Origin: Thermothelomyces thermophilus ATCC 42464
Lineage: Eukaryota; Ascomycota; Sordariomycetes; Sordariales; Chaetomiaceae
DNA length: 64,000 bases
Assembly: GCF_000226095.1 (NCBI RefSeq)
Contig: NC_016478.1
Location: 3,214,001 to 3,278,000, forward strand
Reading direction: 5' to 3'
Positions 1 to 64,000 of the stretch are shown here, one piece after another (within the stretch, counting starts at the first letter, position 1; the number at the start of each line of letters is the position of its first letter). The translations under genes and the position numbers were made by a program. A model generated the notes under the pieces. That model saw nothing but the letters and a program-made list of their open reading frames with translations. It made no database searches and had not been told where the DNA came from.

Positions 1-2
1 TT

Positions 3-353
3 ACTAGATAGAGCTAAGGCTTCTATAAGTCCCTATATCCTAAACCTCTACCCCTAGTATATAGGCAAATTGCTAATAGTTATATATAGGATCTTAAGAA
101 GTTATATATAGTTCTTCGGAATGACCTTAAACACGCTAGTGTAAACGATATAGAGGAGTACGAGCTTGATGAGGCTAAACTCGCGTGTTTTACGAAGATC
201 GCCTGCTTTATATACGATATCTTCTACTAGTTAGGCAAGATCAAGGAGGCTTATAATGCTTATATTAGCGCGTCCGATGACACGTTAGGCGCTATATCGT
301 TACCTAGCTAGGATAAAGGCAAGGGTAAGGCTATTAATCCTAGTGATGGCTAA
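3..353 (+). pseudogene. Unrecognised reading frame, open at the window edge
   Basis: Reading from base 3 gives about 116 codons to a TAA at 351-353. The three internal TAGs can each be explained as RIP-altered Trp or Gln codons. The middle part is acidic and looks protein-like (it includes the short runs NDLKHASVND and EEYELDEAKL), and the end is charged and polar (DKGKGKAIN). I do not recognise a family. It converges on the 3' end of the copia-like pol on the minus strand, so it may be an antisense gene of that element, its neighbour, or chance. The start lies outside the window. Confidence 0.35.
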
Positions 354-2083
354 TAGTAGTAGATAAGAAGTATTAGGTAGTATTTTATTTGGCGAATTTG
401 ACTTATTTTCTACCCCCTAGTTATATAAGCCTGTAACTGCCTTCTAGCGCTCGAAGGCTTATCGGTTAAGTTGTTTAGTAAGCCTATTTACTAGTATCTA
501 ACTAGTTAATAAATATATAGCTTTAAACGTTCCTTTCGTTACTTCCTAATGTAACTATATATTATGGATATCCATATATTATAGGCAAGTATTAATATGT
601 TCGTTCTTAGCTATCATTAGTTAAATAGTTTATTAATTATTATAGTAAATGTTCTAAGGTTCCCTAAGCTTAAGATCGATATCTATAAATAACCTTTTAA
701 GTGCTATAGCCTCTCTTACTATAAGGGAGAGCGTTAGAAGTTCTGCTTTAGTACTTAACGTTATAATAGTATCCCAGCGTAATGCCTTCTATATAATAGA
801 ACCTCCGAATAGGAAGAAGATATATCCCTATAACAAATACCATATATCTAGATTATCTACGTATAAAGCGTCCCTAGTGATTATAGGCGTCGGACTTTCT
901 AACGCTCGCTTACCTCTATACTAGATTAATAGGCAAGAGCTCCTGAATAGATATCTTACTACTCGCTATACCTCTAATAAGTAGTCTAGTCCTAGGTTAG
1001 TTAGGTATTAAGAGAGTACTAAATAGGTATATATAACGTCTAGACATAGTATAATTATATAGTATAGGATTGATCTGACAAGCTCCTAATACTCTTTGAT
1101 CTATATACTAGTAGCGCTCCCTTCGAACTTCTTAAGTTCTTGATAGCTTAAGGGAGTTAGCTTATATACGTTAGGCATATCTAGCTTATATCTTCTTACT
1201 ACCTTTCTAATATATTAGTCGTAGATTAATTATATCTTATATATAGGTCGGTCTTAAATCACCTTAATGCCAAGGAACTAACTAATATTACCCTGCTTAT
1301 AGATATTATATCGAGCTTTAATTCCTTCTATCACCTGCTCGGCTACTATAGCGTTACTTTTATAGAAGAAGACTAAGAAGTTATTAATATAGAAGATTAG
1401 AATGACTTATTTGTCATAGCTTAAGAAGAGGCACTTCTCTTTGCCTAATGGTTCTATACCTAGATCTAATAGCGTTTTATAGAACTCCTTATACTATAAG
1501 AGTAGTAAGTCTCTTAAGCCGTATAGAGCTCTTTACAACTCTACGTATTTCCCTAGCTACTTAAATCCTTCTAGTAATTCGTAGATAATAGGATCATCTT
1601 CGGGTCGTTCGGCGTTAAGGAACGCTTACGCTATATCAAACTGCTTAGCTTCCAAGTCAAAGTACGTAGCAATCGCTATTATTATATAGAATGACTATAC
1701 TACTAGAGTAGCTATATATATACTTTCTACTAAGCTGATATCTTATAGATCTCCTTATATATAGATCCTTGCCTTATACTTCTCTAAGAAGCCGTCCTTG
1801 TTAAACTTGTATATAAAGACTTATTTTAACGGGATAGGTTATACTTTTGCCTACTTGTATAGTATAATCTTTTACGTTCCCTTGCTCTCTAAGTTATATA
1901 TCTCCTCGCGAGCCGTGTCTTTAAACTGCTATCCTAATAGATAGTTATATAGGTCTCGCTAGTTAGTAAGAACGCAAATAAGATCGTTAATATACTAACA
2001 TAGCTTATTTAGAGCTACTCCAAGGCATGTAATATCCTTCTATTATATAGTAATAGCAAATACCATATATACTATTTATATAC
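300..2083 (-). pseudogene. Ty1/copia pol, reverse transcriptase and RNase H part
   Basis: Reading the minus strand from 2083 downwards gives the Ty1/copia reverse transcriptase order. First comes a short EEIYNLESKGT run near 1900. Next is a PLK-stop-VF motif followed by KFNKDGFLEKYKAR around 1760-1850. An LYGL motif lies near 1525 and an FYIN form of the YVDD catalytic box near 1400. RNase H follows at about 1140-530, with an STKAELLTLS motif matching the copia STEAE block, and then LTKQL near 470. The frame runs to a TAA at 302-300. Many TAG/TAA stops fit RIP of Gln and Trp codons. The upstream half of this pol lies at 9313-10172, displaced by element A, and the frame is continuous across the junction when one TSD copy is removed. 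Confidence 0.85.
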
Positions 2084-2088
2084 TCTAG

Positions 2089-2412
2089 TGTAATATACTA
2101 ACCTTATAGTAACTATAGATAAGCGTATAATATTCTATTCGACTACCTTAGGGAGGAAAAAGAGAAAGAACACAAAAGTTATATAGAGGGGCGCCTTTTA
2201 AGTATATACGTTGTAACCTAGGTAGGGCCCAGTTAGGCTCCGGGTCGGGCCCTAACCGGGCCTTGGCCGCGTGTCTACTAGACAAGTTACGAACGAGTAA
2301 CGAACGCTCTACAGACCTGTAGGGCGTGGGTAAGTAGGGCAGGGTAGGTCCGTTCCGTGCCTAGGTAAAGCCCGGGCATTATCTAGCCCGGGTGTAGCCC
2401 GGGCCTATAACA
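2089..2412 (-). repeat. Element A 3' LTR
   Basis: 324 bp, starting TG and ending CA on the plus strand. It matches 8984-9307 with scattered C/T and G/A differences. The part at about 2217-2412 is unusually GC-rich, with GGGCC, CCCGGG and GGCC runs, and holds few CpA sites, which would leave little for RIP to mutate. Confidence 0.93.
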
Positions 2413-2414
2413 TA

Positions 2415-2430
2415 CCCCCCCTCTTTTTTC
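2415..2430 (-). other. Polypurine tract of element A
   Basis: On the minus strand this is a G/A-only run (GAAAAAAGAGGGGGG) ending two bases from the 3' LTR. This is the expected position of the primer for plus-strand DNA synthesis. It also fixes the element's orientation as minus. Confidence 0.8.
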
Positions 2431-2712
2431 GCGGTCGCCAGGCCGACCTGCCCTGTATCGTGCCCTATATGTCGGTCCTATAAGCAGGCCCCGTGCCTTC
2501 CTTCCTTTGTTACTATAATAATATAACTCGCGTGTATAATGGCGTGTTATATGTAAATAGGTAGCTATTCGAGTTCGGATGAAACCTGTACCTCCTTCCC
2601 TTTATTGTTAGAATAACGCGACCTACGTATGTAGTAGTAAGTTACGTATATAATAAGTAGTCTGCCTAGGCCTAGTATACTTCTCTATTGCTTTCTTCCT
2701 ATACCTATAAAT

Positions 2713-3921
2713 ATGCCTTCGTTTTCCCTCTTCCTCTTAATTTTTTCTTACCTATAACTAACTCTCTTCTTTTATACCCTCTAACTGCCTTTGCCTCCTA
2801 TAACTACACTTATTGCCTATACCCTTGTTATACCTTTAAGTTTTTTTTTTAATTAATATCTATCTAGTATATTAATAGCTATTAGTTTACTTAGTAGTAA
2901 TAATAGTAGTTACTACCCTAGTAGTAATAAGAATAAAGATTACTATATAAGTTTTTCCCCTACCTATATTAATTTTAGCTATTATATATATATATAGGGC
3001 GTAGACTAACTCCTTATTTCATAGTATAAGAATGCTAACCTCTCTTTTAGTAGGTATACTATCAAGGGTAACTCCTCTAATAAGGAGTTAGAACTATAGC
3101 CTAAGAAATAGTAATATTACCTGCTATATATCGACCGACTTCTAAAAGGTAACAAGATTAAATACGTCTAGGGTTAGGGCGCCTCCTATATAATGTACTA
3201 TAAGAACTATAGAAGCTACGTTTAGAATCTATAGCTCTAGGCTAATAACCCTTACCTATATATAGGTATTAAGAAAATCGTAGGTTATTACGATGCTAGT
3301 ACTACCCTTACCTCCCCTACCTGCCATAAGACTACTAACTAGGGCGCTTATCGCGCCATCCTAATGCCTAAGTTCTCTACGCTAGTACGTTCGTTCTCTA
3401 TACTCTTCGAGGCCGCCTAGTCTAACCGTTTGCCTAGATAGGCTGCCTTCGCCCCTACCCCGGCCGTAAGTTCTCGTCGTTCTAGTAACGACTTCGCCCT
3501 AATCGCTACCACTGCCGCCCCTAATACCCCTACCTATCGTAATAACATCGTCTAGTCTACTACTAGCCCTAACCTTACCTTATAAGCTACTAGGCAGCTT
3601 ATACGCCACGCTATAGTATAGAACAATAGCATGCTACGCTAGATATAGCATATAAACAAGAATATATCGACTTTAGTCAATACTAATATTACCCTTATTG
3701 CCTATATCCTAGGCACCCTATCGCTTGCCTCCTACACTTATATAAGTGCCTCTATATACCCTATACCTATGCCGATTAACTTCGGCCGTTCCTACACCCG
3801 CCACTCTTCCTTGCCTACTAAGCGCGTAACGTGCCTAGTCTATAACCGTAATAACCCTACCCTTGCCGCTATAACCATTATTTTAGAGGAAGAGGATAAG
3901 GAAGAGGATATCGTAGAGTAA
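2713..3921 (+). pseudogene. Long antisense reading frame in element A, family unknown
   Basis: An ATG at 2713 opens a frame of 402 codons to a TAA at 3919-3921 on the strand opposite to gag and pol. Its internal stops are TAG/TAA only and fit RIP of Gln or Trp codons; the true start could be later. The middle (about 2990-3300) reads like a globular protein rich in Tyr, Lys and Asn. It is followed by a Ser/Thr/Ala/Pro-rich stretch (about 3360-3560) and an acidic C-terminus (EEEDKEEDIVE). I recognise no domain and see no Cys6 motif like that of the E-family antisense gene. It lies between the pol stop (4078) and the 3' LTR, the same place as the E-family antisense gene, which argues that it is a real passenger gene rather than chance. 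Confidence 0.5.
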
Positions 3922-4077
3922 GTACGTCGCGCTCTAGTTAGTATATTTGTTTTTGTTTTTATAATTAGATTATCTTTGTAACGCGTCTATAACGCGTTTA
4001 TAACGTGTCTGTAACATGTCTATCGCTTATTTACCCTAGGTTTGCCTGCCTACGTGTAAATTCTAAATTGTTTGTTT
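3922..4077. other. Spacer between the convergent frames of element A
   Basis: 156 bp between the stop of the antisense frame and the stop of pol. It contains a short tandem motif, roughly CGCGT-TATAA-CG repeated three or four times around 3980-4020, and T-rich runs. Presumably it holds the 3' ends of both transcripts. Confidence 0.4.
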
Positions 4078-7000
4078 TTATACCTTTCCTTGCCTCTTAT
4101 TTGTAATTAGTCTATTATTATAATGTACGTCTCCCTATTCCTATTTGAATGTATTAAGCGCTTTAGTATTTTCTAGATTTTCTAATGGTTCTTAAGTTAG
4201 GGTATTATATCTCTTCTATTTTATTAATATATTATATTAGTTTCCTCTTCCCCTTACGTTCCTAGCTATAAGGATTACTTCTATTTTATATTCTTCCTAT
4301 AGTAGTCCCTCTTAAAAGAGTTCTAATACTAGGTCTGGTTAGAAATCTAATATATATTATAAAGGTAATAGGTCGGATATAGCACGCTTAATAAGATTAA
4401 TATAAAAGGTAAGGTAGAGGCCCTAGGGAATATTTAGAGTTACCGTTAGTAGTATTAGTACTACAATTACCTTATACTTAGCATTAACCTAATTAAGTTT
4501 ATACCTAGGGTAATTAGTTTTAATATTATATAAGGATAGCTATACTTTATCCCCTACCTTAAATCTCTTAGCTAGGCATCGAGAATAATTAGCGTTTTCT
4601 TACTAGTACTGCTATATATATATAATAACAGCCTAGGTCTATTCTATACCTTCTCTTAGGTAGTATAAGAAATTAGTAGCTCTTCCTTATAAGGTCGAGG
4701 TAGGAGTATCTAATAGGTTAGCGAACTATATTAGGCTTATATTATAACTATAGAGGAGGTAGCTCACGCTTGTCCTAGTCACTGTCAAGTCACGGTTATT
4801 GATCGCAAGCTAGTATATAGGTAAATATTTAGGCTAGTTATATCATATAAAGGAAACTATAGTCTATAGGATAGTCTATACCTTCTAATTTACACGTTCC
4901 GTACCTCTATCTATCTACAGATAATAGGCTATTAATAGTAGCTACTTAATCCTAATAGTCTTATAGAGAGTAGTCTAAAACTAGCTAAGCTAGTCCGAAC
5001 CGCGATTAGTAATAATTTATATCGGAAATCCGTAAAACTGCTACTATACGTCCTAGAACCGGAGCACATATACCTCGGCTCCTATCGAGGACATAGCTTC
5101 GAGTTAGACATACTTTGATAGCCGGTCGGTGATTACTATGAGGTACCGGGGAGAATTCTCATCTTATACGAGGAGATCGACTATAAAATCGATAGAAATC
5201 TATTTCTAGAAGCGGTTAGCGATAGGTAGGGGCTAGAGGAGTCCTTGTCGTAGTTAACGTAAAACCTTAGCCCTCTGATATATATAATAGTTCCTTATAA
5301 ATCTCTTTATACCTAGAGATATAAAGTCCTAGTAGTAGTTCTATTAGAGCATTTTAAATAACCTATTCCTCCCTAGGTAGCTTAATATAAGGGAGTTATA
5401 GATATATTAAAGGATAGTAATAGTAAGTGGTTCTTATATAGGGAGCCAAAATCTACCCTAGAACTAGAGAGCACCCTATATATTAAGGGAGTAGTCTATA
5501 ATCTAGGTCTATATTATATTTGCTTCCTTTGGAAATTTTCAGGCCCTGTCCTAGATAGCCTAGAGCTAGTATATATAATATTTGTCCTTAATAACTCCCT
5601 TATCCTATAAGGCTACTAGCTATTTATCTATAAAAATAGTACTCCCCTTTAGTGGGTAAGATGCTTTAAATGACGTCAAGGAATCTGTCGTATCTATCCA
5701 GATAGTAGGGAGAAGTTATACTATATACTGTATATCTTTAGGAAAGTCTTGTTCGCAACGGGATAGGGCGTCGGGGCGGGACGCTTGCGACCCGGGTTGG
5801 TAATAGAGCTTAAAGTTAAAGAGGGAGAGTATCTTAGCCTATCGAGCTTGTCGCTTACTAATTAAACAAGGCTAGGAAAAGTATTCGAGGTTTTTATAGT
5901 TAGTTAAGATCTAAAAGGGAGCTATAATACTATAGAGCTCGGCTAACTAGGCCTTTAAGTATAAGATAATTATAAGTAATTCCTTATTATAGATTATATA
6001 GTTCCATTTAGCTAGGGTTAGTTTTATAGAGTAGTAGGCTATAAGGTATAGAACCCTGTCTTCTTCCTACTAGGATAGGCACCTTCCTAGCGCTATCCTA
6101 GAGCAATCTGCCTTAAGTACCATCTCCTGTTTAGGGTCCTATTACGTAAGGATAGGTTCCGATATAAAGGCCGTCTTAAGGGCGTTAAAGGCCTTCTATT
6201 CCTTAGTCCCCTACCGGAATAGGGTATTCTTACAGGTTAACCACGTCAAGGGTTCCGTTAGCCCGGAAAAGTTAGGGATAAAGTCTTGGTAGAAATTAGC
6301 AAATCCTAGGAAGCTTCGTACTCCCTAAACCTTCTATGGTACCTCTTACTTGTATATAGCGGCTAGCTTTTCAGGGTCTAGACAGACCTAGGCCCCTGCC
6401 TCTATAATATAGCCAAGGTACTTGACTTCTTTTATAGCAAATATATACTTCTTAAGGTCTAGTATAAGTCTTACTTTCTATAACCTTTAGAGTATATCCC
6501 TTACTTACCTTATATAATCTTTCTTACTACCTAAAGTATAAACTAAGATATTATTAAGGTATACCGTTATAAAGTCTCTAAGCGTTAGACCGAGAGCGTT
6601 ATTAATATATCGTTAGAAGGTTATACGTATACCTATAAGTCTAAAGGGATAGATAAGCCACTTAAAGAGGCCGAACTAGGTCTAGAATGCTATTAAATGT
6701 TCATAGCCCTCTATAATCCGGATATAGTAGAAGGCTGCCTAGACATCTAACTTTATAAACTACTTAGCTCCGGCTAGGGAGCAAAGCATTTCCTTAATAA
6801 GTAAGAGGGGGTATTAGTCTTGCCTTGTAATCTTATTTAGCACTCGATAGTTAATATAGAACCTCTAACCTCTATCTACTTTCTTTATTAAGAGGATAGG
6901 GGCAACGGCTAAAGAGGAGCTAGCTCGGATCTATCCCTTATCTAGTAAGTTAATGACTTACTTTCGGACTTCTAATAAATGATCCTATAGCATATTATAG

Positions 7001-7850
7001 AGAGGTCCCTAAGGGAGTTTAGGGATCTTTCTATCTAGGCCCTCCTTTAATTTAATGTAATGATTGGCCGTACCGCGATATAGGGGAAGTCTATTAGCTT
7101 TCTCCTTGTTAAAGAGGTCGGCAAAGTCATAAAGTTTATCTAGTAAGGTAACCTCTAACTCTGTACTAGGCCTTAGTCAGGTACCCCTATTCCCTGTATT
7201 TTCTCTATTAAATTAGTATCTTGATTCTAGGATAGTTGTCATTTCCCGGATACTAGTAACTAGGAAGGTATTAGAAGTCTTTTTCTTCTATACCCTCTAA
7301 ACTATGCCTATAAAGACTATACCTATAATTTAGGAGATTCCTATCTATCTCATCTATAAAGAGATCTTATAGACAAGTAATCCTAGTTACGTCCCGATTT
7401 TAAGAACGCCTACGTATATATCTAGTTTAACCTCCTAGTGTTCTATCTATAGAAGACCTAGTATAACATTATATATAAGTCCTAGGACTATATAAAACGT
7501 GGCCTAACTCTCCTAGCCATTGATATCTATTATAATATAGGCTATCTAAGTAATCTTCTAGTCCTGTTATAGCCTAGTTATAGTCCTAAAGGTATATATA
7601 GTAGGTAAACTAATCTATTTAATTCCGAGCTTCTAGTATATTCTCTTGCTAATAATGCTATAGTTAGAACATCTATTATCCACTTAAGCGTTTATAAAGC
7701 CAGTAGAGTTAAAGAAGATTAGAATAAGAAAAGGAGGTCTATTTATTCTTTTGCTAATCTTTATAAACTCGTCTTCTAGGTAGTCGTAATCTTCTAGCCC
7801 CCTTATAAGACTTTGCTTAGGGGCTACTCTTTTCCCTGCTTACTATCTTC
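4078..7850 (-). pseudogene. Element A pol (protease, RT, RNase H, integrase, chromodomain)
   Basis: Minus-strand pol of a chromovirus. Landmarks run from high to low coordinate. A Y-I-N-Y-R form of the RT VDYR motif lies near 6855, and the RT catalytic box reads VYLNNIL near 6560 (YLDDIL with Asp changed to Asn). The integrase core begins with LIVITDRLSK near 5125. It continues with an IITNRGSD block (second Asp mutated) near 4990 and a GTER block with the catalytic Glu near 4915. The C-terminus (about 4080-4330) is a chromodomain with YKIEVILIAR, a Y-L-I-K-stop-K-x-Y strand and EPLENLENT. The first stop after it is TAA at 4080-4078. Stops throughout fit RIP. The upstream limit is approximate because the gag/pol border was not resolved. 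Confidence 0.85.
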
Positions 7851-8900
7851 TTCATTAGACAGGTCATCGTCTTCCTTCTAATCCTTAGCCTCTAAGGCAT
7901 TGATGTCGGTTCTTAGCTAGTTCTACTATATTAGCCTTAAAGTAAAGGCAAAGTGACACTTAGTAATAAAGTGACCCTTCTACCTATACTAGATATATAC
8001 TTTAGCTGCCTATTAGGCCATATATACTTCTAGACTAACCTATTTCGCCTATAGGGCGTTACCCCTATATTTTCCTACCCTATCCTTGTTAGGTCCCTTC
8101 CTCTATAGGTTGGTACGTGACAAGTTAATTCCGGTTATCGGTATATCTCCTTCTACGTCCTTCTCTCTCTACGGTTCGGGTGCTACCTGCTACCCCTATG
8201 TCTGCTAATACTTATTACTAAGCTAAAGAGCCTCGAGATCTATAGTAATCTTATAGTATTTCTTGACCGCTATTACGTAATTATCCCGGGGAATCCCTTG
8301 TCTGACCGCTATATGTTTAAGTTTTAGAGAGAGGTATTATTGTAATTTGATTAGGCGTAGCTCGTCGCTCTAAAGGAGACTGCCTGCCTTTAATAGCTTA
8401 GCTTTAAACCGAATAATAAAGGCAGCAAATGGTTTGTCATCTCTCTATCGAAGGAATTCTAGTTCTAATAGGGTTACTATTTTCTTATAGGGGTTAGAGA
8501 AGATGCTCTCGAGATATTAGAGGAACTTAGTCAGGTTATACCTAACTTTTAGACCTATAGATTTATAGTAGGCCGTAACCTAAGTCTATACCTAGCACGT
8601 GAGGTTTCCCTAGATAAAGACCTATTAGTTATAATTAGAGCTGATAAAATCTTTATTAGCTATAAGGACGTATTCTATTATACTCTTCTATACTATAAAG
8701 AGTTCCTTTTTACTATCGAAAGGTTAACTGGTTAGGAGACGCTTCCGCTACGGCCGCTAAGCTTCAAGGGGTACCCTAGCCGACTTAGGGGTTAGGATAG
8801 GTTAGGTTTAGGATGCTCGGAGAGTGTCGATCGTCGCGTTCTACTGTTCTACTATTGCTTAAAGGGAGCAGACAAGCTCCTGTAATTCTGCTAAGCCCGA
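7850..8900 (-). pseudogene. Element A gag
   Basis: The minus-strand frame upstream of pol contains a capsid-type gag segment (about 8210-8620), with short matches such as YNLTKFL, RDDKPFAAFI and RLIKLQ. It ends in a CCHC zinc knuckle at about 7956-7997, read as Y-x2-Y-x4-H-x4-C with KGHFITKC intact. The two Tyr stand where Cys is expected (TGY to TAY by RIP). The start codon is not secure. Gag packages element RNA into particles. Confidence 0.7.
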
Positions 8901-8970
8901 GGGCCTATATACTATCAAATCCGTTATAACTACGTTGTCGATAACTCCCTTAGGGAGTTACTACCGGTAA

Positions 8971-9044
8971 AAGGTAGTCAAAATGTAATGTACTAGCCTT
9001 ATAGTAACTATAGATAAGCATATAATATTCTATTCGACTACCTT
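8971..9044 (-). other. Self-complementary primer site of element A (predicted)
   Basis: AAGGTAGTC at 8971-8979, in the leader just inside the 5' LTR, is the exact reverse complement of GACTACCTT at 9036-9044 inside that LTR. The second copy is repeated at 2141-2149 in the other LTR. No TGG-type tRNA primer site is seen at the LTR edge. The arrangement resembles Tf1 self-priming, in which the 5' end of the transcript folds onto the primer site. A palindrome, AACTCCCTTAGGGAGTT, sits beside it (8943-8959). Confidence 0.45.
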
Positions 9045-9307
9045 AAGGAGGAAAAAGAGAAAGAATACAAGAGTTATACGGAGGGGCGCCTTTTAAGTAT
9101 ATACGTTATAACCTAGGTAGGGCTTGGTTAGGCTCCGGGTCGGGCCCTAACCGGGCCTTGGCCGCGTGTCTACCGGACGAGTTACAAACGAGTAACGAAC
9201 GCTCTACGGACCCGTGGGGCGTGGGTGAGTGGGGCAGGGTGGGTCCGTTCCGTACCTGGGTAAAGCCCGGGCATTGTCTAGCCTGGGTGTAGCCTAGGCC
9301 TATAACA
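8984..9307 (-). repeat. Element A 5' LTR
   Basis: 324 bp, the same length as 2089-2412 and the same ends (TG and CA). On the minus strand a TATATACTTAAAAGG stretch lies roughly 50-60 bases upstream of the predicted self-primer, a plausible core promoter. Confidence 0.93.
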
Positions 9308-9312
9308 TCTAG

Positions 9313-10172
9313 TCCTCTAGGTAAGCTTCCTATTAATTAGGTAGGTAAGTCTTATAGAACTATTATTAGAGTTCCTTAGTTATATAGATAAAGGAGTAGT
9401 AATAATTGACCTTTTCTTTATTTTATAGCTGTTTGCTTGACTATATAGGGTCTTTAGGTATGTAAGCCCTCTTCCTACCTCTGCCTCTCCTTATAAGAGG
9501 TTATCAAATAGCTTTTCCTTTACTTCTACCTTCTAGAGGATATGTTAGCTAATCTAGACTTTGCTTAACGTTCTACTCTTCTAGCCTAGCTAGGTATAAT
9601 ATATTAGTAATACTATCCCTAGCTCTTAGCTCTTCTATCTACTTATTATATATACTAGATTCTTCTATAGAAGGTATCTCTTTATTAGATTCGATAGCTC
9701 CCTTACTCTCCCTAGTATCTAGTTAGCTAGCTAGCGACTAGAAAGGCCCTAATTTAAACCCTCCTACTTCCTAGTAGACATCCCCTTTACTAGCTAGTGT
9801 AGGGTAAGTTACCGAGGGCTTAGGTATATATTTAGGGGTTAAGAGTCCTCTAAAGCTCTCTATCTATTCGGTAAGTTCGTCTATTACTTATATCTCTACT
9901 ATAAGAGTCTCTAGAACTAATTACTCGCTTATAAGCTATATATTAGAGAGCTCCCTTACCCCTAAGTCTTAACCCTATTAAAGAGGTTAGTCTACTACCG
10001 GACTCTCTTACAATAGAGGTAGCTAAGCTACTATAATAAAGTCTTCTACTAGTTACTAGGTCTATTATAACGCTTCCTAGAGAAAGTCGGTATCCTAGGA
10101 ATCTTTGCTAAGATCGAACTAATTGACTTCCTAGCTCGCTACTACTAATGATAACTCTATCGGCTACTCTTT
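9313..10172 (-). pseudogene. Ty1/copia pol, region between integrase and RT
   Basis: Minus-strand continuation of the copia-like pol at 300-2083. The frame reads through the element A insertion site without a shift after removing one TCTAG. The last 300 bases include basic and polar stretches (RRGRGRKRAYIPKDP) and YYYSFIYITKEL, typical of the variable linker between integrase and RT. Stops fit RIP. The integrase core and gag are not in the window. E1 begins at 10173 and presumably displaced them; the five bases before it are TCTTT. Confidence 0.6.
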
Positions 10173-10618
10173 TGTCACGGATAAGCACATAGACGGCTTA
10201 GTAGGCTGCAGCCAGGACATAGGACATTCCGACAGCCAATCACTTGACAGACTAATCAGAAGATTATCACCGCCAAGACTAAGGTCTTCACTAGTGATAA
10301 TAACATATCATTATCGATAACGCGGAATCACGGGGTAAAAGGAAAAATAGTACTAGTGATAACTATTAAAGAGGGACAGACAATTATATATATATAGCTA
10401 GCCAGTTACTCGTTATATAGACTCTAGGAGTTTACTAATAGTAATGATTATAATTATAGTACTTATACTAAGCATTGCTAATTATTGTAAGAGATAACTC
10501 TAGTGTTATTATAAACTCTTTAGCTTTACTAAATCCCTTAGACGACCTGCCTACTTGTCCCTCTCAATCTACCTTTGTCTGAACCCTTTTAGAAGAAGTC
10601 TAAGTTAGGTTTGTTACA
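10173..10618 (+). repeat. E1 5' LTR (alpha)
   Basis: 446 bp from TGTCACGG to GTTACA, matching the alpha LTRs of E2, E4, E5 and E8, with a 2-bp deletion near 10425. The leader follows at 10619-10684, and an intact gag ATG lies at 10685-10687, one base before E2. Confidence 0.93.
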
Positions 10619-10688
10619 CGTTGTTACCACTCCCTTTGTTCTGTTATGGTTTAGAATGGAGGTGACTTTGACCTCGACATTGACATGG

Positions 10689-11135
10689 TGTTACGGATAA
10701 GTATATAGATGGCCTAATAGGCTATAGCTAGGACATAGGACATTCTAATAGCTAATCACTTGATAGACTAATTAGAAGATTATTACCACTAAGACTAAGG
10801 TCTTTACTAGTAATAATAACATGTCACCGTCGACAACGTAGAATTATAGGGTAAAAGGAAAAATAGTACTAGTAATAACTATTAAAGAGGGATAGACAAT
10901 TATATATATATAGCTAGCTAGTCACTCGTTAGGTAGACTTTAAGAGTTTACTAGTAATAGTAACCTATAATCATAGTACTTATACTAAGTATTGCTAATT
11001 ACTATAAGAGATAACTCTAGTATTGTTATAAACCCTTTAGCTTTACTAAATCCCTTAGATAACCTACCTACTTGTCCCGCTTAATCTACCTTCGTCTAAA
11101 CCCTTTTAGAAGAAGTCTAAGTTAGGTTCGTTATA
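10689..11135 (+). repeat. E2 5' LTR (alpha)
   Basis: 447 bp, equal in length to 33011-33457. The ends are TG and TA (CA altered by RIP). It contains the TATATATATATAG box common to the alpha LTRs. Confidence 0.92.
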
Positions 11136-11211
11136 CGTTACTATCACTCCCTTTATTCTATTATAGTTTAGAACGGAGGTAACTTCGACCTCGACATCGA
11201 CATAGCTACTA

Positions 11212-13424
11212 ACGTTATAGCTAAAGAGCTACTCGCTTAGCTTAGTCAACTCTAGCAGCAGATCTAGGAGTTAAACTAGAGAGATAAGGCTACTTAAGCC
11301 CGAATTAAGGAACTCGAGAATGGTAAAAAGCACTTATAGAAATTAATTAACAAGGCCTATGCCAAAATCAAGGCACTTGAGGGCGCCAAAGCGAGCTATA
11401 TCAAGATCGAATTACCTAGCAAATATAGAGGAACTAAGGAGGATCTTGTAGAATTCTTAACAAACCTCTGATCCTACTTCTGGCTTAATAATAATAAGTT
11501 TCTAGATAATGAAGCTAAAGTTCTCTACATAGCTATAAGACTAGAGGGTAAGGTACTTAGATAGTTCGAGTCTATATAGAATGACTATCTTACTAAGGAA
11601 GATAAAGACGACTAAGATATATTTACATAAGTAGTCTTTCGATCTTATAAATGTTTCGAAGAAGAGCTTTAGAAGGTTTTTAGCGACAAAGATAAGAAGA
11701 TTTATATATAAGAAAGACTTGCTAATCTCTAATGGACTAAGTTAGTAGCCTCCTATATTATATAGTTTAGATAGGATATACTTAAGTCTTAGCTTAATAA
11801 CGAGGCGTTAATATAATTATTCTATAATGGCTTAAAGGAAAAGGTTAAAGACAAGCTATATAAGTATAATTAGCCTAAGACCCTAGATAAATATATTATA
11901 TAGGCTATTAGAATTGATGATCGACTCTATATATAAGAGTAATAGAAATAAGGCCAAATAAATAGAACTATAGTTAAGGCTAACAATAAGAAAAAGCGAG
12001 TATACATTAGTACCTTATATAGAATATACCCTAGAGCTATAGATATAGACATAATATAAAAGTAAGACTAGAAGAAGATAACTAAAGATAAGTCTAATGT
12101 TACCTATTATAACTATAGAAAGAAAGGGCACTATAAGCAAGAATATTAAAGCCTAAAGAAAGAATGGAAGACAGTCCTTAGAAAGGAAATTACAGTTATC
12201 GACGAAACTACCAAGGACGTTATCGAAGTAATGGCTACAAGCTACAAAGACAGGGGTAGTAATATAGATAGTCTCGGACACGATGGCAACGGTAAAGACA
12301 AATAAATACCGTACTCCGAACTAGTCACTATAGACCTAGAGATAGGTCTTGCTAAATAGGATATAGTAGGAGAATATATATTACTAATTTCGATTCTCCT
12401 AGCCTTAAGGCAATAGGGTTTTATAGTCATATAGAGGTAAGATAGATCGTAGATAACCGATACCTAAGAAATTAAAAGACCTAGACCTAATATTCAATTC
12501 CTCTAGGAATAAATCAAATAGTAATATAATAAAGTTTTCTGACTTAATATAGAACTACGTAAATGGGATAGACGCTTGACTCGACTTACCTAGTAAAGCG
12601 ATAAGATAAGGGACGAAATAAGGGAACTCCGACATATTATAGAAACTATTAAAGGAGAATAGCCTATGATATATGATAGGCCTGATAGCTATGCCGAGTA
12701 CCTTGATGACTAGTAACTTAGTAATGACGTATAGAACCTAAAATACTAGTTTATATATGCAAACCGCGGAAAAGACAAGCGTATATAGGAAAGCTACTAG
12801 AAGAAATACTCCTACCTTAGCATTAGAGTACCTATAGTCTATATATAGTAGAAAGGATTTAGGAAAGAATTCTAATACCTCCTAGGCAACGTTATACGAC
12901 TATACCCTCGACATAAGATATATATATAAGTGCCCTAGTTCTAGTGTATAGTATATAAATGCCGATATTACTTCTACGATAAATTCGAAAATAATCACTA
13001 GCTAACCTAATAGGAAAATGGGGATAGAAGCTTGTGCCCTATAGAATAGGTCTATAATATAGGAAATAGAGCGGCCAAATTGCTCTAGAAAATTGAAGCT
13101 CGGAGTCTAGAAGGCATTATAGTAGTTCTGAAACAAGCCTAGCCTAGGTACTATAGAATAGGATAGAATATATAGGACTTGTGCTAGAGCAACGATTGCC
13201 TCTATTATATAGACGAAAAGAAATTGCGAATTTAGGAGCTTTAGATAAAACTATAGCATATACAATAAAAAGTAGAATAGACTTAATAGTAGGAAGCTAT
13301 AAGCATTTAATAGCTTATAGAAATAAGTACAATTAACGAAGCTACTATTAGCCAAATAACCGAAGAGGTTAGCACTAATCTAAGAAATAGGTCAGGGCCC
13401 TTCGAGGGGCCTAGAAACCATTAA
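11212..13424 (+). pseudogene. E2 gag
   Basis: The start codon reads ATA at 11212 (ATG in E4 and E5). The order is as in the family: N-terminal coiled region, capsid-type domain (about 11400-11900), CCHC knuckle near 12110 (Cys mostly Tyr), long C-terminal extension, stop TAA at 13422-13424. It is 10 bp shorter than the other copies, which breaks the frame, in addition to dozens of RIP stops. The slippery site is degraded to AAGAAAT (13382-13388). Confidence 0.85.
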
Positions 13425-16032
13425 CGCCCGCGTAGCGACGAGTAGTAACGTAGTATAGGAAGAACTAGCGTAAGAGACTACTATATCGAGACCTCCCGGC
13501 AGAAATATAGGAAATCGCCGCAATCTTTAGATAACGGCAGTAAGACAAGCGACTATAGATAATAGCACAATAGAAATAGCACAAAATGCTTATACTAGTG
13601 GATAGTAGAGTAGAGATAAACCTAATTTCGCTAACACTTGTAAATTAGCTATAAATACCCTAGAGAATGAAGCAGAAGCATAGCATAGTTAAAGGGCCAT
13701 TTCCGATATAGTAGGTATATAAGGAGACTAAACTAATCGATATTACTATGGTAGGGAAGACTATAGTAGTCGTATTTAGTATTATGGACATAGGTAATAA
13801 TAAAGATATAATATTAAGGTTACTATAGTATAAAGATTATAACCTAGATATTAACTAGAAGAATAGTAGCTACCTATAACCCCAAATAGAGTTATATTTG
13901 ACTAGTAAAATAGGGAGTATATAAGGATTATAAGCGGACGATGCTTAAGGGAAGGCATATCCTATAGATCTACTATAAGAGACGGATAGTAGTAGGCAGA
14001 CTACTACAGACTCTAGAAGAGGCAGTATAACGATATTAATATCGTAATGGGAGGAACGAGCCAAACCGCTAATAGCTATTCTCTCCGTCAACAAATGTAG
14101 AGTACTATAATTAGAGTAATAGATTAAGATAGGAGAAATCGCTAGTATTACTATAGATAGAACCAAGTTTATATACTATTAGAAAACCGAGAGACGAGAC
14201 AAGACTAGGGAAGTACTAAAAGAATATAAAAGATACCTAGTATTCGAACTAAAGCATCTAGAAGGATTACTAGAATACAGCCCATAAGATTATAAGATCA
14301 AGCTTAAGGAAGGAGTATAATTAAAGTTCTTTAAGATTTACTATATAAGCTAGATATAGAATAAAGAACTTAAGCGATATTTGGAGGAAAACCTTTAAAG
14401 AGGATATATCTGCCTGTCGACATTGCTAGTAGGCTACCTAATCCTATTTATGCCTAAGAAAGACAGAAAGCTACGGTTATACGTTAACTATCGGCAACTT
14501 AACGAATAGACTATAAAAAACTAATACCTATTACTACTAATCTTACGGCTCTGGAATTAGTTAGTGGGAGCCTAATATTTTATATATCTTGACTTGCTAT
14601 CGGCCTATAACTATATATAGATTAAGGAAGGCGACGAGTAGAAAACGGCCTTTAGGATACCTTATAGCTATTATAAGTACCTTGTTATACTATTCGGACT
14701 TATAAACATGCTAATAACATTCTAAGCCCTAATTAATCAAGCTATCTAACCCTTTCTTGACAAATTTACGGTATATTATCTTAATAATATACTTATCTTC
14801 TCTAAGATGGTAGATAAACACCAGAAGTATATAAAAGTAATGTTAAACGCGCTATATATATATAAACTATTAGTTAATAAGAAAAAGAGCAAATTCTATA
14901 TTAGGAAAACAGTGTTTCTAGGATACGAAATATCCCTAGGACAAATCTAGATAGAACCTTTAAAGGTTAAAGCTATTAAGGAGTAGCTACGATTAACGTT
15001 AGTCACGGAAATATGAAGCTTTATTAGATTTATAAACTTCTACCAAATGTTTATTAGGAACTTTAGAGTGATTATATAACCTTTATATAAACTTACTAGG
15101 AAGAACGCTAAATTCTAATAGGAAGAATAGCATAAGTAAGCATTTATATAGATCTATAATACTATTACTAAAGATCTAGTACTAGTATTACTAGACCTTG
15201 AGAAGCCATTTAAGGTAGAAACGGACGCTTTAGACTATACTATCAGAGGACAATTAAGATAACAAGATAGATAAGGGAAGCTATATCCTATAGCCTTCTT
15301 TTCAAAGAAGCTTGATAGACTACGTCTTAATTATCCGATCTATAACAAGGAACTACTTACGATTGTCGAAGCTTTTAAGGAATAGCAACTATACCTTAGT
15401 AGTATGATTAAACCAGTACAAGTATATATAGATTATAAGAATTTATAATACTTTACGACAATAAAGGAGCTTAATAGACTATAAATACGATAGGTAGAAT
15501 TCCTTACGGAATTTAACTTTAAGATCCGCTATAAGAAGGGCAAAGAAAACGTATAAATGGACATCTTAAGCCGACGAACGGATTACACAGAAGGACGAAC
15601 GGAAATAACACTACTATTATTTAAGGAACGAACAAACAGAACGCTATATTATAAAATATAGATACCTATAGAAGATAATCTACTTAACTCGTTCCTAGAA
15701 TACTATATAATCTTTTAAGAAGAAAGGATTAACGAGGTATAGTATTAAGTAGCACCCGGACTACTAGTACCTAACGGAGTAGAAGAAAGAGATAGAAAAC
15801 TCTAGTACCAAGGCAAAGCATATATCTATGACTAGGATCAATAGCTACAGATAATTTAAGAACTCTATAAGTCAAAACTCGGAGGATATAAAGGAGTTAT
15901 AAAGACTGTCGTATAAGTCAGGAAACACTACGACTTTCTATAGTTAACGGTACGAGTTAAGGAAGTTATACGGAACTACGACATTTGCAATCGAAGCAAA
16001 ACGATATAATATAAGCTATATAGGCTACTTTA
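13382..16032 (+). pseudogene. E2 pol, first part (protease to integrase zinc domain)
   Basis: Pol in the -1 frame relative to gag, from the degraded slippery site. The protease D-S-G region lies near 13595 (LVDS present). RT is at about 14330-15000 with catalytic box YYLNN near 14780, and RNase H at about 15190-15480. The integrase zinc-binding region (about 15850-16020) is cut by E3 at 16033. The continuation is at 31211. Stops fit RIP. Confidence 0.85.
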
Positions 16033-16484
16033 TATTACAAGCCAACCATATACCGCGACCCGGTAAGCCGTAGCAGACTAAATGAGCTACCAATCAAGAA
16101 GGGCACAGAGCAAGGCTAACACAGGATCGCTAGGGAGTGCAGGCTACCATAGGCAAACAATTGCCAAAAGGGAAGGATAGCAGAGGATAGCTAGCTACTA
16201 AAGGCAATCCTAAGGCAGGCTAGAAGGGGACTATAAGCGACTAACAGAAGTATATATATATATAAATAATCACTCGTTTTGGTAGACTCTAGGAGTTTAC
16301 TAGTAATAGTAACTTACAATCATAGTACTTATACTAAGTATTATTAACTATTATAAGAGATAACTCTAATGTTGTTATAAACCCTTTGGCTTTACCAAAT
16401 CCCTTAGACGACCTATACACTTATCCTACTTAACCTACCTTTGTCTGAACCCTTTTAGAAGAAGTCTGAGTTAGGTTCGTTATA
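16033..16484 (+). repeat. E3 5' LTR (beta)
   Basis: 452 bp. The first 230 bp or so (U3) are unlike the alpha LTR and contain a CCGCGACCCGG motif. From the AT-rich TATA region onward it matches alpha and gamma LTRs. Confidence 0.92.
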
Positions 16485-16550
16485 TATTACTATCACTCCC
16501 TTTATTCTATTATAGTTTAGGATAAAGGTAATTTCGACCTCGATATCGAT

Positions 16551-18773
16551 ATAATTACTAACATTACAGCCAAATAGCTGCTTACCTAGCTTAGTTAACT
16601 CTATTAATAGATCTAGGAGTTAGACTAGAGAGACAAGGCTATTTAAGCTCGGATCAAGGAACTTGAGAACGGCGAAAAACACTTGTAGAAGCTAGTTAAC
16701 GAGGCCTATACCAAAATCAAGGCACTCGAGGGCGCTAAAGCAAGCCGTATTAAGATCAAACTACCTAGCAAATACAGAGGAACTAAGGAAAATCTCGTAG
16801 GATTTCTAATAAACCTCTGATCTTACTTTTGGCTTAATGACGACAAGTTTCTAGATAATAAAGCTAAAGTCCTCTTTATAGCTACGAGACTAGAGGGTAA
16901 GGCACTTAGATAGTTTAAGCCTACGTAGAACGACTATCTTATTAAGGAAGACGAAGACGACTCAGACGCGTTTACGTAGGTAGTCTTTTGATCCTATAAC
17001 TATTTTAAAGAAAAGCTTTAGAAGGTTTTTAGTAATAAAGACGAGAAGATTTATATATAAGAAAGACTTGCTAATCTCTAATAGATTAAGTTAGTAGCCT
17101 CTTATGCTATATAGTTTAGATAGGATATACTTAAGTCTTAGCTTAATAATAAGGCGTTAATGTAACTATTCTATAATAGCTTAAAGGAAAAGGTTAAAGA
17201 TAAGCTATATAAGTATAACTAGCCTAAAACCCTAGATAAATATATTATATAGGCCATTAGGATCGATAATTAACTCTATATATAAGAGCAATAGAAATAA
17301 GGTTAGATAAATAGAACCGTAGTTAAGGCTAATGATAAGAAAAAACGAGTATACGTTAGTACCTTGTATAGGATATATCCTAGAGCTATAGATATAGACG
17401 TAGCATAGAAGCAAGATAAGAAGAAGATAACTAAAGATAAGTCTAACATTACCTACTATAACTATAGAAAGAAAGGACATTATAAATAAGAATGTCAAAG
17501 CTCGAAGAAAGACTAGAAACTAGTCCCTAGAAAGGAAATTACGGCTATCGACGAAACTACTAAAGATGTTATCGAAGTAATAGCTACAAGCTATAAAGAC
17601 AGGGATAGCGATACAGATAGTCTTGGATATAATGGCGACGGTAAAGACAAACAAGCACCATACTCCGAACTGGTCACGGTAGACTTAGAGATAGGTCTTG
17701 CCAAATAGAACACGGCAGGAGAATATACACCACCAATTTCGATTCTCCTAGCCTTAAGGCAGTGGGGTTTTATAGTTACCTAGAGGCGGGATAGATCGTA
17801 GATAACTAATACCTAAGGAATCGAGAGACCTAGACCTAATGTTCTATTTCTCTAGGAACAAATCGAATGGTACTATAACGAAGTTTTCCGGCTTAATATA
17901 GAACTATATAAACGGGATAGACGCTTGATTCGACTTGCCTATTAGAGCAATAAGATAAGGGATAAGATAAGGGAACTCTAATATATTGTAAAAACTATTA
18001 GAGGAGAATAGTCTATGATATATAATAGGCCTAATGGCTATACCGAGTATTTTAACGATTAGTAATTTAGCTATGATACATAGAACCTTAAGTACTAGTT
18101 TATATATACGAATCGAGGAAAAGATAAGCGTATATAGGAAAGCTATTAGAAGAAATACTCCTATCTTAATATTAGAGTACCTATAGTCTATATATAGTAA
18201 GAAGGATTTGGAAAAGAATTTTAATACCTTCTAGGCAACGCTATACGACTATACCTATAATACGAGGCATATATATAAGTGCCCTAGTTCTAGTATGTAT
18301 TATATAAATGCCGATACTACTTTCGTGACAAATTCGAAAACAACTATTAGCCGACCTGACAAGGAAATGAGGACAGAAGTCTCTACTCTATAGAATAGGT
18401 CTATAATATAGGAAATAGAGCAGCCGAATTGCTCTAGAAGATCGAAGCCTATAATCTAGAAGGCATTATAGTAGTTCTAAAACGAGCCTAGCCTAGGTAC
18501 TATAGAATAGGACAAGATATATAAGACTCGTGCCGGAGTAACGACTACCTCTACCACGCGGATAAAAAGAAATCGCGGATCTAGGAGCTTTGGATGAAGC
18601 TATGGCACGTATGACGGAAAGCAGAACAGACCTAATGGTAGGAAGCTATAAGCACTTAATAGCTTATAGAAATAAGTACGATCGACGAAGCCGTTATTAG
18701 CCGAATAACTAAAGAGGTTAGCATTGACCTAGGAAATGGGTTAGGGCCCTTCGAGGGGCCCGAAAACTATTAA
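16551..18773 (+). pseudogene. E3 gag
   Basis: 740 codons from ATA (ATG by comparison) at 16551 to TAA at 18771-18773, with no net indel. The capsid-type domain is at about 16740-17230. The knuckle is near 17454-17495, with KKGHYK retained and Cys mostly changed to Tyr. The C-terminal extension follows. RIP stops occur throughout. The slippery site reads AGGAAAT at 18731-18737. Confidence 0.88.
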
Positions 18774-21700
18774 TGCCCGTATAACGGCGAGTAATAGCGT
18801 AGTATAGGAGGAACTAGCGTAAGAGACTACTATATCAAGACCTCCTAGTAGAAATATGGAAAATTACTATAATCTTTGGATGACGGTAGCAAGATAAGCG
18901 ATTATGGATAATAGTATAATGGAAACAGCACGAAATGCTTGTACTAGTAGATAGTAGAGCAGAGATAAACCTGATTTTGCCGACACTTATAAATTAGCTA
19001 TAGATACCCTAGAGAATAAAGCGAAAGTATGGTATAGTTAAAGGGCTATTTCCGACGTAATAGGTATATAAGGAAACTAAACTAATTAACATTACTATAG
19101 TAGGAAAGACTATAGCAATTGTATTTGGTATTATAGATATAGGTAATGATAAAGATATAATATTAAAATTACTATGATATAAAGATTATAACCTAGACAT
19201 TAGCTAGAAGAATAGTAGCTACCTATAACCCTAAATGGAGTTATATTTAACTAGTAAGATAGGGAGTATATAAAGATTACAAATAGACAATGCTTAAGGG
19301 AAGGCATATCTTATAGATCTATCGCAAGAGACGAATAATAGCAGGCAGACCACTACGGACTCTAGAAGAAGCGGTATAATAATACCGATATTACGATAGA
19401 AAGAACGAGCTAAACTACCGATAGCTGTTCTCTCTATTGACAAATACGGAGCATTATAACCGGAGTAGTAGGTTAAGATAGGAAAAATCGCTAGCATCGC
19501 TATAGACAGAACCAAGTTTGTATACTATTAGAAAACCGAGAAACGAGACAAGACTAGGAAAGTACCGGAGGAATATAAAGGACACCTAGCATTTGAACCA
19601 AAGCATCTAGAAGGGTTACTAGAGCACGGCCTATAGGATTACGAGATTAAGCTTAAAGAAGGAGTATAACTAAAGTTCTTTAAGATTTACTATACGAGCT
19701 AGACTTAGAATAAAGAACTTAAGCGATATTTAGAGGAGAACCTTCAAAGAGGATATATCTGCCTATCGACATTGCTAGTAGGCTACCTAATCCTATTTAT
19801 ACCTAAGAAAGACGGAAAGCTATGGTTATATAATAACTATTGGCAACTTAATAAATAGACTATAAAAAACCGATACCTATTATTACTAATCTTATAGCTC
19901 TAAGATTAGTTAGTAAAAGCCTAATATTTTATATATCTTGACTTGCTATTAGCCTATAATTATATATAGATCAAAGAAGGCAACGAGTAGAAAACGGCCT
20001 TTAGGATACCCTATAGTTATTACAAGTACCTCGTTATGCTATTCGGACTTACGAATGTGCTAGTAACGTTCTAAGCCCTAATTAATCAAGCTATCCGACC
20101 CTTTCTTAACAAATTCATAGTATATTATTTCGACGATATACTTATCTTCTCTAAGATAATAGACGAACACTAGAAGCACGTAAGAGTAGTGCTAGACGCG
20201 TTACATATATATAAGCTATTAGTTAACAAGGAAAAAAGTAAATTCCACGTTAGGAAAACGGTGTTTTTAGGATACGAGATATCCCTAGGATAAATCTAGA
20301 TAGAACCTTCAAAGGTCGAAGCTATTAAGAATTGGCTACGACTAACGTTAGTTATGGAAGTACGAAGTTTTATCGGGTTTACGAACTTCTACTAGATGTT
20401 TATTAGGAACTTCGGAGCGATCGTACGACCTTTATACGAACTTACCAAGAAGAACGCTGAATTCTAATAGAAAGAATAGCATAAGTAAGCATTTATATAG
20501 ATCTATAACGCCATTACTAAAGATCTAGTACTAGTGCTACTAGACCCTAAGAAGCTATTTAAGGTAGAAACGGACGCTTTAGACTATACCATTAGAGGAT
20601 AATTAGGATAATAAAACGAACAAAGGAAGCTATATCCTATAGCCTTCTTTTTAAAAAAGCTCGATAGACTATATCTTAATTATCCGATCTACAATAAGGA
20701 ACTACTTACGATTATCGAAGCTTTTAAGGAATAGCGACCATACCTTAGTAGTATAATCAAACTAGTATAAGTATATATAGATTATAAGAATTTACGATAC
20801 TTTATAACGATAAAAGAGCTTAATAGATAATAAATATAATAGGTAGAATTCATTACGGAATTTAATTTTGAGATCCGCTATAAGAAGGGTAAAGAGAACG
20901 TATAAATGGACGCCTTAAGCCAACGAACGGATCATATAGAAGGACAAACAGAAACAATGCTACCGTTATTTAAGGAACGAATAGATAGAACGCTATATTA
21001 CGAAATGTAGATACCTATAGAAGATGATCTACTCGACTCGTTTCTAGAATGTTACGCAATCTTTCAAGAAGAAAGGATCAACGAGACATAGTATTAAGCA
21101 GCACCCGGACTAGTAGTACCTAATAGAGTAGAAAAAAAAGATAGGAAACTCTAGTACCAAGGTAAAGTATATATCTATAATAGGGATTAATAGCTACGAA
21201 TGATCTGAGAACTCTATAAATCGAAACTTGGAGGATATAAAGGAGTTACGAAGACCGTTACACAAGTCAAGAAACACTACGACTTTCTATAGTTAACGGT
21301 ACAAGTCAAGGAAGTCGTATAGAGCTACGACATCTATAATCGAAGTAAAACGGTACGATATAAGCTATGTAGGCTACTTTAGCTACTACTAATAGCCGAT
21401 AAACTATAGAGTTTAGTTACGATAGACTTTATTACGAAACTGTTAGAATTTAAAGATACGGCTATAGGGGTAATCTATAATAGTATTCTCACTATAGTAG
21501 ACCGCCTAACTAAATAGGTATACTTCTTTCTCTATAAGGAGTCCTAGATAGCAAAACAGTTAGTAGACGTAATCTACTAGCAAGTTATATTAGTATACGC
21601 TTAGCTATAGGAATAGATCACTAACAGAGACACTAAGTTCGTATCGAAGTTCTAGTAAGCGTTAATATAACAATTAGGCATTAATAGCAAGCTATTAACG

Positions 21701-21935
21701 GCATATCACCTATAGACTAACAAACAAATAGAGTGACTAAACTAAGTTATCAAGTAGTACTTCCGTTTTTACATTAACTACTAGCAAGATAACTAGGTTA
21801 TACTATTGCTAATAGTATAACTTGCCTATAATATAACGCTAATAGAAACGACTAAAGTTATACTATTCTTTATAAACTACAGATACGAAGCAAACCTTAG
21901 GTAAGGACTAGAGGTTATAGTGCTAAGAGTAGCAG
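18731..21935 (+). pseudogene. E3 pol, first part (protease to integrase core)
   Basis: In the -1 frame relative to gag. Protease LVDSRAE near 18950 (active-site Gly changed to Arg). RT at about 19670-20350, box YYFDD near 20123, keeping both Asp. RNase H at about 20560-20830. Integrase zinc region at about 21190-21370, then the catalytic core. E4 cuts it at 21936, just after the core; the rest resumes at 29515. Confidence 0.87.
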
Positions 21936-22383
21936 TGTTACGGATAAGCATATAGATGGCCCGGCAGGCTGCAGCCAGGACGCGGGACATTCCGACAGCC
22001 AATCACTTGACGGACCAATCAGAAGATTATCACTGCCAAGACTAAGGTCTTTACTAGTAATAATAACATATCACTATCAACAACGCGGGATCACAGAGTA
22101 AAAGGAGAAATAGTACTAGTGATAACTATTAAAAAGGGACAGATAATTATATATATATAGCTAGCCAGTCACTCGTTATAGTAGACTCTAGGAGTTTACT
22201 AGTAATAACAATTATAATCATAGTACTTATACTAAGCATTGCTAATTACTATAAGAAATAACTCTAAGTGTTATTATAAACCCTTTGGCTTTACTAAATC
22301 CCTTAGACGACCTGCCTACCTGTCCCGCTCAATCTACCTTCGTCTAAACCCTTTCAGAAGAAGTCTAAGCTAGGTTCGTCACA
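21936..22383 (+). repeat. E4 5' LTR (alpha)
   Basis: 448 bp from TGTTACGG to GTCACA, identical in length to 29062-29509. U3 is about 21936-22160, ending in an (AT)n TATA-like run. The shared R-U5 follows, in which AGTAATAACAA (22201-22211) is the RIP form of the predicted self-primer. Confidence 0.95.
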
Positions 22384-22385
22384 CG

Positions 22386-22396
22386 TTGTTACCACT
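22386..22396 (+). other. Predicted self-priming primer-binding site of E4
   Basis: TTGTTACCACT lies three bases after the 5' LTR. It is the exact reverse complement of AGTGGTAACAA at 29327-29337 in E4's own 3' LTR, just downstream of the TATA run. The same pairing recurs in E5 and E7. No TGG-start tRNA primer site is visible. Confidence 0.55.
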
Positions 22397-22449
22397 CCCT
22401 TTGTTCTGTTATAGTTCAGAACGGAGGTGACCTTGACCTCGACATTGAC

Positions 22450-24672
22450 ATGGCTACTAACGTCACAGCCGAACAGCTGCTTGCCTAGCTTGGTTAACTC
22501 TAGTAGCGGATCTAGGAGTTAGACTAGAGAGATAAGGTTACTTAAGCCCGAATTAAGGAACTCGAGAATGGCAAAAAGTACTTGTAGAAACTGGTTAACG
22601 AGGCCTATACCAAGATTAAAGCGCTCGAGACTACTAAAGCGAGCCGAATCAAGATCGAACTACCTAGCAAATATAGAGGAACTAAGGAAGATCTTGTAGG
22701 ATTCCTAATAAACCTCCGATCCTACTTCTAGCTTAATAATAACAAGTTTCCGGACGATAAAGCTAAAGTTCTCTATATAGCCACGAGATTAAAAGGCAAG
22801 GCACTTAGATGGTTCGAGCCTATATAGAATGACTATCTTACTAAGGAAGATGAAGACGACCGAGACGCGTTTATATAGGCAGTCTTCTGATCTTATAACC
22901 GTTTCGAAGAAGAGCTTTAGAAGGTTTTTAGTGACAAAGACGAGAAGATTTATATATAAGAAAGACTTGCTAATCTCCGATAGACCAAGTTAGTAGCCTC
23001 CTACACCGTATAGTTTAGACAGGACATATTTAAGTCTTAGCTTAATGACAAGGCGTTAATATAACTATTCTATAATGGCTTAAAGGAAAAGGTTAAAGAT
23101 AAGCTATATAAGTACGATCGGCCTGAGACCCTGGACAAATACATTGTACAGGCCATCAGAATCGATAATTGACTCTATATACAAGAGTAGTAGAAACGAG
23201 GCCAGATGAATGGAACTGTGGTTAAAGCTAACGATAAGAAAAAGCGAGTATACATTAGTACCTTGTACAGGACGTACCCTAGAGCTATAGATATAGATAT
23301 AGCATAGAAGTAAGATAAGAAGAAGATAGCTAAAGATAAGTCTAACATTACCTACTATAATTATAGAAAGAAAGGACACTATAAATAAGAATATCGAAGC
23401 CTAAGGAAAGACTAGAAACTAGTCCCTAGAAAGGAAATTATAGCTATTAACGAAAATACTAAGGATATTATCAAAGTAACGGCTACAAGCTACAAAGACA
23501 GGGGTAGTAACACAGATAGTCTCGGATATAATAATAATAGTAAAGATAAACAAGTACTGTACTCCAAACTGGTCACTATAGACCTAGAGACAGGTCTTGC
23601 CGAATAGGACATAGCAGGAGAATATATACCGCCAGTTTCGATTCTCCTAGCCTTGAGATAGTAGGGTTTCATAGTCACGTAGAGGCAGGATAGATCGTAG
23701 ACAACCGACACCTAAGGAATCGAAAGACCCGGACCTAATGTTCTATTCCTCTAGGAACGAATCGAATGGTATTATAACGAAGTTTTCCGGCTTAATATGG
23801 AACTACACGAACGGGATGGACGCTTGATTCGACTTGCCTAGTAAAGTGATAAGATAAGGGACGAGATAAGGAAACTCTAACGTATTGTAGAAACTATTAA
23901 AGGGGAATAGCCTGTGGTATACGATAGGCCTGATAGCTATACCGAGTATTCTGACGATCAGCAACTTAGCTACGACGTATAGAACCCTAAGTACCAGTTC
24001 ATACACGCGAACCACGGAAAAAACAAACGTACGTGGGAAAACTACTAGAAGAAACACTCCTACCTTAGCATTAGAGTACCCACGGCCTATATATAGTGGG
24101 AAGGATTTAGAAAAGAGTTCTAATACCTTCTAGGTGACGCTACGCGACTATATCTATGATACGAGGCACATATATAAGTGCCCTGGTTCTAGTGTATAGC
24201 ACACGAATGCCGATACTACTTTTATAACAAATTCGAAAACAATCACTAGCCGACCTGACAAGGAAATGAGGACGGAAGCCTCTGCTCTATGGAATAGGTC
24301 TATGATATAGGAAATAGAGCGGCCGAATTGCTCTGGAAAATTGAAGCCCGCGATCTAGAAGGCATTACGATAGTTCTAAGACAAGCCTGGCCTAGGCACT
24401 ACGGAACCGGACGAGATATATAGGACTTGTGCTAGAGTAACGATTGCCTCTACCACGTAGACGAAAAGAAATCGCGGATCTAGGAGCTTTAGACAAAGCT
24501 ATAATACGTACGACGAAAAGCAGAACGGACCTAATAGTAGGAAGCTATAAGCACTTAATGGCTTATAGAAATAAGTATAATCGACGAAGCCACTATTAGC
24601 TAAATAACCGAAGAGGTTAGTACTAACCTGGGAAACGGGTCAGGGCCCTTCGAGGGGCTCGAAAACCATTAA
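22450..24672 (+). pseudogene. E4 gag
   Basis: Retrotransposon Gag, which forms the particle shell and binds element RNA. The ATG at 22450 is intact and is followed by 740 codons to TAA (24670-24672). The start MATNVTAEQLLA recurs in other copies. A charged coiled-coil-like region (residues about 10-65) leads into a capsid-type domain (about 70-220) with KALRWFEP. The CCHC knuckle is at 23353-23394: order C-Y-N-C-R-K-K-G-H-Y-K-x-E-C, with three Cys now Tyr. About 430 further residues follow, which is long for a Ty3 Gag. Stops are TAG/TAA or TGA at sites explained by C-to-T or G-to-A change. Confidence 0.9.
24630..24660 (+). promoter_or_regulatory. Predicted -1 ribosomal frameshift signal, E4 gag-pol
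   Basis: GGGAAAC at 24630-24636 sits with GGA and AAC as zero-frame gag codons (the X-XXY-YYZ phase). Six bases later a stem begins: GGGCCC (24643-24648), loop, then GGGCTC (24655-24660, one mutation from GGGCCC). The gag stop follows at 24670. Pol (protease ATG at 24834) is 2384 nt from the gag ATG, i.e. in the -1 frame. Confidence 0.7.
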
Positions 24673-27600
24673 CGCCCGTATAGTAGTAAGTAATAGCGTA
24701 GTATAGGAGGAACTAGCGTAAGAAACCACTATATCAAAACCTCCTGGTAGAAATATAGGAAATCGCCGTAATTTTTAGACGACGGCAGCAAGACAAGCAA
24801 CTATAGACAATAGCATAATAGGAACAGCATGAAATGCTCGTACTAGTAGATAGTGGAGCAGAGATAAACCTAATTTCGCCGACACTTGTAAATCAGCTAT
24901 AGATACCTTAGAGAATGAAGCAGAAGCATGGCATAGTCAAAGGGCTATTTCCGATATAATAAGTATATAGGGAGACCAAACTAATTGATATTACTATAGT
25001 AGGGAAAACTATAGCAGTTATATTTAGCATTATAGATATAGGCAATGACAAAGACATGATATTAGGGTTACTATAGTATAAAGATTATGACCTAGACATT
25101 AGCTAGAAGAATGGTAGCTACCTATAACCCCGAACAGAGTCGTATTCGACTAGCGAGATAGGGAGCGCGTAAGGATCGCGAGCAGACGATGCTTAGGGGA
25201 AGGCATGTCCTACGGATCTACCGTAAGAGACGGACAGTAGTAGGCAGACTACTATAGACTCTAGAAGAAGCAGCATAATGATATTAACGTTACGATAGGA
25301 GGAATAAGCTAAACCGCCGATAGCTGTTCTTTCTGTTAATAAATGTAGAGCATTGTAACTAGAGCAATAGGTTAAGATAGAAGAAATCGCTAGCATCGCT
25401 ATAGATAGAACCAAGTTTATATACTATTAGAAAGTCAAGAAACAAGACAAGACTAGGGAAGTACCAAAGGAATACGAAGGATACCTAGCATTTAAACTAA
25501 AGTATCTAGAAGAATTACTAGAACACGGCCTATAGGATCACGAGATCAAGCTTAAGAAAGGAGTATAACTAAAGTTCTTTAAGATCTACTATACAAGCTA
25601 GATATAGAACGAAGAACTTAAGTAATATTTGGAGGAGAACCTTCGAAGAGGATATATCTACCTGTTAACATCGCTAGCAGGCTACCTAATCCTGTTTATA
25701 CCTAAGAAAGACAGAAAGCTATAGTTATACGTTGACTATTAGTAACTTAACGAATAGACTGTGAAAAACCGATACCCGTTACCGCTAATCTCACAGCTCC
25801 GAGATTAGTTAGTAGGAGCCTAATATTTTACGTGTCTTGACTTGCTATTGGCCTACAATTATATACAGATCAAAGAAGGCGACAAGTAGAAAACGGCCCT
25901 TAGGATACCCTATGGCCACTACGAGTACCTCGTCATGCCATTTAGACTTACGAACGCACTAGTAACGTTCTAAGCCTTGATTGATCAAGCTATCTAATCC
26001 TTTCTGGACAAATTTACGGTATATTATCTTGACAATATACTTATCTTCTCCAAAACGATAGACGAATACTAGAAGTATGTAAGAGTAGTGCTAGATGTGT
26101 TATATACGTATAAGCTATTAGTTAACAAGGAAAAGAGCGAATTCTATATTAGGAAGATAGTGTTTTTAGGATATAAAATATCCCTAAGACAAATCCGGAT
26201 GGAACCTTCAAAGATTAAAGCTATTAAGAATTGGCTATAACCGATGTTAGTTACGGAAGTACAAAGCTTTATTAGATTTGCGAATTTCTACTAGATGTTT
26301 ATTAGGAACTTTGGAGCGATCGTACGATCTTTATACAAACTTACTAAGAAGAACGCTAAATTCCCATGAGAAGAGTAATACGAGTAAGCATTTATATAGA
26401 TCTGTGACACCATTATTAAAGATCTAGTACTAGTACTACTAGACCCTAAGAAGCCATTTGAGGTAGAAACGGACGCTTCAGACTATACCATTAGAGGACA
26501 ATTAGGATAACAAGACGAACAAGGGAAGCTATATCCTATAGCCTTCTTTTTAAAGAAGCTCGATAGACTACGTCTTAATTATCTAATCTATGACAAGGAA
26601 CTACTTGCGATTGTTAAAGCTTTTAAGAAATGGCGACTATACCTTAGTAGTACGATTAAACTAGTACAAGTATATATAGATTATAAGAATTTACAATACT
26701 TTATAACGACAAAAGAACTTAACAGACAATAAATATAATAGGTAGAATTCCTCGTAGAATTTAACTTTGAGATCTACTATAAGAAGGGCAAAGAGAATAT
26801 ACAAGCAGACGCCTTAAGCCGACGAACGGATTATATAGAAGGACGAACGGAAACAACGCTACCGTTATTCAAGGAACAAATGGATAGAACGCTACATCAC
26901 GAAACGTAGACACCTGTAGAAGATGACCTACTCGACTCGTTCCTAGAATGTTATATAATCTTTCGAGAAGAAAGGATTAACAAGGCATAGTATTAAGTAA
27001 TACCCGGACTAGCGGTACCTGACGAAGTGGAAGAAAAAGATGGGAAACTCTAGTACCGAGGCAAAGCGTATATCTACAATAAAGATTAATAGCTACGAAT
27101 GATTTGAGAACTCTATAAATCAAAACTCGGAGGATACAAAGGAGTTACAAAGACTGTCGTACAAGTTAAGAAACACTATGACTTTCTACAGTTAACGACA
27201 CGAGTTAAGGAAGTTATATAGAGCTACGACATCTGTAATCGAAGCAAAACAGCACGATACAAGCTGTATAGGCTACTTTAGCTACTACTAATAGCTAACA
27301 AACTATAGAGTTTAGTTATAATAGACTTTATTACAAAGCTGCTAGAATCTAAGGATATAGCTATAGGAGTAACCTATAACAATATTCTTACTATAGTAGA
27401 TCGCCTAACCAAGTAGGCATATTTCTTTCCCTATAAGGAGTCCTAGACAGCGGAATAGCTAGCAGATATAATCTATTGGCAAGTCGCATTAGTATACGCT
27501 TAGCTATAGGAATAGATTACCGACAGAGATACCAAGTTTATATTGAAGTTCTAGCAAGCATTAATGTAACGATTAGGCGTCAATAGCAAGCTATTAACAG

Positions 27601-28421
27601 CATATTACCTATAGACCGACAGACAAACAGAGCGACTAAACCAAGTTATTAAGTAGTACCTCCGCTCTTACGTTAACTACTAGCAAGACGACTAGGTTAT
27701 ACTGTTACTAACGGTATAACTCGCTTACAATACGACGCTAACAGAAACAACCAAAGTCATACTATTCTTTACAAACTATAGATATAAAGCAGACCTTAGA
27801 CAAGGACTAGAGGTCACAGTGCCGAGAGCAGTAGTCAAAGCGGAACAAATGTACGTACTATATAAGAAGCTTAAAAACGAACTTAAGTTTGTCAGAACTA
27901 GAATGAAGAACTATTATAACAGACACAGGCTCGAGGGACCTTACCTAGAGAGGGGAGACAAAGTCTACCTAGTTATACGGAACTTATAAACTAAACGACT
28001 AAGTACGAAGTTAGACTTTAAGAAGGTCAGACCCTTCGTTATCAAAGAACGAATTTCGATATCTAATTATTAACTATCGTTACCATTATCTATACAACTA
28101 CAGACGGATGTTTTTCATATTTCACTTCTCGAACCAGCACCGAAAAACGCCAAGGTTGCTACGTATATCGAAGCAGAGGACGAAGAGGAAGAATAGGACG
28201 TCAAAGAAATTCTAGATTTATATATTATTAATAGGGAACTATAGTACCTAGTCAAGTGGCTCGATTTCAGACTAGAAGACAACTTATAAGAACTAGTCAA
28301 GAATTTGAGCTGCCCTAAGAAACTAGAACAGTTCTACCAGCAGAACCTAGATCGACCAAAGGAAAACCTAGGATAGAACTAAAGACGGCGCCCTAGTCAA
28401 TAGTATCGACGGTATCATTAA
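24630..28421 (+). pseudogene. E4 pol (protease, RT, RNase H, integrase, chromodomain)
   Basis: Pol polyprotein in the -1 frame. Protease: LVLVDSGAE with the active-site Asp at 24849. RT at about 25560-26240, with YYLDN at 26022-26036 (second Asp to Asn by RIP). RNase H near 26460-26740 (ETDAS motif). Integrase zinc region near 27080-27240 (GGYKG, RKHYDF-like, paired Cys changed); core at about 27310-27780. Chromodomain at about 28195-28350 (VKEILDL, YLVKWLD, KLEQF). Stop TAA 28419-28421, matching E5 exactly in spacing. The last 107 bases overlap the 3' end of the antisense gene. RIP stops make it inactive. Confidence 0.92.
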
Positions 28422-28934
28422 TCTGTGACAAGGGCATAGTAGGTGCCTCTTGCCGCTTAACCTCCTCTAACTTGTCTAAGGTCGACAGACCACGTGTTAC
28501 TATATTGGTACCTTTCTCTACTAAAAACTCCTTCTGCTGATGAAGACGCCTGAGCTGTGTAAGCTTTTCGGATAACTCGTGCTAGGCTTCTTCTAGACGG
28601 CGTTAAGATTTATCTAGCTCAAGTTCGGCATGACGTTTAGTATCCTTGATACGATGCTGCTCCTAGAGAATGTAATCTACTAGAACAAACATTAGGAATT
28701 ATATTTAAAAAAAAAGATATGCTTATAGGAAGAAAGCAGTATGCTAGAGCTATCGTAAGAACGACCTCGACAAACGTAGGCTTTATAACGCTTTGTATAT
28801 ACGATTATTTTGTAGACAAGGCCTTATGACGCGCACTAAGAGCAAGGCATAATGACAAAACCGTTCTTAGCAATGTTCTAAGCAAGGGAAGCACGGTAAC
28901 GTACAGAATACGACTTCTGTTTCTCTATCGGCAT
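28315..28934 (-). pseudogene. E4 antisense gene: Cys6 zinc-cluster/coiled-coil protein, one intron
   Basis: Reads opposite to gag-pol. Exon 1 is 28934-28727 (208 nt, ATG intact), predicted intron 28726-28680 (47 nt), exon 2 28679-28318 plus stop at 28317-28315. The exons sum to 570 nt, 190 codons. Exon 1 has the order M-P-C-S-x-C with later Cys positions read as Tyr (TAC/TAT), in the spacing C-x2-C-x6-C-x8-C-x2-C-x6-C. Exon 2 is a Glu/Lys/Arg/Leu-rich, coiled-coil-like segment. The predicted donor reads ATAAG (GTAAG before RIP). A role as transcription factor or chromatin factor is inferred from the motif only. Confidence 0.7.
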
Positions 28935-29061
28935 TTTATTAATATAGCGACTATAATGTAGAAATAGGAAGAATATAGTACTTATAAGCAAAGGGTTATT
29001 AGCGCTATTTAAAACGGCCTAAGAGGGCTTTTAGGTCAAAAGCCTTAAAGGAGGGGCATTG

Positions 29062-29509
29062 TATTATAGATAAGCATATGGATGGCCCGGCAGGCTATAG
29101 CCAGGACGCGGGACATTCCGATAGCCAATCACTTGACGGACCAATCAGAAGATTATCACTGCCAAGACTAAGGTCTTCACTAGTGATAATAACATGTTAC
29201 CGTCGATAACGCGGGATTACGGAGTAAAAGGAGAAATAGTACTAGTAATAACTATTGAAGAGAGACAGATAATTATATATATATAGCTAGCTAGTCACTT
29301 GTTATGGTAGACTCTAGGAGTTTACTAGTGGTAACAATCACAATCATAGTACTTATACTAAGTATTGCTAATTACTATGAGAAACAACTCTAAGTGTTGT
29401 TATAAACCCTTTGGCTTTACCGAATCCCTTAGACGACCTGCCTGCCTGTCCCGCTTAATCTACCTTCGTCTAAACCCTTTTAGAAGAAGTCTGAGCTGGG
29501 TTCGTTACA
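29062..29509 (+). repeat. E4 3' LTR (alpha)
   Basis: 448 bp. Begins TATTATAG (TGTCACGG after RIP) directly after the purine-rich AAAGGAGGGGCATTG. Retains the intact AGTGGTAACAA at 29327-29337. Confidence 0.94.
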
Positions 29510-29514
29510 AGTAG

Positions 29515-30320
29515 TCAAAGCAAAACAAATGTATATACTATATAAGAAACTTAAAAAGGAACTCGAGTTTATTAAGACTAGAATAAAAAACTACTACGAC
29601 AAACATAGGCTTAAGGGACCTTGCCTAGAGAGGGGAGATAAAGTCTACCTAATTATACTAAATTTACGAACCAAACGACTAAGTACAAAGCTAGACTTTA
29701 AGAAGGTTGGACCCTTTATTATCAAAGGACAAATCTCGACATCTAACTATCGACTATTATTACTGTTATCTATATAACTATAGATAGACGTTTTTTATAT
29801 TTCACTTCTTAAACTAGTACCAAAGAATGCTAAGGTTATTATATATATCGAAGTAAAAGATAAAGAGGAAGAATAGGACGTCGAAGAAATTCTAGATTTA
29901 TATATCATTAATAGAGAACTATAGTACCTAGTTAAATAGCTTGATTTTGGACTAGAAGATAACTTATAAGAACTAGTTAAGAACCTAAGTTACCTTAAGA
30001 AACTAAAGTAGTTCTACCGGTAGAATCCTAACCGGCTATAAGAACTAGTTCTAAAGCCTATTCCCTAATAGAAAAAGAGGGGAACCTGCTAGAATTAGGA
30101 CTAGGATCTAAACCGATCGACTCTTAATCGAGTACGTCAAAAGCACCTAATGCCTAAGCTTAACCCGCGAGGGTCTGCGTCTCCGATATTGGCGGAGGAG
30201 TATCTAGTTCTTCCTCCTCCTCTAGATAAGCTACACTATAACGAAAAACTTTAGTACTACGATCGCGTAGGGATTGCTACAAACGACGTAATTAACTTAA
30301 ACGGTTTAGTATCCAAGTAA
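29515..30320 (+). pseudogene. E3 pol, last part (integrase C-terminus, chromodomain, beta tail)
   Basis: Resumes E3 pol directly after the E4 TSD. A stop-free stretch (29529-29777) reads YKKLKKELEF, KNYYDKHRLKGP and RGDKVYL, the integrase C-terminal region. The chromodomain follows at about 29880-30020 (VEEILDLYIINREL, then KKLKQF-like). In the beta type the frame continues past the chromodomain with a Pro-rich tail (LPPPLDK) to TAA at 30318-30320. That tail overlaps the antisense gene by about 260 nt. Whether this TAA is the native stop or a mutated CAA is open. Confidence 0.75.
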
Positions 30321-30654
30321 GAAGCGCTTTGGTCTTAGTAATCTCTTTCGAAACCTTCTCCTGCTCTGACAAATTCGAAAGGACTAAGACAGTTAGTAAC
30401 CTAGGACTATAAAGGAAAATAACAAGGAACCTATAGGCATCTATAACGTTTGGGCTACTATACTTCTTGCCTATATGAATATAGTTTTAACACTTGTTTA
30501 AATCCTCTATTATTATATAATGCTTTCATGGCTTTATATTCTAATAACGCTTATAAGGTATAGTAACCTTATAACCTTCCTGCTTAATCTTAATTGTAAT
30601 AACGTATTGTTCGTGCTTAAGATCGCGACAGTTCCTAGGGATATAATTAGCTAT
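30058..30654 (-). pseudogene. E3 antisense gene (beta type), one intron
   Basis: Start reads ATA at 30654 (ATG in E7). Exon 1 30654-30435 (220 nt), intron 30434-30384 (51 nt), exon 2 30383-30061 (323 nt), stop 30060-30058; 181 codons. All lengths equal those of E7. The intron ends in ACTAACTGTCTTAG, a good branch-point plus acceptor. N-terminal Cys-rich motif, then Leu/Arg/Glu-rich C-terminal half with a poly-Glu run. Confidence 0.62.
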
Positions 30655-30772
30655 AACAAAAGGAAGCTAATGGAAGAAGGACATTACCTATAGGGAAAAG
30701 AAGGGGTATTAGTAGTATTTAAAACAAGTTATAAGAAGCTTTTAGGTCGAAAGCCCTAAAGAGAGGGCATCG

Positions 30773-31205
30773 TGTCACGAGCTAACTATATACCGCGACC
30801 CGGTAGGGCATAGCAGACTAAACGAGCCACCAATCAAGAAGGGTACGGAGCAAGGCTAACACGGGATCGCTAGGGAGCGCAGGCTACCACAGGCGAACAA
30901 TTGCCAAAAGGGAAGGATAGCAGAGGATAGCTAGCTACTAAAGGCGATCCTAGGGTAGGCTAGAAGGGGACTATAAGCGACTAACAGAAGTATATATATA
31001 TATAAATAATTACTCGTTTTAGTAGAATAGTAACTTATAATTATAGTACTTATACCAAGTATCGTTGACTACTATAAGAGATAACTCTAGTGTTGTTGTG
31101 AATCCTTTGGCTTTACCAAATCCCTTAGACGACCTGTATGCTTGTCCTGCTTAACCTACCTTCGTCTGAACCCTTTTAGAAGAAGTCTGAGTTAGGTTCG
31201 TCACA
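30773..31205 (+). repeat. E3 3' LTR (beta), 19-bp deletion
   Basis: 433 bp against 452 in the 5' LTR. The missing 19 bp fall just after GTAGA near 31025, in the segment that holds CTCTAGGAGTTTACTAGTA in the 5' copy. The start TGTCACGA is intact. Confidence 0.9.
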
Positions 31206-31210
31206 CTTTA

Positions 31211-32350
31211 GCTACTGCTAATAGCTAACAAACTATAGAGCTTGGTTATGATAGACTTTATTATAAAGCTACTAGAATCTAAAGATATAGCTATAGGAGT
31301 AATCTACGATAGTATTTTTACTATAGTAGATTACTTAACTAAATAGGTATACTTCTTTCCCTATAAGGAATCCTAGATAGCTAAATAGCTAGCAGACGTA
31401 ATCTATCGGCAAGTTACATTAGTATATACTTAGCCGTAAGAATAGATTACTAATAGAGATACTAAGTTCACGTCGAAGTTCTAGCAAGCGTTAATATAAC
31501 GATTAGGCATTAATAGTAAGCTATTAACGGTATATTACCTATAGACTAATAGATAAATAGAGTGACTAAACCAAGTTATCAAGTAATATCTCCGTTCTTA
31601 CATTAACTACTAGCAAGACGACTAGGTTATACTATTACTAATGGTATAACTCGCTTATAATATAACGCTAATAGAAATAACCAAAGTCATACCATTCTTC
31701 GTAAACTATAGATATAAAGCAGACCTTAGGCAAGGACTGGAGGTTATAATGCCAAGAGCAGCAGTCAAAGTAAAACAAATATATATACTATATAAGAAGC
31801 TTAAAAAGGAACTTAAGTTTGTCAAAACTAGAATAAAGAACTATTATAACAAATATAGGCTCGAGGGACCTTGCCTAGAGAGGGGAGACAAAGTCTACCT
31901 AATTATACAAAACCTATAAACTAAACGACTAAGTATAAAGCTAGATTTAAGAAGGTCAGACCCTTCGTTATCAAAGAACAAATTTCGACATCTAACTACT
32001 AACTATCGTTACTATCATCTATATAACTACAGACAGATGTTTTTTATATTTTACTTCTCGAACTAGTACCGAAAAACGCTAAGGTTGCTATATATATCGA
32101 AGTAGAAGACAAGGAAGAAAAATAAAATATCAAAGAAATTCTAGATTTATATACCATTAATAGGGAATTATAATATCTAGTTAAATAGCTTAATTTTAGA
32201 CTAAAAGATAACTTATAGAAACTAGTTAAGAATTTAAACTGCCCTAAGAAACTAGAACAGTTCTACTAGTAGAACCTAGATCGACTAAAGGAAAACCTAA
32301 GACAGAACTAAAGACGATGCCCTAGTTAATAGCATTAATAGTATTATTAA
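31211..32350 (+). pseudogene. E2 pol, last part (integrase core to chromodomain)
   Basis: Continuation of E2 pol after E3. Integrase core at about 31230-31700, with a mutated form of the IVDRLTK block, DRDTKF-like at 31455 and the QTER-like block (E degraded) near 31540. Integrase C-terminus at about 31790-32010, chromodomain at about 32130-32265. Stop TAA at 32348-32350, equivalent to E5. A one-base deletion lies in the RGDK/LDFKK region near 31947. It overlaps the antisense gene tail-to-tail. Confidence 0.82.
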
Positions 32351-32884
32351 TCTCTGACGAGGGTATAGTAGGCGCCTCTTGCCGCTCTTACCGCTTAACC
32401 GCCTCTAACTCGTCTAAGGTCGACAAACTACGCGCCACCATATCGGCACCTTTCTCTATCAAGAACTCCTTTTGCTAACGAAGACACCGGAGCTATATAA
32501 GCTTTTCGGACAACTTGTACTAGGCTTTTTCTAGATAGCGTTAGGATTTATCTAGCTTAAGTTTAATACGACGTTTAATATCCTTGATACGATGCTACTC
32601 CTGAAGAATACGATTTATTGGAACGAATATTAGGAATTATAGTACTAAAAAGAAAAAAAAAAGGAGATAAGCTTATAGGAAGAAAGCGGGATGCTAGAGC
32701 TATCGTAAGAACGACCTTGACAAATATAGGCCTCGTAATACTTTATATACACGATCATTTTACAGACAAGGCCTTATAATACGCACTAAAAGCAAGGTAT
32801 AATAATAAAACCATTCTTAGTAATGTTCTAAGCAAGGGAAGTATAGTAACATACAAAATATAACTTTTGTTTCTCTATTAGCAT
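32244..32884 (-). pseudogene. E2 antisense gene (alpha type), one intron
   Basis: ATG intact at 32884-32882. Exon 1 32884-32677 (208 nt, same as E4 and E5), intron 32676-32618 (59 nt, A/T-rich tract inside), exon 2 32617-32247 (371 nt, same as E5), stop 32246-32244; 193 codons. Cys positions read TGY or TAY. The acceptor here reads CCAA where E4 and E5 read CTAG; both derive from CCAG by single RIP-type changes. Confidence 0.68.
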
Positions 32885-33010
32885 TTTGTTAATATGGCAA
32901 CTATAATATAGAAACAGGAAGAATGTAATACTTATAAGCAAAGGGTATTAGCACTATTTAAAATAGCCTAAGAGGGCTTTTGGGTCGAAAGCCTTAAAGG
33001 AAGGGCATCG

Positions 33011-33457
33011 TATTATAGATAAGCATATAGATAGCCTAACAGGCTATAGCTAAGACGTAGGACATTCCGACAGCCAATTACTTAACAGACTAATTAGAAG
33101 ATTATCACCGCCAAGACTAAGGTCTTCACTAATAATAATAACATATTACTATCGACAACGCGGAATTACAAGGTAAAAGGAGAAATAGTACTAGTAATAA
33201 CTATTAAAAAGGGATAGACAATTATATATATATAGCTAGCTAGTCACTCGTTAGGTAGACTCTAAGAGTTTACTAGTAATAGTAACCTATAATCATAGTA
33301 CTTATACTAAGTATTGCTAATTACTATAAGAGACAACTCTAATGTTATTATAAACCCTTTGGCTTTACTAAATCCCTTAGACAACCTGCCTACTTGTCCC
33401 ACTTAATCTACCTTCGTCTAAACCCTTTTAGAGGAAGTCTAAGTTAGGTTTGTCATA
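33011..33457 (+). repeat. E2 3' LTR (alpha)
   Basis: 447 bp, pairing with 10689-11135. Preceded by the purine-rich AAAGGAAGGGCATCG. Followed by TSD TATAG and the resumption of E1 gag. Confidence 0.93.
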
Positions 33458-33462
33458 TATAG

Positions 33463-33818
33463 CTACTAACGTTATAGCCGAATAGCTGCTTACTTAGCTT
33501 AGTTAACTCTAGTAATAGATCTAGGAGTTAGACTAGAGAGATAAGGCTGTTTAAGCCTAAATTAAGGAACTCGAGAATGGTAAAAAGCACTTATAGAAGT
33601 TAGTTAATGAGGCCTATACCAAAATTAAGGCACTCGAGACTGCCAAAGCGAGCCGTATCAAGATCAAACTACCTAGCAAATATAGAGGAACTAAGGAAGA
33701 TCTTGTAAGATTCCTAACGAACCTTTGATCCTACTTCTAGCTTAATGATAACAAGTTTCTAGATAATAAAGCTAAAGTCCTCTATATAGCTACAAGATTA
33801 GAGGGCAAGGCACTTAGA
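33463..33818 (+). pseudogene. E1 gag, N-terminal segment
   Basis: Continues the E1 gag ATGG at 10685-10688 with codons for the second residue onward. Covers the coiled N-terminus and the front of the capsid-type domain up to the KALR motif, where E5 enters. 356 nt, many RIP stops. With 41425-43284 and the first four bases it makes exactly 2220 nt (740 codons). Confidence 0.9.
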
Positions 33819-34265
33819 TGTGATAAACCCAACTTAGACTTCTTCTGAAAGGGTCCAGACGGAGGCGGGCTGAGCGTGACGAGCAGGCAGGTCGTCTGAG
33901 GGATTCGGTGAAGCCAAAGGGTTCACAACAACACTAGAGTTGTCTCTCACAGTAATCAGCAATGCTTAGTATAAGTACTGTGATTGTGATTGTTACTACT
34001 GGCGAACTCCCAGAGTCCACTATAACGAGTGACTAGCTAGCTATATATACACAATTGTCTGTCCTTCTCCAATAGTTATTACTAGTACTACTTCTCCTTT
34101 CACTTCGTGATTCTGCGTTGTCGACGGTAATATGTTATTATCACCAGTGAAGACCTTAGTCTTGGCGGTGATAATCTTCTGATTGGTCTATCGAGTGATT
34201 GGCTGTCGGAATGTCCCGCGTCCTGGCTACAGCCTGCCAGGCCGCCCATGTGCTTATTCGTGACA
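33819..34265 (-). repeat. E5 3' LTR (alpha)
   Basis: 447 bp in inverted orientation, ending in CCGTGACA-type sequence (here TTCGTGACA) at 34265. Equal in length to 40973-41419. Confidence 0.95.
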
Positions 34266-34301
34266 CGATGCCCCTCCTTCAAGGCTTTCAACCCGAAAGC
34301 C
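34266..34301 (-). other. Polypurine tract and adjacent hairpin, E5
   Basis: On the minus strand GAAGGAGGGGCATCG abuts the 3' LTR and is the likely plus-strand primer. Immediately upstream is an inverted repeat, GGCTTTC (34283-34289) and GAAAGCC (34295-34301). The same hairpin-plus-purine arrangement precedes the 3' LTR in beta and gamma copies, where the loop reads GGT. Confidence 0.7.
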
Positions 34302-34392
34302 CTCTTAGGCCGTTTCAAATAGCGCTAACAACCCTTCGCTTGTGAGTACTGCATTCTTCCTATTTCTACGTCGTGGTCGCCATGCTGACAAA

Positions 34393-35041
34393 ATGCCGGT
34401 AAAGAAACGGAAGTCGTATTCCGCACGTTACTATGCTTCCCTTGCTCAGAACATCGCTGAGAACGGTTTTGTCGTTATGCCTTGCTCTTGGTGCGCGTCT
34501 CAAGGTCTTGTCTGTAAAATGATCGCGTATATAAAGCGTTACGAGGCCTGTGTTTGTCGAGGTCGTTCTTACGATGGCTCTAGCATCTTGCTTTCTTCCT
34601 ATAAGCTTGTCTCCTTCCCCTTTTTTTTTTTTTTTTTTTTGAGTGTAATTCCTGATGTTCGTTCTAGTAGATCGTATTCTCTAGGAGCAGCGTCGTATTA
34701 AGGATGTTAAACGTCGTGCTGAACTTGAGCTAGATAAATCCTAATGCCGTCTGGAAGAAGCCTAGCGCGAGTTGTCTGAAAAGCTTGTACGGCTCTAGTG
34801 TCTTCGTCAGTAGAAGGAGTTTTTAGTAGAGAAAGGTGCCAATATGGTGGCACGTAGTCTATCGACCTTAGACGAGTTAGAGGCGATTAAGCGGTAAGAG
34901 TGGCAAGAGGCGCCTACTATGCCTTCGTCAGAGATTAATGATGCCGCCAATGCTGTCGACTGGGGCGTCGTCTTTGATTCTGTCCCAGGTTTTCCTTTAG
35001 TCGATCTAGATTCTGCCGGTGGAACTGTTCCAGTTTCTTAG
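34393..35041 (+). pseudogene. E5 antisense gene: Cys6 zinc-cluster/coiled-coil protein, one intron
   Basis: Best copy of the antisense gene. ATG at 34393, exon 1 to 34600 (208 nt), predicted intron 34601-34667, exon 2 34668-35038 (371 nt), TAG 35039-35041; 193 codons. Exon 1 begins with a basic stretch (MPVKKRKSYS), then MPCSWCASQGLVCKM. The Cys are at residues 31, 34, 41 and 53, with Tyr (TAC) at 50 and 60. Restoring TGC there gives C-x2-C-x6-C-x8-C-x2-C-x6-C, the spacing of the fungal Zn2Cys6 cluster. Exon 2 has heptad-like Leu/Glu/Arg (RRAELELDKS, FLVEKGANMV, STLDELEAI). A few RIP stops (TAG, TAA) interrupt it. It overlaps the end of pol by 107 nt, tail to tail. Confidence 0.8.
34601..34667 (+). 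other. Predicted intron of the E5 antisense gene
   Basis: 67 nt. The donor reads ATAAGC, which is GTAAGC before a TG-to-TA change; the acceptor is TTCTAG; a CTGAT branch-like motif precedes it; a 20-T run (34621-34640) forms the pyrimidine tract. Removing it joins codons in phase (exon 1 leaves one base). The homologous introns are 47 nt in E4 and 59 nt in E2, while exon 1 stays 208 nt in all three. Confidence 0.68.
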
Positions 35042-38000
35042 GGCAATTCAGGTTCTTGACTAGTTCCTATAAGTTGTCTTCTGGTCCAAAATCAAGCCAT
35101 TTGACTAGGTACTGCAGTTCCCTGTTGATAATGCGTGAATCCAGAATTTCTTCGACGTCCTATTCTTCTTCCTCGTCTTCTGCTTCGATGTGCGTAGCAA
35201 CCTTGGCGTTTTTCGGTGCTGGTTTGAGAAGCGAAATATAAAAAACATCTGTCCGTAGTCGTATAGATGACGGTAACGATAGTCGGTAGTTAGATATCGA
35301 AATTCGTTCTTTGATAACGAAGGGTCTGACCTTCTTAAAGTCTAGCTTCGCGCTTGGTCGTTTGGTTTGTAAGTTCTGTATGATCAGGTAGACTTTGTCT
35401 CCCCTCTCTAGGCGAGGTCCCTCGAGCCTGTGTTTGTCGTAGTAATTCTTTATTCTGGTTTTGACAAACTCGAGTTCCTTCTTAAGCTTCTTGTATAGTG
35501 TGTATATCTGTTCTACTTTGGCTGCTACTCTTGGCACTGTAACCTCTAGTCCTTGCCTAAGGTCTGCTTTGTATCTGTAGTTCGCGAAGAACGGTGTGAC
35601 TTTAGTCGTTTCTGTTGGCGTCGTATTGTAAGCGAGTTGTGCTGTTGGCAATAGTATGACCTAGTCGTCTTGCTAGTAGTTAACGTAAGAGCGGAGGTAC
35701 TACTTAATAACTTGGTTTAGTCGCTCCGTTTGTCCGTCAGTCTGTAGGTAATATGCCGTTGATAGCTTGCTATTGACGCCTAATCATTGTATTAACGCTT
35801 GCCAGAACTTCGATACGAACTTCGTATCTCTGTCGGTGATCCATTCTTGCGGCCAAGCATGCATTGATATAACTTGCCGATAGATTATGTCTACTAACTG
35901 TTCCGCTGTCTAGGACTCCTTATATAGAAAGAAGTATACCTACTTAGTTAGGCGATCTACTATAGTAAGAATACTATCATAGGTTACTCCTATAGCCGTG
36001 TCCTTAGATTCTAGCAGCTTCGTGATAAAGTCTATTATAACTAAACTCTATAGTTTGTCAGCTATTAGTAGTGGCTAAAGTAGCCTATATGGCTTGTGTC
36101 GTGCCGTTTTGCTTTGGTTATAGATGTCGTAGTTCCGTACGACTTCCTTAACTCGTGCCGTTAACTGTGGAAAGTCGTAGTGTTTCCTGACTTGTGCGAC
36201 AGTCTTCGTGACTCCTTTGTGTCCTCCGAGTTTTGACTCGTAGAGTTCTCGAATCATCCGTAGCTATTGATCCTAGTCGTAGATGTATGCTTTGCCTCGG
36301 TACCAGAGTTTCCCATCTTTTTCTTCCACTCCGTCAGGTACCACTGGTCCAGGTGCTGCTTAATACTATGCCTTGTTGATCCTTTCCTCTCGAAAGATTG
36401 CGTAGCATTCTAGGAATGAGTTAAGTGGATTATCTTCTACGGGTGTCTGCGTTTCGTAGTATAACGTCCTGTCTGTTTGTTCCTTGAATAACGGTAGTGT
36501 TGTTCCTGTTTGTCCTTTTGTATGATCCGTTTGTTGGCTTAAAATGTCTGCTCGTACGTTTTCTTTGCCCTTCTTATAGCGGATCTCGAAGTTGAATTCC
36601 GCGAGGAATTCTACCTATCGTATTTGTTATCCGTTAAGTTCCTTCGTTGTTGTAAAGTATCGTAAATTCTTATGATCTGTATACACTTGTACCGGTTCAA
36701 TCGTACCACTAAGGTATAGTCGCCATTCCTTGAAAGCTTTGACAATCGTAAGTAGTTCCTTATCGTAAATCGGATAATTGAGACGTAGTCTATCGAGCTT
36801 CTTAGAAAAGAAGGCTATAGGATGTAGCTTCCCTTGTTCATCTCGTTGTCCTAATTGTCCTCCGATAGCGTAGTCTGAAGCGTCCGTTTCTACCTCGAAT
36901 GGCTTCTTAGGGTCTGGTAGCACTAGTACTAGGTCTTCAATAATGGCGTCACAGATCTGCGTGAATGCTTGCTCATGTTACTCTTCCCATTGGAATTTAG
37001 CGTTCTTCTTGGTAAGTTCGTGTAAAGGTCGTACGATCGCTCCAAAGTTCCTGATAAACATCTGGTAGAAGTTCGTAAATCCGATGAAACTTCGTACTTC
37101 TATGACTGACGTCGGTCGTGGCCAATTCTTAATGGCTTTAACCTTTGAAGGTTCTATCCGGATTTGTCCGGGGGATATTTTGTATCCTAGAAATACCGTT
37201 TTTCTAACGTAGAATTCGCTCTTTTCCTTGTTGACTAATAGTTTGTATATATATAGCGCGTCTAATACTGCTTTTACGTGCTTCCGATGTTCGTCTATTG
37301 TCTTAGAGAAGATGAGTATGTCGTCGAGATAATATACCGCAAATTTGTCGAGAAAGGGTCGGATAGCTTAATTAATTAGGGCTTAGAACGTTACTAGCGC
37401 GTTTATAAGTCCGAATGGCATGACGAGGTACTTATAGTGGCCATAGGGTGTCCTAAAGGCCGTTTTCTACTCGTCGCCTTCTTTGATCCGTATATAGTTA
37501 TAGGCCGATAGCAAGTCAAGACGCGTAAAATATTAGGCTCCTATTAACTGATCTCGGAGCCGTGAGATCAGCGGTAACGGGTATCGATTTTTCACGGTCT
37601 GTTCGTTAAGTTGCCGATAGTTAACGTATAACCGTAGCTTTCCGTCTTTCTTAGGCACAAATAGGATTAGGTAGCCTGCTAGCGATGTCAACAGGCGGAT
37701 ATATCCTCTTCGAAGGTTCTCCTCTAAATATCGCTTAAGTTCTTCGTTCTATATCTAGCTTATATAGTAAATCTTAAAGAACTTTAGTTATGCTCCTTCC
37801 TTAAGCTTAATCTCGTGATCCTATGGGCCGTGTTCTAGTAATCCTTCTAGATGCTTCGGTTCGAATGCTAGGTGTCCTTTGTATTCTTTTGGTACTTCCC
37901 TAGTCTTATCTTGTCTCTCGGTTTTCTGATAGTATATAAACTTGGTCCTATCTATAGCGATGCTAGCGATTTCTCCTATCTCAGCCTACTACTCTAATTG

Positions 38001-38726
38001 CAGTGCTCCGTATTTGTTAACGGAGAGAATAGCTATCGGCGGTTTAGCTCGTTCCTCCTGTCGCGATATTGATGTCGTTATGCCGCCTCTTCCAGAGTCT
38101 GTAGTGGTCTGCCTGCCACTGTCTGTCTCTTGCGGTGGATCTGTAGGACATGCCTTTCTCTGAGCATCGTCTGCTTATGATCCTTGCGTGCTCCCTATCT
38201 CGCTAGTTAAATATAACTCTATTTAGGGTTATAGGTAGCTACTATTCTTCTAACTAATGTCTGGGTCGTAATCTTCATGCTATAGTAACCCTAATATTAT
38301 ATCTTTGTCGTTACCTATGTCTATAATGCTAAATACGACTACTATAGTCTTCCTTGCTATAGTGATGTCGATCGGTTCGGTCTCTCTATATACCTATTAC
38401 ATTGGAAATGGCCCTTTGACTATGCCATGCTTCCGCTTCATTCTCCAGGGTATCCGTAGCTAATTTACAAGTATTAGCGAAATCAGGTTCATCTCTGCTC
38501 CACTGTCCACTAGTACGAGCATTTCGTACTGTTTCTACTGTGCTATTATCTATAGTCGCTTGTCTTGCCGCCGTCGTCTAAAGATTGCGGCGATTTCCCA
38601 TGTTTCTGCTAGGAGGTCTCGGTATAGTAGTCTCTTACGCCAGTCCCTCCTATACTACGCTACCACTTGCCGTTGCGTGGGCGTTAATGGTTTCCGGGCC
38701 CCTCGAAGGGCCCTGACCTGTTTCCC
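34935..38726 (-). pseudogene. E5 pol (protease, RT, RNase H, integrase, chromodomain)
   Basis: Pol in the -1 frame from the slippery site, one continuous frame of about 1260 codons. Protease DSGAE near 38505. RT with MPFGLINAL near 37410 and an intact YLDDI at about 37318-37335. RNase H at 36627-36923 (ETDASDYAIG, FFSKKLDRLR, YDKELL). Integrase zinc region at 36075-36257 (GGHKGVTK, RKHYDFP; paired Cys now NYDIYN). Core at about 35600-36060 ([18 protein letters not shown]). Integrase C-terminus and chromodomain at about 35020-35165 (DVEEILDSRI, QYLVKWLDFGP, KLEQFH). Stop TAA 34937-34935. RIP stops remain, including one before DVEEI where an aromatic cage residue would sit. Confidence 0.93.
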
Positions 38727-40906
38727 AGGTCAGTGCTAACCTCTCTGGTTATTTGGCTAATAGCGGCTTTATTAATCGTGCTCATTTCCGTAAGCTATTA
38801 GGTGCTTATGGCTTCCTACTATTAGGTCCGTTTTACTTTCCATTATACGTGCCATAGCTTCATCTGAAGCTCCCGAATTCGTAATTTCTTTTCGTCTGTA
38901 TGATAGAGGCAATCGTTGCTCTAGCACGAGTCCTATATATCTCGTCCGATTCTACAGTACCTAGGCTAGGCTTGTTTTGGAACTACTATAATGCTTTCTA
39001 GGTCTTAGGCTTCGATTTCCCAGAGCAATTCGGCCGCTCTGTTTCCTGCATCGTAGACCTATTCCATAGGGTATAAGCCTCCGTCCCTATTTTCCTGTCA
39101 GGTCGGCTAGTGATTGTTTTCGAATTTGTCATGGAAGTAATATCGGCATTCGTGTGCCACACACTGGAACCAGGGCACTTGCGCATGTGCCTCGTGTCGA
39201 GGGTGTAGTTATATGGCATCGCCTAGGAGGTATTAGAATTCTTTTCCAAATCCTTCCTACTATACGTAGGCCGTAGGTACTCTAATGCTAAGATAAGAGT
39301 GCTTCTTCTAGTAGCTTTCCTACGTATACTTGTCTTTCCCGCGGTTCGCTTATATAAACTGGTATTCTAGGTTCCGTACGTTATTGCTGAGTTGCTAATT
39401 GTCAAGGTACTTGGCGTAGCTATTAGGCCTATTATATGTTATAGGCTATTCTCCTTTAATAGCTTCTACGATACGTCGGAGTTCCCTTATCTCGTCCCTC
39501 ATTCTATCGCTCTGCTAGGTGAGTCGAATCAAGCGTTCATCCCGTTCGCGCAGTTCCGTGTTAAGCCAGAAAACTTCGTTACGGTACTATTCGATTCGTT
39601 CCTAGAGGAATAGAACATTAGGTCTGGGTCTTTCGATTCCTTGGGTATCGGTTGTCTACGATCCATCCCGCCTCTATGTAACCGTGAAACCCCACTATCC
39701 TAAGGCCGGGAGAATCGAAGCTAGCGGTGTATATTCTCCTGCCATGTCCTATCTGGCGAGACCTGTCTCTGGGTCTACAGTGACCAGTTCGGAGTATAGT
39801 GCTTGTTTGTCTTTACCGTTGCCGTTATGTCCGAGACTGTCTATGTCATTGCCCTTGTCTTCGTAGCTTGTGGCCGCTACTTCGATGACATCCTTAGTGG
39901 TTTTGTTAATAGCCGTAATTTCCTTTCTAGGGGCTAGTTTCCATTCTTTCTTTGGGCTCTAGCATTCTTGCTTATAGTGCCCTTTCTTTCTATAGTTATA
40001 GTAGGTAACATTGGACTTGTCTTTAGTCGTCTTCTTCTAGTCCTGCTTCTACGCTACGTCTATATCTATAGCTCTAGGGTACATCCTGTACAAGGTACTA
40101 ACGTATACTCGCTTTTTCTTGTCGTTGGCCTTAACTATGGTTCCGTTCATTTGACCTTGTTTCTGCTGCTCTTGTGTGTAGAGTCGATTATCGATCTTGA
40201 TGGCCTACGCGATGTATTTATCTAGAGTCTTAGGCTGATTATACTTGTATAGCTTGTCCTTGACCTTTTCCTTTAGGCTATTGTAGAACAATTGTATTAA
40301 CGCCTTATCATTAAGCTAAGACTTGAGCATGTCCTATCTAAACTATATAGCGTAGGAAGCTACTAACTTAGTCTATTAGAGATTAGCGAGTCTTTCTTAT
40401 ATATAAATCTTCTTGTCTTTGTCGCCAAAAACCTTCTAAAGCTCTTCTTCGAAACGGTCGTAAGATCGGAAGACTGCCTATGTAAACGCGTCTCGATCGT
40501 CTTTGTCTTCCTCCGTGAGATAGTCGTTCCACGTAGGCTCGAACCATCTAAGTACCTTGCCCTCTAGTCTCGTGGCTATATAGAGGACTTTGGCTTTGTC
40601 GTCCAGAAACTTGTCATCATTAAGCCGGAAGTAGGATCGGAGGTTTGTCAGGAATCCTACGAGATCCTCCTTAGTTCCTCCGTATTTGCCAGGTGGTTCG
40701 ATCTTGATGTGCTTCGCTTTGGCGCCCTCGAGTGCCTCGATTTTGGTGTAGGCCTCGTTAACCAACTTCTACGAGTACTTTTCGCGGTTCTCGAGTTCCT
40801 TGATTCGAGCTTAAGTAGCCTTATCTCTCTGGTCCAACTCCTGGATCCGCTGCTGGAGTTGACCAAGCTAAGCGAGCAGCTGTTCGGCCGTGACGTTAGT
40901 AGCCAT
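38684..40906 (-). pseudogene. E5 gag
   Basis: ATG 40906-40904, 740 codons to TAA 38686-38684. The capsid-type domain is well preserved at 40478-40765 (VNEAYTKIEALEG, LVGFLTNLRSYFRLND, ATRLEGKVLRWFEP). CCHC knuckle at about 40003-39962 with its last Cys intact. C-terminal extension of about 430 residues includes QCVAHECRYYF near 39145, a possible Cys/His metal site. In-frame stops begin at about codon 13 (TAG for CAG), so it is not translatable as read. The leader is only 66 bp. Confidence 0.92.
38696..38726 (-). promoter_or_regulatory. Predicted -1 ribosomal frameshift signal, E5 gag-pol
   Basis: On the minus strand GGGAAAC (38726-38720) is in the zero-frame phase (GGA begins 2181 nt, 727 codons, from the ATG). 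A 6-nt spacer (AGGTCA) follows, then an intact stem GGGCCC (38713-38708), loop TTCGAG, GGGCCC (38701-38696). The gag stop is 10 nt further on (38686-38684). Heptamer phase, spacer and stem all fit the eukaryotic -1 frameshift model. Confidence 0.75.
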
Positions 40907-40959
40907 ATCGATGTCGAGGTCGAAGTCACCTCCGTTCTGAACTATGACAGAACAAAGGG

Positions 40960-41154
40960 AGTGGTAACAACGTATGACGAACCTAACTTAGACTTCTTCT
41001 GAAAGGGTCTAGACGGAGGCGGGCTGAGTGTGACGAGTAGGCGGGTCGTCTGAGGGATTCGGTGAAGCTAAAGGGTTTATAACAACACTAGAGTTGTCTC
41101 TTATAGTAATTAGCAATGCTTGGTATGAGTACTGTGATTGTGATTGTTACTACT
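40960..41154 (-). other. Self-complementary primer pair, E5
   Basis: AGTGGTAACAA on the plus strand at 40960-40970 is the primer-binding region, two bases inside the 5' LTR. Its partner in the LTR is at 41144-41154 (TTGTTACTACT on the plus strand), complementary at 10 of 11 positions, the mismatch being a RIP-type change. The partner lies shortly downstream of the TATA run in the transcript's direction. Confidence 0.55.
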
Positions 41155-41419
41155 GGCAAACTCCTAGAGTCTACTATAACGAGTGACTGGCTAGCTATAT
41201 ATATATAATTGTCTGTCCTTCTCTAATAGTTATTACTAGTATCACTTCTCCTTTCACTTCGTGATTCTGTATTGTTGACGGTGACATGTTATTATCACTA
41301 GTGAAGACCTTAGTCTTGGCGGTGATAATCTTCTGATTGGTCTATCGAGTAATTGGCTGTCGGAATGTCCTGTGTCCTGGCTGTAGCCTGCCAGGCCGCC
41401 TATGTGCTTATTCGTGACA
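40973..41419 (-). repeat. E5 5' LTR (alpha)
   Basis: 447 bp, promoter LTR of E5. The TATA-like run (about 41195-41210) is followed by the R-U5 half shared with beta and gamma LTRs. Confidence 0.95.
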
Positions 41420-41424
41420 TTGGA

Positions 41425-43287
41425 TAGTTTGAACCTATATAGAATGACTATCTTACTAAAGAAGACAAAGATGACTAAGACGCATTTATATAGGTAGTCT
41501 TTTGATCCTATAACTATTTCAAAGAAGAGCTTTAGAAGGTTTTTAGCGATAAAGATAAGAAGATTTATACGTAAGAAAGACTTGCTAATCTCCGATAGAC
41601 CAAGTTAGTAGCCTCTTACGCTATATAGTTTAGATAGGACATACTTAAGTCTTAGCTTAACGACGAGGTATTAATATAATTATTCTATAATAGCTTAAAG
41701 GAAAAGGTTAAAGATAAGCTATATAAGTATAATTGGCCTAAGACCTTAGATAAATATATTATATAGGCTATTAGAATTGATAATCGACTCTATATATAAG
41801 AGTAATAGAAACAAGGCCAAATAAATTGAACTATAGTTAAGGCTAACGATAAGAAAAAGCAAGCGTATATTAGTACCTTGTATAGAACATACCCTAGAGC
41901 TATAGATATAGATATAGCGTAAAAGCAGGACTAGAAGAAGATAACTAAAGACAAGTCTAATGTTACCTACTATAACTATAGAAAGAAAGGGCACTATAAG
42001 CGGGAATGTCGAAGCCTAAAGAAAGAATAGAAGACAGTCCCTAGAAAGAAAATTACAGTTATCGACGAAACTACTAAGGACGTCATTAAAGTAGTAGCTA
42101 CGAGCTATAAAGATAGGGGTAGTAATATAGATAGTCTTAGACACGACGGCAACGGTAAAGACAAACAAGTACTATACTCCGAACTAGTTACTATAGACCT
42201 AGAGACAGGTCTTACCAAATAAGATACGGTAGGGGAGTACGTACTACCAATTTCGATTCTCCTAACCTTAAGGCAGTAGGGTTTCACGGTTATATAGAGG
42301 CAGGATAGATCGTAGATAACCGATACCTAAGGAAATAAAAGACCTAGACCTAATGTTCTATTCCTTTAGGAACGAATCAAATAATACTGTAATGAAGTTT
42401 TCCGACTTAATATAGAGCTATATAAACGAGATAGAGGCTTGACTTAGCTTGCCTAATAGAGCGATAAAATAAAGGACAAGATAAGGGAACTCCGATATAT
42501 TATAGAAACTATTAAAGGAGAACAGCCTATAATATATAATAGGCCTAATAGCTATACTAAGTACCTTAATGACTAGTAACTTAGTAACGACATATAGAAC
42601 TTAGAATACTAGTTTATACACGTGAGCCGTGGAAAAGACAAGCGTATATAGGAAAGCTACTAGAAGAAATACTCCTATCTTAGCATTAGAGTACCTATAG
42701 TCTATATATAATGGGAAGGATTTAGGAAAGAATTCTAATACCTCCTAGGTAACGCTATATAACTATACCCTCGACACGAGGCATATATACAAGTGCCCTG
42801 GTTCTAGTGTATAGTATACGAATGCTGATATCACTTCTATAATAAATTCGAAAATAATTACTAGCCGACCTAATAAGGAAATAAGGATAGAAGCCTCTAC
42901 CCTATAGAATAGGTCTATAATGTAGGAAATAAAGCAGCCGAATTACTCCAGAAAATCGAAGCTCGGAGTCTAAAAGGCATTATAGTAGTTCTAAAACAAG
43001 CCTAGCCTAGGCACTATAAAATAGGACGAGATATATAAGACTCGTGCTAGAGCAACGATTACCTCTATTATATAGATAAAAAGAAGTCACGAATTCGGGA
43101 GCTTTAGATAAAGCTATAGCACGTACAATGGAAAGCAGAACAGACCTAATAGTAGGAAGCTATAAGTACTTAATGGCTTATAGAAATGAGTACGATCGAC
43201 GAAGCCGCTATTAGCCGAACAACCGAAAAGGTTAGCATTAACCTAAGAAACGGGTCAGGGCCCTTCGAGAGGCCTAGAAACTATTAA
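41425..43287 (+). pseudogene. E1 gag, C-terminal segment
   Basis: Resumes E1 gag at the residue after the E5 insertion (the KALRWFEP block). Runs through the knuckle (about 41970-42012, KKGHYK retained) and the long C-terminal extension to TAA 43285-43287. The degraded slippery site AAGAAAC is at 43245-43251 and the hairpin at about 43258. Many RIP stops. Confidence 0.9.
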
Positions 43288-44886
43288 CGCCCGAGTAGTA
43301 GCGAGTAGTAGCATAGTATAGGAAGAACTAGCGTAAGAGACCACTATATTAAGACCTCTTAGCAGAAATATAGGAAATCGCTATAATCTTTAGACAATAG
43401 TAGCAAGACAAGCGACTATAGATAATAGTATAATGGAAATAGCACGAAATGCTCGTACTAGTAGATAGTAAAGCAGAGATAAACCTGATTTCGCCAATAC
43501 TTATAAATTAGCTACAAATACCCTAGAGAATGAAGCAGAAGCATAGTATAGTCAAAGGGCTATTTCCGACGTAATAAGTATATAAAGAGACTAAACCGAT
43601 CGACATTACTATAGTAAAGAAGACTATAGTAGTTATATTTAGCATTATAGACATAGGTAACGATAAAGATATAATATTAAGGTTACTATAATATAAAGAT
43701 TATAACCTAGACATTAGCTAGAAGAATAGTAGCTACCTACAACCCTAAATAAAGTTATATTTGACTAGTAAGATAGGGAATATATAAGGATTACAAGCAG
43801 ACGATGCTCAAGGGAAGGTATATCCTATAGATCTACCACAAGAGACAGATAGTAGTAGGCAGACCACTACAGACTCTAGAAGAGGCGGCATAATGACATC
43901 GATATCGCAATAGGAGGAACGAGCTAAACCACCGATAGCTATTCTCTCTATTAACGAATGCAGAGCACTGCAATTAGAGCAATAGGTTAAGACAGGAGAA
44001 ATCGCTAGCATCGCTATAGACGGAACCAAGTTTGTATACTATTAGAAAACTAAGAGACGAGACAAGACTAGAGAAGTACCGAAGGAATATAAAGAATACC
44101 TAGCATTCGAACTAAAATATCTAGAAGGATTGCTAGAATATAGCCTATAAGATTATAAGATTAAGCTTAAGGAAGGAGTATAACTAAAGTTCTTTAAGAT
44201 TTACTATACAAGCTAGATATAGAATAAAGAACTTAAGCGATATTTAGAGGAGAACCTTCGAAAAGGACATATCTGCTTGTCGACACTACTAGTGGGCTAT
44301 TTAATCCTATTTATACCTAAGAAAGACGGAAAGCTATAGTTATATGTTAACTATTGGCAACTTAACAAATAGACTATAAAAAACCGATACCTGTTACTAC
44401 TAATCTTATGGCTCTAAGATTAGTTAGCAAGAGCCTAATATTTTATGTATCTTGACTTGCTATTGGCCTATAACTATATATAGATTAAAGAAGGCGACGA
44501 GTAGAAAACGGCCTTTAGGATACCCTATGGCTACTACAAGTACCTTATTATACTATTCGGACTTACGAACGCGCTAGTAACGTTCTAAGCCTTAATTAAT
44601 TAAGCTATCTGACTCTTTCTTAACAAATTTATATTATATTATCTTGATAATATACTTATCCTCTCTAAGACAATAGATAAATACCGGAAGCACGTGAAAG
44701 CAGTACTAGACGCGCTATACACGTATAAACTATTAGTTAATAAGGAAAAGAGCAAATTCCACGTTAGGAAAACGGTATTTCTAGGATATAAAATATCCCT
44801 AAGACAAATCTAGATAGAACCTTTAAAGGTTAAAGCTATCAAGGAGTGGCTATAACTAACGTTAGTCATAGAAATATAAAGCTTTA
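43245..44886 (+). pseudogene. E1 pol, protease and RT
   Basis: Pol in the -1 frame. Protease LVDS near 43464 (next codon AAA in place of GGA, so the active-site Gly is lost). RT at about 44170-44880 with FLITYYLDN-like box near 44640 (second Asp to Asn). Cut at 44886 by E6 within the RT thumb region; TSD CTTTA. Continues at 60073. Confidence 0.88.
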
Positions 44887-45314
44887 TATCACGGAAATAT
44901 ATATACAGATGCCGCCTAAGCCACTAGCATAAATGGGCCAATCAAGCCAAAGGAATAATAGACTAATTAGGATAGGATTACACTTAGCAGGAAATAATCC
45001 TAGCAGAGGATCATTAGCTTACAATATAAGCTAGGTAGGCTAATATAAAGAATCACTATAACCACCAGTAATCCTAGGATTATATATATATATAGATAGT
45101 CACTTATTATAATAGACTCTAAGAGTTTACCAATAATAACAACTTATAATTACAGTACTTATATTAAGCATCATTAACTACTATAAGAAATAACTCTAAT
45201 ATTATTATAAACCCTTTAACTTTACCAAATCCCTTAGACGACCTGCTTACTTGTCCCGCTCAATCTACCTTCGTCTAAACCCTTTTAGAAGAAGTCTAAG
45301 TTAGGTTCGTCATA
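44887..45314 (+). repeat. E6 5' LTR (gamma)
   Basis: 428 bp from TATCACGG (TGTCACGG before RIP) to GTCATA. U3 (about 44887-45085) is unlike alpha or beta apart from the first few bases and the TATA run. From about 45096 it matches them. Confidence 0.93.
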
Positions 45315-45380
45315 CGTTGCTATTACTCCCTTTATTCTATTATAGTTCAGAATAGAGGTAACTTCGACCTCGACATCGAC

Positions 45381-47609
45381 ATAGCTACTAACGTCATGGC
45401 CAAATAGCTGCTTACCTAGCTTAGTTAACTCTATTAGCGAATCTAGGAGTTAGACTAGAGAGATAAGGCTACTTAAGCTCGAATCAAGGAACTCGAGAAT
45501 AGCGAAAAGCACTTATAGAAACTAGTTAATGAGGCCTATACCAAAATCAAGGCACTCGAGGGCGCCAAAGCGAGCCATATTAAGATCAAACTACCTAGCA
45601 AATATAGAGGAACCAAGGAGGACCTTATAAGATTCCTAACAAACCTCTGATCCTACTTCTAGCTTAATGATGACAAGTTTCTAGATGATAAAGCTAAAGT
45701 TCTCTATATAGCTACAAGACTAGAGGGTAAGGCACTTAGATAGTTTAAGCCTATATAGAATGACTATCTTACTAAGGAAGATAAAGACGACCAAGATATA
45801 TTTATATAGGTAGTCTTTCGATCCTATGACTATTTCGAAGATAAGCTTTAAAAGGTTTTTAGCGATAAAGATAAAAAGATTTATATATAAGAAAGACTTG
45901 CTAATCTCTAATAGACTAAGTTAGTAGCCTCCTATACTATATAGTTTAGATAGGACATACTTAAGTCTTAGCTTAACGATAAGGCGTTAATATAACTATT
46001 CTATAATAGCTTAAAGGAAAAAGTTAAAGACAAGCTATATAAGTATAATTAGCCTAAGACTTTAGATGAATATATTATATAGGCTATTAGAATTAATAAT
46101 TGACTCTATATATAAGAGTAGTAGAAACAAGGTCGAATAAATAGAACTATAGTTAAGGCTAATAATAAGAAAAAGCAAGTATATATTAGTACCTTATATA
46201 GGATATACCCTAGAGCTATAGATATAGATATAATATAAAAGTAAGACTAGAAGAAGACGACTAAAGACAAGTCTAATATTACCTACTATAACTATAGAAA
46301 GAAAAGGCACTATAAGCAAGAATATCGAAGCCTAAAGAAAAAGTAGAAGACAGTCCCTAGAAAGGAAATTATAGCTATCGACGAAACTACTAAGGACGTT
46401 ATCGAAGTAACGGCCACGAGCTATAAAGATAGGGGTAATAATATAGATAGTCTTAGACACGATAGTAACGGTAAAGACAAACAAGTACTGTACTCTAAAC
46501 TGGTCACTATGGACCTAGAGATAGGTCTTGCTAAAAAGGACACGGTAGGAGAGTATATACCGCTAATTTCGATTCTCCTAGCCTTAAGGCAGTGGGGTTT
46601 TATAGTTATATAGAGGTAGGATAGATCGTAGACAACTAATACCTAAGGAATTAAAAGACCTAGACCTAATGTCCTATTCCTCTAGGAACGAATCGAATAG
46701 TACTATAATAAAGTTTTCTAACTTAATATAGAACTGTATAAATGGGATAGGCGCTTGATTCGATTTACCTAGTAGAGCGATAAGATAAGAGATAAGATAA
46801 GGGAACTCCAATATATTGTAGAAACTATTAAAGGAGAACAGCCTATAATATATAATAGGCCCGATAGCTATGCCGAGTATCTCGACGACTAGTAACTTAG
46901 TAACGACGTGTAGAACCTAGAATACTAGTTTATACGTATGAACTACGGAAAAGACGAGCATATATAGGAAAGCTATTGGAAGAAACATTCCTACCTTAGC
47001 GTTAAGATACTTATAGTCTATATATAATGGGAAGGATTTAGGAAAGAATTCTAATACCTCCTAGGTAACGCTATCGCTATATAACTATATCCTTAATATA
47101 AGGCATATATACAAGTGCCCTAGTTCTAGTATATAGTATATAGATACTAATATTACTTTTACGACAAATTTGAAAATAATCACTAGCCGACCTAACAAGG
47201 AAATGAGGACGGAAGCTTACGCCCTGTGGAATAGATCTATAATATAGGAAATAGAACGGCTAAATTGCTCTAGAAGATCGAAGCCTATGATCTAGAAGGC
47301 ATTACGATAGTTCTAAGACAAGCCTAGCCTAGGTACTACGGAACAGGACGAGACATATAAGACTTATGCTAGAGTTATAATTACCTCTATTATACAGACG
47401 AAAAGAAATCGCGAATTCGGGAGCTCTAGATAAAGCTATAGTATATACAATAAAAAGTAGAATAGACTTAATGGTAGGAAGCCGTAAGTACTCAATAGCT
47501 TACGGAAATGAGCACGATTAATAAAGCTGCTATTAGTCAAATAACTAAAGAGGTTAGTACTAACCTAGGAAACAGGTTAGGGCCCTTCGAGGGGCCTAGA
47601 AACCATTAA
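45381..47609 (+). pseudogene. E6 gag
   Basis: Start reads ATA at 45381; 742 codons to TAA 47607-47609. The two extra codons come from a 6-bp duplication (CGCTAT repeated) near 47073, which keeps frame. Capsid-type domain at about 45570-46060, knuckle at about 46283-46325, C-terminal extension as in the family. Slippery site AGGAAAC at 47567-47573. RIP stops throughout. Confidence 0.88.
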
Positions 47610-47956
47610 CGCCTGTGTAACGGCGAGTAATAGCGTAGTATAGGAGGAACTAGTATAAGAGACTACTATATTAAGACCTCCTAGCAGAAATATAGGAAAT
47701 CGCTACAATCTTTAGATAACGGTAGTAAGATAAGCGACTATAGATAATAGCATAATAGAAATAGCACGAAATGCTTGTACTAGTAGATAGTAGAGTAGAG
47801 ATAAACCTAATTTCGCCGGCACTTGTAAATTAGCTATAGATATCCTAGAGAATGAAGCGGAAGTATAGTATAGTCAAAGGGCTATTTCCGATATAATAAG
47901 TATATAAGGAGACCGAACTAATTAATATTACTATAGCAAGGAAGACTATAGCAGTT
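47567..47956 (+). pseudogene. E6 pol, protease part
   Basis: Short -1 frame segment from the slippery site through the protease (LVDSRVE-like near 47785; the active-site Gly codon now AGA) to the E7 insertion at 47957. Continues at 55575. Confidence 0.85.
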
Positions 47957-48409
47957 TGTCACGAGCCAACCATATACCGCGACCCGGTGGGGTGTAGCAG
48001 GCTAAATGAGCCACTAATCAAGAAAGGGCACAAAGCGAGGCTGACATAGGATCGCTAGGGAGCACGGGCTACCACGGGCAAACAATTGCCAAAAGGGAAA
48101 GATAACAGAGGATAGCTAGCTACCAAGGGCAATCCAAGGACAGGATAGAAGGGGACTATAAGCGATCGACAGAAGTATATATACATATAGATAGTCACTC
48201 GTTATAGTAGACTCTAAGAGTTCACCAGTGGTAACAATCACAATCATAGTACTTATACTAAACATTGCTAATTACTATAAGAGACAACTCTAAGTGTTAT
48301 TATAAACCCTTTAGCTTTACCAAATCCCTTAGACGACCTGCCTACTTATCCTGCTTAATCTACCTTTGTCTAAACCCTTTTAGAAGAAGTCTAAGTTAGG
48401 TTCGTCACA
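47957..48409 (+). repeat. E7 5' LTR (beta)
   Basis: 453 bp from TGTCACGAGCC to GTCACA. An intact predicted self-primer AGTGGTAACAA is at 48227-48237. The partner just after the LTR (48412-48422) matches at 10 of 11 positions. Confidence 0.94.
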
Positions 48410-48475
48410 TGTTATTACCACTCCCTTTGTTCTATTATAGTTTAGAACAGAGGTAACTTCGACCTCGATATCGAT

Positions 48476-50698
48476 ATAGCTACTAACGTCACGGCCGAAT
48501 AGCTGCTTACTTAGCTTGGTTAACTCTAGCAGCAGATCTAGGAGTTAGACCAGAGAGACAAGGCTGCTTAAGCTTAAATCAAGGAACTCGAGAACCGCGA
48601 AAAGTACTTGTAGAAGTTAGTTAACGAGGCCTATGCCAAAATCGAGACACTTAAGACTGCTAAAGCGAAGCGTATTAAGATCGAACTACCTAGTAAATAC
48701 GGAGGAACTAAGGAAGATCTTATAGGATTCCTATTAAACCTCTGATCCTACTTCTAGCTTAACGACGACAAGTTTCTAGACAATAAAGCCAAAGTCCTCT
48801 ACGTAGTTACGAGACTAGAGGGCAAGGTACTTAGATGGTTCGAGCCTATGTGGAACGACTACCTCACTAAGGAAGACGAAGACGACCGAGATATGTTTAT
48901 ATAAGCAGTCTTCTGATCTTACGACCGTTTCGAAGAAGAGCTTTGGAAGGTTTTTAGCGATAAAGACGAGAAGATTTATATATAAGAAAGACTTGCTAAT
49001 CTCCGATAGACTAAGTTAGTAGCTTCCTATACTATATAGTTTAAATAGGACATACTTAAGTCTTAGCTTAACGACAAGGTGTTAATATAACTGTTCTATA
49101 ATGGCTTGAAGGAAAAGGTTAAAGATAAGCTATATAAGTATAATCGGCCTAAGACTCTAGACAAATATATTACGTAGGCCATTAGGATTAATGATTAACT
49201 CTATACACGAGAGTAGCAGAAATAAGGTCGAATAAACGGAACCATGGTTAAGGCTAACGACAAGAAAAAGCGAGTATACGTTAGTACCTCGTATAGGATA
49301 TATCCTAGAGCTATAGATATAGACGTAACGTAGAAGTAGGACTAGAAGAAGACGACCAAAGACAAGTCCAATGTTACTTATTATAACTATAGAAAGAAAA
49401 GGCACTATAAGCGAGAATATCAAAGCCTAAAGAAAGAGTAGAAGACAGTCCCTAGAAAGGAAATTACAGCTATCGACGAAACTACCAAGGACGTTATCGA
49501 AGTAACGGCTACGAGCTACAAAGATAAGGATAGTAATATAGATAGTCCCAGATATAACGATAATGGTAAAGACGAACAAGTACCGAACTCCAAACTAGTC
49601 ACTATAGACCTAGAGACAGGTCTTGCCAAATAGGACATAGCAGGAGAATATATACCGCTAGTTTCGATTTTCCTAGCCTTGAGGCAGTAGGGCTTTACGG
49701 TCATATAGAGGCGGGATAGATCGTAGACAACCGACACCTAAAGAATCGAAAGACCCGGACCTAATGTTCTATTCCTCTAGGAACGAATCAAATGGTACTG
49801 TAATGAAGTTTTTCGGCTTAATACGGAACTACGTAAATAGAATAGACGCTTGATTTAACTTACCTAGTAGAGTAATAGAATAAGGGACGAAATAAGGGAA
49901 CTCCAATATATTATAGAAACTATCAAAGGAGAATAGCCTATGACATATAATAGGCCCGATAGCTATACCGAGTATCTTGACGGCTAACAACTTAATAATA
50001 ATATATAGAACCTAGAATACCAGTTTATACGCGCGAATCGTGGAAAAGATAAGCGTATGTGGGAAAGCTACTAGAAGAAATACTCTTATATTAGCACTAG
50101 AGTATCTACGGTCTACGTATAATGGGAAGGATTTGGGAAAGAATTCTAATACCTCCTAGGCAACGCCATACGACTATACCCTCGGTACGAGGCATATACA
50201 CAAGTGCCTTAGTTCTAGTATATAGCATACAAATGCTAATACTACTTCCGTGACAAATTCGAAAACAATCACTAGCCGACCTAATAAGGAAATAAGGACA
50301 GAAGCTTATGCCCTGTAGAATGGGTTTACGATATAGGAAATAGAGCGGCCGAATTACTCTAGAAGATCGAAGCTTGCGATCTAGAAGGCATTACGATAGT
50401 TCTAAAACGAGCCTAGCCTAGGTACTACAGAACCGGACAAGACACGTAGAACTCGTGCTAGAGTAACGATTACCTTTATCACGCGGATAAAAAGAAATTA
50501 CAAATTTAGGAGCTTTAGACAAAGCTATAGCACGTACGATAGAAAGCAGAACAGACCTAATAGTAGGAAGCTATAAGCACTTAATGGCTTACGGAAATGA
50601 GCACGATCGACGAAGTCGCTATTAGCCAAACAACCAAAGAGGTTAGCACTAACCTAGGAAACGGGTTAGGGCCCTTTAAGGGGCCTGGAAACTATTAA
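48476..50698 (+). pseudogene. E7 gag
   Basis: Start reads ATA at 48476, 740 codons to TAA 50696-50698. Contains KVLRWFEP near 48830, the knuckle at about 49379-49421 and the C-terminal extension (CPVEWVYDIGN near 50300). Slippery site AGGAAAC at 50656-50662, followed by the hairpin with two altered bases. RIP stops throughout. Confidence 0.9.
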
Positions 50699-53600
50699 CG
50701 CCTGTGTAGCGGTAGGTAGTAGCGTAGTATAGGAGGGACTAGCATAAGAGACTACTATATCGAGACCTCCTAGCAGAAACATAGGAAACTGCCGTAATCT
50801 TTGGACGACGGTAGTAAGACAAGCAATTATAGATAATAGTATAGTAGAAACAGCACGAAATGCTTGTACTAGTAGATAGTGGAGCAGAGATGAACCTAAT
50901 TTCGCCGATACTTGTAAATTAGCTATAGATACCCTAGAGAATGAAGCAGAAGCATGGCATAGTCAAAGGGCTATTTCCGATGTAATAAGTATATAAAGAG
51001 ACTAAACTAATCGACATTACTATAGTAGAGAAGACTATAGCAGTTATATTTAGCATTATAGATATAGGCAATAACAAAGATATAATATTAGGGTTACTAT
51101 AATATAAAGATTATAACCTAGACATTAGCTAGAAGAATAGTAGCTACCTATAACCCTAAATAGAGTCGTATTTGACTAGCGAGATAGGGAGTACGTAAGG
51201 ATCGTAAGCAGACAATGCTTAGGGGAAGGCATGTCCTACAGATCTACCGCAAGAGACAGACAGTGGCAGGCAGACTACTACAGACTCTAGAAGAGGCGGT
51301 ATAACGACATCGATATCATAACAGGAGGAACAAGCTAAACCACCGATAGCTATTCTCTCCGTTAACAAATACGGAGCACTACAATTAGAGCAATAGGTTA
51401 AGATAGGAGAAATCGCTAGTATCGCTATAGACGGAACTAAGTTCGTATATTACTAGAAAACCAAGAGACGAGATAAGACTAGGGAAGTACCGAAGGAATA
51501 CAAAGGATACCTAGCATTCGAACCAAAATATCTAGAAGGATTACTAGAACACAGCCTATGGGATTATAAGATCAAGCTCAAGGAAGGAGCACGATTAAAG
51601 TTCTTTAAGATTTACTATACGAGCTAGACATAGAACGAAGAACTTAAGCGATATTTGGAAGAGAACCTTTGAAGAGGATATATCTGCCTGTCAATATCGC
51701 TAGCAGGCTACCTAATCCTATTTATGCCTAAGAAAGACGGAAAGCTATAGTTATATATCGACTATTAGCAACTTAACGAATAGACTATAAAAAACCGATA
51801 CCCGTTACTATTGATCTTACGGCTCTAAGATCAGTTAGTAGGAGCCTAATATTTTACGCGTCTTGACTTGCCATCGGCCTACAACTATATACGGATCAAA
51901 GAAGGTAACGAGTGGAAAACGGCCTTTAGGATACCCTATAGCTACTATAAGTACCTCGTCATGCCATTCGGACTTACGAACACGCTAGCAACGTTCCAAG
52001 CCCTGATTGATCAAGCTATCCGACCCTTTCTCGACAAATTTACGGTATATTATCTCGACAATATACTCATCTTCTCCAAGACGATAGACAAACACTGGAA
52101 GCATGTAAAAGTAGTACTAGATACACTATACGCGTATAAGCTATTAGTTAATAAGGAAAAGAGCGAATTCCATATTAAGAAGATAGTCTTTTTAGGATAC
52201 GAGATATCCCCAGGACAAATTTAGATGGAACCTTTAAAGGTTGAAGCTATCAAGAATTGGCTACGACCGACGTCAGTCACGGAAGTACGAAGCTTCATCG
52301 GATTTACAAACTTCTACCGGATGTTTATTAGGAACTTTAGAGCAATTATATAACCTTTGTATAAACTTACTAGGAAGAATGCTAAATTCTAATAGGAAGA
52401 ATAATACGAGTAAGCATTTACGTAAATTCGTAATACCATTACCAAAGACCTAGTACTAGTACTGCCAGACCCTAAGAAGTCATTCGAGGTGGAAACGGAC
52501 GCTTTAGACTATGCCATTAGAGGACAATTAGGATAACGAGATAGACAAGGAAAGCTATATCCTATAGCCTTCTTTTTAAAGAAGCTTGACAGACCATGTC
52601 TTAATTATCCGATCTACGATAAGGAACTACTTGCGATTGTCAAAGCTTTTAAGGAATGGTGACTATACCTTAGTGGTATGATTAAACTAGTATAAGTATA
52701 TATAGATTACAAGAACCTGTAATACTTTACGATGACAAAGGAGCTTAACGGACGACAAATACAATGGGTAGAATTCCTTATAGAATTCAACTTTGAGATC
52801 TGCTATAAGAAGGGTAAAGAGAACATATAAGCAGATATCTTAAGTCAATAAACAGATTATATAGAAGGACGAACGGGAACAACACTACCATTGTTTAAGG
52901 AACAGACAGACGGAACGCTATATTACGAAACGTAGACACCTATAGAAGATGATCTACTTAACTCGTTCCTAGAATACTATATAATCTTTTAAGAAGAAAG
53001 GATTAACAAGGCATAGTATCAAGCAGTACCTGGACTAGTGGTACCTAACGGAGTAGAAGAAAAAGATAGGAAACTCTAGTACCGAGGCAAAGCATACATC
53101 TACGACAAAGATCAACAGCTATAGATAATTCGAGAACTCTACAAGTCGAAACTCGGAGGATATAAAGGAGTTACGAAGACTGTCGCACAAGTCAAGAAAC
53201 ACTACGACTTTCTATAGTTAATGGTACGAGTTAAGGAAGTTATATAGAACTACGATATCTATAATTAGAGCAAAACGGTATAATACAAGCTATATGGGCT
53301 ACTTTAGCTACTACCGACAGCTAACAAACTATAGAGTTTAGTTACGATAGACTTTATTACAAAGCTACTAGAATCTAAGGACATAGCTATAGGAGTAACC
53401 TATAATAGTATTCTTACTATAGTAGATTGCCTAACCAAGTAGGTATACTTCTTTCCCTATAAGGAGTCCTAGATAGCAGAACAGTTAGTAGACGTAATCT
53501 ATCGGCAAGTTATATTAGTATATGCTTAGCCACAAGAATAGATCACCGACAGAGATACGAAGTTCGCATCGAAGTTCTGGCAAGCGTTAATGTAACGATT

Positions 53601-54666
53601 AGGCGTTAATAGCAAGCTATTAACAGCATATTACCTACAGACTGACGGACAAACAGAGCGACTAAACCAAGTTATTAAGCAGTACCTCCGCTCTTACGTT
53701 AACTACTAGCAAAACGACTAGGTCATGTTATTGCCAATAGCATAACTTGCTTATAATATAACGCTAACGGAAATAACCAAAGTTATACTGTTCTTCGTAA
53801 ACTACAGATATGAAGCAGACCTTAGGCAAAGACCGGAGGTTATAGTGCTAAGAGCAGTAGTTAAAGCGGAATAAATGTACATATTATATAAAAAGCTCAA
53901 GAAGGAACTCGAGTTTGTCAGGACTAGAATAAAGAATTACTACGACAAACATAGGCTCGAGGGACCTTACCTAGAGAGGGGAGACAAAGTCTACCTAATT
54001 GTATAAAACTTACGAACCAAACGACCAAGTACGAAGCTAGACTTTAAGAAGGTCGGACCTTTCGTTATCAAAGAACGAATTTCGACATCTAACTACCGAC
54101 TATCGTTACCGTCATCTATATAGCTATAGATAGATGTTTTTCATATTTCACTTCTCGAACTAGTACTAAAGAACGCTAAGGTTGCTATATATATCGAAGT
54201 AGAGAACGAAAAGGAAGAATAAGACATCGAAGAAATTCTAGATTTATATATTATTAATAGGGAACTATAGTATCTAGTCAAATGGTTCGATTTCGGACTA
54301 GAAGATAATTTATAGGAACCTGTCAAGAACCTAAATTGCCCTAAGAAACTAGAGCAGTTCCACTAGCGGAATCCTAACCAGCTATAAGAACCGGCTCTAA
54401 AGCCTATTCCCTAATAGAAAAAGAGAGGAACCTACTAGAATTAGGACTAGGATCTAACCTGATTAACTCCTAATCAAGTACGTCAAAAGTATCTAACGCT
54501 TAAGCCTGACCCGTAAGGGTCTGCGTCTCTAATATTGGCAGAGGGGTATCTAGTTCTTCCTCCTCCTCTAGACAAGCTACGCCACGACGAAAAACTTCGG
54601 TACCACGATCGCGTAGGGATTGCTGTAAACGACGTAATCGACTTAAACGGCTTAGCGTCTAAGTAA
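50656..54666 (+). pseudogene. E7 pol (protease, RT, RNase H, integrase, chromodomain, beta tail)
   Basis: -1 frame pol. Protease LVDSGAEMNL with Asp near 50875. RT at about 51590-52290; a stop-free stretch 51868-52224 shows SAYNYIRIKEG, MPFGLTN, YYLDNILIFSK and FLGYEIS. RNase H at about 52490-52760. Integrase zinc region at about 53110-53290, core at about 53330-53800, C-terminus with ERGDKVYL near 53975. Chromodomain at about 54225-54370. As in E3, the frame then continues with a Pro-rich tail (LVLPPPLDKL) to TAA 54664-54666, overlapping the antisense gene by about 263 nt. Confidence 0.88.
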
Positions 54667-55000
54667 ATAGCGCCTTGGTCTTAGCAATCTCTTTTGAAAC
54701 CTTCTCTTGCTCTGACAAATTCGAAAGGACTAAGATAGTTAGTAATCTAAGGCTACAAAGGAAAACAACAAGGAACCTATAGGTATCTATGACGTTTAGA
54801 CTATTGTACTTCTTGCCTATATAAATATAATTTTGACACTTGTTTAAACCTTCTATTATTATATAATGCTTCTACGGCTTTGTATTCTAATAACGCTTAC
54901 AAGGCATGGCGACTTTATAACCCTCTCGCTTAATCTTGATCGTAATGGTATGTCGTTCGCGTTTGAGATCGCGACAATTCCTAGGAATACGATTAGCCAT
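54404..55000 (-). pseudogene. E7 antisense gene (beta type): Cys-rich/coiled-coil protein, one intron
   Basis: ATG intact at 55000-54998. Exon 1 55000-54781 (220 nt), intron 54780-54730 (51 nt), exon 2 54729-54407 (323 nt), stop 54406-54404; 181 codons. The N-terminus is basic (MANRIPRNCRDLKRERH). The Cys positions of AMPCKR-x are read as Cys or Tyr, with C-x2-C at both ends; the first loop is longer than in alpha. Exon 2 has SEQEKVSKEI, RLRRLQQSLRDRGTEV and an acidic EEEEEL run. The intron has ACTAACTATCTTAG at its end; the donor is ATAGGT (GTAGGT before RIP). Confidence 0.72.
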
Positions 55001-55081
55001 GGCAAAAGGAAGTTAGCAGAAGAAGGACATTACCTATTGAGAAAAGGGGGTGTTAGTGGTATTTGAAACAAGTCATAAGAA

Positions 55082-55116
55082 GCTTTCGGGTCGAAAGCCC
55101 TAAAGAGGGGGCATCA
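55082..55116 (+). other. Hairpin and purine tract before the E7 3' LTR
   Basis: GCTTTCG, loop GGT, CGAAAGC (55082-55098), then CCTAAAGAGGGGGCATCA leading to the LTR at 55117. The same arrangement precedes the alpha and gamma 3' LTRs. Confidence 0.65.
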
Positions 55117-55569
55117 TGTTACAAGCTAACTATATACCGCGACCCGGTAGGGTGTAGCAGGCTAAATGAGCCACTAATCAAGAAAGGGCACAAAGCGAGG
55201 CTGACATAGGATCGCTAGGGAGCGCGGGCTACTACGGGCGAACAATTGCCAAAAGGGAAAGATAGCAGAGGATAGCTAGCTACTAAGGGCGATCTAAGGA
55301 CAGGATAGAAGGGGACTATAAGCGATCGACAGAAGTATATATATATGTAGATAGTCACTCGTTATGGTGGACTCTAGGAGTTCACTAGTGGTAACAATCA
55401 CAATCATAGTACTTATACTAAACATTGCTGATTACTGTAAGAGATAACTCTAAGTGTTGTTGTAAACCCTTTGGCTTTACCGAATCCCTTAGACGACCTG
55501 CCTGCTTGTCCTGCTCAATCTACCTTCGTCTGAACCTTTTTAGAAGAAGTTTAAGTTGGGTTCGTCACA
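55117..55569 (+). repeat. E7 3' LTR (beta)
   Basis: 453 bp from TGTTACAAGC to GTCACA, the pair of 47957-48409. Retains AGTGGTAACAA near 55387. Confidence 0.94.
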
Positions 55570-55574
55570 TAGTT

Positions 55575-58500
55575 ATATTTAGTATTATAGATATAAGTAA
55601 CGATAAAGATATAATATTAAGGTTACTATAATATAAAGATTATAACCTAGATATTAGCTAGAAGAATAGTAGCTACCTACGACCCTAAACAGAGTTATAT
55701 TTGACTAGCGAGATAGGGAGCACGCAAGGATTATAAGCAGACGATGCTTAGGGGAAGGCATATCCTATAGATCTACCGTAAGAGATAGATAGTAGTAGAC
55801 AGACTACTACAGACTCTAGAAGAGGCAGTATAACGACATTAATATTGCGATAAGAGGAATGAGCTAAATTGCTAATAGCTATTCTCTCTATTAACGAATA
55901 TAGAGCACTATAATTAGAGTAGTAGGTTAAGATAGGAGAAATCGCTAATATCACTATAGACGGAACTAAGTTCGTATACTATTAGAAAACCGAGAGACAA
56001 GATAAGACTAGGGAAGTACCGAAAGAATATAAAGGATACCTAGCATTTGAACCGAACCATTTAGAAGGATTATTAGAATATAGCCTATAGGATTACGAGA
56101 TCAAGCTTAAGGAAGGAATATAACTAAAGTTCTTTAAGATTTACTATACGAGCTAGATATAGAATGAAGAACTTAAGCGATATTTAGAAGAGAACCTTTA
56201 AAGGGGATATATTTACCTGTTAATATTGCTAGTAGGCTACCTAATCCTATTTATGCCTAAGAAGGATAGAAAGCTATAGTTATATATTGACAATTGGTAA
56301 CTTAATAAATAGACTATAAAAAACCGATACCTATTACCACTAATCTTACAGCTCTAAGATTAGTTAGTAGGAGCCTAATATTTTACGTGTCTTAACTTAC
56401 TATCAGCCTATAACTATATATAGATTAAAGAAGGCGATAAGTGGAAAATGGCCTTTAAAATACCCTATAGCTACTACAAGTACCTCGTTATACTATTCGG
56501 ACTTATAAACGCGCTAGTAATGTTCTAAGCTCTAATTGATCAAGCTATCTAACCCTTTCTCGATAAATTTACGATATATTATCTTAATAATATACTTATC
56601 TTCTCTAAGACAATAGACAAATACTAGAAGCATATGAAAATAGTGCTAGACGTGCTATATACGTACAAACTATTAATTAACAAGAAAAAGAGCAAATTCC
56701 ACGTTAGGAAAACGGTATTTTTAGGATACGAAATATCCCTAGGACAAATCTAAATAGAACCCTTAAAGGTTAAAGCTATTAAGGAGTAGCTATAACTAAC
56801 GTTAGTTATAGAAATATAGAGCTTTATCGGATTTACAAACTTCTACCAGATGTTTATTAGAAATTTCGGAGTGATCGTACGACCTTTGTACAAACTTACT
56901 AGGAAGAACGCTAAATTCCAATAGAAAGAATAGTACAAGCAAGCATTTACGTAGATCTGCGACGCTATTACCAAAGATCTAGTACTAGTACTACTAGACC
57001 CTAAGAAGCCATTCAAGGTAGAAACAGACGCTTTAGACTACGCTATTAGAGGATAATTAGGATAACGAGACGAATAAGGAAAGCTATATCCCATAGCCTT
57101 CTTTTTAAAGAAGCTCGACAGACTACGTCTTAATTATCCGATCTACGATAAGGAACTACTTACGATTGTCGAAGCTTTTAAGGAATGGTAACTATATCTT
57201 AGTAATACGATTAAACTAGTATAAGTATATATAGATTATAAGAACCTACGATACTTTACGATAACAAAGGAGCTTAACAGACGACAAATACAATAGGTAG
57301 AATTCCTTACGGAATTTAACTTTGAGATCTGCTATAAGAAGGGTAAAGAGAACGTATAAGTAGATACCTTAAGCTAATAAATAGATCATATAGAAGGACA
57401 AACGGAAACAATACTACCATTGTTTAAGGAACAAATAGACGGAACACTATATCATAAAATGTAGATACCTATAGAAGATAATCTACTCAACTTGTTCCTA
57501 GAATGTTATATAATCTTTTAAGAAGAAAGAATTAACAAGGTATAATATTAAGCAATACCTAGACTACTAGTACCTAATAGAGTAGAGGAAAGAGATAGGA
57601 AACTCTAGTACCGAGGCAAAGTATATATCTATAACAGGGATTAATAGCTACAAATGATTTGAGAACTCTATAAGTCGAGACTTAGAGAATATAAAGGAGT
57701 TACGAAGACTGTCGTACAAGTTAGGAAACACTATAACTTTCTATAGTTAATGGCACGAGTTAAGGAAGTTATACGGAACTATAACATTTACAACCGAAGC
57801 AAAACGGCACGATATAAGCCGTATAGGCTACTTTAGCTACTGCTAATAGCTGACAAACTATAGAGTTTAGTCACAATAGACTTCATTACGAAGCTACTAG
57901 AATCTAAGGATATAGTTATAGGAGTAACCTATAATAGTATTCTTACTATAGTAGATTGCCTAACTAAATAGGTATACTTCTTTCCCTATAAGGAGTCTTA
58001 GATAGCTAAACAGCTAGTAGACATAATCTATTAGCAAGTTACATCAGTATATGCTTAGCCGTAAGAATAGATCACCGATAGAGATACTAAGTTCGTATCG
58101 AAGTTCTAGTAAGCATTAATATAACGATTAGGCGTTAATAGTAAGCTATTGATAGTATATTACCTATAGACTAACAGACAAATAGAGCGACTAAACCAAG
58201 TTATTAAGTAGTACCTCTACTCTTATATTAATTACTAGTAAGACGACTAGGTTATACTATTACTAATAGTATAACTTGCTTATAATACGACACTAACAGA
58301 AACAACTAAAGTTATACCGTTCTTCGCAAACTATAGATATAAAGCAGACCTTAGGCAAGGACTAGAGGTCATAGTGCCGAGAGTAGCAGTCAAAGTAGAA
58401 CAAATGTATATACTATATAAAAATCTTAAAAAGGAACTCGAGTTTGTCAAGACTAGAATAAAGAACTACTACAATAAATATAGGCTCGAGGGACCTTACC

Positions 58501-59018
58501 TAGAGAGGGGAGACAAAGTCTACCTGATCATACGAAACTTACAAACCAAACAACTAAACATAAAGCTAGACTTTAAGAAGGTCAGACCCTTCGTTATTAA
58601 AGAACGAATTTCGACATCTAACTACTAACTATCGTTACCATCATCTATATAACTACAGATAGATATTTTTTATATTTTACTTCTTAAACCAGTACTAAAG
58701 AACGCTAAGGTTGCTATATATATCAAAGCAAAGGACGAAGAGAAAGAATAGGACGTTAAAGAAATTCTAGATTTATATATTATTAATAGAGAACTATAGT
58801 ACCTAGTTAAATAGCTTAATTTCGGATTGGAAGACAACTTATAGGAACTAGTTAAGAACTTGAACTGCCCTAAGAAACTAGAACAGTTCTACTAGCAGAA
58901 ACCGGATCGACCGTAGGCACTAGCTCGGATAAAACGGCCAAGTTAGCCTCCAATAAATCTAGGCCTAAAGAAGACTAGTTAAACGGGACGTTAGCACCCT
59001 AGGACTATACGTTACTAA
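55575..59018 (+). pseudogene. E6 pol, main part (RT to chromodomain)
   Basis: Resumes directly after the E7 TSD within the protease-RT region. RT at about 56110-56840, box YYLNN near 56577. RNase H at about 57020-57290. Integrase zinc region at about 57640-57800 and core at about 57840-58350. A stop-free stretch 58374-58628 has KKELEFVKTR, LERGDKVYLI and KKVRPFVIKE. Chromodomain at about 58750-58890 (KKLEQF). The frame then meets tandem TAA at 59016-59021, taken as the end. Overlaps the antisense gene by about 150 nt. Confidence 0.85.
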
Positions 59019-59512
59019 TAACATATACCTCGGAATCCTATACCCTCCGTTCTTCCGCTTCTATTTGCTCTAGAGACTACAAGCCTTGCCAAAATAGCTT
59101 AGAACCCCGCTCCTTCAAGAAACGTTTCTGGTGACGAAGATAAGCTAATTAGCCGATAGCCGTCTAAAGTTAAGTCTAAAGAACGAAAAGGGCCTCTTTA
59201 GCATTAGCCTCTTCTTATTCTATACATTTTTATTTAGATATAATCTTTATTACTATAAAAGGTTAGCTATAAATATTAAGGTAATAAACTAGGTCACGAA
59301 CAAGTAGACGCTATATCGGAACTATTATAAGAATGACCCTAACGTACGTACTTGCTATAGCAAGAAGAGCCTAATGCTATACGACAAGCCAAGTTCCGCT
59401 TAAAACACTACAAACACGGTATAACGTGTACGCTAGAAGAATCAATAAAAGAAGCAAGCACGGCGCGCTATTAGGATTTTAAAGATCGGCGCTTAGAGAT
59501 ACGATTTGCTAT
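58870..59512 (-). pseudogene. E6 antisense gene (gamma type): Cys6/coiled-coil protein, one intron
   Basis: Start reads ATA at 59512, aligned with the beta start (M-A-N-R-I). Exon 1 59512-59302 (211 nt), intron 59301-59253 (49 nt; donor GTTCGT, branch CTAAC, acceptor TATAG), exon 2 59252-58873 (380 nt), stop 58872-58870; 197 codons. The motif starts IPCL-x-CFKRNLACRIALG and the later positions read Tyr. With Cys restored the spacing is C-x2-C-x6-C-x8-C-x2-C-x6-C, as in alpha. Exon 2 shows KRFLKERGSKLF and LEQIEAEERR, matching the alpha RG-x-x-x and LDELEA blocks. The C-terminus ends in V-x-V-S as in E5. Confidence 0.7.
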
Positions 59513-59603
59513 CTTATTAGCCACTAGTAATACGGAAAAAGGAAAAAAATTATAAGGTATATATAGAAAAGGATATTAGCGCTATTTGAAACGACCTAAA
59601 GAG

Positions 59604-59639
59604 GGCTTTCGGGTCGAAAGACTCGGAGGGAGGGCATCA
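59604..59639 (+). other. Hairpin and purine tract before the E6 3' LTR
   Basis: GGCTTTCG-GGT-CGAAAG (59604-59620) followed by ACTCGGAGGGAGGGCATCA up to the LTR. Confidence 0.65.
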
Positions 59640-60067
59640 TGTTACAGAAATATATATATAGATACCACCTAAGCCACTAGTATAAATAGGCTAATCAAGC
59701 CGAAGGAATAATAGACTAATCAGGACAGGATCACACTTAGCAGGAAATGATCCTAGCAGAGGATCACTAGCTTACGATATAAGCTAGGTAAGCTAGTATA
59801 GAGGATTACCACGACTACTAGTAATCCTAGGATTATATATATATATAGATAGTCACTTGTTACGGTAGACTCTAGGAGTTTACTAGTGATAGTAACTTAT
59901 AATCATAGTACTTATACTAAGCATCGTTAACTACTATAAGAAATAACTCTAGTGTTGTTATAAACCCTTTGGCTTCACCGAATCCCTTAGACGACCTGTC
60001 TACTTGTCCCGCTCAATCTACCTTTGTCTAAACCCTTTTAGAAGAAGTCTAAGTTAGGTTCGTTATA
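59640..60067 (+). repeat. E6 3' LTR (gamma)
   Basis: 428 bp from TGTTACAG to GTTATA, the pair of 44887-45314. Confidence 0.93.
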
Positions 60068-60072
60068 CTTTA

Positions 60073-60299
60073 TTAGATTTATAAACTTTTACTAAATATT
60101 TATTAGGAACTTTAGAGCGATTATATAATCTTTATATAAACTTACTAAGAAGAACGCTAAATTCTAATAAAAAGAATAGTATAAGCAAGCATTTACATAG
60201 ATCTATAATACTATTACTAAAGATCTAATACTAGTATTACTAGATCCTAAGAAGCTATTCGAGGTAGAAACAGACGCTTTAGACTACGCCATTAGAGGA
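60073..60299 (+). pseudogene. E1 pol, RT end to RNase H start
   Basis: Continues E1 pol after E6: RT C-terminal end (FYxxFIRNF-like) and the start of RNase H (ETDA-x-DYAIRG), cut by E8 at 60300. The last five bases are GAGGA; the matching TSD should lie beyond the window. Confidence 0.88.
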
Positions 60300-60747
60300 T
60301 GTCACGGATAAGCACATAGACGGCCCGGCAGGCTACAGCCAGGACACGGGATATTCTAACAGCCAATCACTTGACGGACCAATCAGAAGATTATCACTGC
60401 CAAGACTAAGGTCTTCACTAGTAATAATAACATATTACCATTAATAACACGGAATCACGGAGCGAAAGGAGAAATGGTACTAGTGATAACTATTAAAGAA
60501 GGATAGATAATTATATATATATAGCTAGCTAGTCACTCGTTATAATAGACTCTAGGAGTTTACTAGTAATAGTAACCTATAATCATAGTACTTATACTAA
60601 GCATCGCTAACTACTATAAGAGATAACTCTAGTATTATTATAAACCTTTTGGCTTCACCGAATCCCTTAGACGACCTGTACGCTTGTCCTGCTTGATTTA
60701 CCTTCGTCTAAACCCTTTTAGAAGAAGTCTGAGCTAGGTTCGTCACA
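60300..60747 (+). repeat. E8 5' LTR (alpha)
   Basis: 448 bp from TGTCACGG to GTCACA. Confidence 0.94.
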
Positions 60748-60813
60748 CGTTGCTATTACTCCCTTTGTTCTGTCATAGTTTAGGACGAAGGTAATTTCGA
60801 CCTCGATATCGAC

Positions 60814-63036
60814 ATAGCTACTAACGTTACGGCCGAATAGCTGCTTATCTAGCTTAGTTAACTCTAGCAATAGATCTAGGAGTTAGACTAGAGAGATAAG
60901 GTTACTTAAGCTCGGATCAAGGAACTCGAGAACGGCGAAAAGCACTTATAGAAGCTAATTAACGAGGCCTACGCCAAAATCAAGGCACTCGAAGGCGCCA
61001 AAGCAAGCCGTATTAAGATCGAACTACCTAACAAATATAGAGGAACTAAGGAGGATCTTATAGGATTCCTAACAAACCTCTAATCTTACTTCCGGCTTAA
61101 TAATAATAAGTTTTTAGATAATAAAGCTAAAGTCCTCTATATAGCTACGAGACTAGAGGGTAAGGCACTTAGATAGTTTGAGCCTACGTAGAACGACTAT
61201 TTTACTAAGGAAGACGAAGACGACCGAGATATGTTTACGTAGGTAGTCTTTCGATCCTATACCTATTTTGAAGAAGAGCTTTGGAAGGTCTTTAGTAATA
61301 AAGACGAGAAGATTTATATATAAGAAAGACTTGCTAGTCTTTAATAGACTAAGTTAGTAGCCTCTTATGCTATATAGTTTAGATAGGACATGCTTAAGTC
61401 TTAGCTTAACGATAAGGTATTAATATAACTATTCCATAATAGCTTAAAAGAGAAGGTTAAAGACAAGCTATATAAGTACGACCGGCCTAAGACCCTAGAC
61501 AAATATATTATATAGGCTATTAGAATTAATAATCGACTCTATATATAAGAGTAATAGAAACAAGGTTAAATAAATAGAACTATAGTTAAAGCTAATAATA
61601 AGAAAAAACGAACATACGTTAGCACCTTATATAGGATATATCCTAGAGCTATAGATATAGATATAGTATAGAAGTAGGACTAAAAGAAGATAACTAAAGA
61701 TAAGTCTAATATTACCTACTATAATTACAGAAAGAAAGGGCATTATAAGTAAGAATATCGAAGCCCAAAGAAAGAGTAGAAAATAGTCTCTAGAAAGGAA
61801 ATTACGGCTATCGACGAAAATACTAAGGATGTCATCGAAGTAGTAGCTACAAGCTACGAAGACAGGGACAGCGACATAGACAGTTTTAGACACAACGGCG
61901 ATAGTAAAGACGAACAAGCACCGTACTCCAAACTAGTCACGGTAGACCTAGAGACAGGTCTTGCCAAATAGGACACGGCAGGAGAGTATATACCACCAAT
62001 TTCGATTCTCCTAGCCCTAAGGCAGTAGGGTTTCACAGTTATATAGAGGTAGGATAGATCGTAGACAACCAATACCTAAGGAATCGAAAGACCCGGACCT
62101 AATGTTCTATTCCTCTAGGAATAAATTAAATAGTATCGTAATAAAGTTTTCTAGCTTAATACGGAACTGTACGAATAGGATAGACGCTTGATTTGACTTG
62201 CCTAGTAGAGCGATAAGATAAGGGACGAGATAAGAGAACTCTGACGTATTATAGAAACTATTAAAGGGGAATAGCCTATGACGTATAATAGGCTTAATAG
62301 CTATACCGAGTATTTTGACGATTAGTAACTTAGCTATAATATATAGAACCCTAAGTACTAGTTTATACACGTGAACCGCGGAAAAGATAAACATATATAG
62401 GAAAACTATTAGAAGAAATACTCCTACCTTAGTATCGGAGTACCTATAGTCTATATATAGTAGGAAGGATTTAAAAAAGAATTCTAATACCTTCTAGGTA
62501 ACGCTATACGACTATACCTGCGATATAAGGCATATATACAAGTGCCCTAGTCCTAGTGTATATTATACGAATGCCAATACCACTTTCGTGACAAATTCGA
62601 AAATAATCACTGGCCGACCTAACAAGGAAATGAGAACGGAAGCCTCCGCCCTATAGAATAGGTCTATAATATAGGAAATAGAGCGGCCGAATTGCTCTAG
62701 AAGATCGAAGCCCGCGATCTAGAAGGCATTACGGTAATACTAAAACGAGCCTAGCCTAGGTACTACAGAATAGGACAAGACATATAGGACTTATACTAGA
62801 GTAATGACTACCTCTACTATACGGATAAAAAGAAATCGCAGATCTAGGAGCTTTAGATAAAGCTATGGCATGTACGACGAAGAGCAAAACAGACCTAATA
62901 GTAGGAAGCTACAAGCACTTAATAGCTTATAGAAATAAGTACGATCGACGAAGCTACTATTAGCCGAACAACCGAAGAGGTTAATACTAACCTAGGAAAC
63001 GGGTTAGGGCCCTTCGAGGGGCCCGAAAACTATTAA
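60814..63036 (+). pseudogene. E8 gag
   Basis: Start reads ATA at 60814, 740 codons to TAA 63034-63036. Capsid-type domain at about 61000-61500, knuckle at about 61717-61758 (KKGHYK retained, Cys mostly Tyr), C-terminal extension. Slippery site AGGAAAC at 62994-63000 with an intact GGGCCC hairpin. RIP stops throughout. Confidence 0.9.
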
Positions 63037-64000
63037 CGCCTATATAGCAGCAAGTAGTAGCGTAGTATAGGAGGAACTAACGTAAGAAACTACTATATTG
63101 AGACCTCCTAGCAGAAACATAGGAAATCACCGTAATCTTTAGACGACAGCAGTAAGACAAGCAACTATAGATAATAGCATAATAGAGACAGCACGAAATG
63201 CTCGTACTAGTGGATAGTAGAGTAGAGATAAACCTGATTTCGCCGATGCTTATAAATTAGCTATAGATACCCTAGAGAATGAAGTAAAAGTATAGCATAG
63301 TTAAAGGGCCATTTCTAACGTAATAGGTATATAGGGAGACCGAACTAATCGATATTACTATAGTAGGGAAGACTATAGTAGTCGTATTTAGTATCGTAGA
63401 CATAGGTAACGACAAAGATATAATATTAGGGTTACTATAGTATAAAGATTATAACCCGGACATTAGCTAGAAGAATAGTAGCTACCTACGACCCTAAATA
63501 GAGTTGTATTTGACTAGTAAGATAGGGAGTATATAAGGATCGCGAGCGGACGATGCTCAAGGGAAGGCATGTCCCATGGATCTATCGCAAGAGATAGATA
63601 GTAGCAGGCAGACTATTACGGACTCTAGAAGAAGCGGTACAACGATACCGACGTTACAACAGGAGGAACGAGCTAAACCGCCGATAGCTATTCTCTCTAT
63701 TCACAAATATAGAGCACTGTAACTAGAGTAGTAGGTTAAGATAGGAGAAATCGCTAGTATTGCTATAGACGGAACCAAGTTTATATATTATTAGAAAGCT
63801 GAGAGACAAGACAAGACTAGGGAAGTACCGAAGGAATATAAAGGACACCTAGCATTTGAACCAAAGTATCTAGAAGGATTACTAGAATACGGCCTATAGG
63901 ATTACGAGATTAAGCTTAAGGAAGGAGCATAACTAAAGTTCTTTAACATTTACTATATAAGCTAGATATAGAACAAAGAACTTAAGCGATATTTAGAAGA
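62994..64000 (+). pseudogene. E8 pol, N-terminal part
   Basis: -1 frame from the slippery site. Protease LVLVDSRVE-like near 63205 (active-site Gly altered) and the region up to the start of RT; cut by the window edge. Confidence 0.87.

What the first reader, a model, noticed from the sequence alone, without database searches (positions are those of the whole stretch)
34393..35041. A conserved antisense zinc-cluster gene inside a chromovirus family
Each copy whose 3' end is in the window (E2, E3, E4, E5, E6, E7) has a gene of 181-197 codons on the strand opposite gag-pol, between the chromodomain and the 3' LTR. In alpha and gamma it has C-x2-C-x6-C-x8-C-x2-C-x6-C, the spacing of fungal Zn2Cys6 DNA-binding clusters; beta has a variant with a longer first loop. 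Every lost Cys is TAC or TAT, exactly what RIP makes from TGC or TGT. The second half is charged and coiled-coil-like with a shared RG-x block. Three divergent versions keep the same plan, which implies selection before RIP. A retroelement carrying its own antisense regulator or chromatin factor would be unusual; the function is inference.
Basis: partly seen in the sequence, partly recalled or inferred. Interest (0 to 1): 0.87.

Follow-up and report, generated by a model that had tools for sequence, protein, structure and literature searches.

The report
Retrotransposon's swappable antisense zinc-cluster gene
A fungal jumping element carries, on its opposite strand, a real gene for a small zinc-cluster-like protein, and otherwise nearly identical copies of the element hold very different versions of that gene together with a different promoter half, as if gene and promoter were an exchangeable regulatory cassette.

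Summary
It is real: 16 of 42 genome copies keep a 196-codon frame open unedited, and relatives occur in many ascomycetes. Every lost alpha cysteine is TAC/TAT.

Correction: the alpha gene is two exons (34393-34600, 34668-35059) around a GT-AG intron; beta shows one at the same place, delta none.

It is not unprecedented: the protein is homologous to BRTN, the antisense gene of Botrytis Boty elements. Cysteine spacing fits Zn2Cys6, but alpha has no Pfam Zn_clus hit and fold matches are weak.

Beyond the finding: alpha, beta and gamma copies share one gag-pol (transversions 0.2-0.5%, as within alpha) and R-U5, yet their antisense genes and U3 halves do not align. A fourth type shares the chassis where examined. 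Gene types sit beside their own U3 (39/40, 30/30, 4/4, 4/4 readable; one recombinant) and group with different other-species relatives. The 3' module was replaced on a constant chassis.

Most likely: a spliced antisense accessory protein, analogous to HBZ, regulating U3 transcription. The anatomy is shown; the mechanism is inferred.

The parts
34393..34600 (+). antisense gene (alpha), exon 1: N-terminal helix and six-Cys cluster; two of six Cys (50, 60) are Tyr in this copy
34601..34667 (+). spliceosomal-type intron of the antisense gene (GTAAGC...TTCTAG in unmutated copies, variable poly-T tract; donor mutated to AT here)
   Evidence: 47-75 nt in 42 copies; the spliced 196-aa product is database protein P0001
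34668..35059 (+). antisense gene exon 2: coiled coil, RGLSTLDELE block, C-terminal tail; stop 35057-35059
35013..35159 (-). pol chromodomain (coordinates approximate, counted from the reading)
   Evidence: PF00385 E 4.1e-14 in an unmutated copy; position
34935..35059 (.). 125-nt tail-to-tail overlap of pol C-terminus (-) and antisense exon 2 (+)
   Evidence: 125 nt in 16 of 16 open copies; window reading
34053..34259 (.). U3 half of the LTR; does not align between alpha, beta and gamma types, nor with the delta U3
33819..34052 (.). R-U5 half of the 3' LTR (with the TATA-like site), shared by all types
34042..34049 (.). palindromic TATATATA at the point where U3 divergence begins; candidate TATA box for either direction (inference)
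34260..34336 (.). polypurine tract and antisense leader, homologous in all types
40975..41418 (-). 5' LTR of the same alpha element (element 33819-41418, - strand)
28300..28934 (-). alpha antisense gene, copy B
32229..32884 (-). alpha antisense gene, copy D
54326..55000 (-). beta antisense gene, copy E (low end approximate)
29980..30645 (-). beta antisense gene, copy C (approximate ends)
58850..59521 (-). gamma antisense gene, copy F (low end approximate)

Best explanation
It is an accessory gene of a Ty3/gypsy chromovirus, of the BRTN family. It is read antisense to gag-pol from a promoter in or next to the 3' LTR, spliced once in the alpha type, and translated into a protein of about 196 residues: an N-terminal helix, a six-cysteine zinc-cluster-like domain, a long coiled coil and a low-confidence tail. 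The protein most likely dimerises through the coil, enters the nucleus and binds DNA at U3 (directly or through a host factor), setting the element's own transcription and so its copy number, as HBZ does for HTLV-1. Gene and U3 behave as a module: three very different gene+U3 modules sit on one gag-pol/R-U5 chassis, and a fourth on the same chassis where it was examined. Shown: gene, intron, conservation, homology to BRTN, position, 125-nt overlap with pol, module mosaic. Inferred: antisense promoter, zinc binding, dimerisation, nuclear action, control of U3.
For: Gene: 16 of 42 alpha copies open for 196 codons, all giving one identical protein; P0001, the exact spliced product, is in a public set (its RNA or DNA source is not known). 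Intron: length varies 47-75 nt; 49 of 62 indel cells fall in it, the exons having only a 9-nt insertion (12 copies) and a 1-nt deletion (1 copy); beta reads an intron at the same place and phase with a CTAAC branch-like motif (by eye); 14 of 51 aligned family members read an insertion exactly there. Conservation: six Cys invariant in those 51 (alpha included, chosen mostly for having the motif). Family: BRTN pairwise E 6e-14. Fold: AF2 pLDDT 85.4, helix 67-132; 7 of 7 listed VIA rows for the zinc-domain model are Zn2Cys6 DNA-binding domains, out of the 20 chains that Foldseek passed on. Module: gag-pol transversions against alpha A are 13 and 29 of 5903 (two beta) and 23 of 5901 (gamma), against 22 of 5903 and 19 of 5901 within alpha, while 0 of 661 gene bases and at most 1 of 205 3' U3 bases align. 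Linkage 39/40, 30/30, 4/4, 4 of 5 delta loci (the fifth holds LTR only). Alpha, gamma and delta proteins fall in different clades with other-source proteins at 100/99 each, beta less surely. HBZ precedent: PMC10186651, passages.
Confidence: 0.5

Rival explanations
1. Accessory factor of the nuclear phase: the protein joins the pre-integration complex or target chromatin and helps nuclear entry or choice of heterochromatic sites, working beside the chromodomain. It does not regulate U3; gene and U3 travel together only because they are neighbours at the RNA 3' end.
For: The gene overlaps the pol C-terminus behind the chromodomain. Plant antisense ORF proteins are described as nuclear or DNA-binding (passages). 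The recombinant L039 shows that gene and U3 can separate.
Against: Pol up to the chromodomain is nearly the same in alpha, beta and gamma, so a partner of pol has no evident reason to be replaced so radically.
Confidence: 0.2
2. Passive module: reverse-transcription template switching moves gene+U3 between elements; selection acts on new U3 promoters (host factors, silencing escape) and the antisense gene hitchhikes, doing something unrelated to U3.
For: One crossover at the pol end is enough; the LTR boundary lies at the TATA-like site, presumably near the U3/R border. U3 diversification with constant R-U5 and largely shared internal region is published for crapaud, with promoter selection and template switching as authors' suggestions (sections 8 and 12 read).
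Against: Full-length relatives with the six Cys occur in distant species, so the gene is not a mere passenger.
Confidence: 0.18
3. The antisense transcript, not the protein, is the regulator (dsRNA or interference with sense transcription).
For: Antisense RNAs are discussed as regulators of other retroelements (review passages).
Against: Protein-level conservation, six invariant Cys in the aligned set and an intron position shared by many members are not needed for that.
Confidence: 0.07
4. The protein antagonises a host defence (RIP, quelling, heterochromatin), and its divergence reflects an arms race with host factors.
For: Deep divergence between types in one genome.
Against: The window copies of all three types are RIPed (stops and low GC); co-variation with U3 is not explained.
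Confidence: 0.05

Closest known systems
BRTN of Boty-like elements, Botrytis cinerea (Zhao et al. 2011, Virology 417:248; paper not held, known here from passages of citing papers)
   Same: antisense gene between pol and 3' LTR, in an element with CHROMO domain; homologous protein P0132, 'Putative BRTN' (pairwise E 6e-14) with six Cys
   Different: 25% identical; the passages read say nothing of an intron, a zinc cluster or module exchange; what the original paper says is unknown to me
HBZ of HTLV-1
   Same: antisense gene expressed from the 3' LTR, spliced, bZIP protein, nuclear, lowers LTR expression (PMC10186651 passages); here expression, localisation and dimerisation are inferred
   Different: bZIP, not zinc cluster; no bZIP family in the alpha Pfam list
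Plant antisense ORFs (Grande gene23, RIRE2, Retand TRP28)
   Same: antisense ORF between pol and 3' LTR (PMC7264820, PMC11963269 passages)
   Different: Retand is a non-chromovirus lineage and its ORFs carry a TRP28 domain; homology to our protein was not tested directly
crapaud of Podospora anserina
   Same: many U3 types on shared R-U5 and a largely homologous internal region in a RIP fungus (PMC10787394 sections 8 and 12)
   Different: no occurrence of 'antisense' in its main text; LTR type reported not to follow internal-region phylogeny
Fungal Zn2Cys6 transcription factors (Gal4, Put3, Hap1, Ppr1)
   Same: six-Cys spacing followed by a coiled coil; the Zn2Cys6 domains are the best of weak fold matches of the zinc-domain model
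   Different: no Pfam hit for alpha; N-terminal helix before the cluster; no basic Cys2-Cys3 loop (comparison recalled)

Membership tests
BRTN family | sequence homology to Boty BRTN | tested here: met
   E 6e-14; hhalign probability 99
BRTN family | antisense, between pol and 3' LTR of a Ty3/gypsy element | tested here: met
BRTN family | expressed antisense transcript | not testable with these tools
   no RNA data; P0001 is spliced but its source type is unknown
Zn2Cys6 binuclear cluster proteins (PF00172) | C-x2-C-x6-C-x5..12-C-x2-C-x6..8-C (definition recalled) | tested here: met
   alpha exactly; 170 of 206 database family members fit a broader regex, 78 of them with 6/8/6 loops
Zn2Cys6 binuclear cluster proteins (PF00172) | Pfam Zn_clus at gathering score | tested here: not met
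   no hit for alpha at E<=10; BRTN 13.7 bits against cut-off 21; 25 of 51 family members hit at E<=1, best 0.0011, bits not shown
Zn2Cys6 binuclear cluster proteins (PF00172) | zinc-cluster fold | tested here: inconclusive
Zn2Cys6 binuclear cluster proteins (PF00172) | zinc and DNA binding | not testable with these tools
   needs purified protein
Chromovirus (Ty3/gypsy) | reverse transcriptase, integrase C-terminal domain with chromodomain, LTRs | tested here: met
   PF00078 and SH3_Tf2-1 in the window copy, PF00385 in L015; LTR pair
HBZ-type antisense regulator | antisense product represses its own LTR | not testable with these tools
   proposed by analogy only
Plant Retand TRP28 antisense ORF | PF04195 domain | tested here: inconclusive
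   absent from the alpha Pfam list at E<=10; for the 51 members only 25 of 100 families were shown

The most novel reading that the evidence does not exclude
Fungal chromoviruses carry an immunity-type cassette like that of temperate phages: an antisense zinc-cluster repressor plus the U3 it recognises. Elements with one gag-pol chassis exchange whole cassettes; a new cassette frees an element from repression by resident copies and starts a burst, which would explain the unexplained U3 diversification of fungal LTR elements.
Probability: 0.27. Interest if true: 0.88.

Novelty: new variant of a known kind. Interest (0 to 1): 0.74.

Why it matters
Antisense genes next to the 3' LTR are known in plants and in Botrytis, but a review calls their function unknown. 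Here one genome holds at least four deeply diverged versions, each normally paired with its own U3; for alpha, beta and gamma the gag-pol is nearly the same over its whole aligned length. This is a natural swap experiment that makes the function testable: which protein acts on which U3. It also offers an explanation for U3 subfamilies in fungal elements, where escape from RIP was examined and not found to be the cause (PMC10787394 abstract). The alpha intron is a neat strand marker: on the strand opposite the genomic RNA it survives retrotransposition (inference).

Tried and rejected
Chance ORF: rejected by open copies and homologs. Pol-strand coding of the region: some pol-strand readings of over 100 residues exist in mutated copies, and in L015 pol stops 125 nt into the overlap; other pol-strand frames were not tested for conservation, they are set aside because the antisense protein has homologs elsewhere. 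One-frame reading of the window gene: rejected by the intron. Codon-position test: too few transversion sites (2, 1 and 4 at positions 1, 2 and 3) to prove selection within alpha; intron against exon transversion sites 5 of 47 (poly-T interior left out) against 7 of 591, Fisher p 0.0009. Ka/Ks between types was not attempted: types too diverged, no DNA for relatives. CGG-type operator in the LTR: not enriched. Relatives in IMG/VR: none confirmed among 36 pattern matches; alignment A3 had no stretch fit for the scan. PDB sequence searches: best E 0.033 and 0.023, coiled-coil or unrelated. A non-listed fold is not excluded. Paper searches whose listings showed no fungal antisense zinc-cluster gene: 15 listed of 15; none; 9 of 9; 12 listed of 25; 8 listed of 265; 20 of 2,406; listings only, so absence from print is not shown. 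Main texts searched for 'antisense' with 0 occurrences: crapaud, Verticillium elements, LTR retrotransposons in fungi. The original brtn paper is not held.

Full report
Setting. The window lies in a 38.7-Mb genome in 7 contigs. Database proteins named MYCTH_..., Thermothelomyces thermophilus ATCC 42464, sit on contigs of 4127677, 5454242, 10931058, 4116359 and 4710208 bases, the exact lengths of G000 C6, C2, C1, C7 and C4, so I take the host to be that thermophilic saprotroph (life style recalled). The element of the finding is a chromovirus copy on the - strand, 33819-41418, with LTRs at both ends and reverse transcriptase and integrase SH3 signals; the chromodomain signal comes from an unmutated copy, L015.

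The gene. Read on the + strand from 34393, the window copy has the six-cysteine motif but meets stops and loses the frame after the first exon. Aligning 42 distinct copies (3 in the window, 39 other fetched loci; L001 is the window copy again) showed why. Between two conserved blocks lies a segment of 47-75 nt that begins GT in 25 copies and AT in 17, ends AG in 39 and AA in 3, and contains a poly-T tract of variable length. In 16 of the 42 copies, all near 0.52 GC, removing it gives an open frame of 196 codons with no edit; the 16 give one identical protein and differ by at most 2 substitutions in the aligned 0.93 kb. The same 196-residue protein, already spliced, is database entry P0001; its source type (RNA or DNA) could not be checked. 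Indels against L015: 49 of 62 cells fall in the intron; the exons have a 9-nt insertion (12 copies) and a 1-nt deletion (1 copy).

RIP. Against L015, changes over the gene including the intron are 928 G>A and 677 C>T against 251 reverse transitions and 91 transversions. Of 252 cysteine cells, 61 are lost, every one TAC or TAT; the first cysteine is never lost.

Relatives. A single-sequence search found 16 proteins, a 5-sequence profile 108 and a 17-sequence profile 257, 120 listed; these include this genome's own gene models and, by name, Chaetomium, Canariomyces, Corynascus, Verticillium, Colletotrichum, Metarhizium, Pyricularia, Pseudogymnoascus, Hymenoscyphus and Botrytis. P0132 is named Putative BRTN, from Botrytis; pairwise with alpha it gives E 6e-14, 25% identity, and hhalign probability 99. 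BRTN is the antisense gene of Boty elements (review passages; a Boty-like element with CHROMO domain and brtn is described). So this family is known in print by at least that member. In 51 members aligned (alpha included; of 109 then in hand, chosen for covering both halves and mostly for showing the motif) the six cysteines are invariant; a broader regex fits 170 of all 206 collected. In 14 of 51 rows the reading contains 15-20 extra residues exactly at the intron position, the commonest insertion site of the alignment; I read these as unspliced readings of the same intron. P0005 from another source has the upstream reading MPLL..., which fits the ATGCCCCTCC of the polypurine tract next to the LTR and hints at the same location there.

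Overlap with pol. In 16 of 16 open copies pol ends 125 nt inside the antisense gene, tail to tail. The last part of the antisense protein is therefore constrained by pol; the cysteine cluster and coil are not.

Modules on one chassis. Beta has the same plan and reads an intron at the same place and phase (by eye), but the four beta loci of 30 that matched alpha over the gene show only 24-28% identity, in mutated readings. Gamma resembles P0054 and P0055. I then compared element pieces. Counting only transversions, which RIP does not make, gag-pol differs from alpha copy A by 13 of 5903 (beta E), 29 of 5903 (beta C) and 23 of 5901 (gamma F), against 22 of 5903 and 19 of 5901 for the other alpha copies B and D. 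The R-U5 half also aligns fully but is a little more diverged: 2-4 of 233 transversions in the 5' LTR and 4-6 of 224-234 in the 3' LTR, against 1-2 of 228-235 within alpha. None of 661 antisense-gene bases and at most 1 of 205 bases of the 3' U3 align between types (in the 5' U3 an edge of 3-22 of 212), while a 77-nt polypurine/leader stretch does, with 2-4 transversions. Divergence begins at a TATATATA site in the LTR; homology resumes at 35000-35009, about the end of the chromodomain. The 3' module has been replaced wholesale while the rest stayed nearly the same.

Linkage. Alpha gene with alpha U3: 39 of 40 loci; beta with beta 30 of 30; gamma with gamma 4 of 4, for which only about 95-99 nt of U3 were fetched. 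The exception, L039, has an alpha gene with a fourth U3. That delta U3 has at least 40 matches in the genome, with eight same-strand pairs 7119-7127 bp apart among those listed. Of 5 delta loci fetched, 4 carry a fourth antisense gene, closest to P0149 and read in one frame without an intron; the fifth, L077, shows only LTR. In the 266-336 bp of chassis that these four hold beyond the gene, transversions against A are 0-4; their full gag-pol was not examined. For L039 a second delta U3 lies 7127 bp away on the same strand, as expected of its other LTR, so a reassorted element seems to have replicated: coupling is strong but not absolute, and neighbours on the RNA would be linked anyway.

Tree. 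Of 159 database members passing a length and motif filter I used 78, plus beta, gamma and delta readings of this genome with X at stops. Alpha groups with C. globosum P0004 and P0005 (100/99), gamma with Canariomyces P0055 and P0054 (100/99), delta with the Pyricularia and Microdochium clade (100/99), beta with P0076 and P0082 (80/87, a long branch whose place is unsure; 97/83 in an earlier tree, with slightly mistyped rows). Bootstrap had not settled, and the gamma and delta rows have odd composition. The types are thus probably older than this species' split from those hosts, or were acquired horizontally.

Mechanism. Shown: gene, splice signals, conservation, position, mosaic. Inferred: antisense promoter at the LTR, zinc binding, coiled-coil dimer, nuclear action on U3. 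HBZ of HTLV-1 is the working analogue: 3' LTR promoter, spliced, nuclear, lowers LTR expression (PMC10186651 passages). Co-replacement of gene and U3 is what a regulator and its target would show; template switching alone could give it too. The crapaud study found 14 LTR subfamilies differing mainly in U3 and did not find escape from RIP to be the cause (PMC10787394, abstract and sections 8 and 12); its main text has no 'antisense'.

Verdict. Observation confirmed with corrections; the kind is known (BRTN). New as far as the listings and passages seen here show: the intron, the breadth of the family, the zinc-cluster reading and above all the exchange of antisense gene plus U3 on one chassis.

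Noticed in passing
window 10689-33455, 16033-31205, 21938-29507; 44891-60071, 47957-55576: Nested insertions, read from the self-comparison (edges): alpha D holds beta C, which holds alpha B; gamma F holds beta E. The copies sharing one chassis inserted into one another.
   Followed up: partly
L014, L015, L018-L025, L028-L030, L034-L036: Sixteen alpha copies of GC about 0.52 differ by at most 2 substitutions over the aligned 0.93 kb, apart from intron poly-T length: a recent burst not yet hit by RIP.
   Followed up: partly
L039: Recombinant element: alpha antisense gene beside delta-type U3.
   Followed up: partly
34137-34175 (alpha U3): Nine-base inverted repeat ATTATCACC...GGTGATAAT; candidate operator or RNA hairpin, significance not tested.
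   Followed up: no
L077 (C6:579450-580750): Delta LTR without adjacent antisense gene or chassis: solo LTR, 5' LTR or truncation.
   Followed up: no
database proteins P0010, P0070, P0149, P0159: Public annotation names members of this family as PilO, MoxR-like ATPase, EnvC and seryl-tRNA synthetase, probably coiled-coil mis-naming.
   Followed up: no
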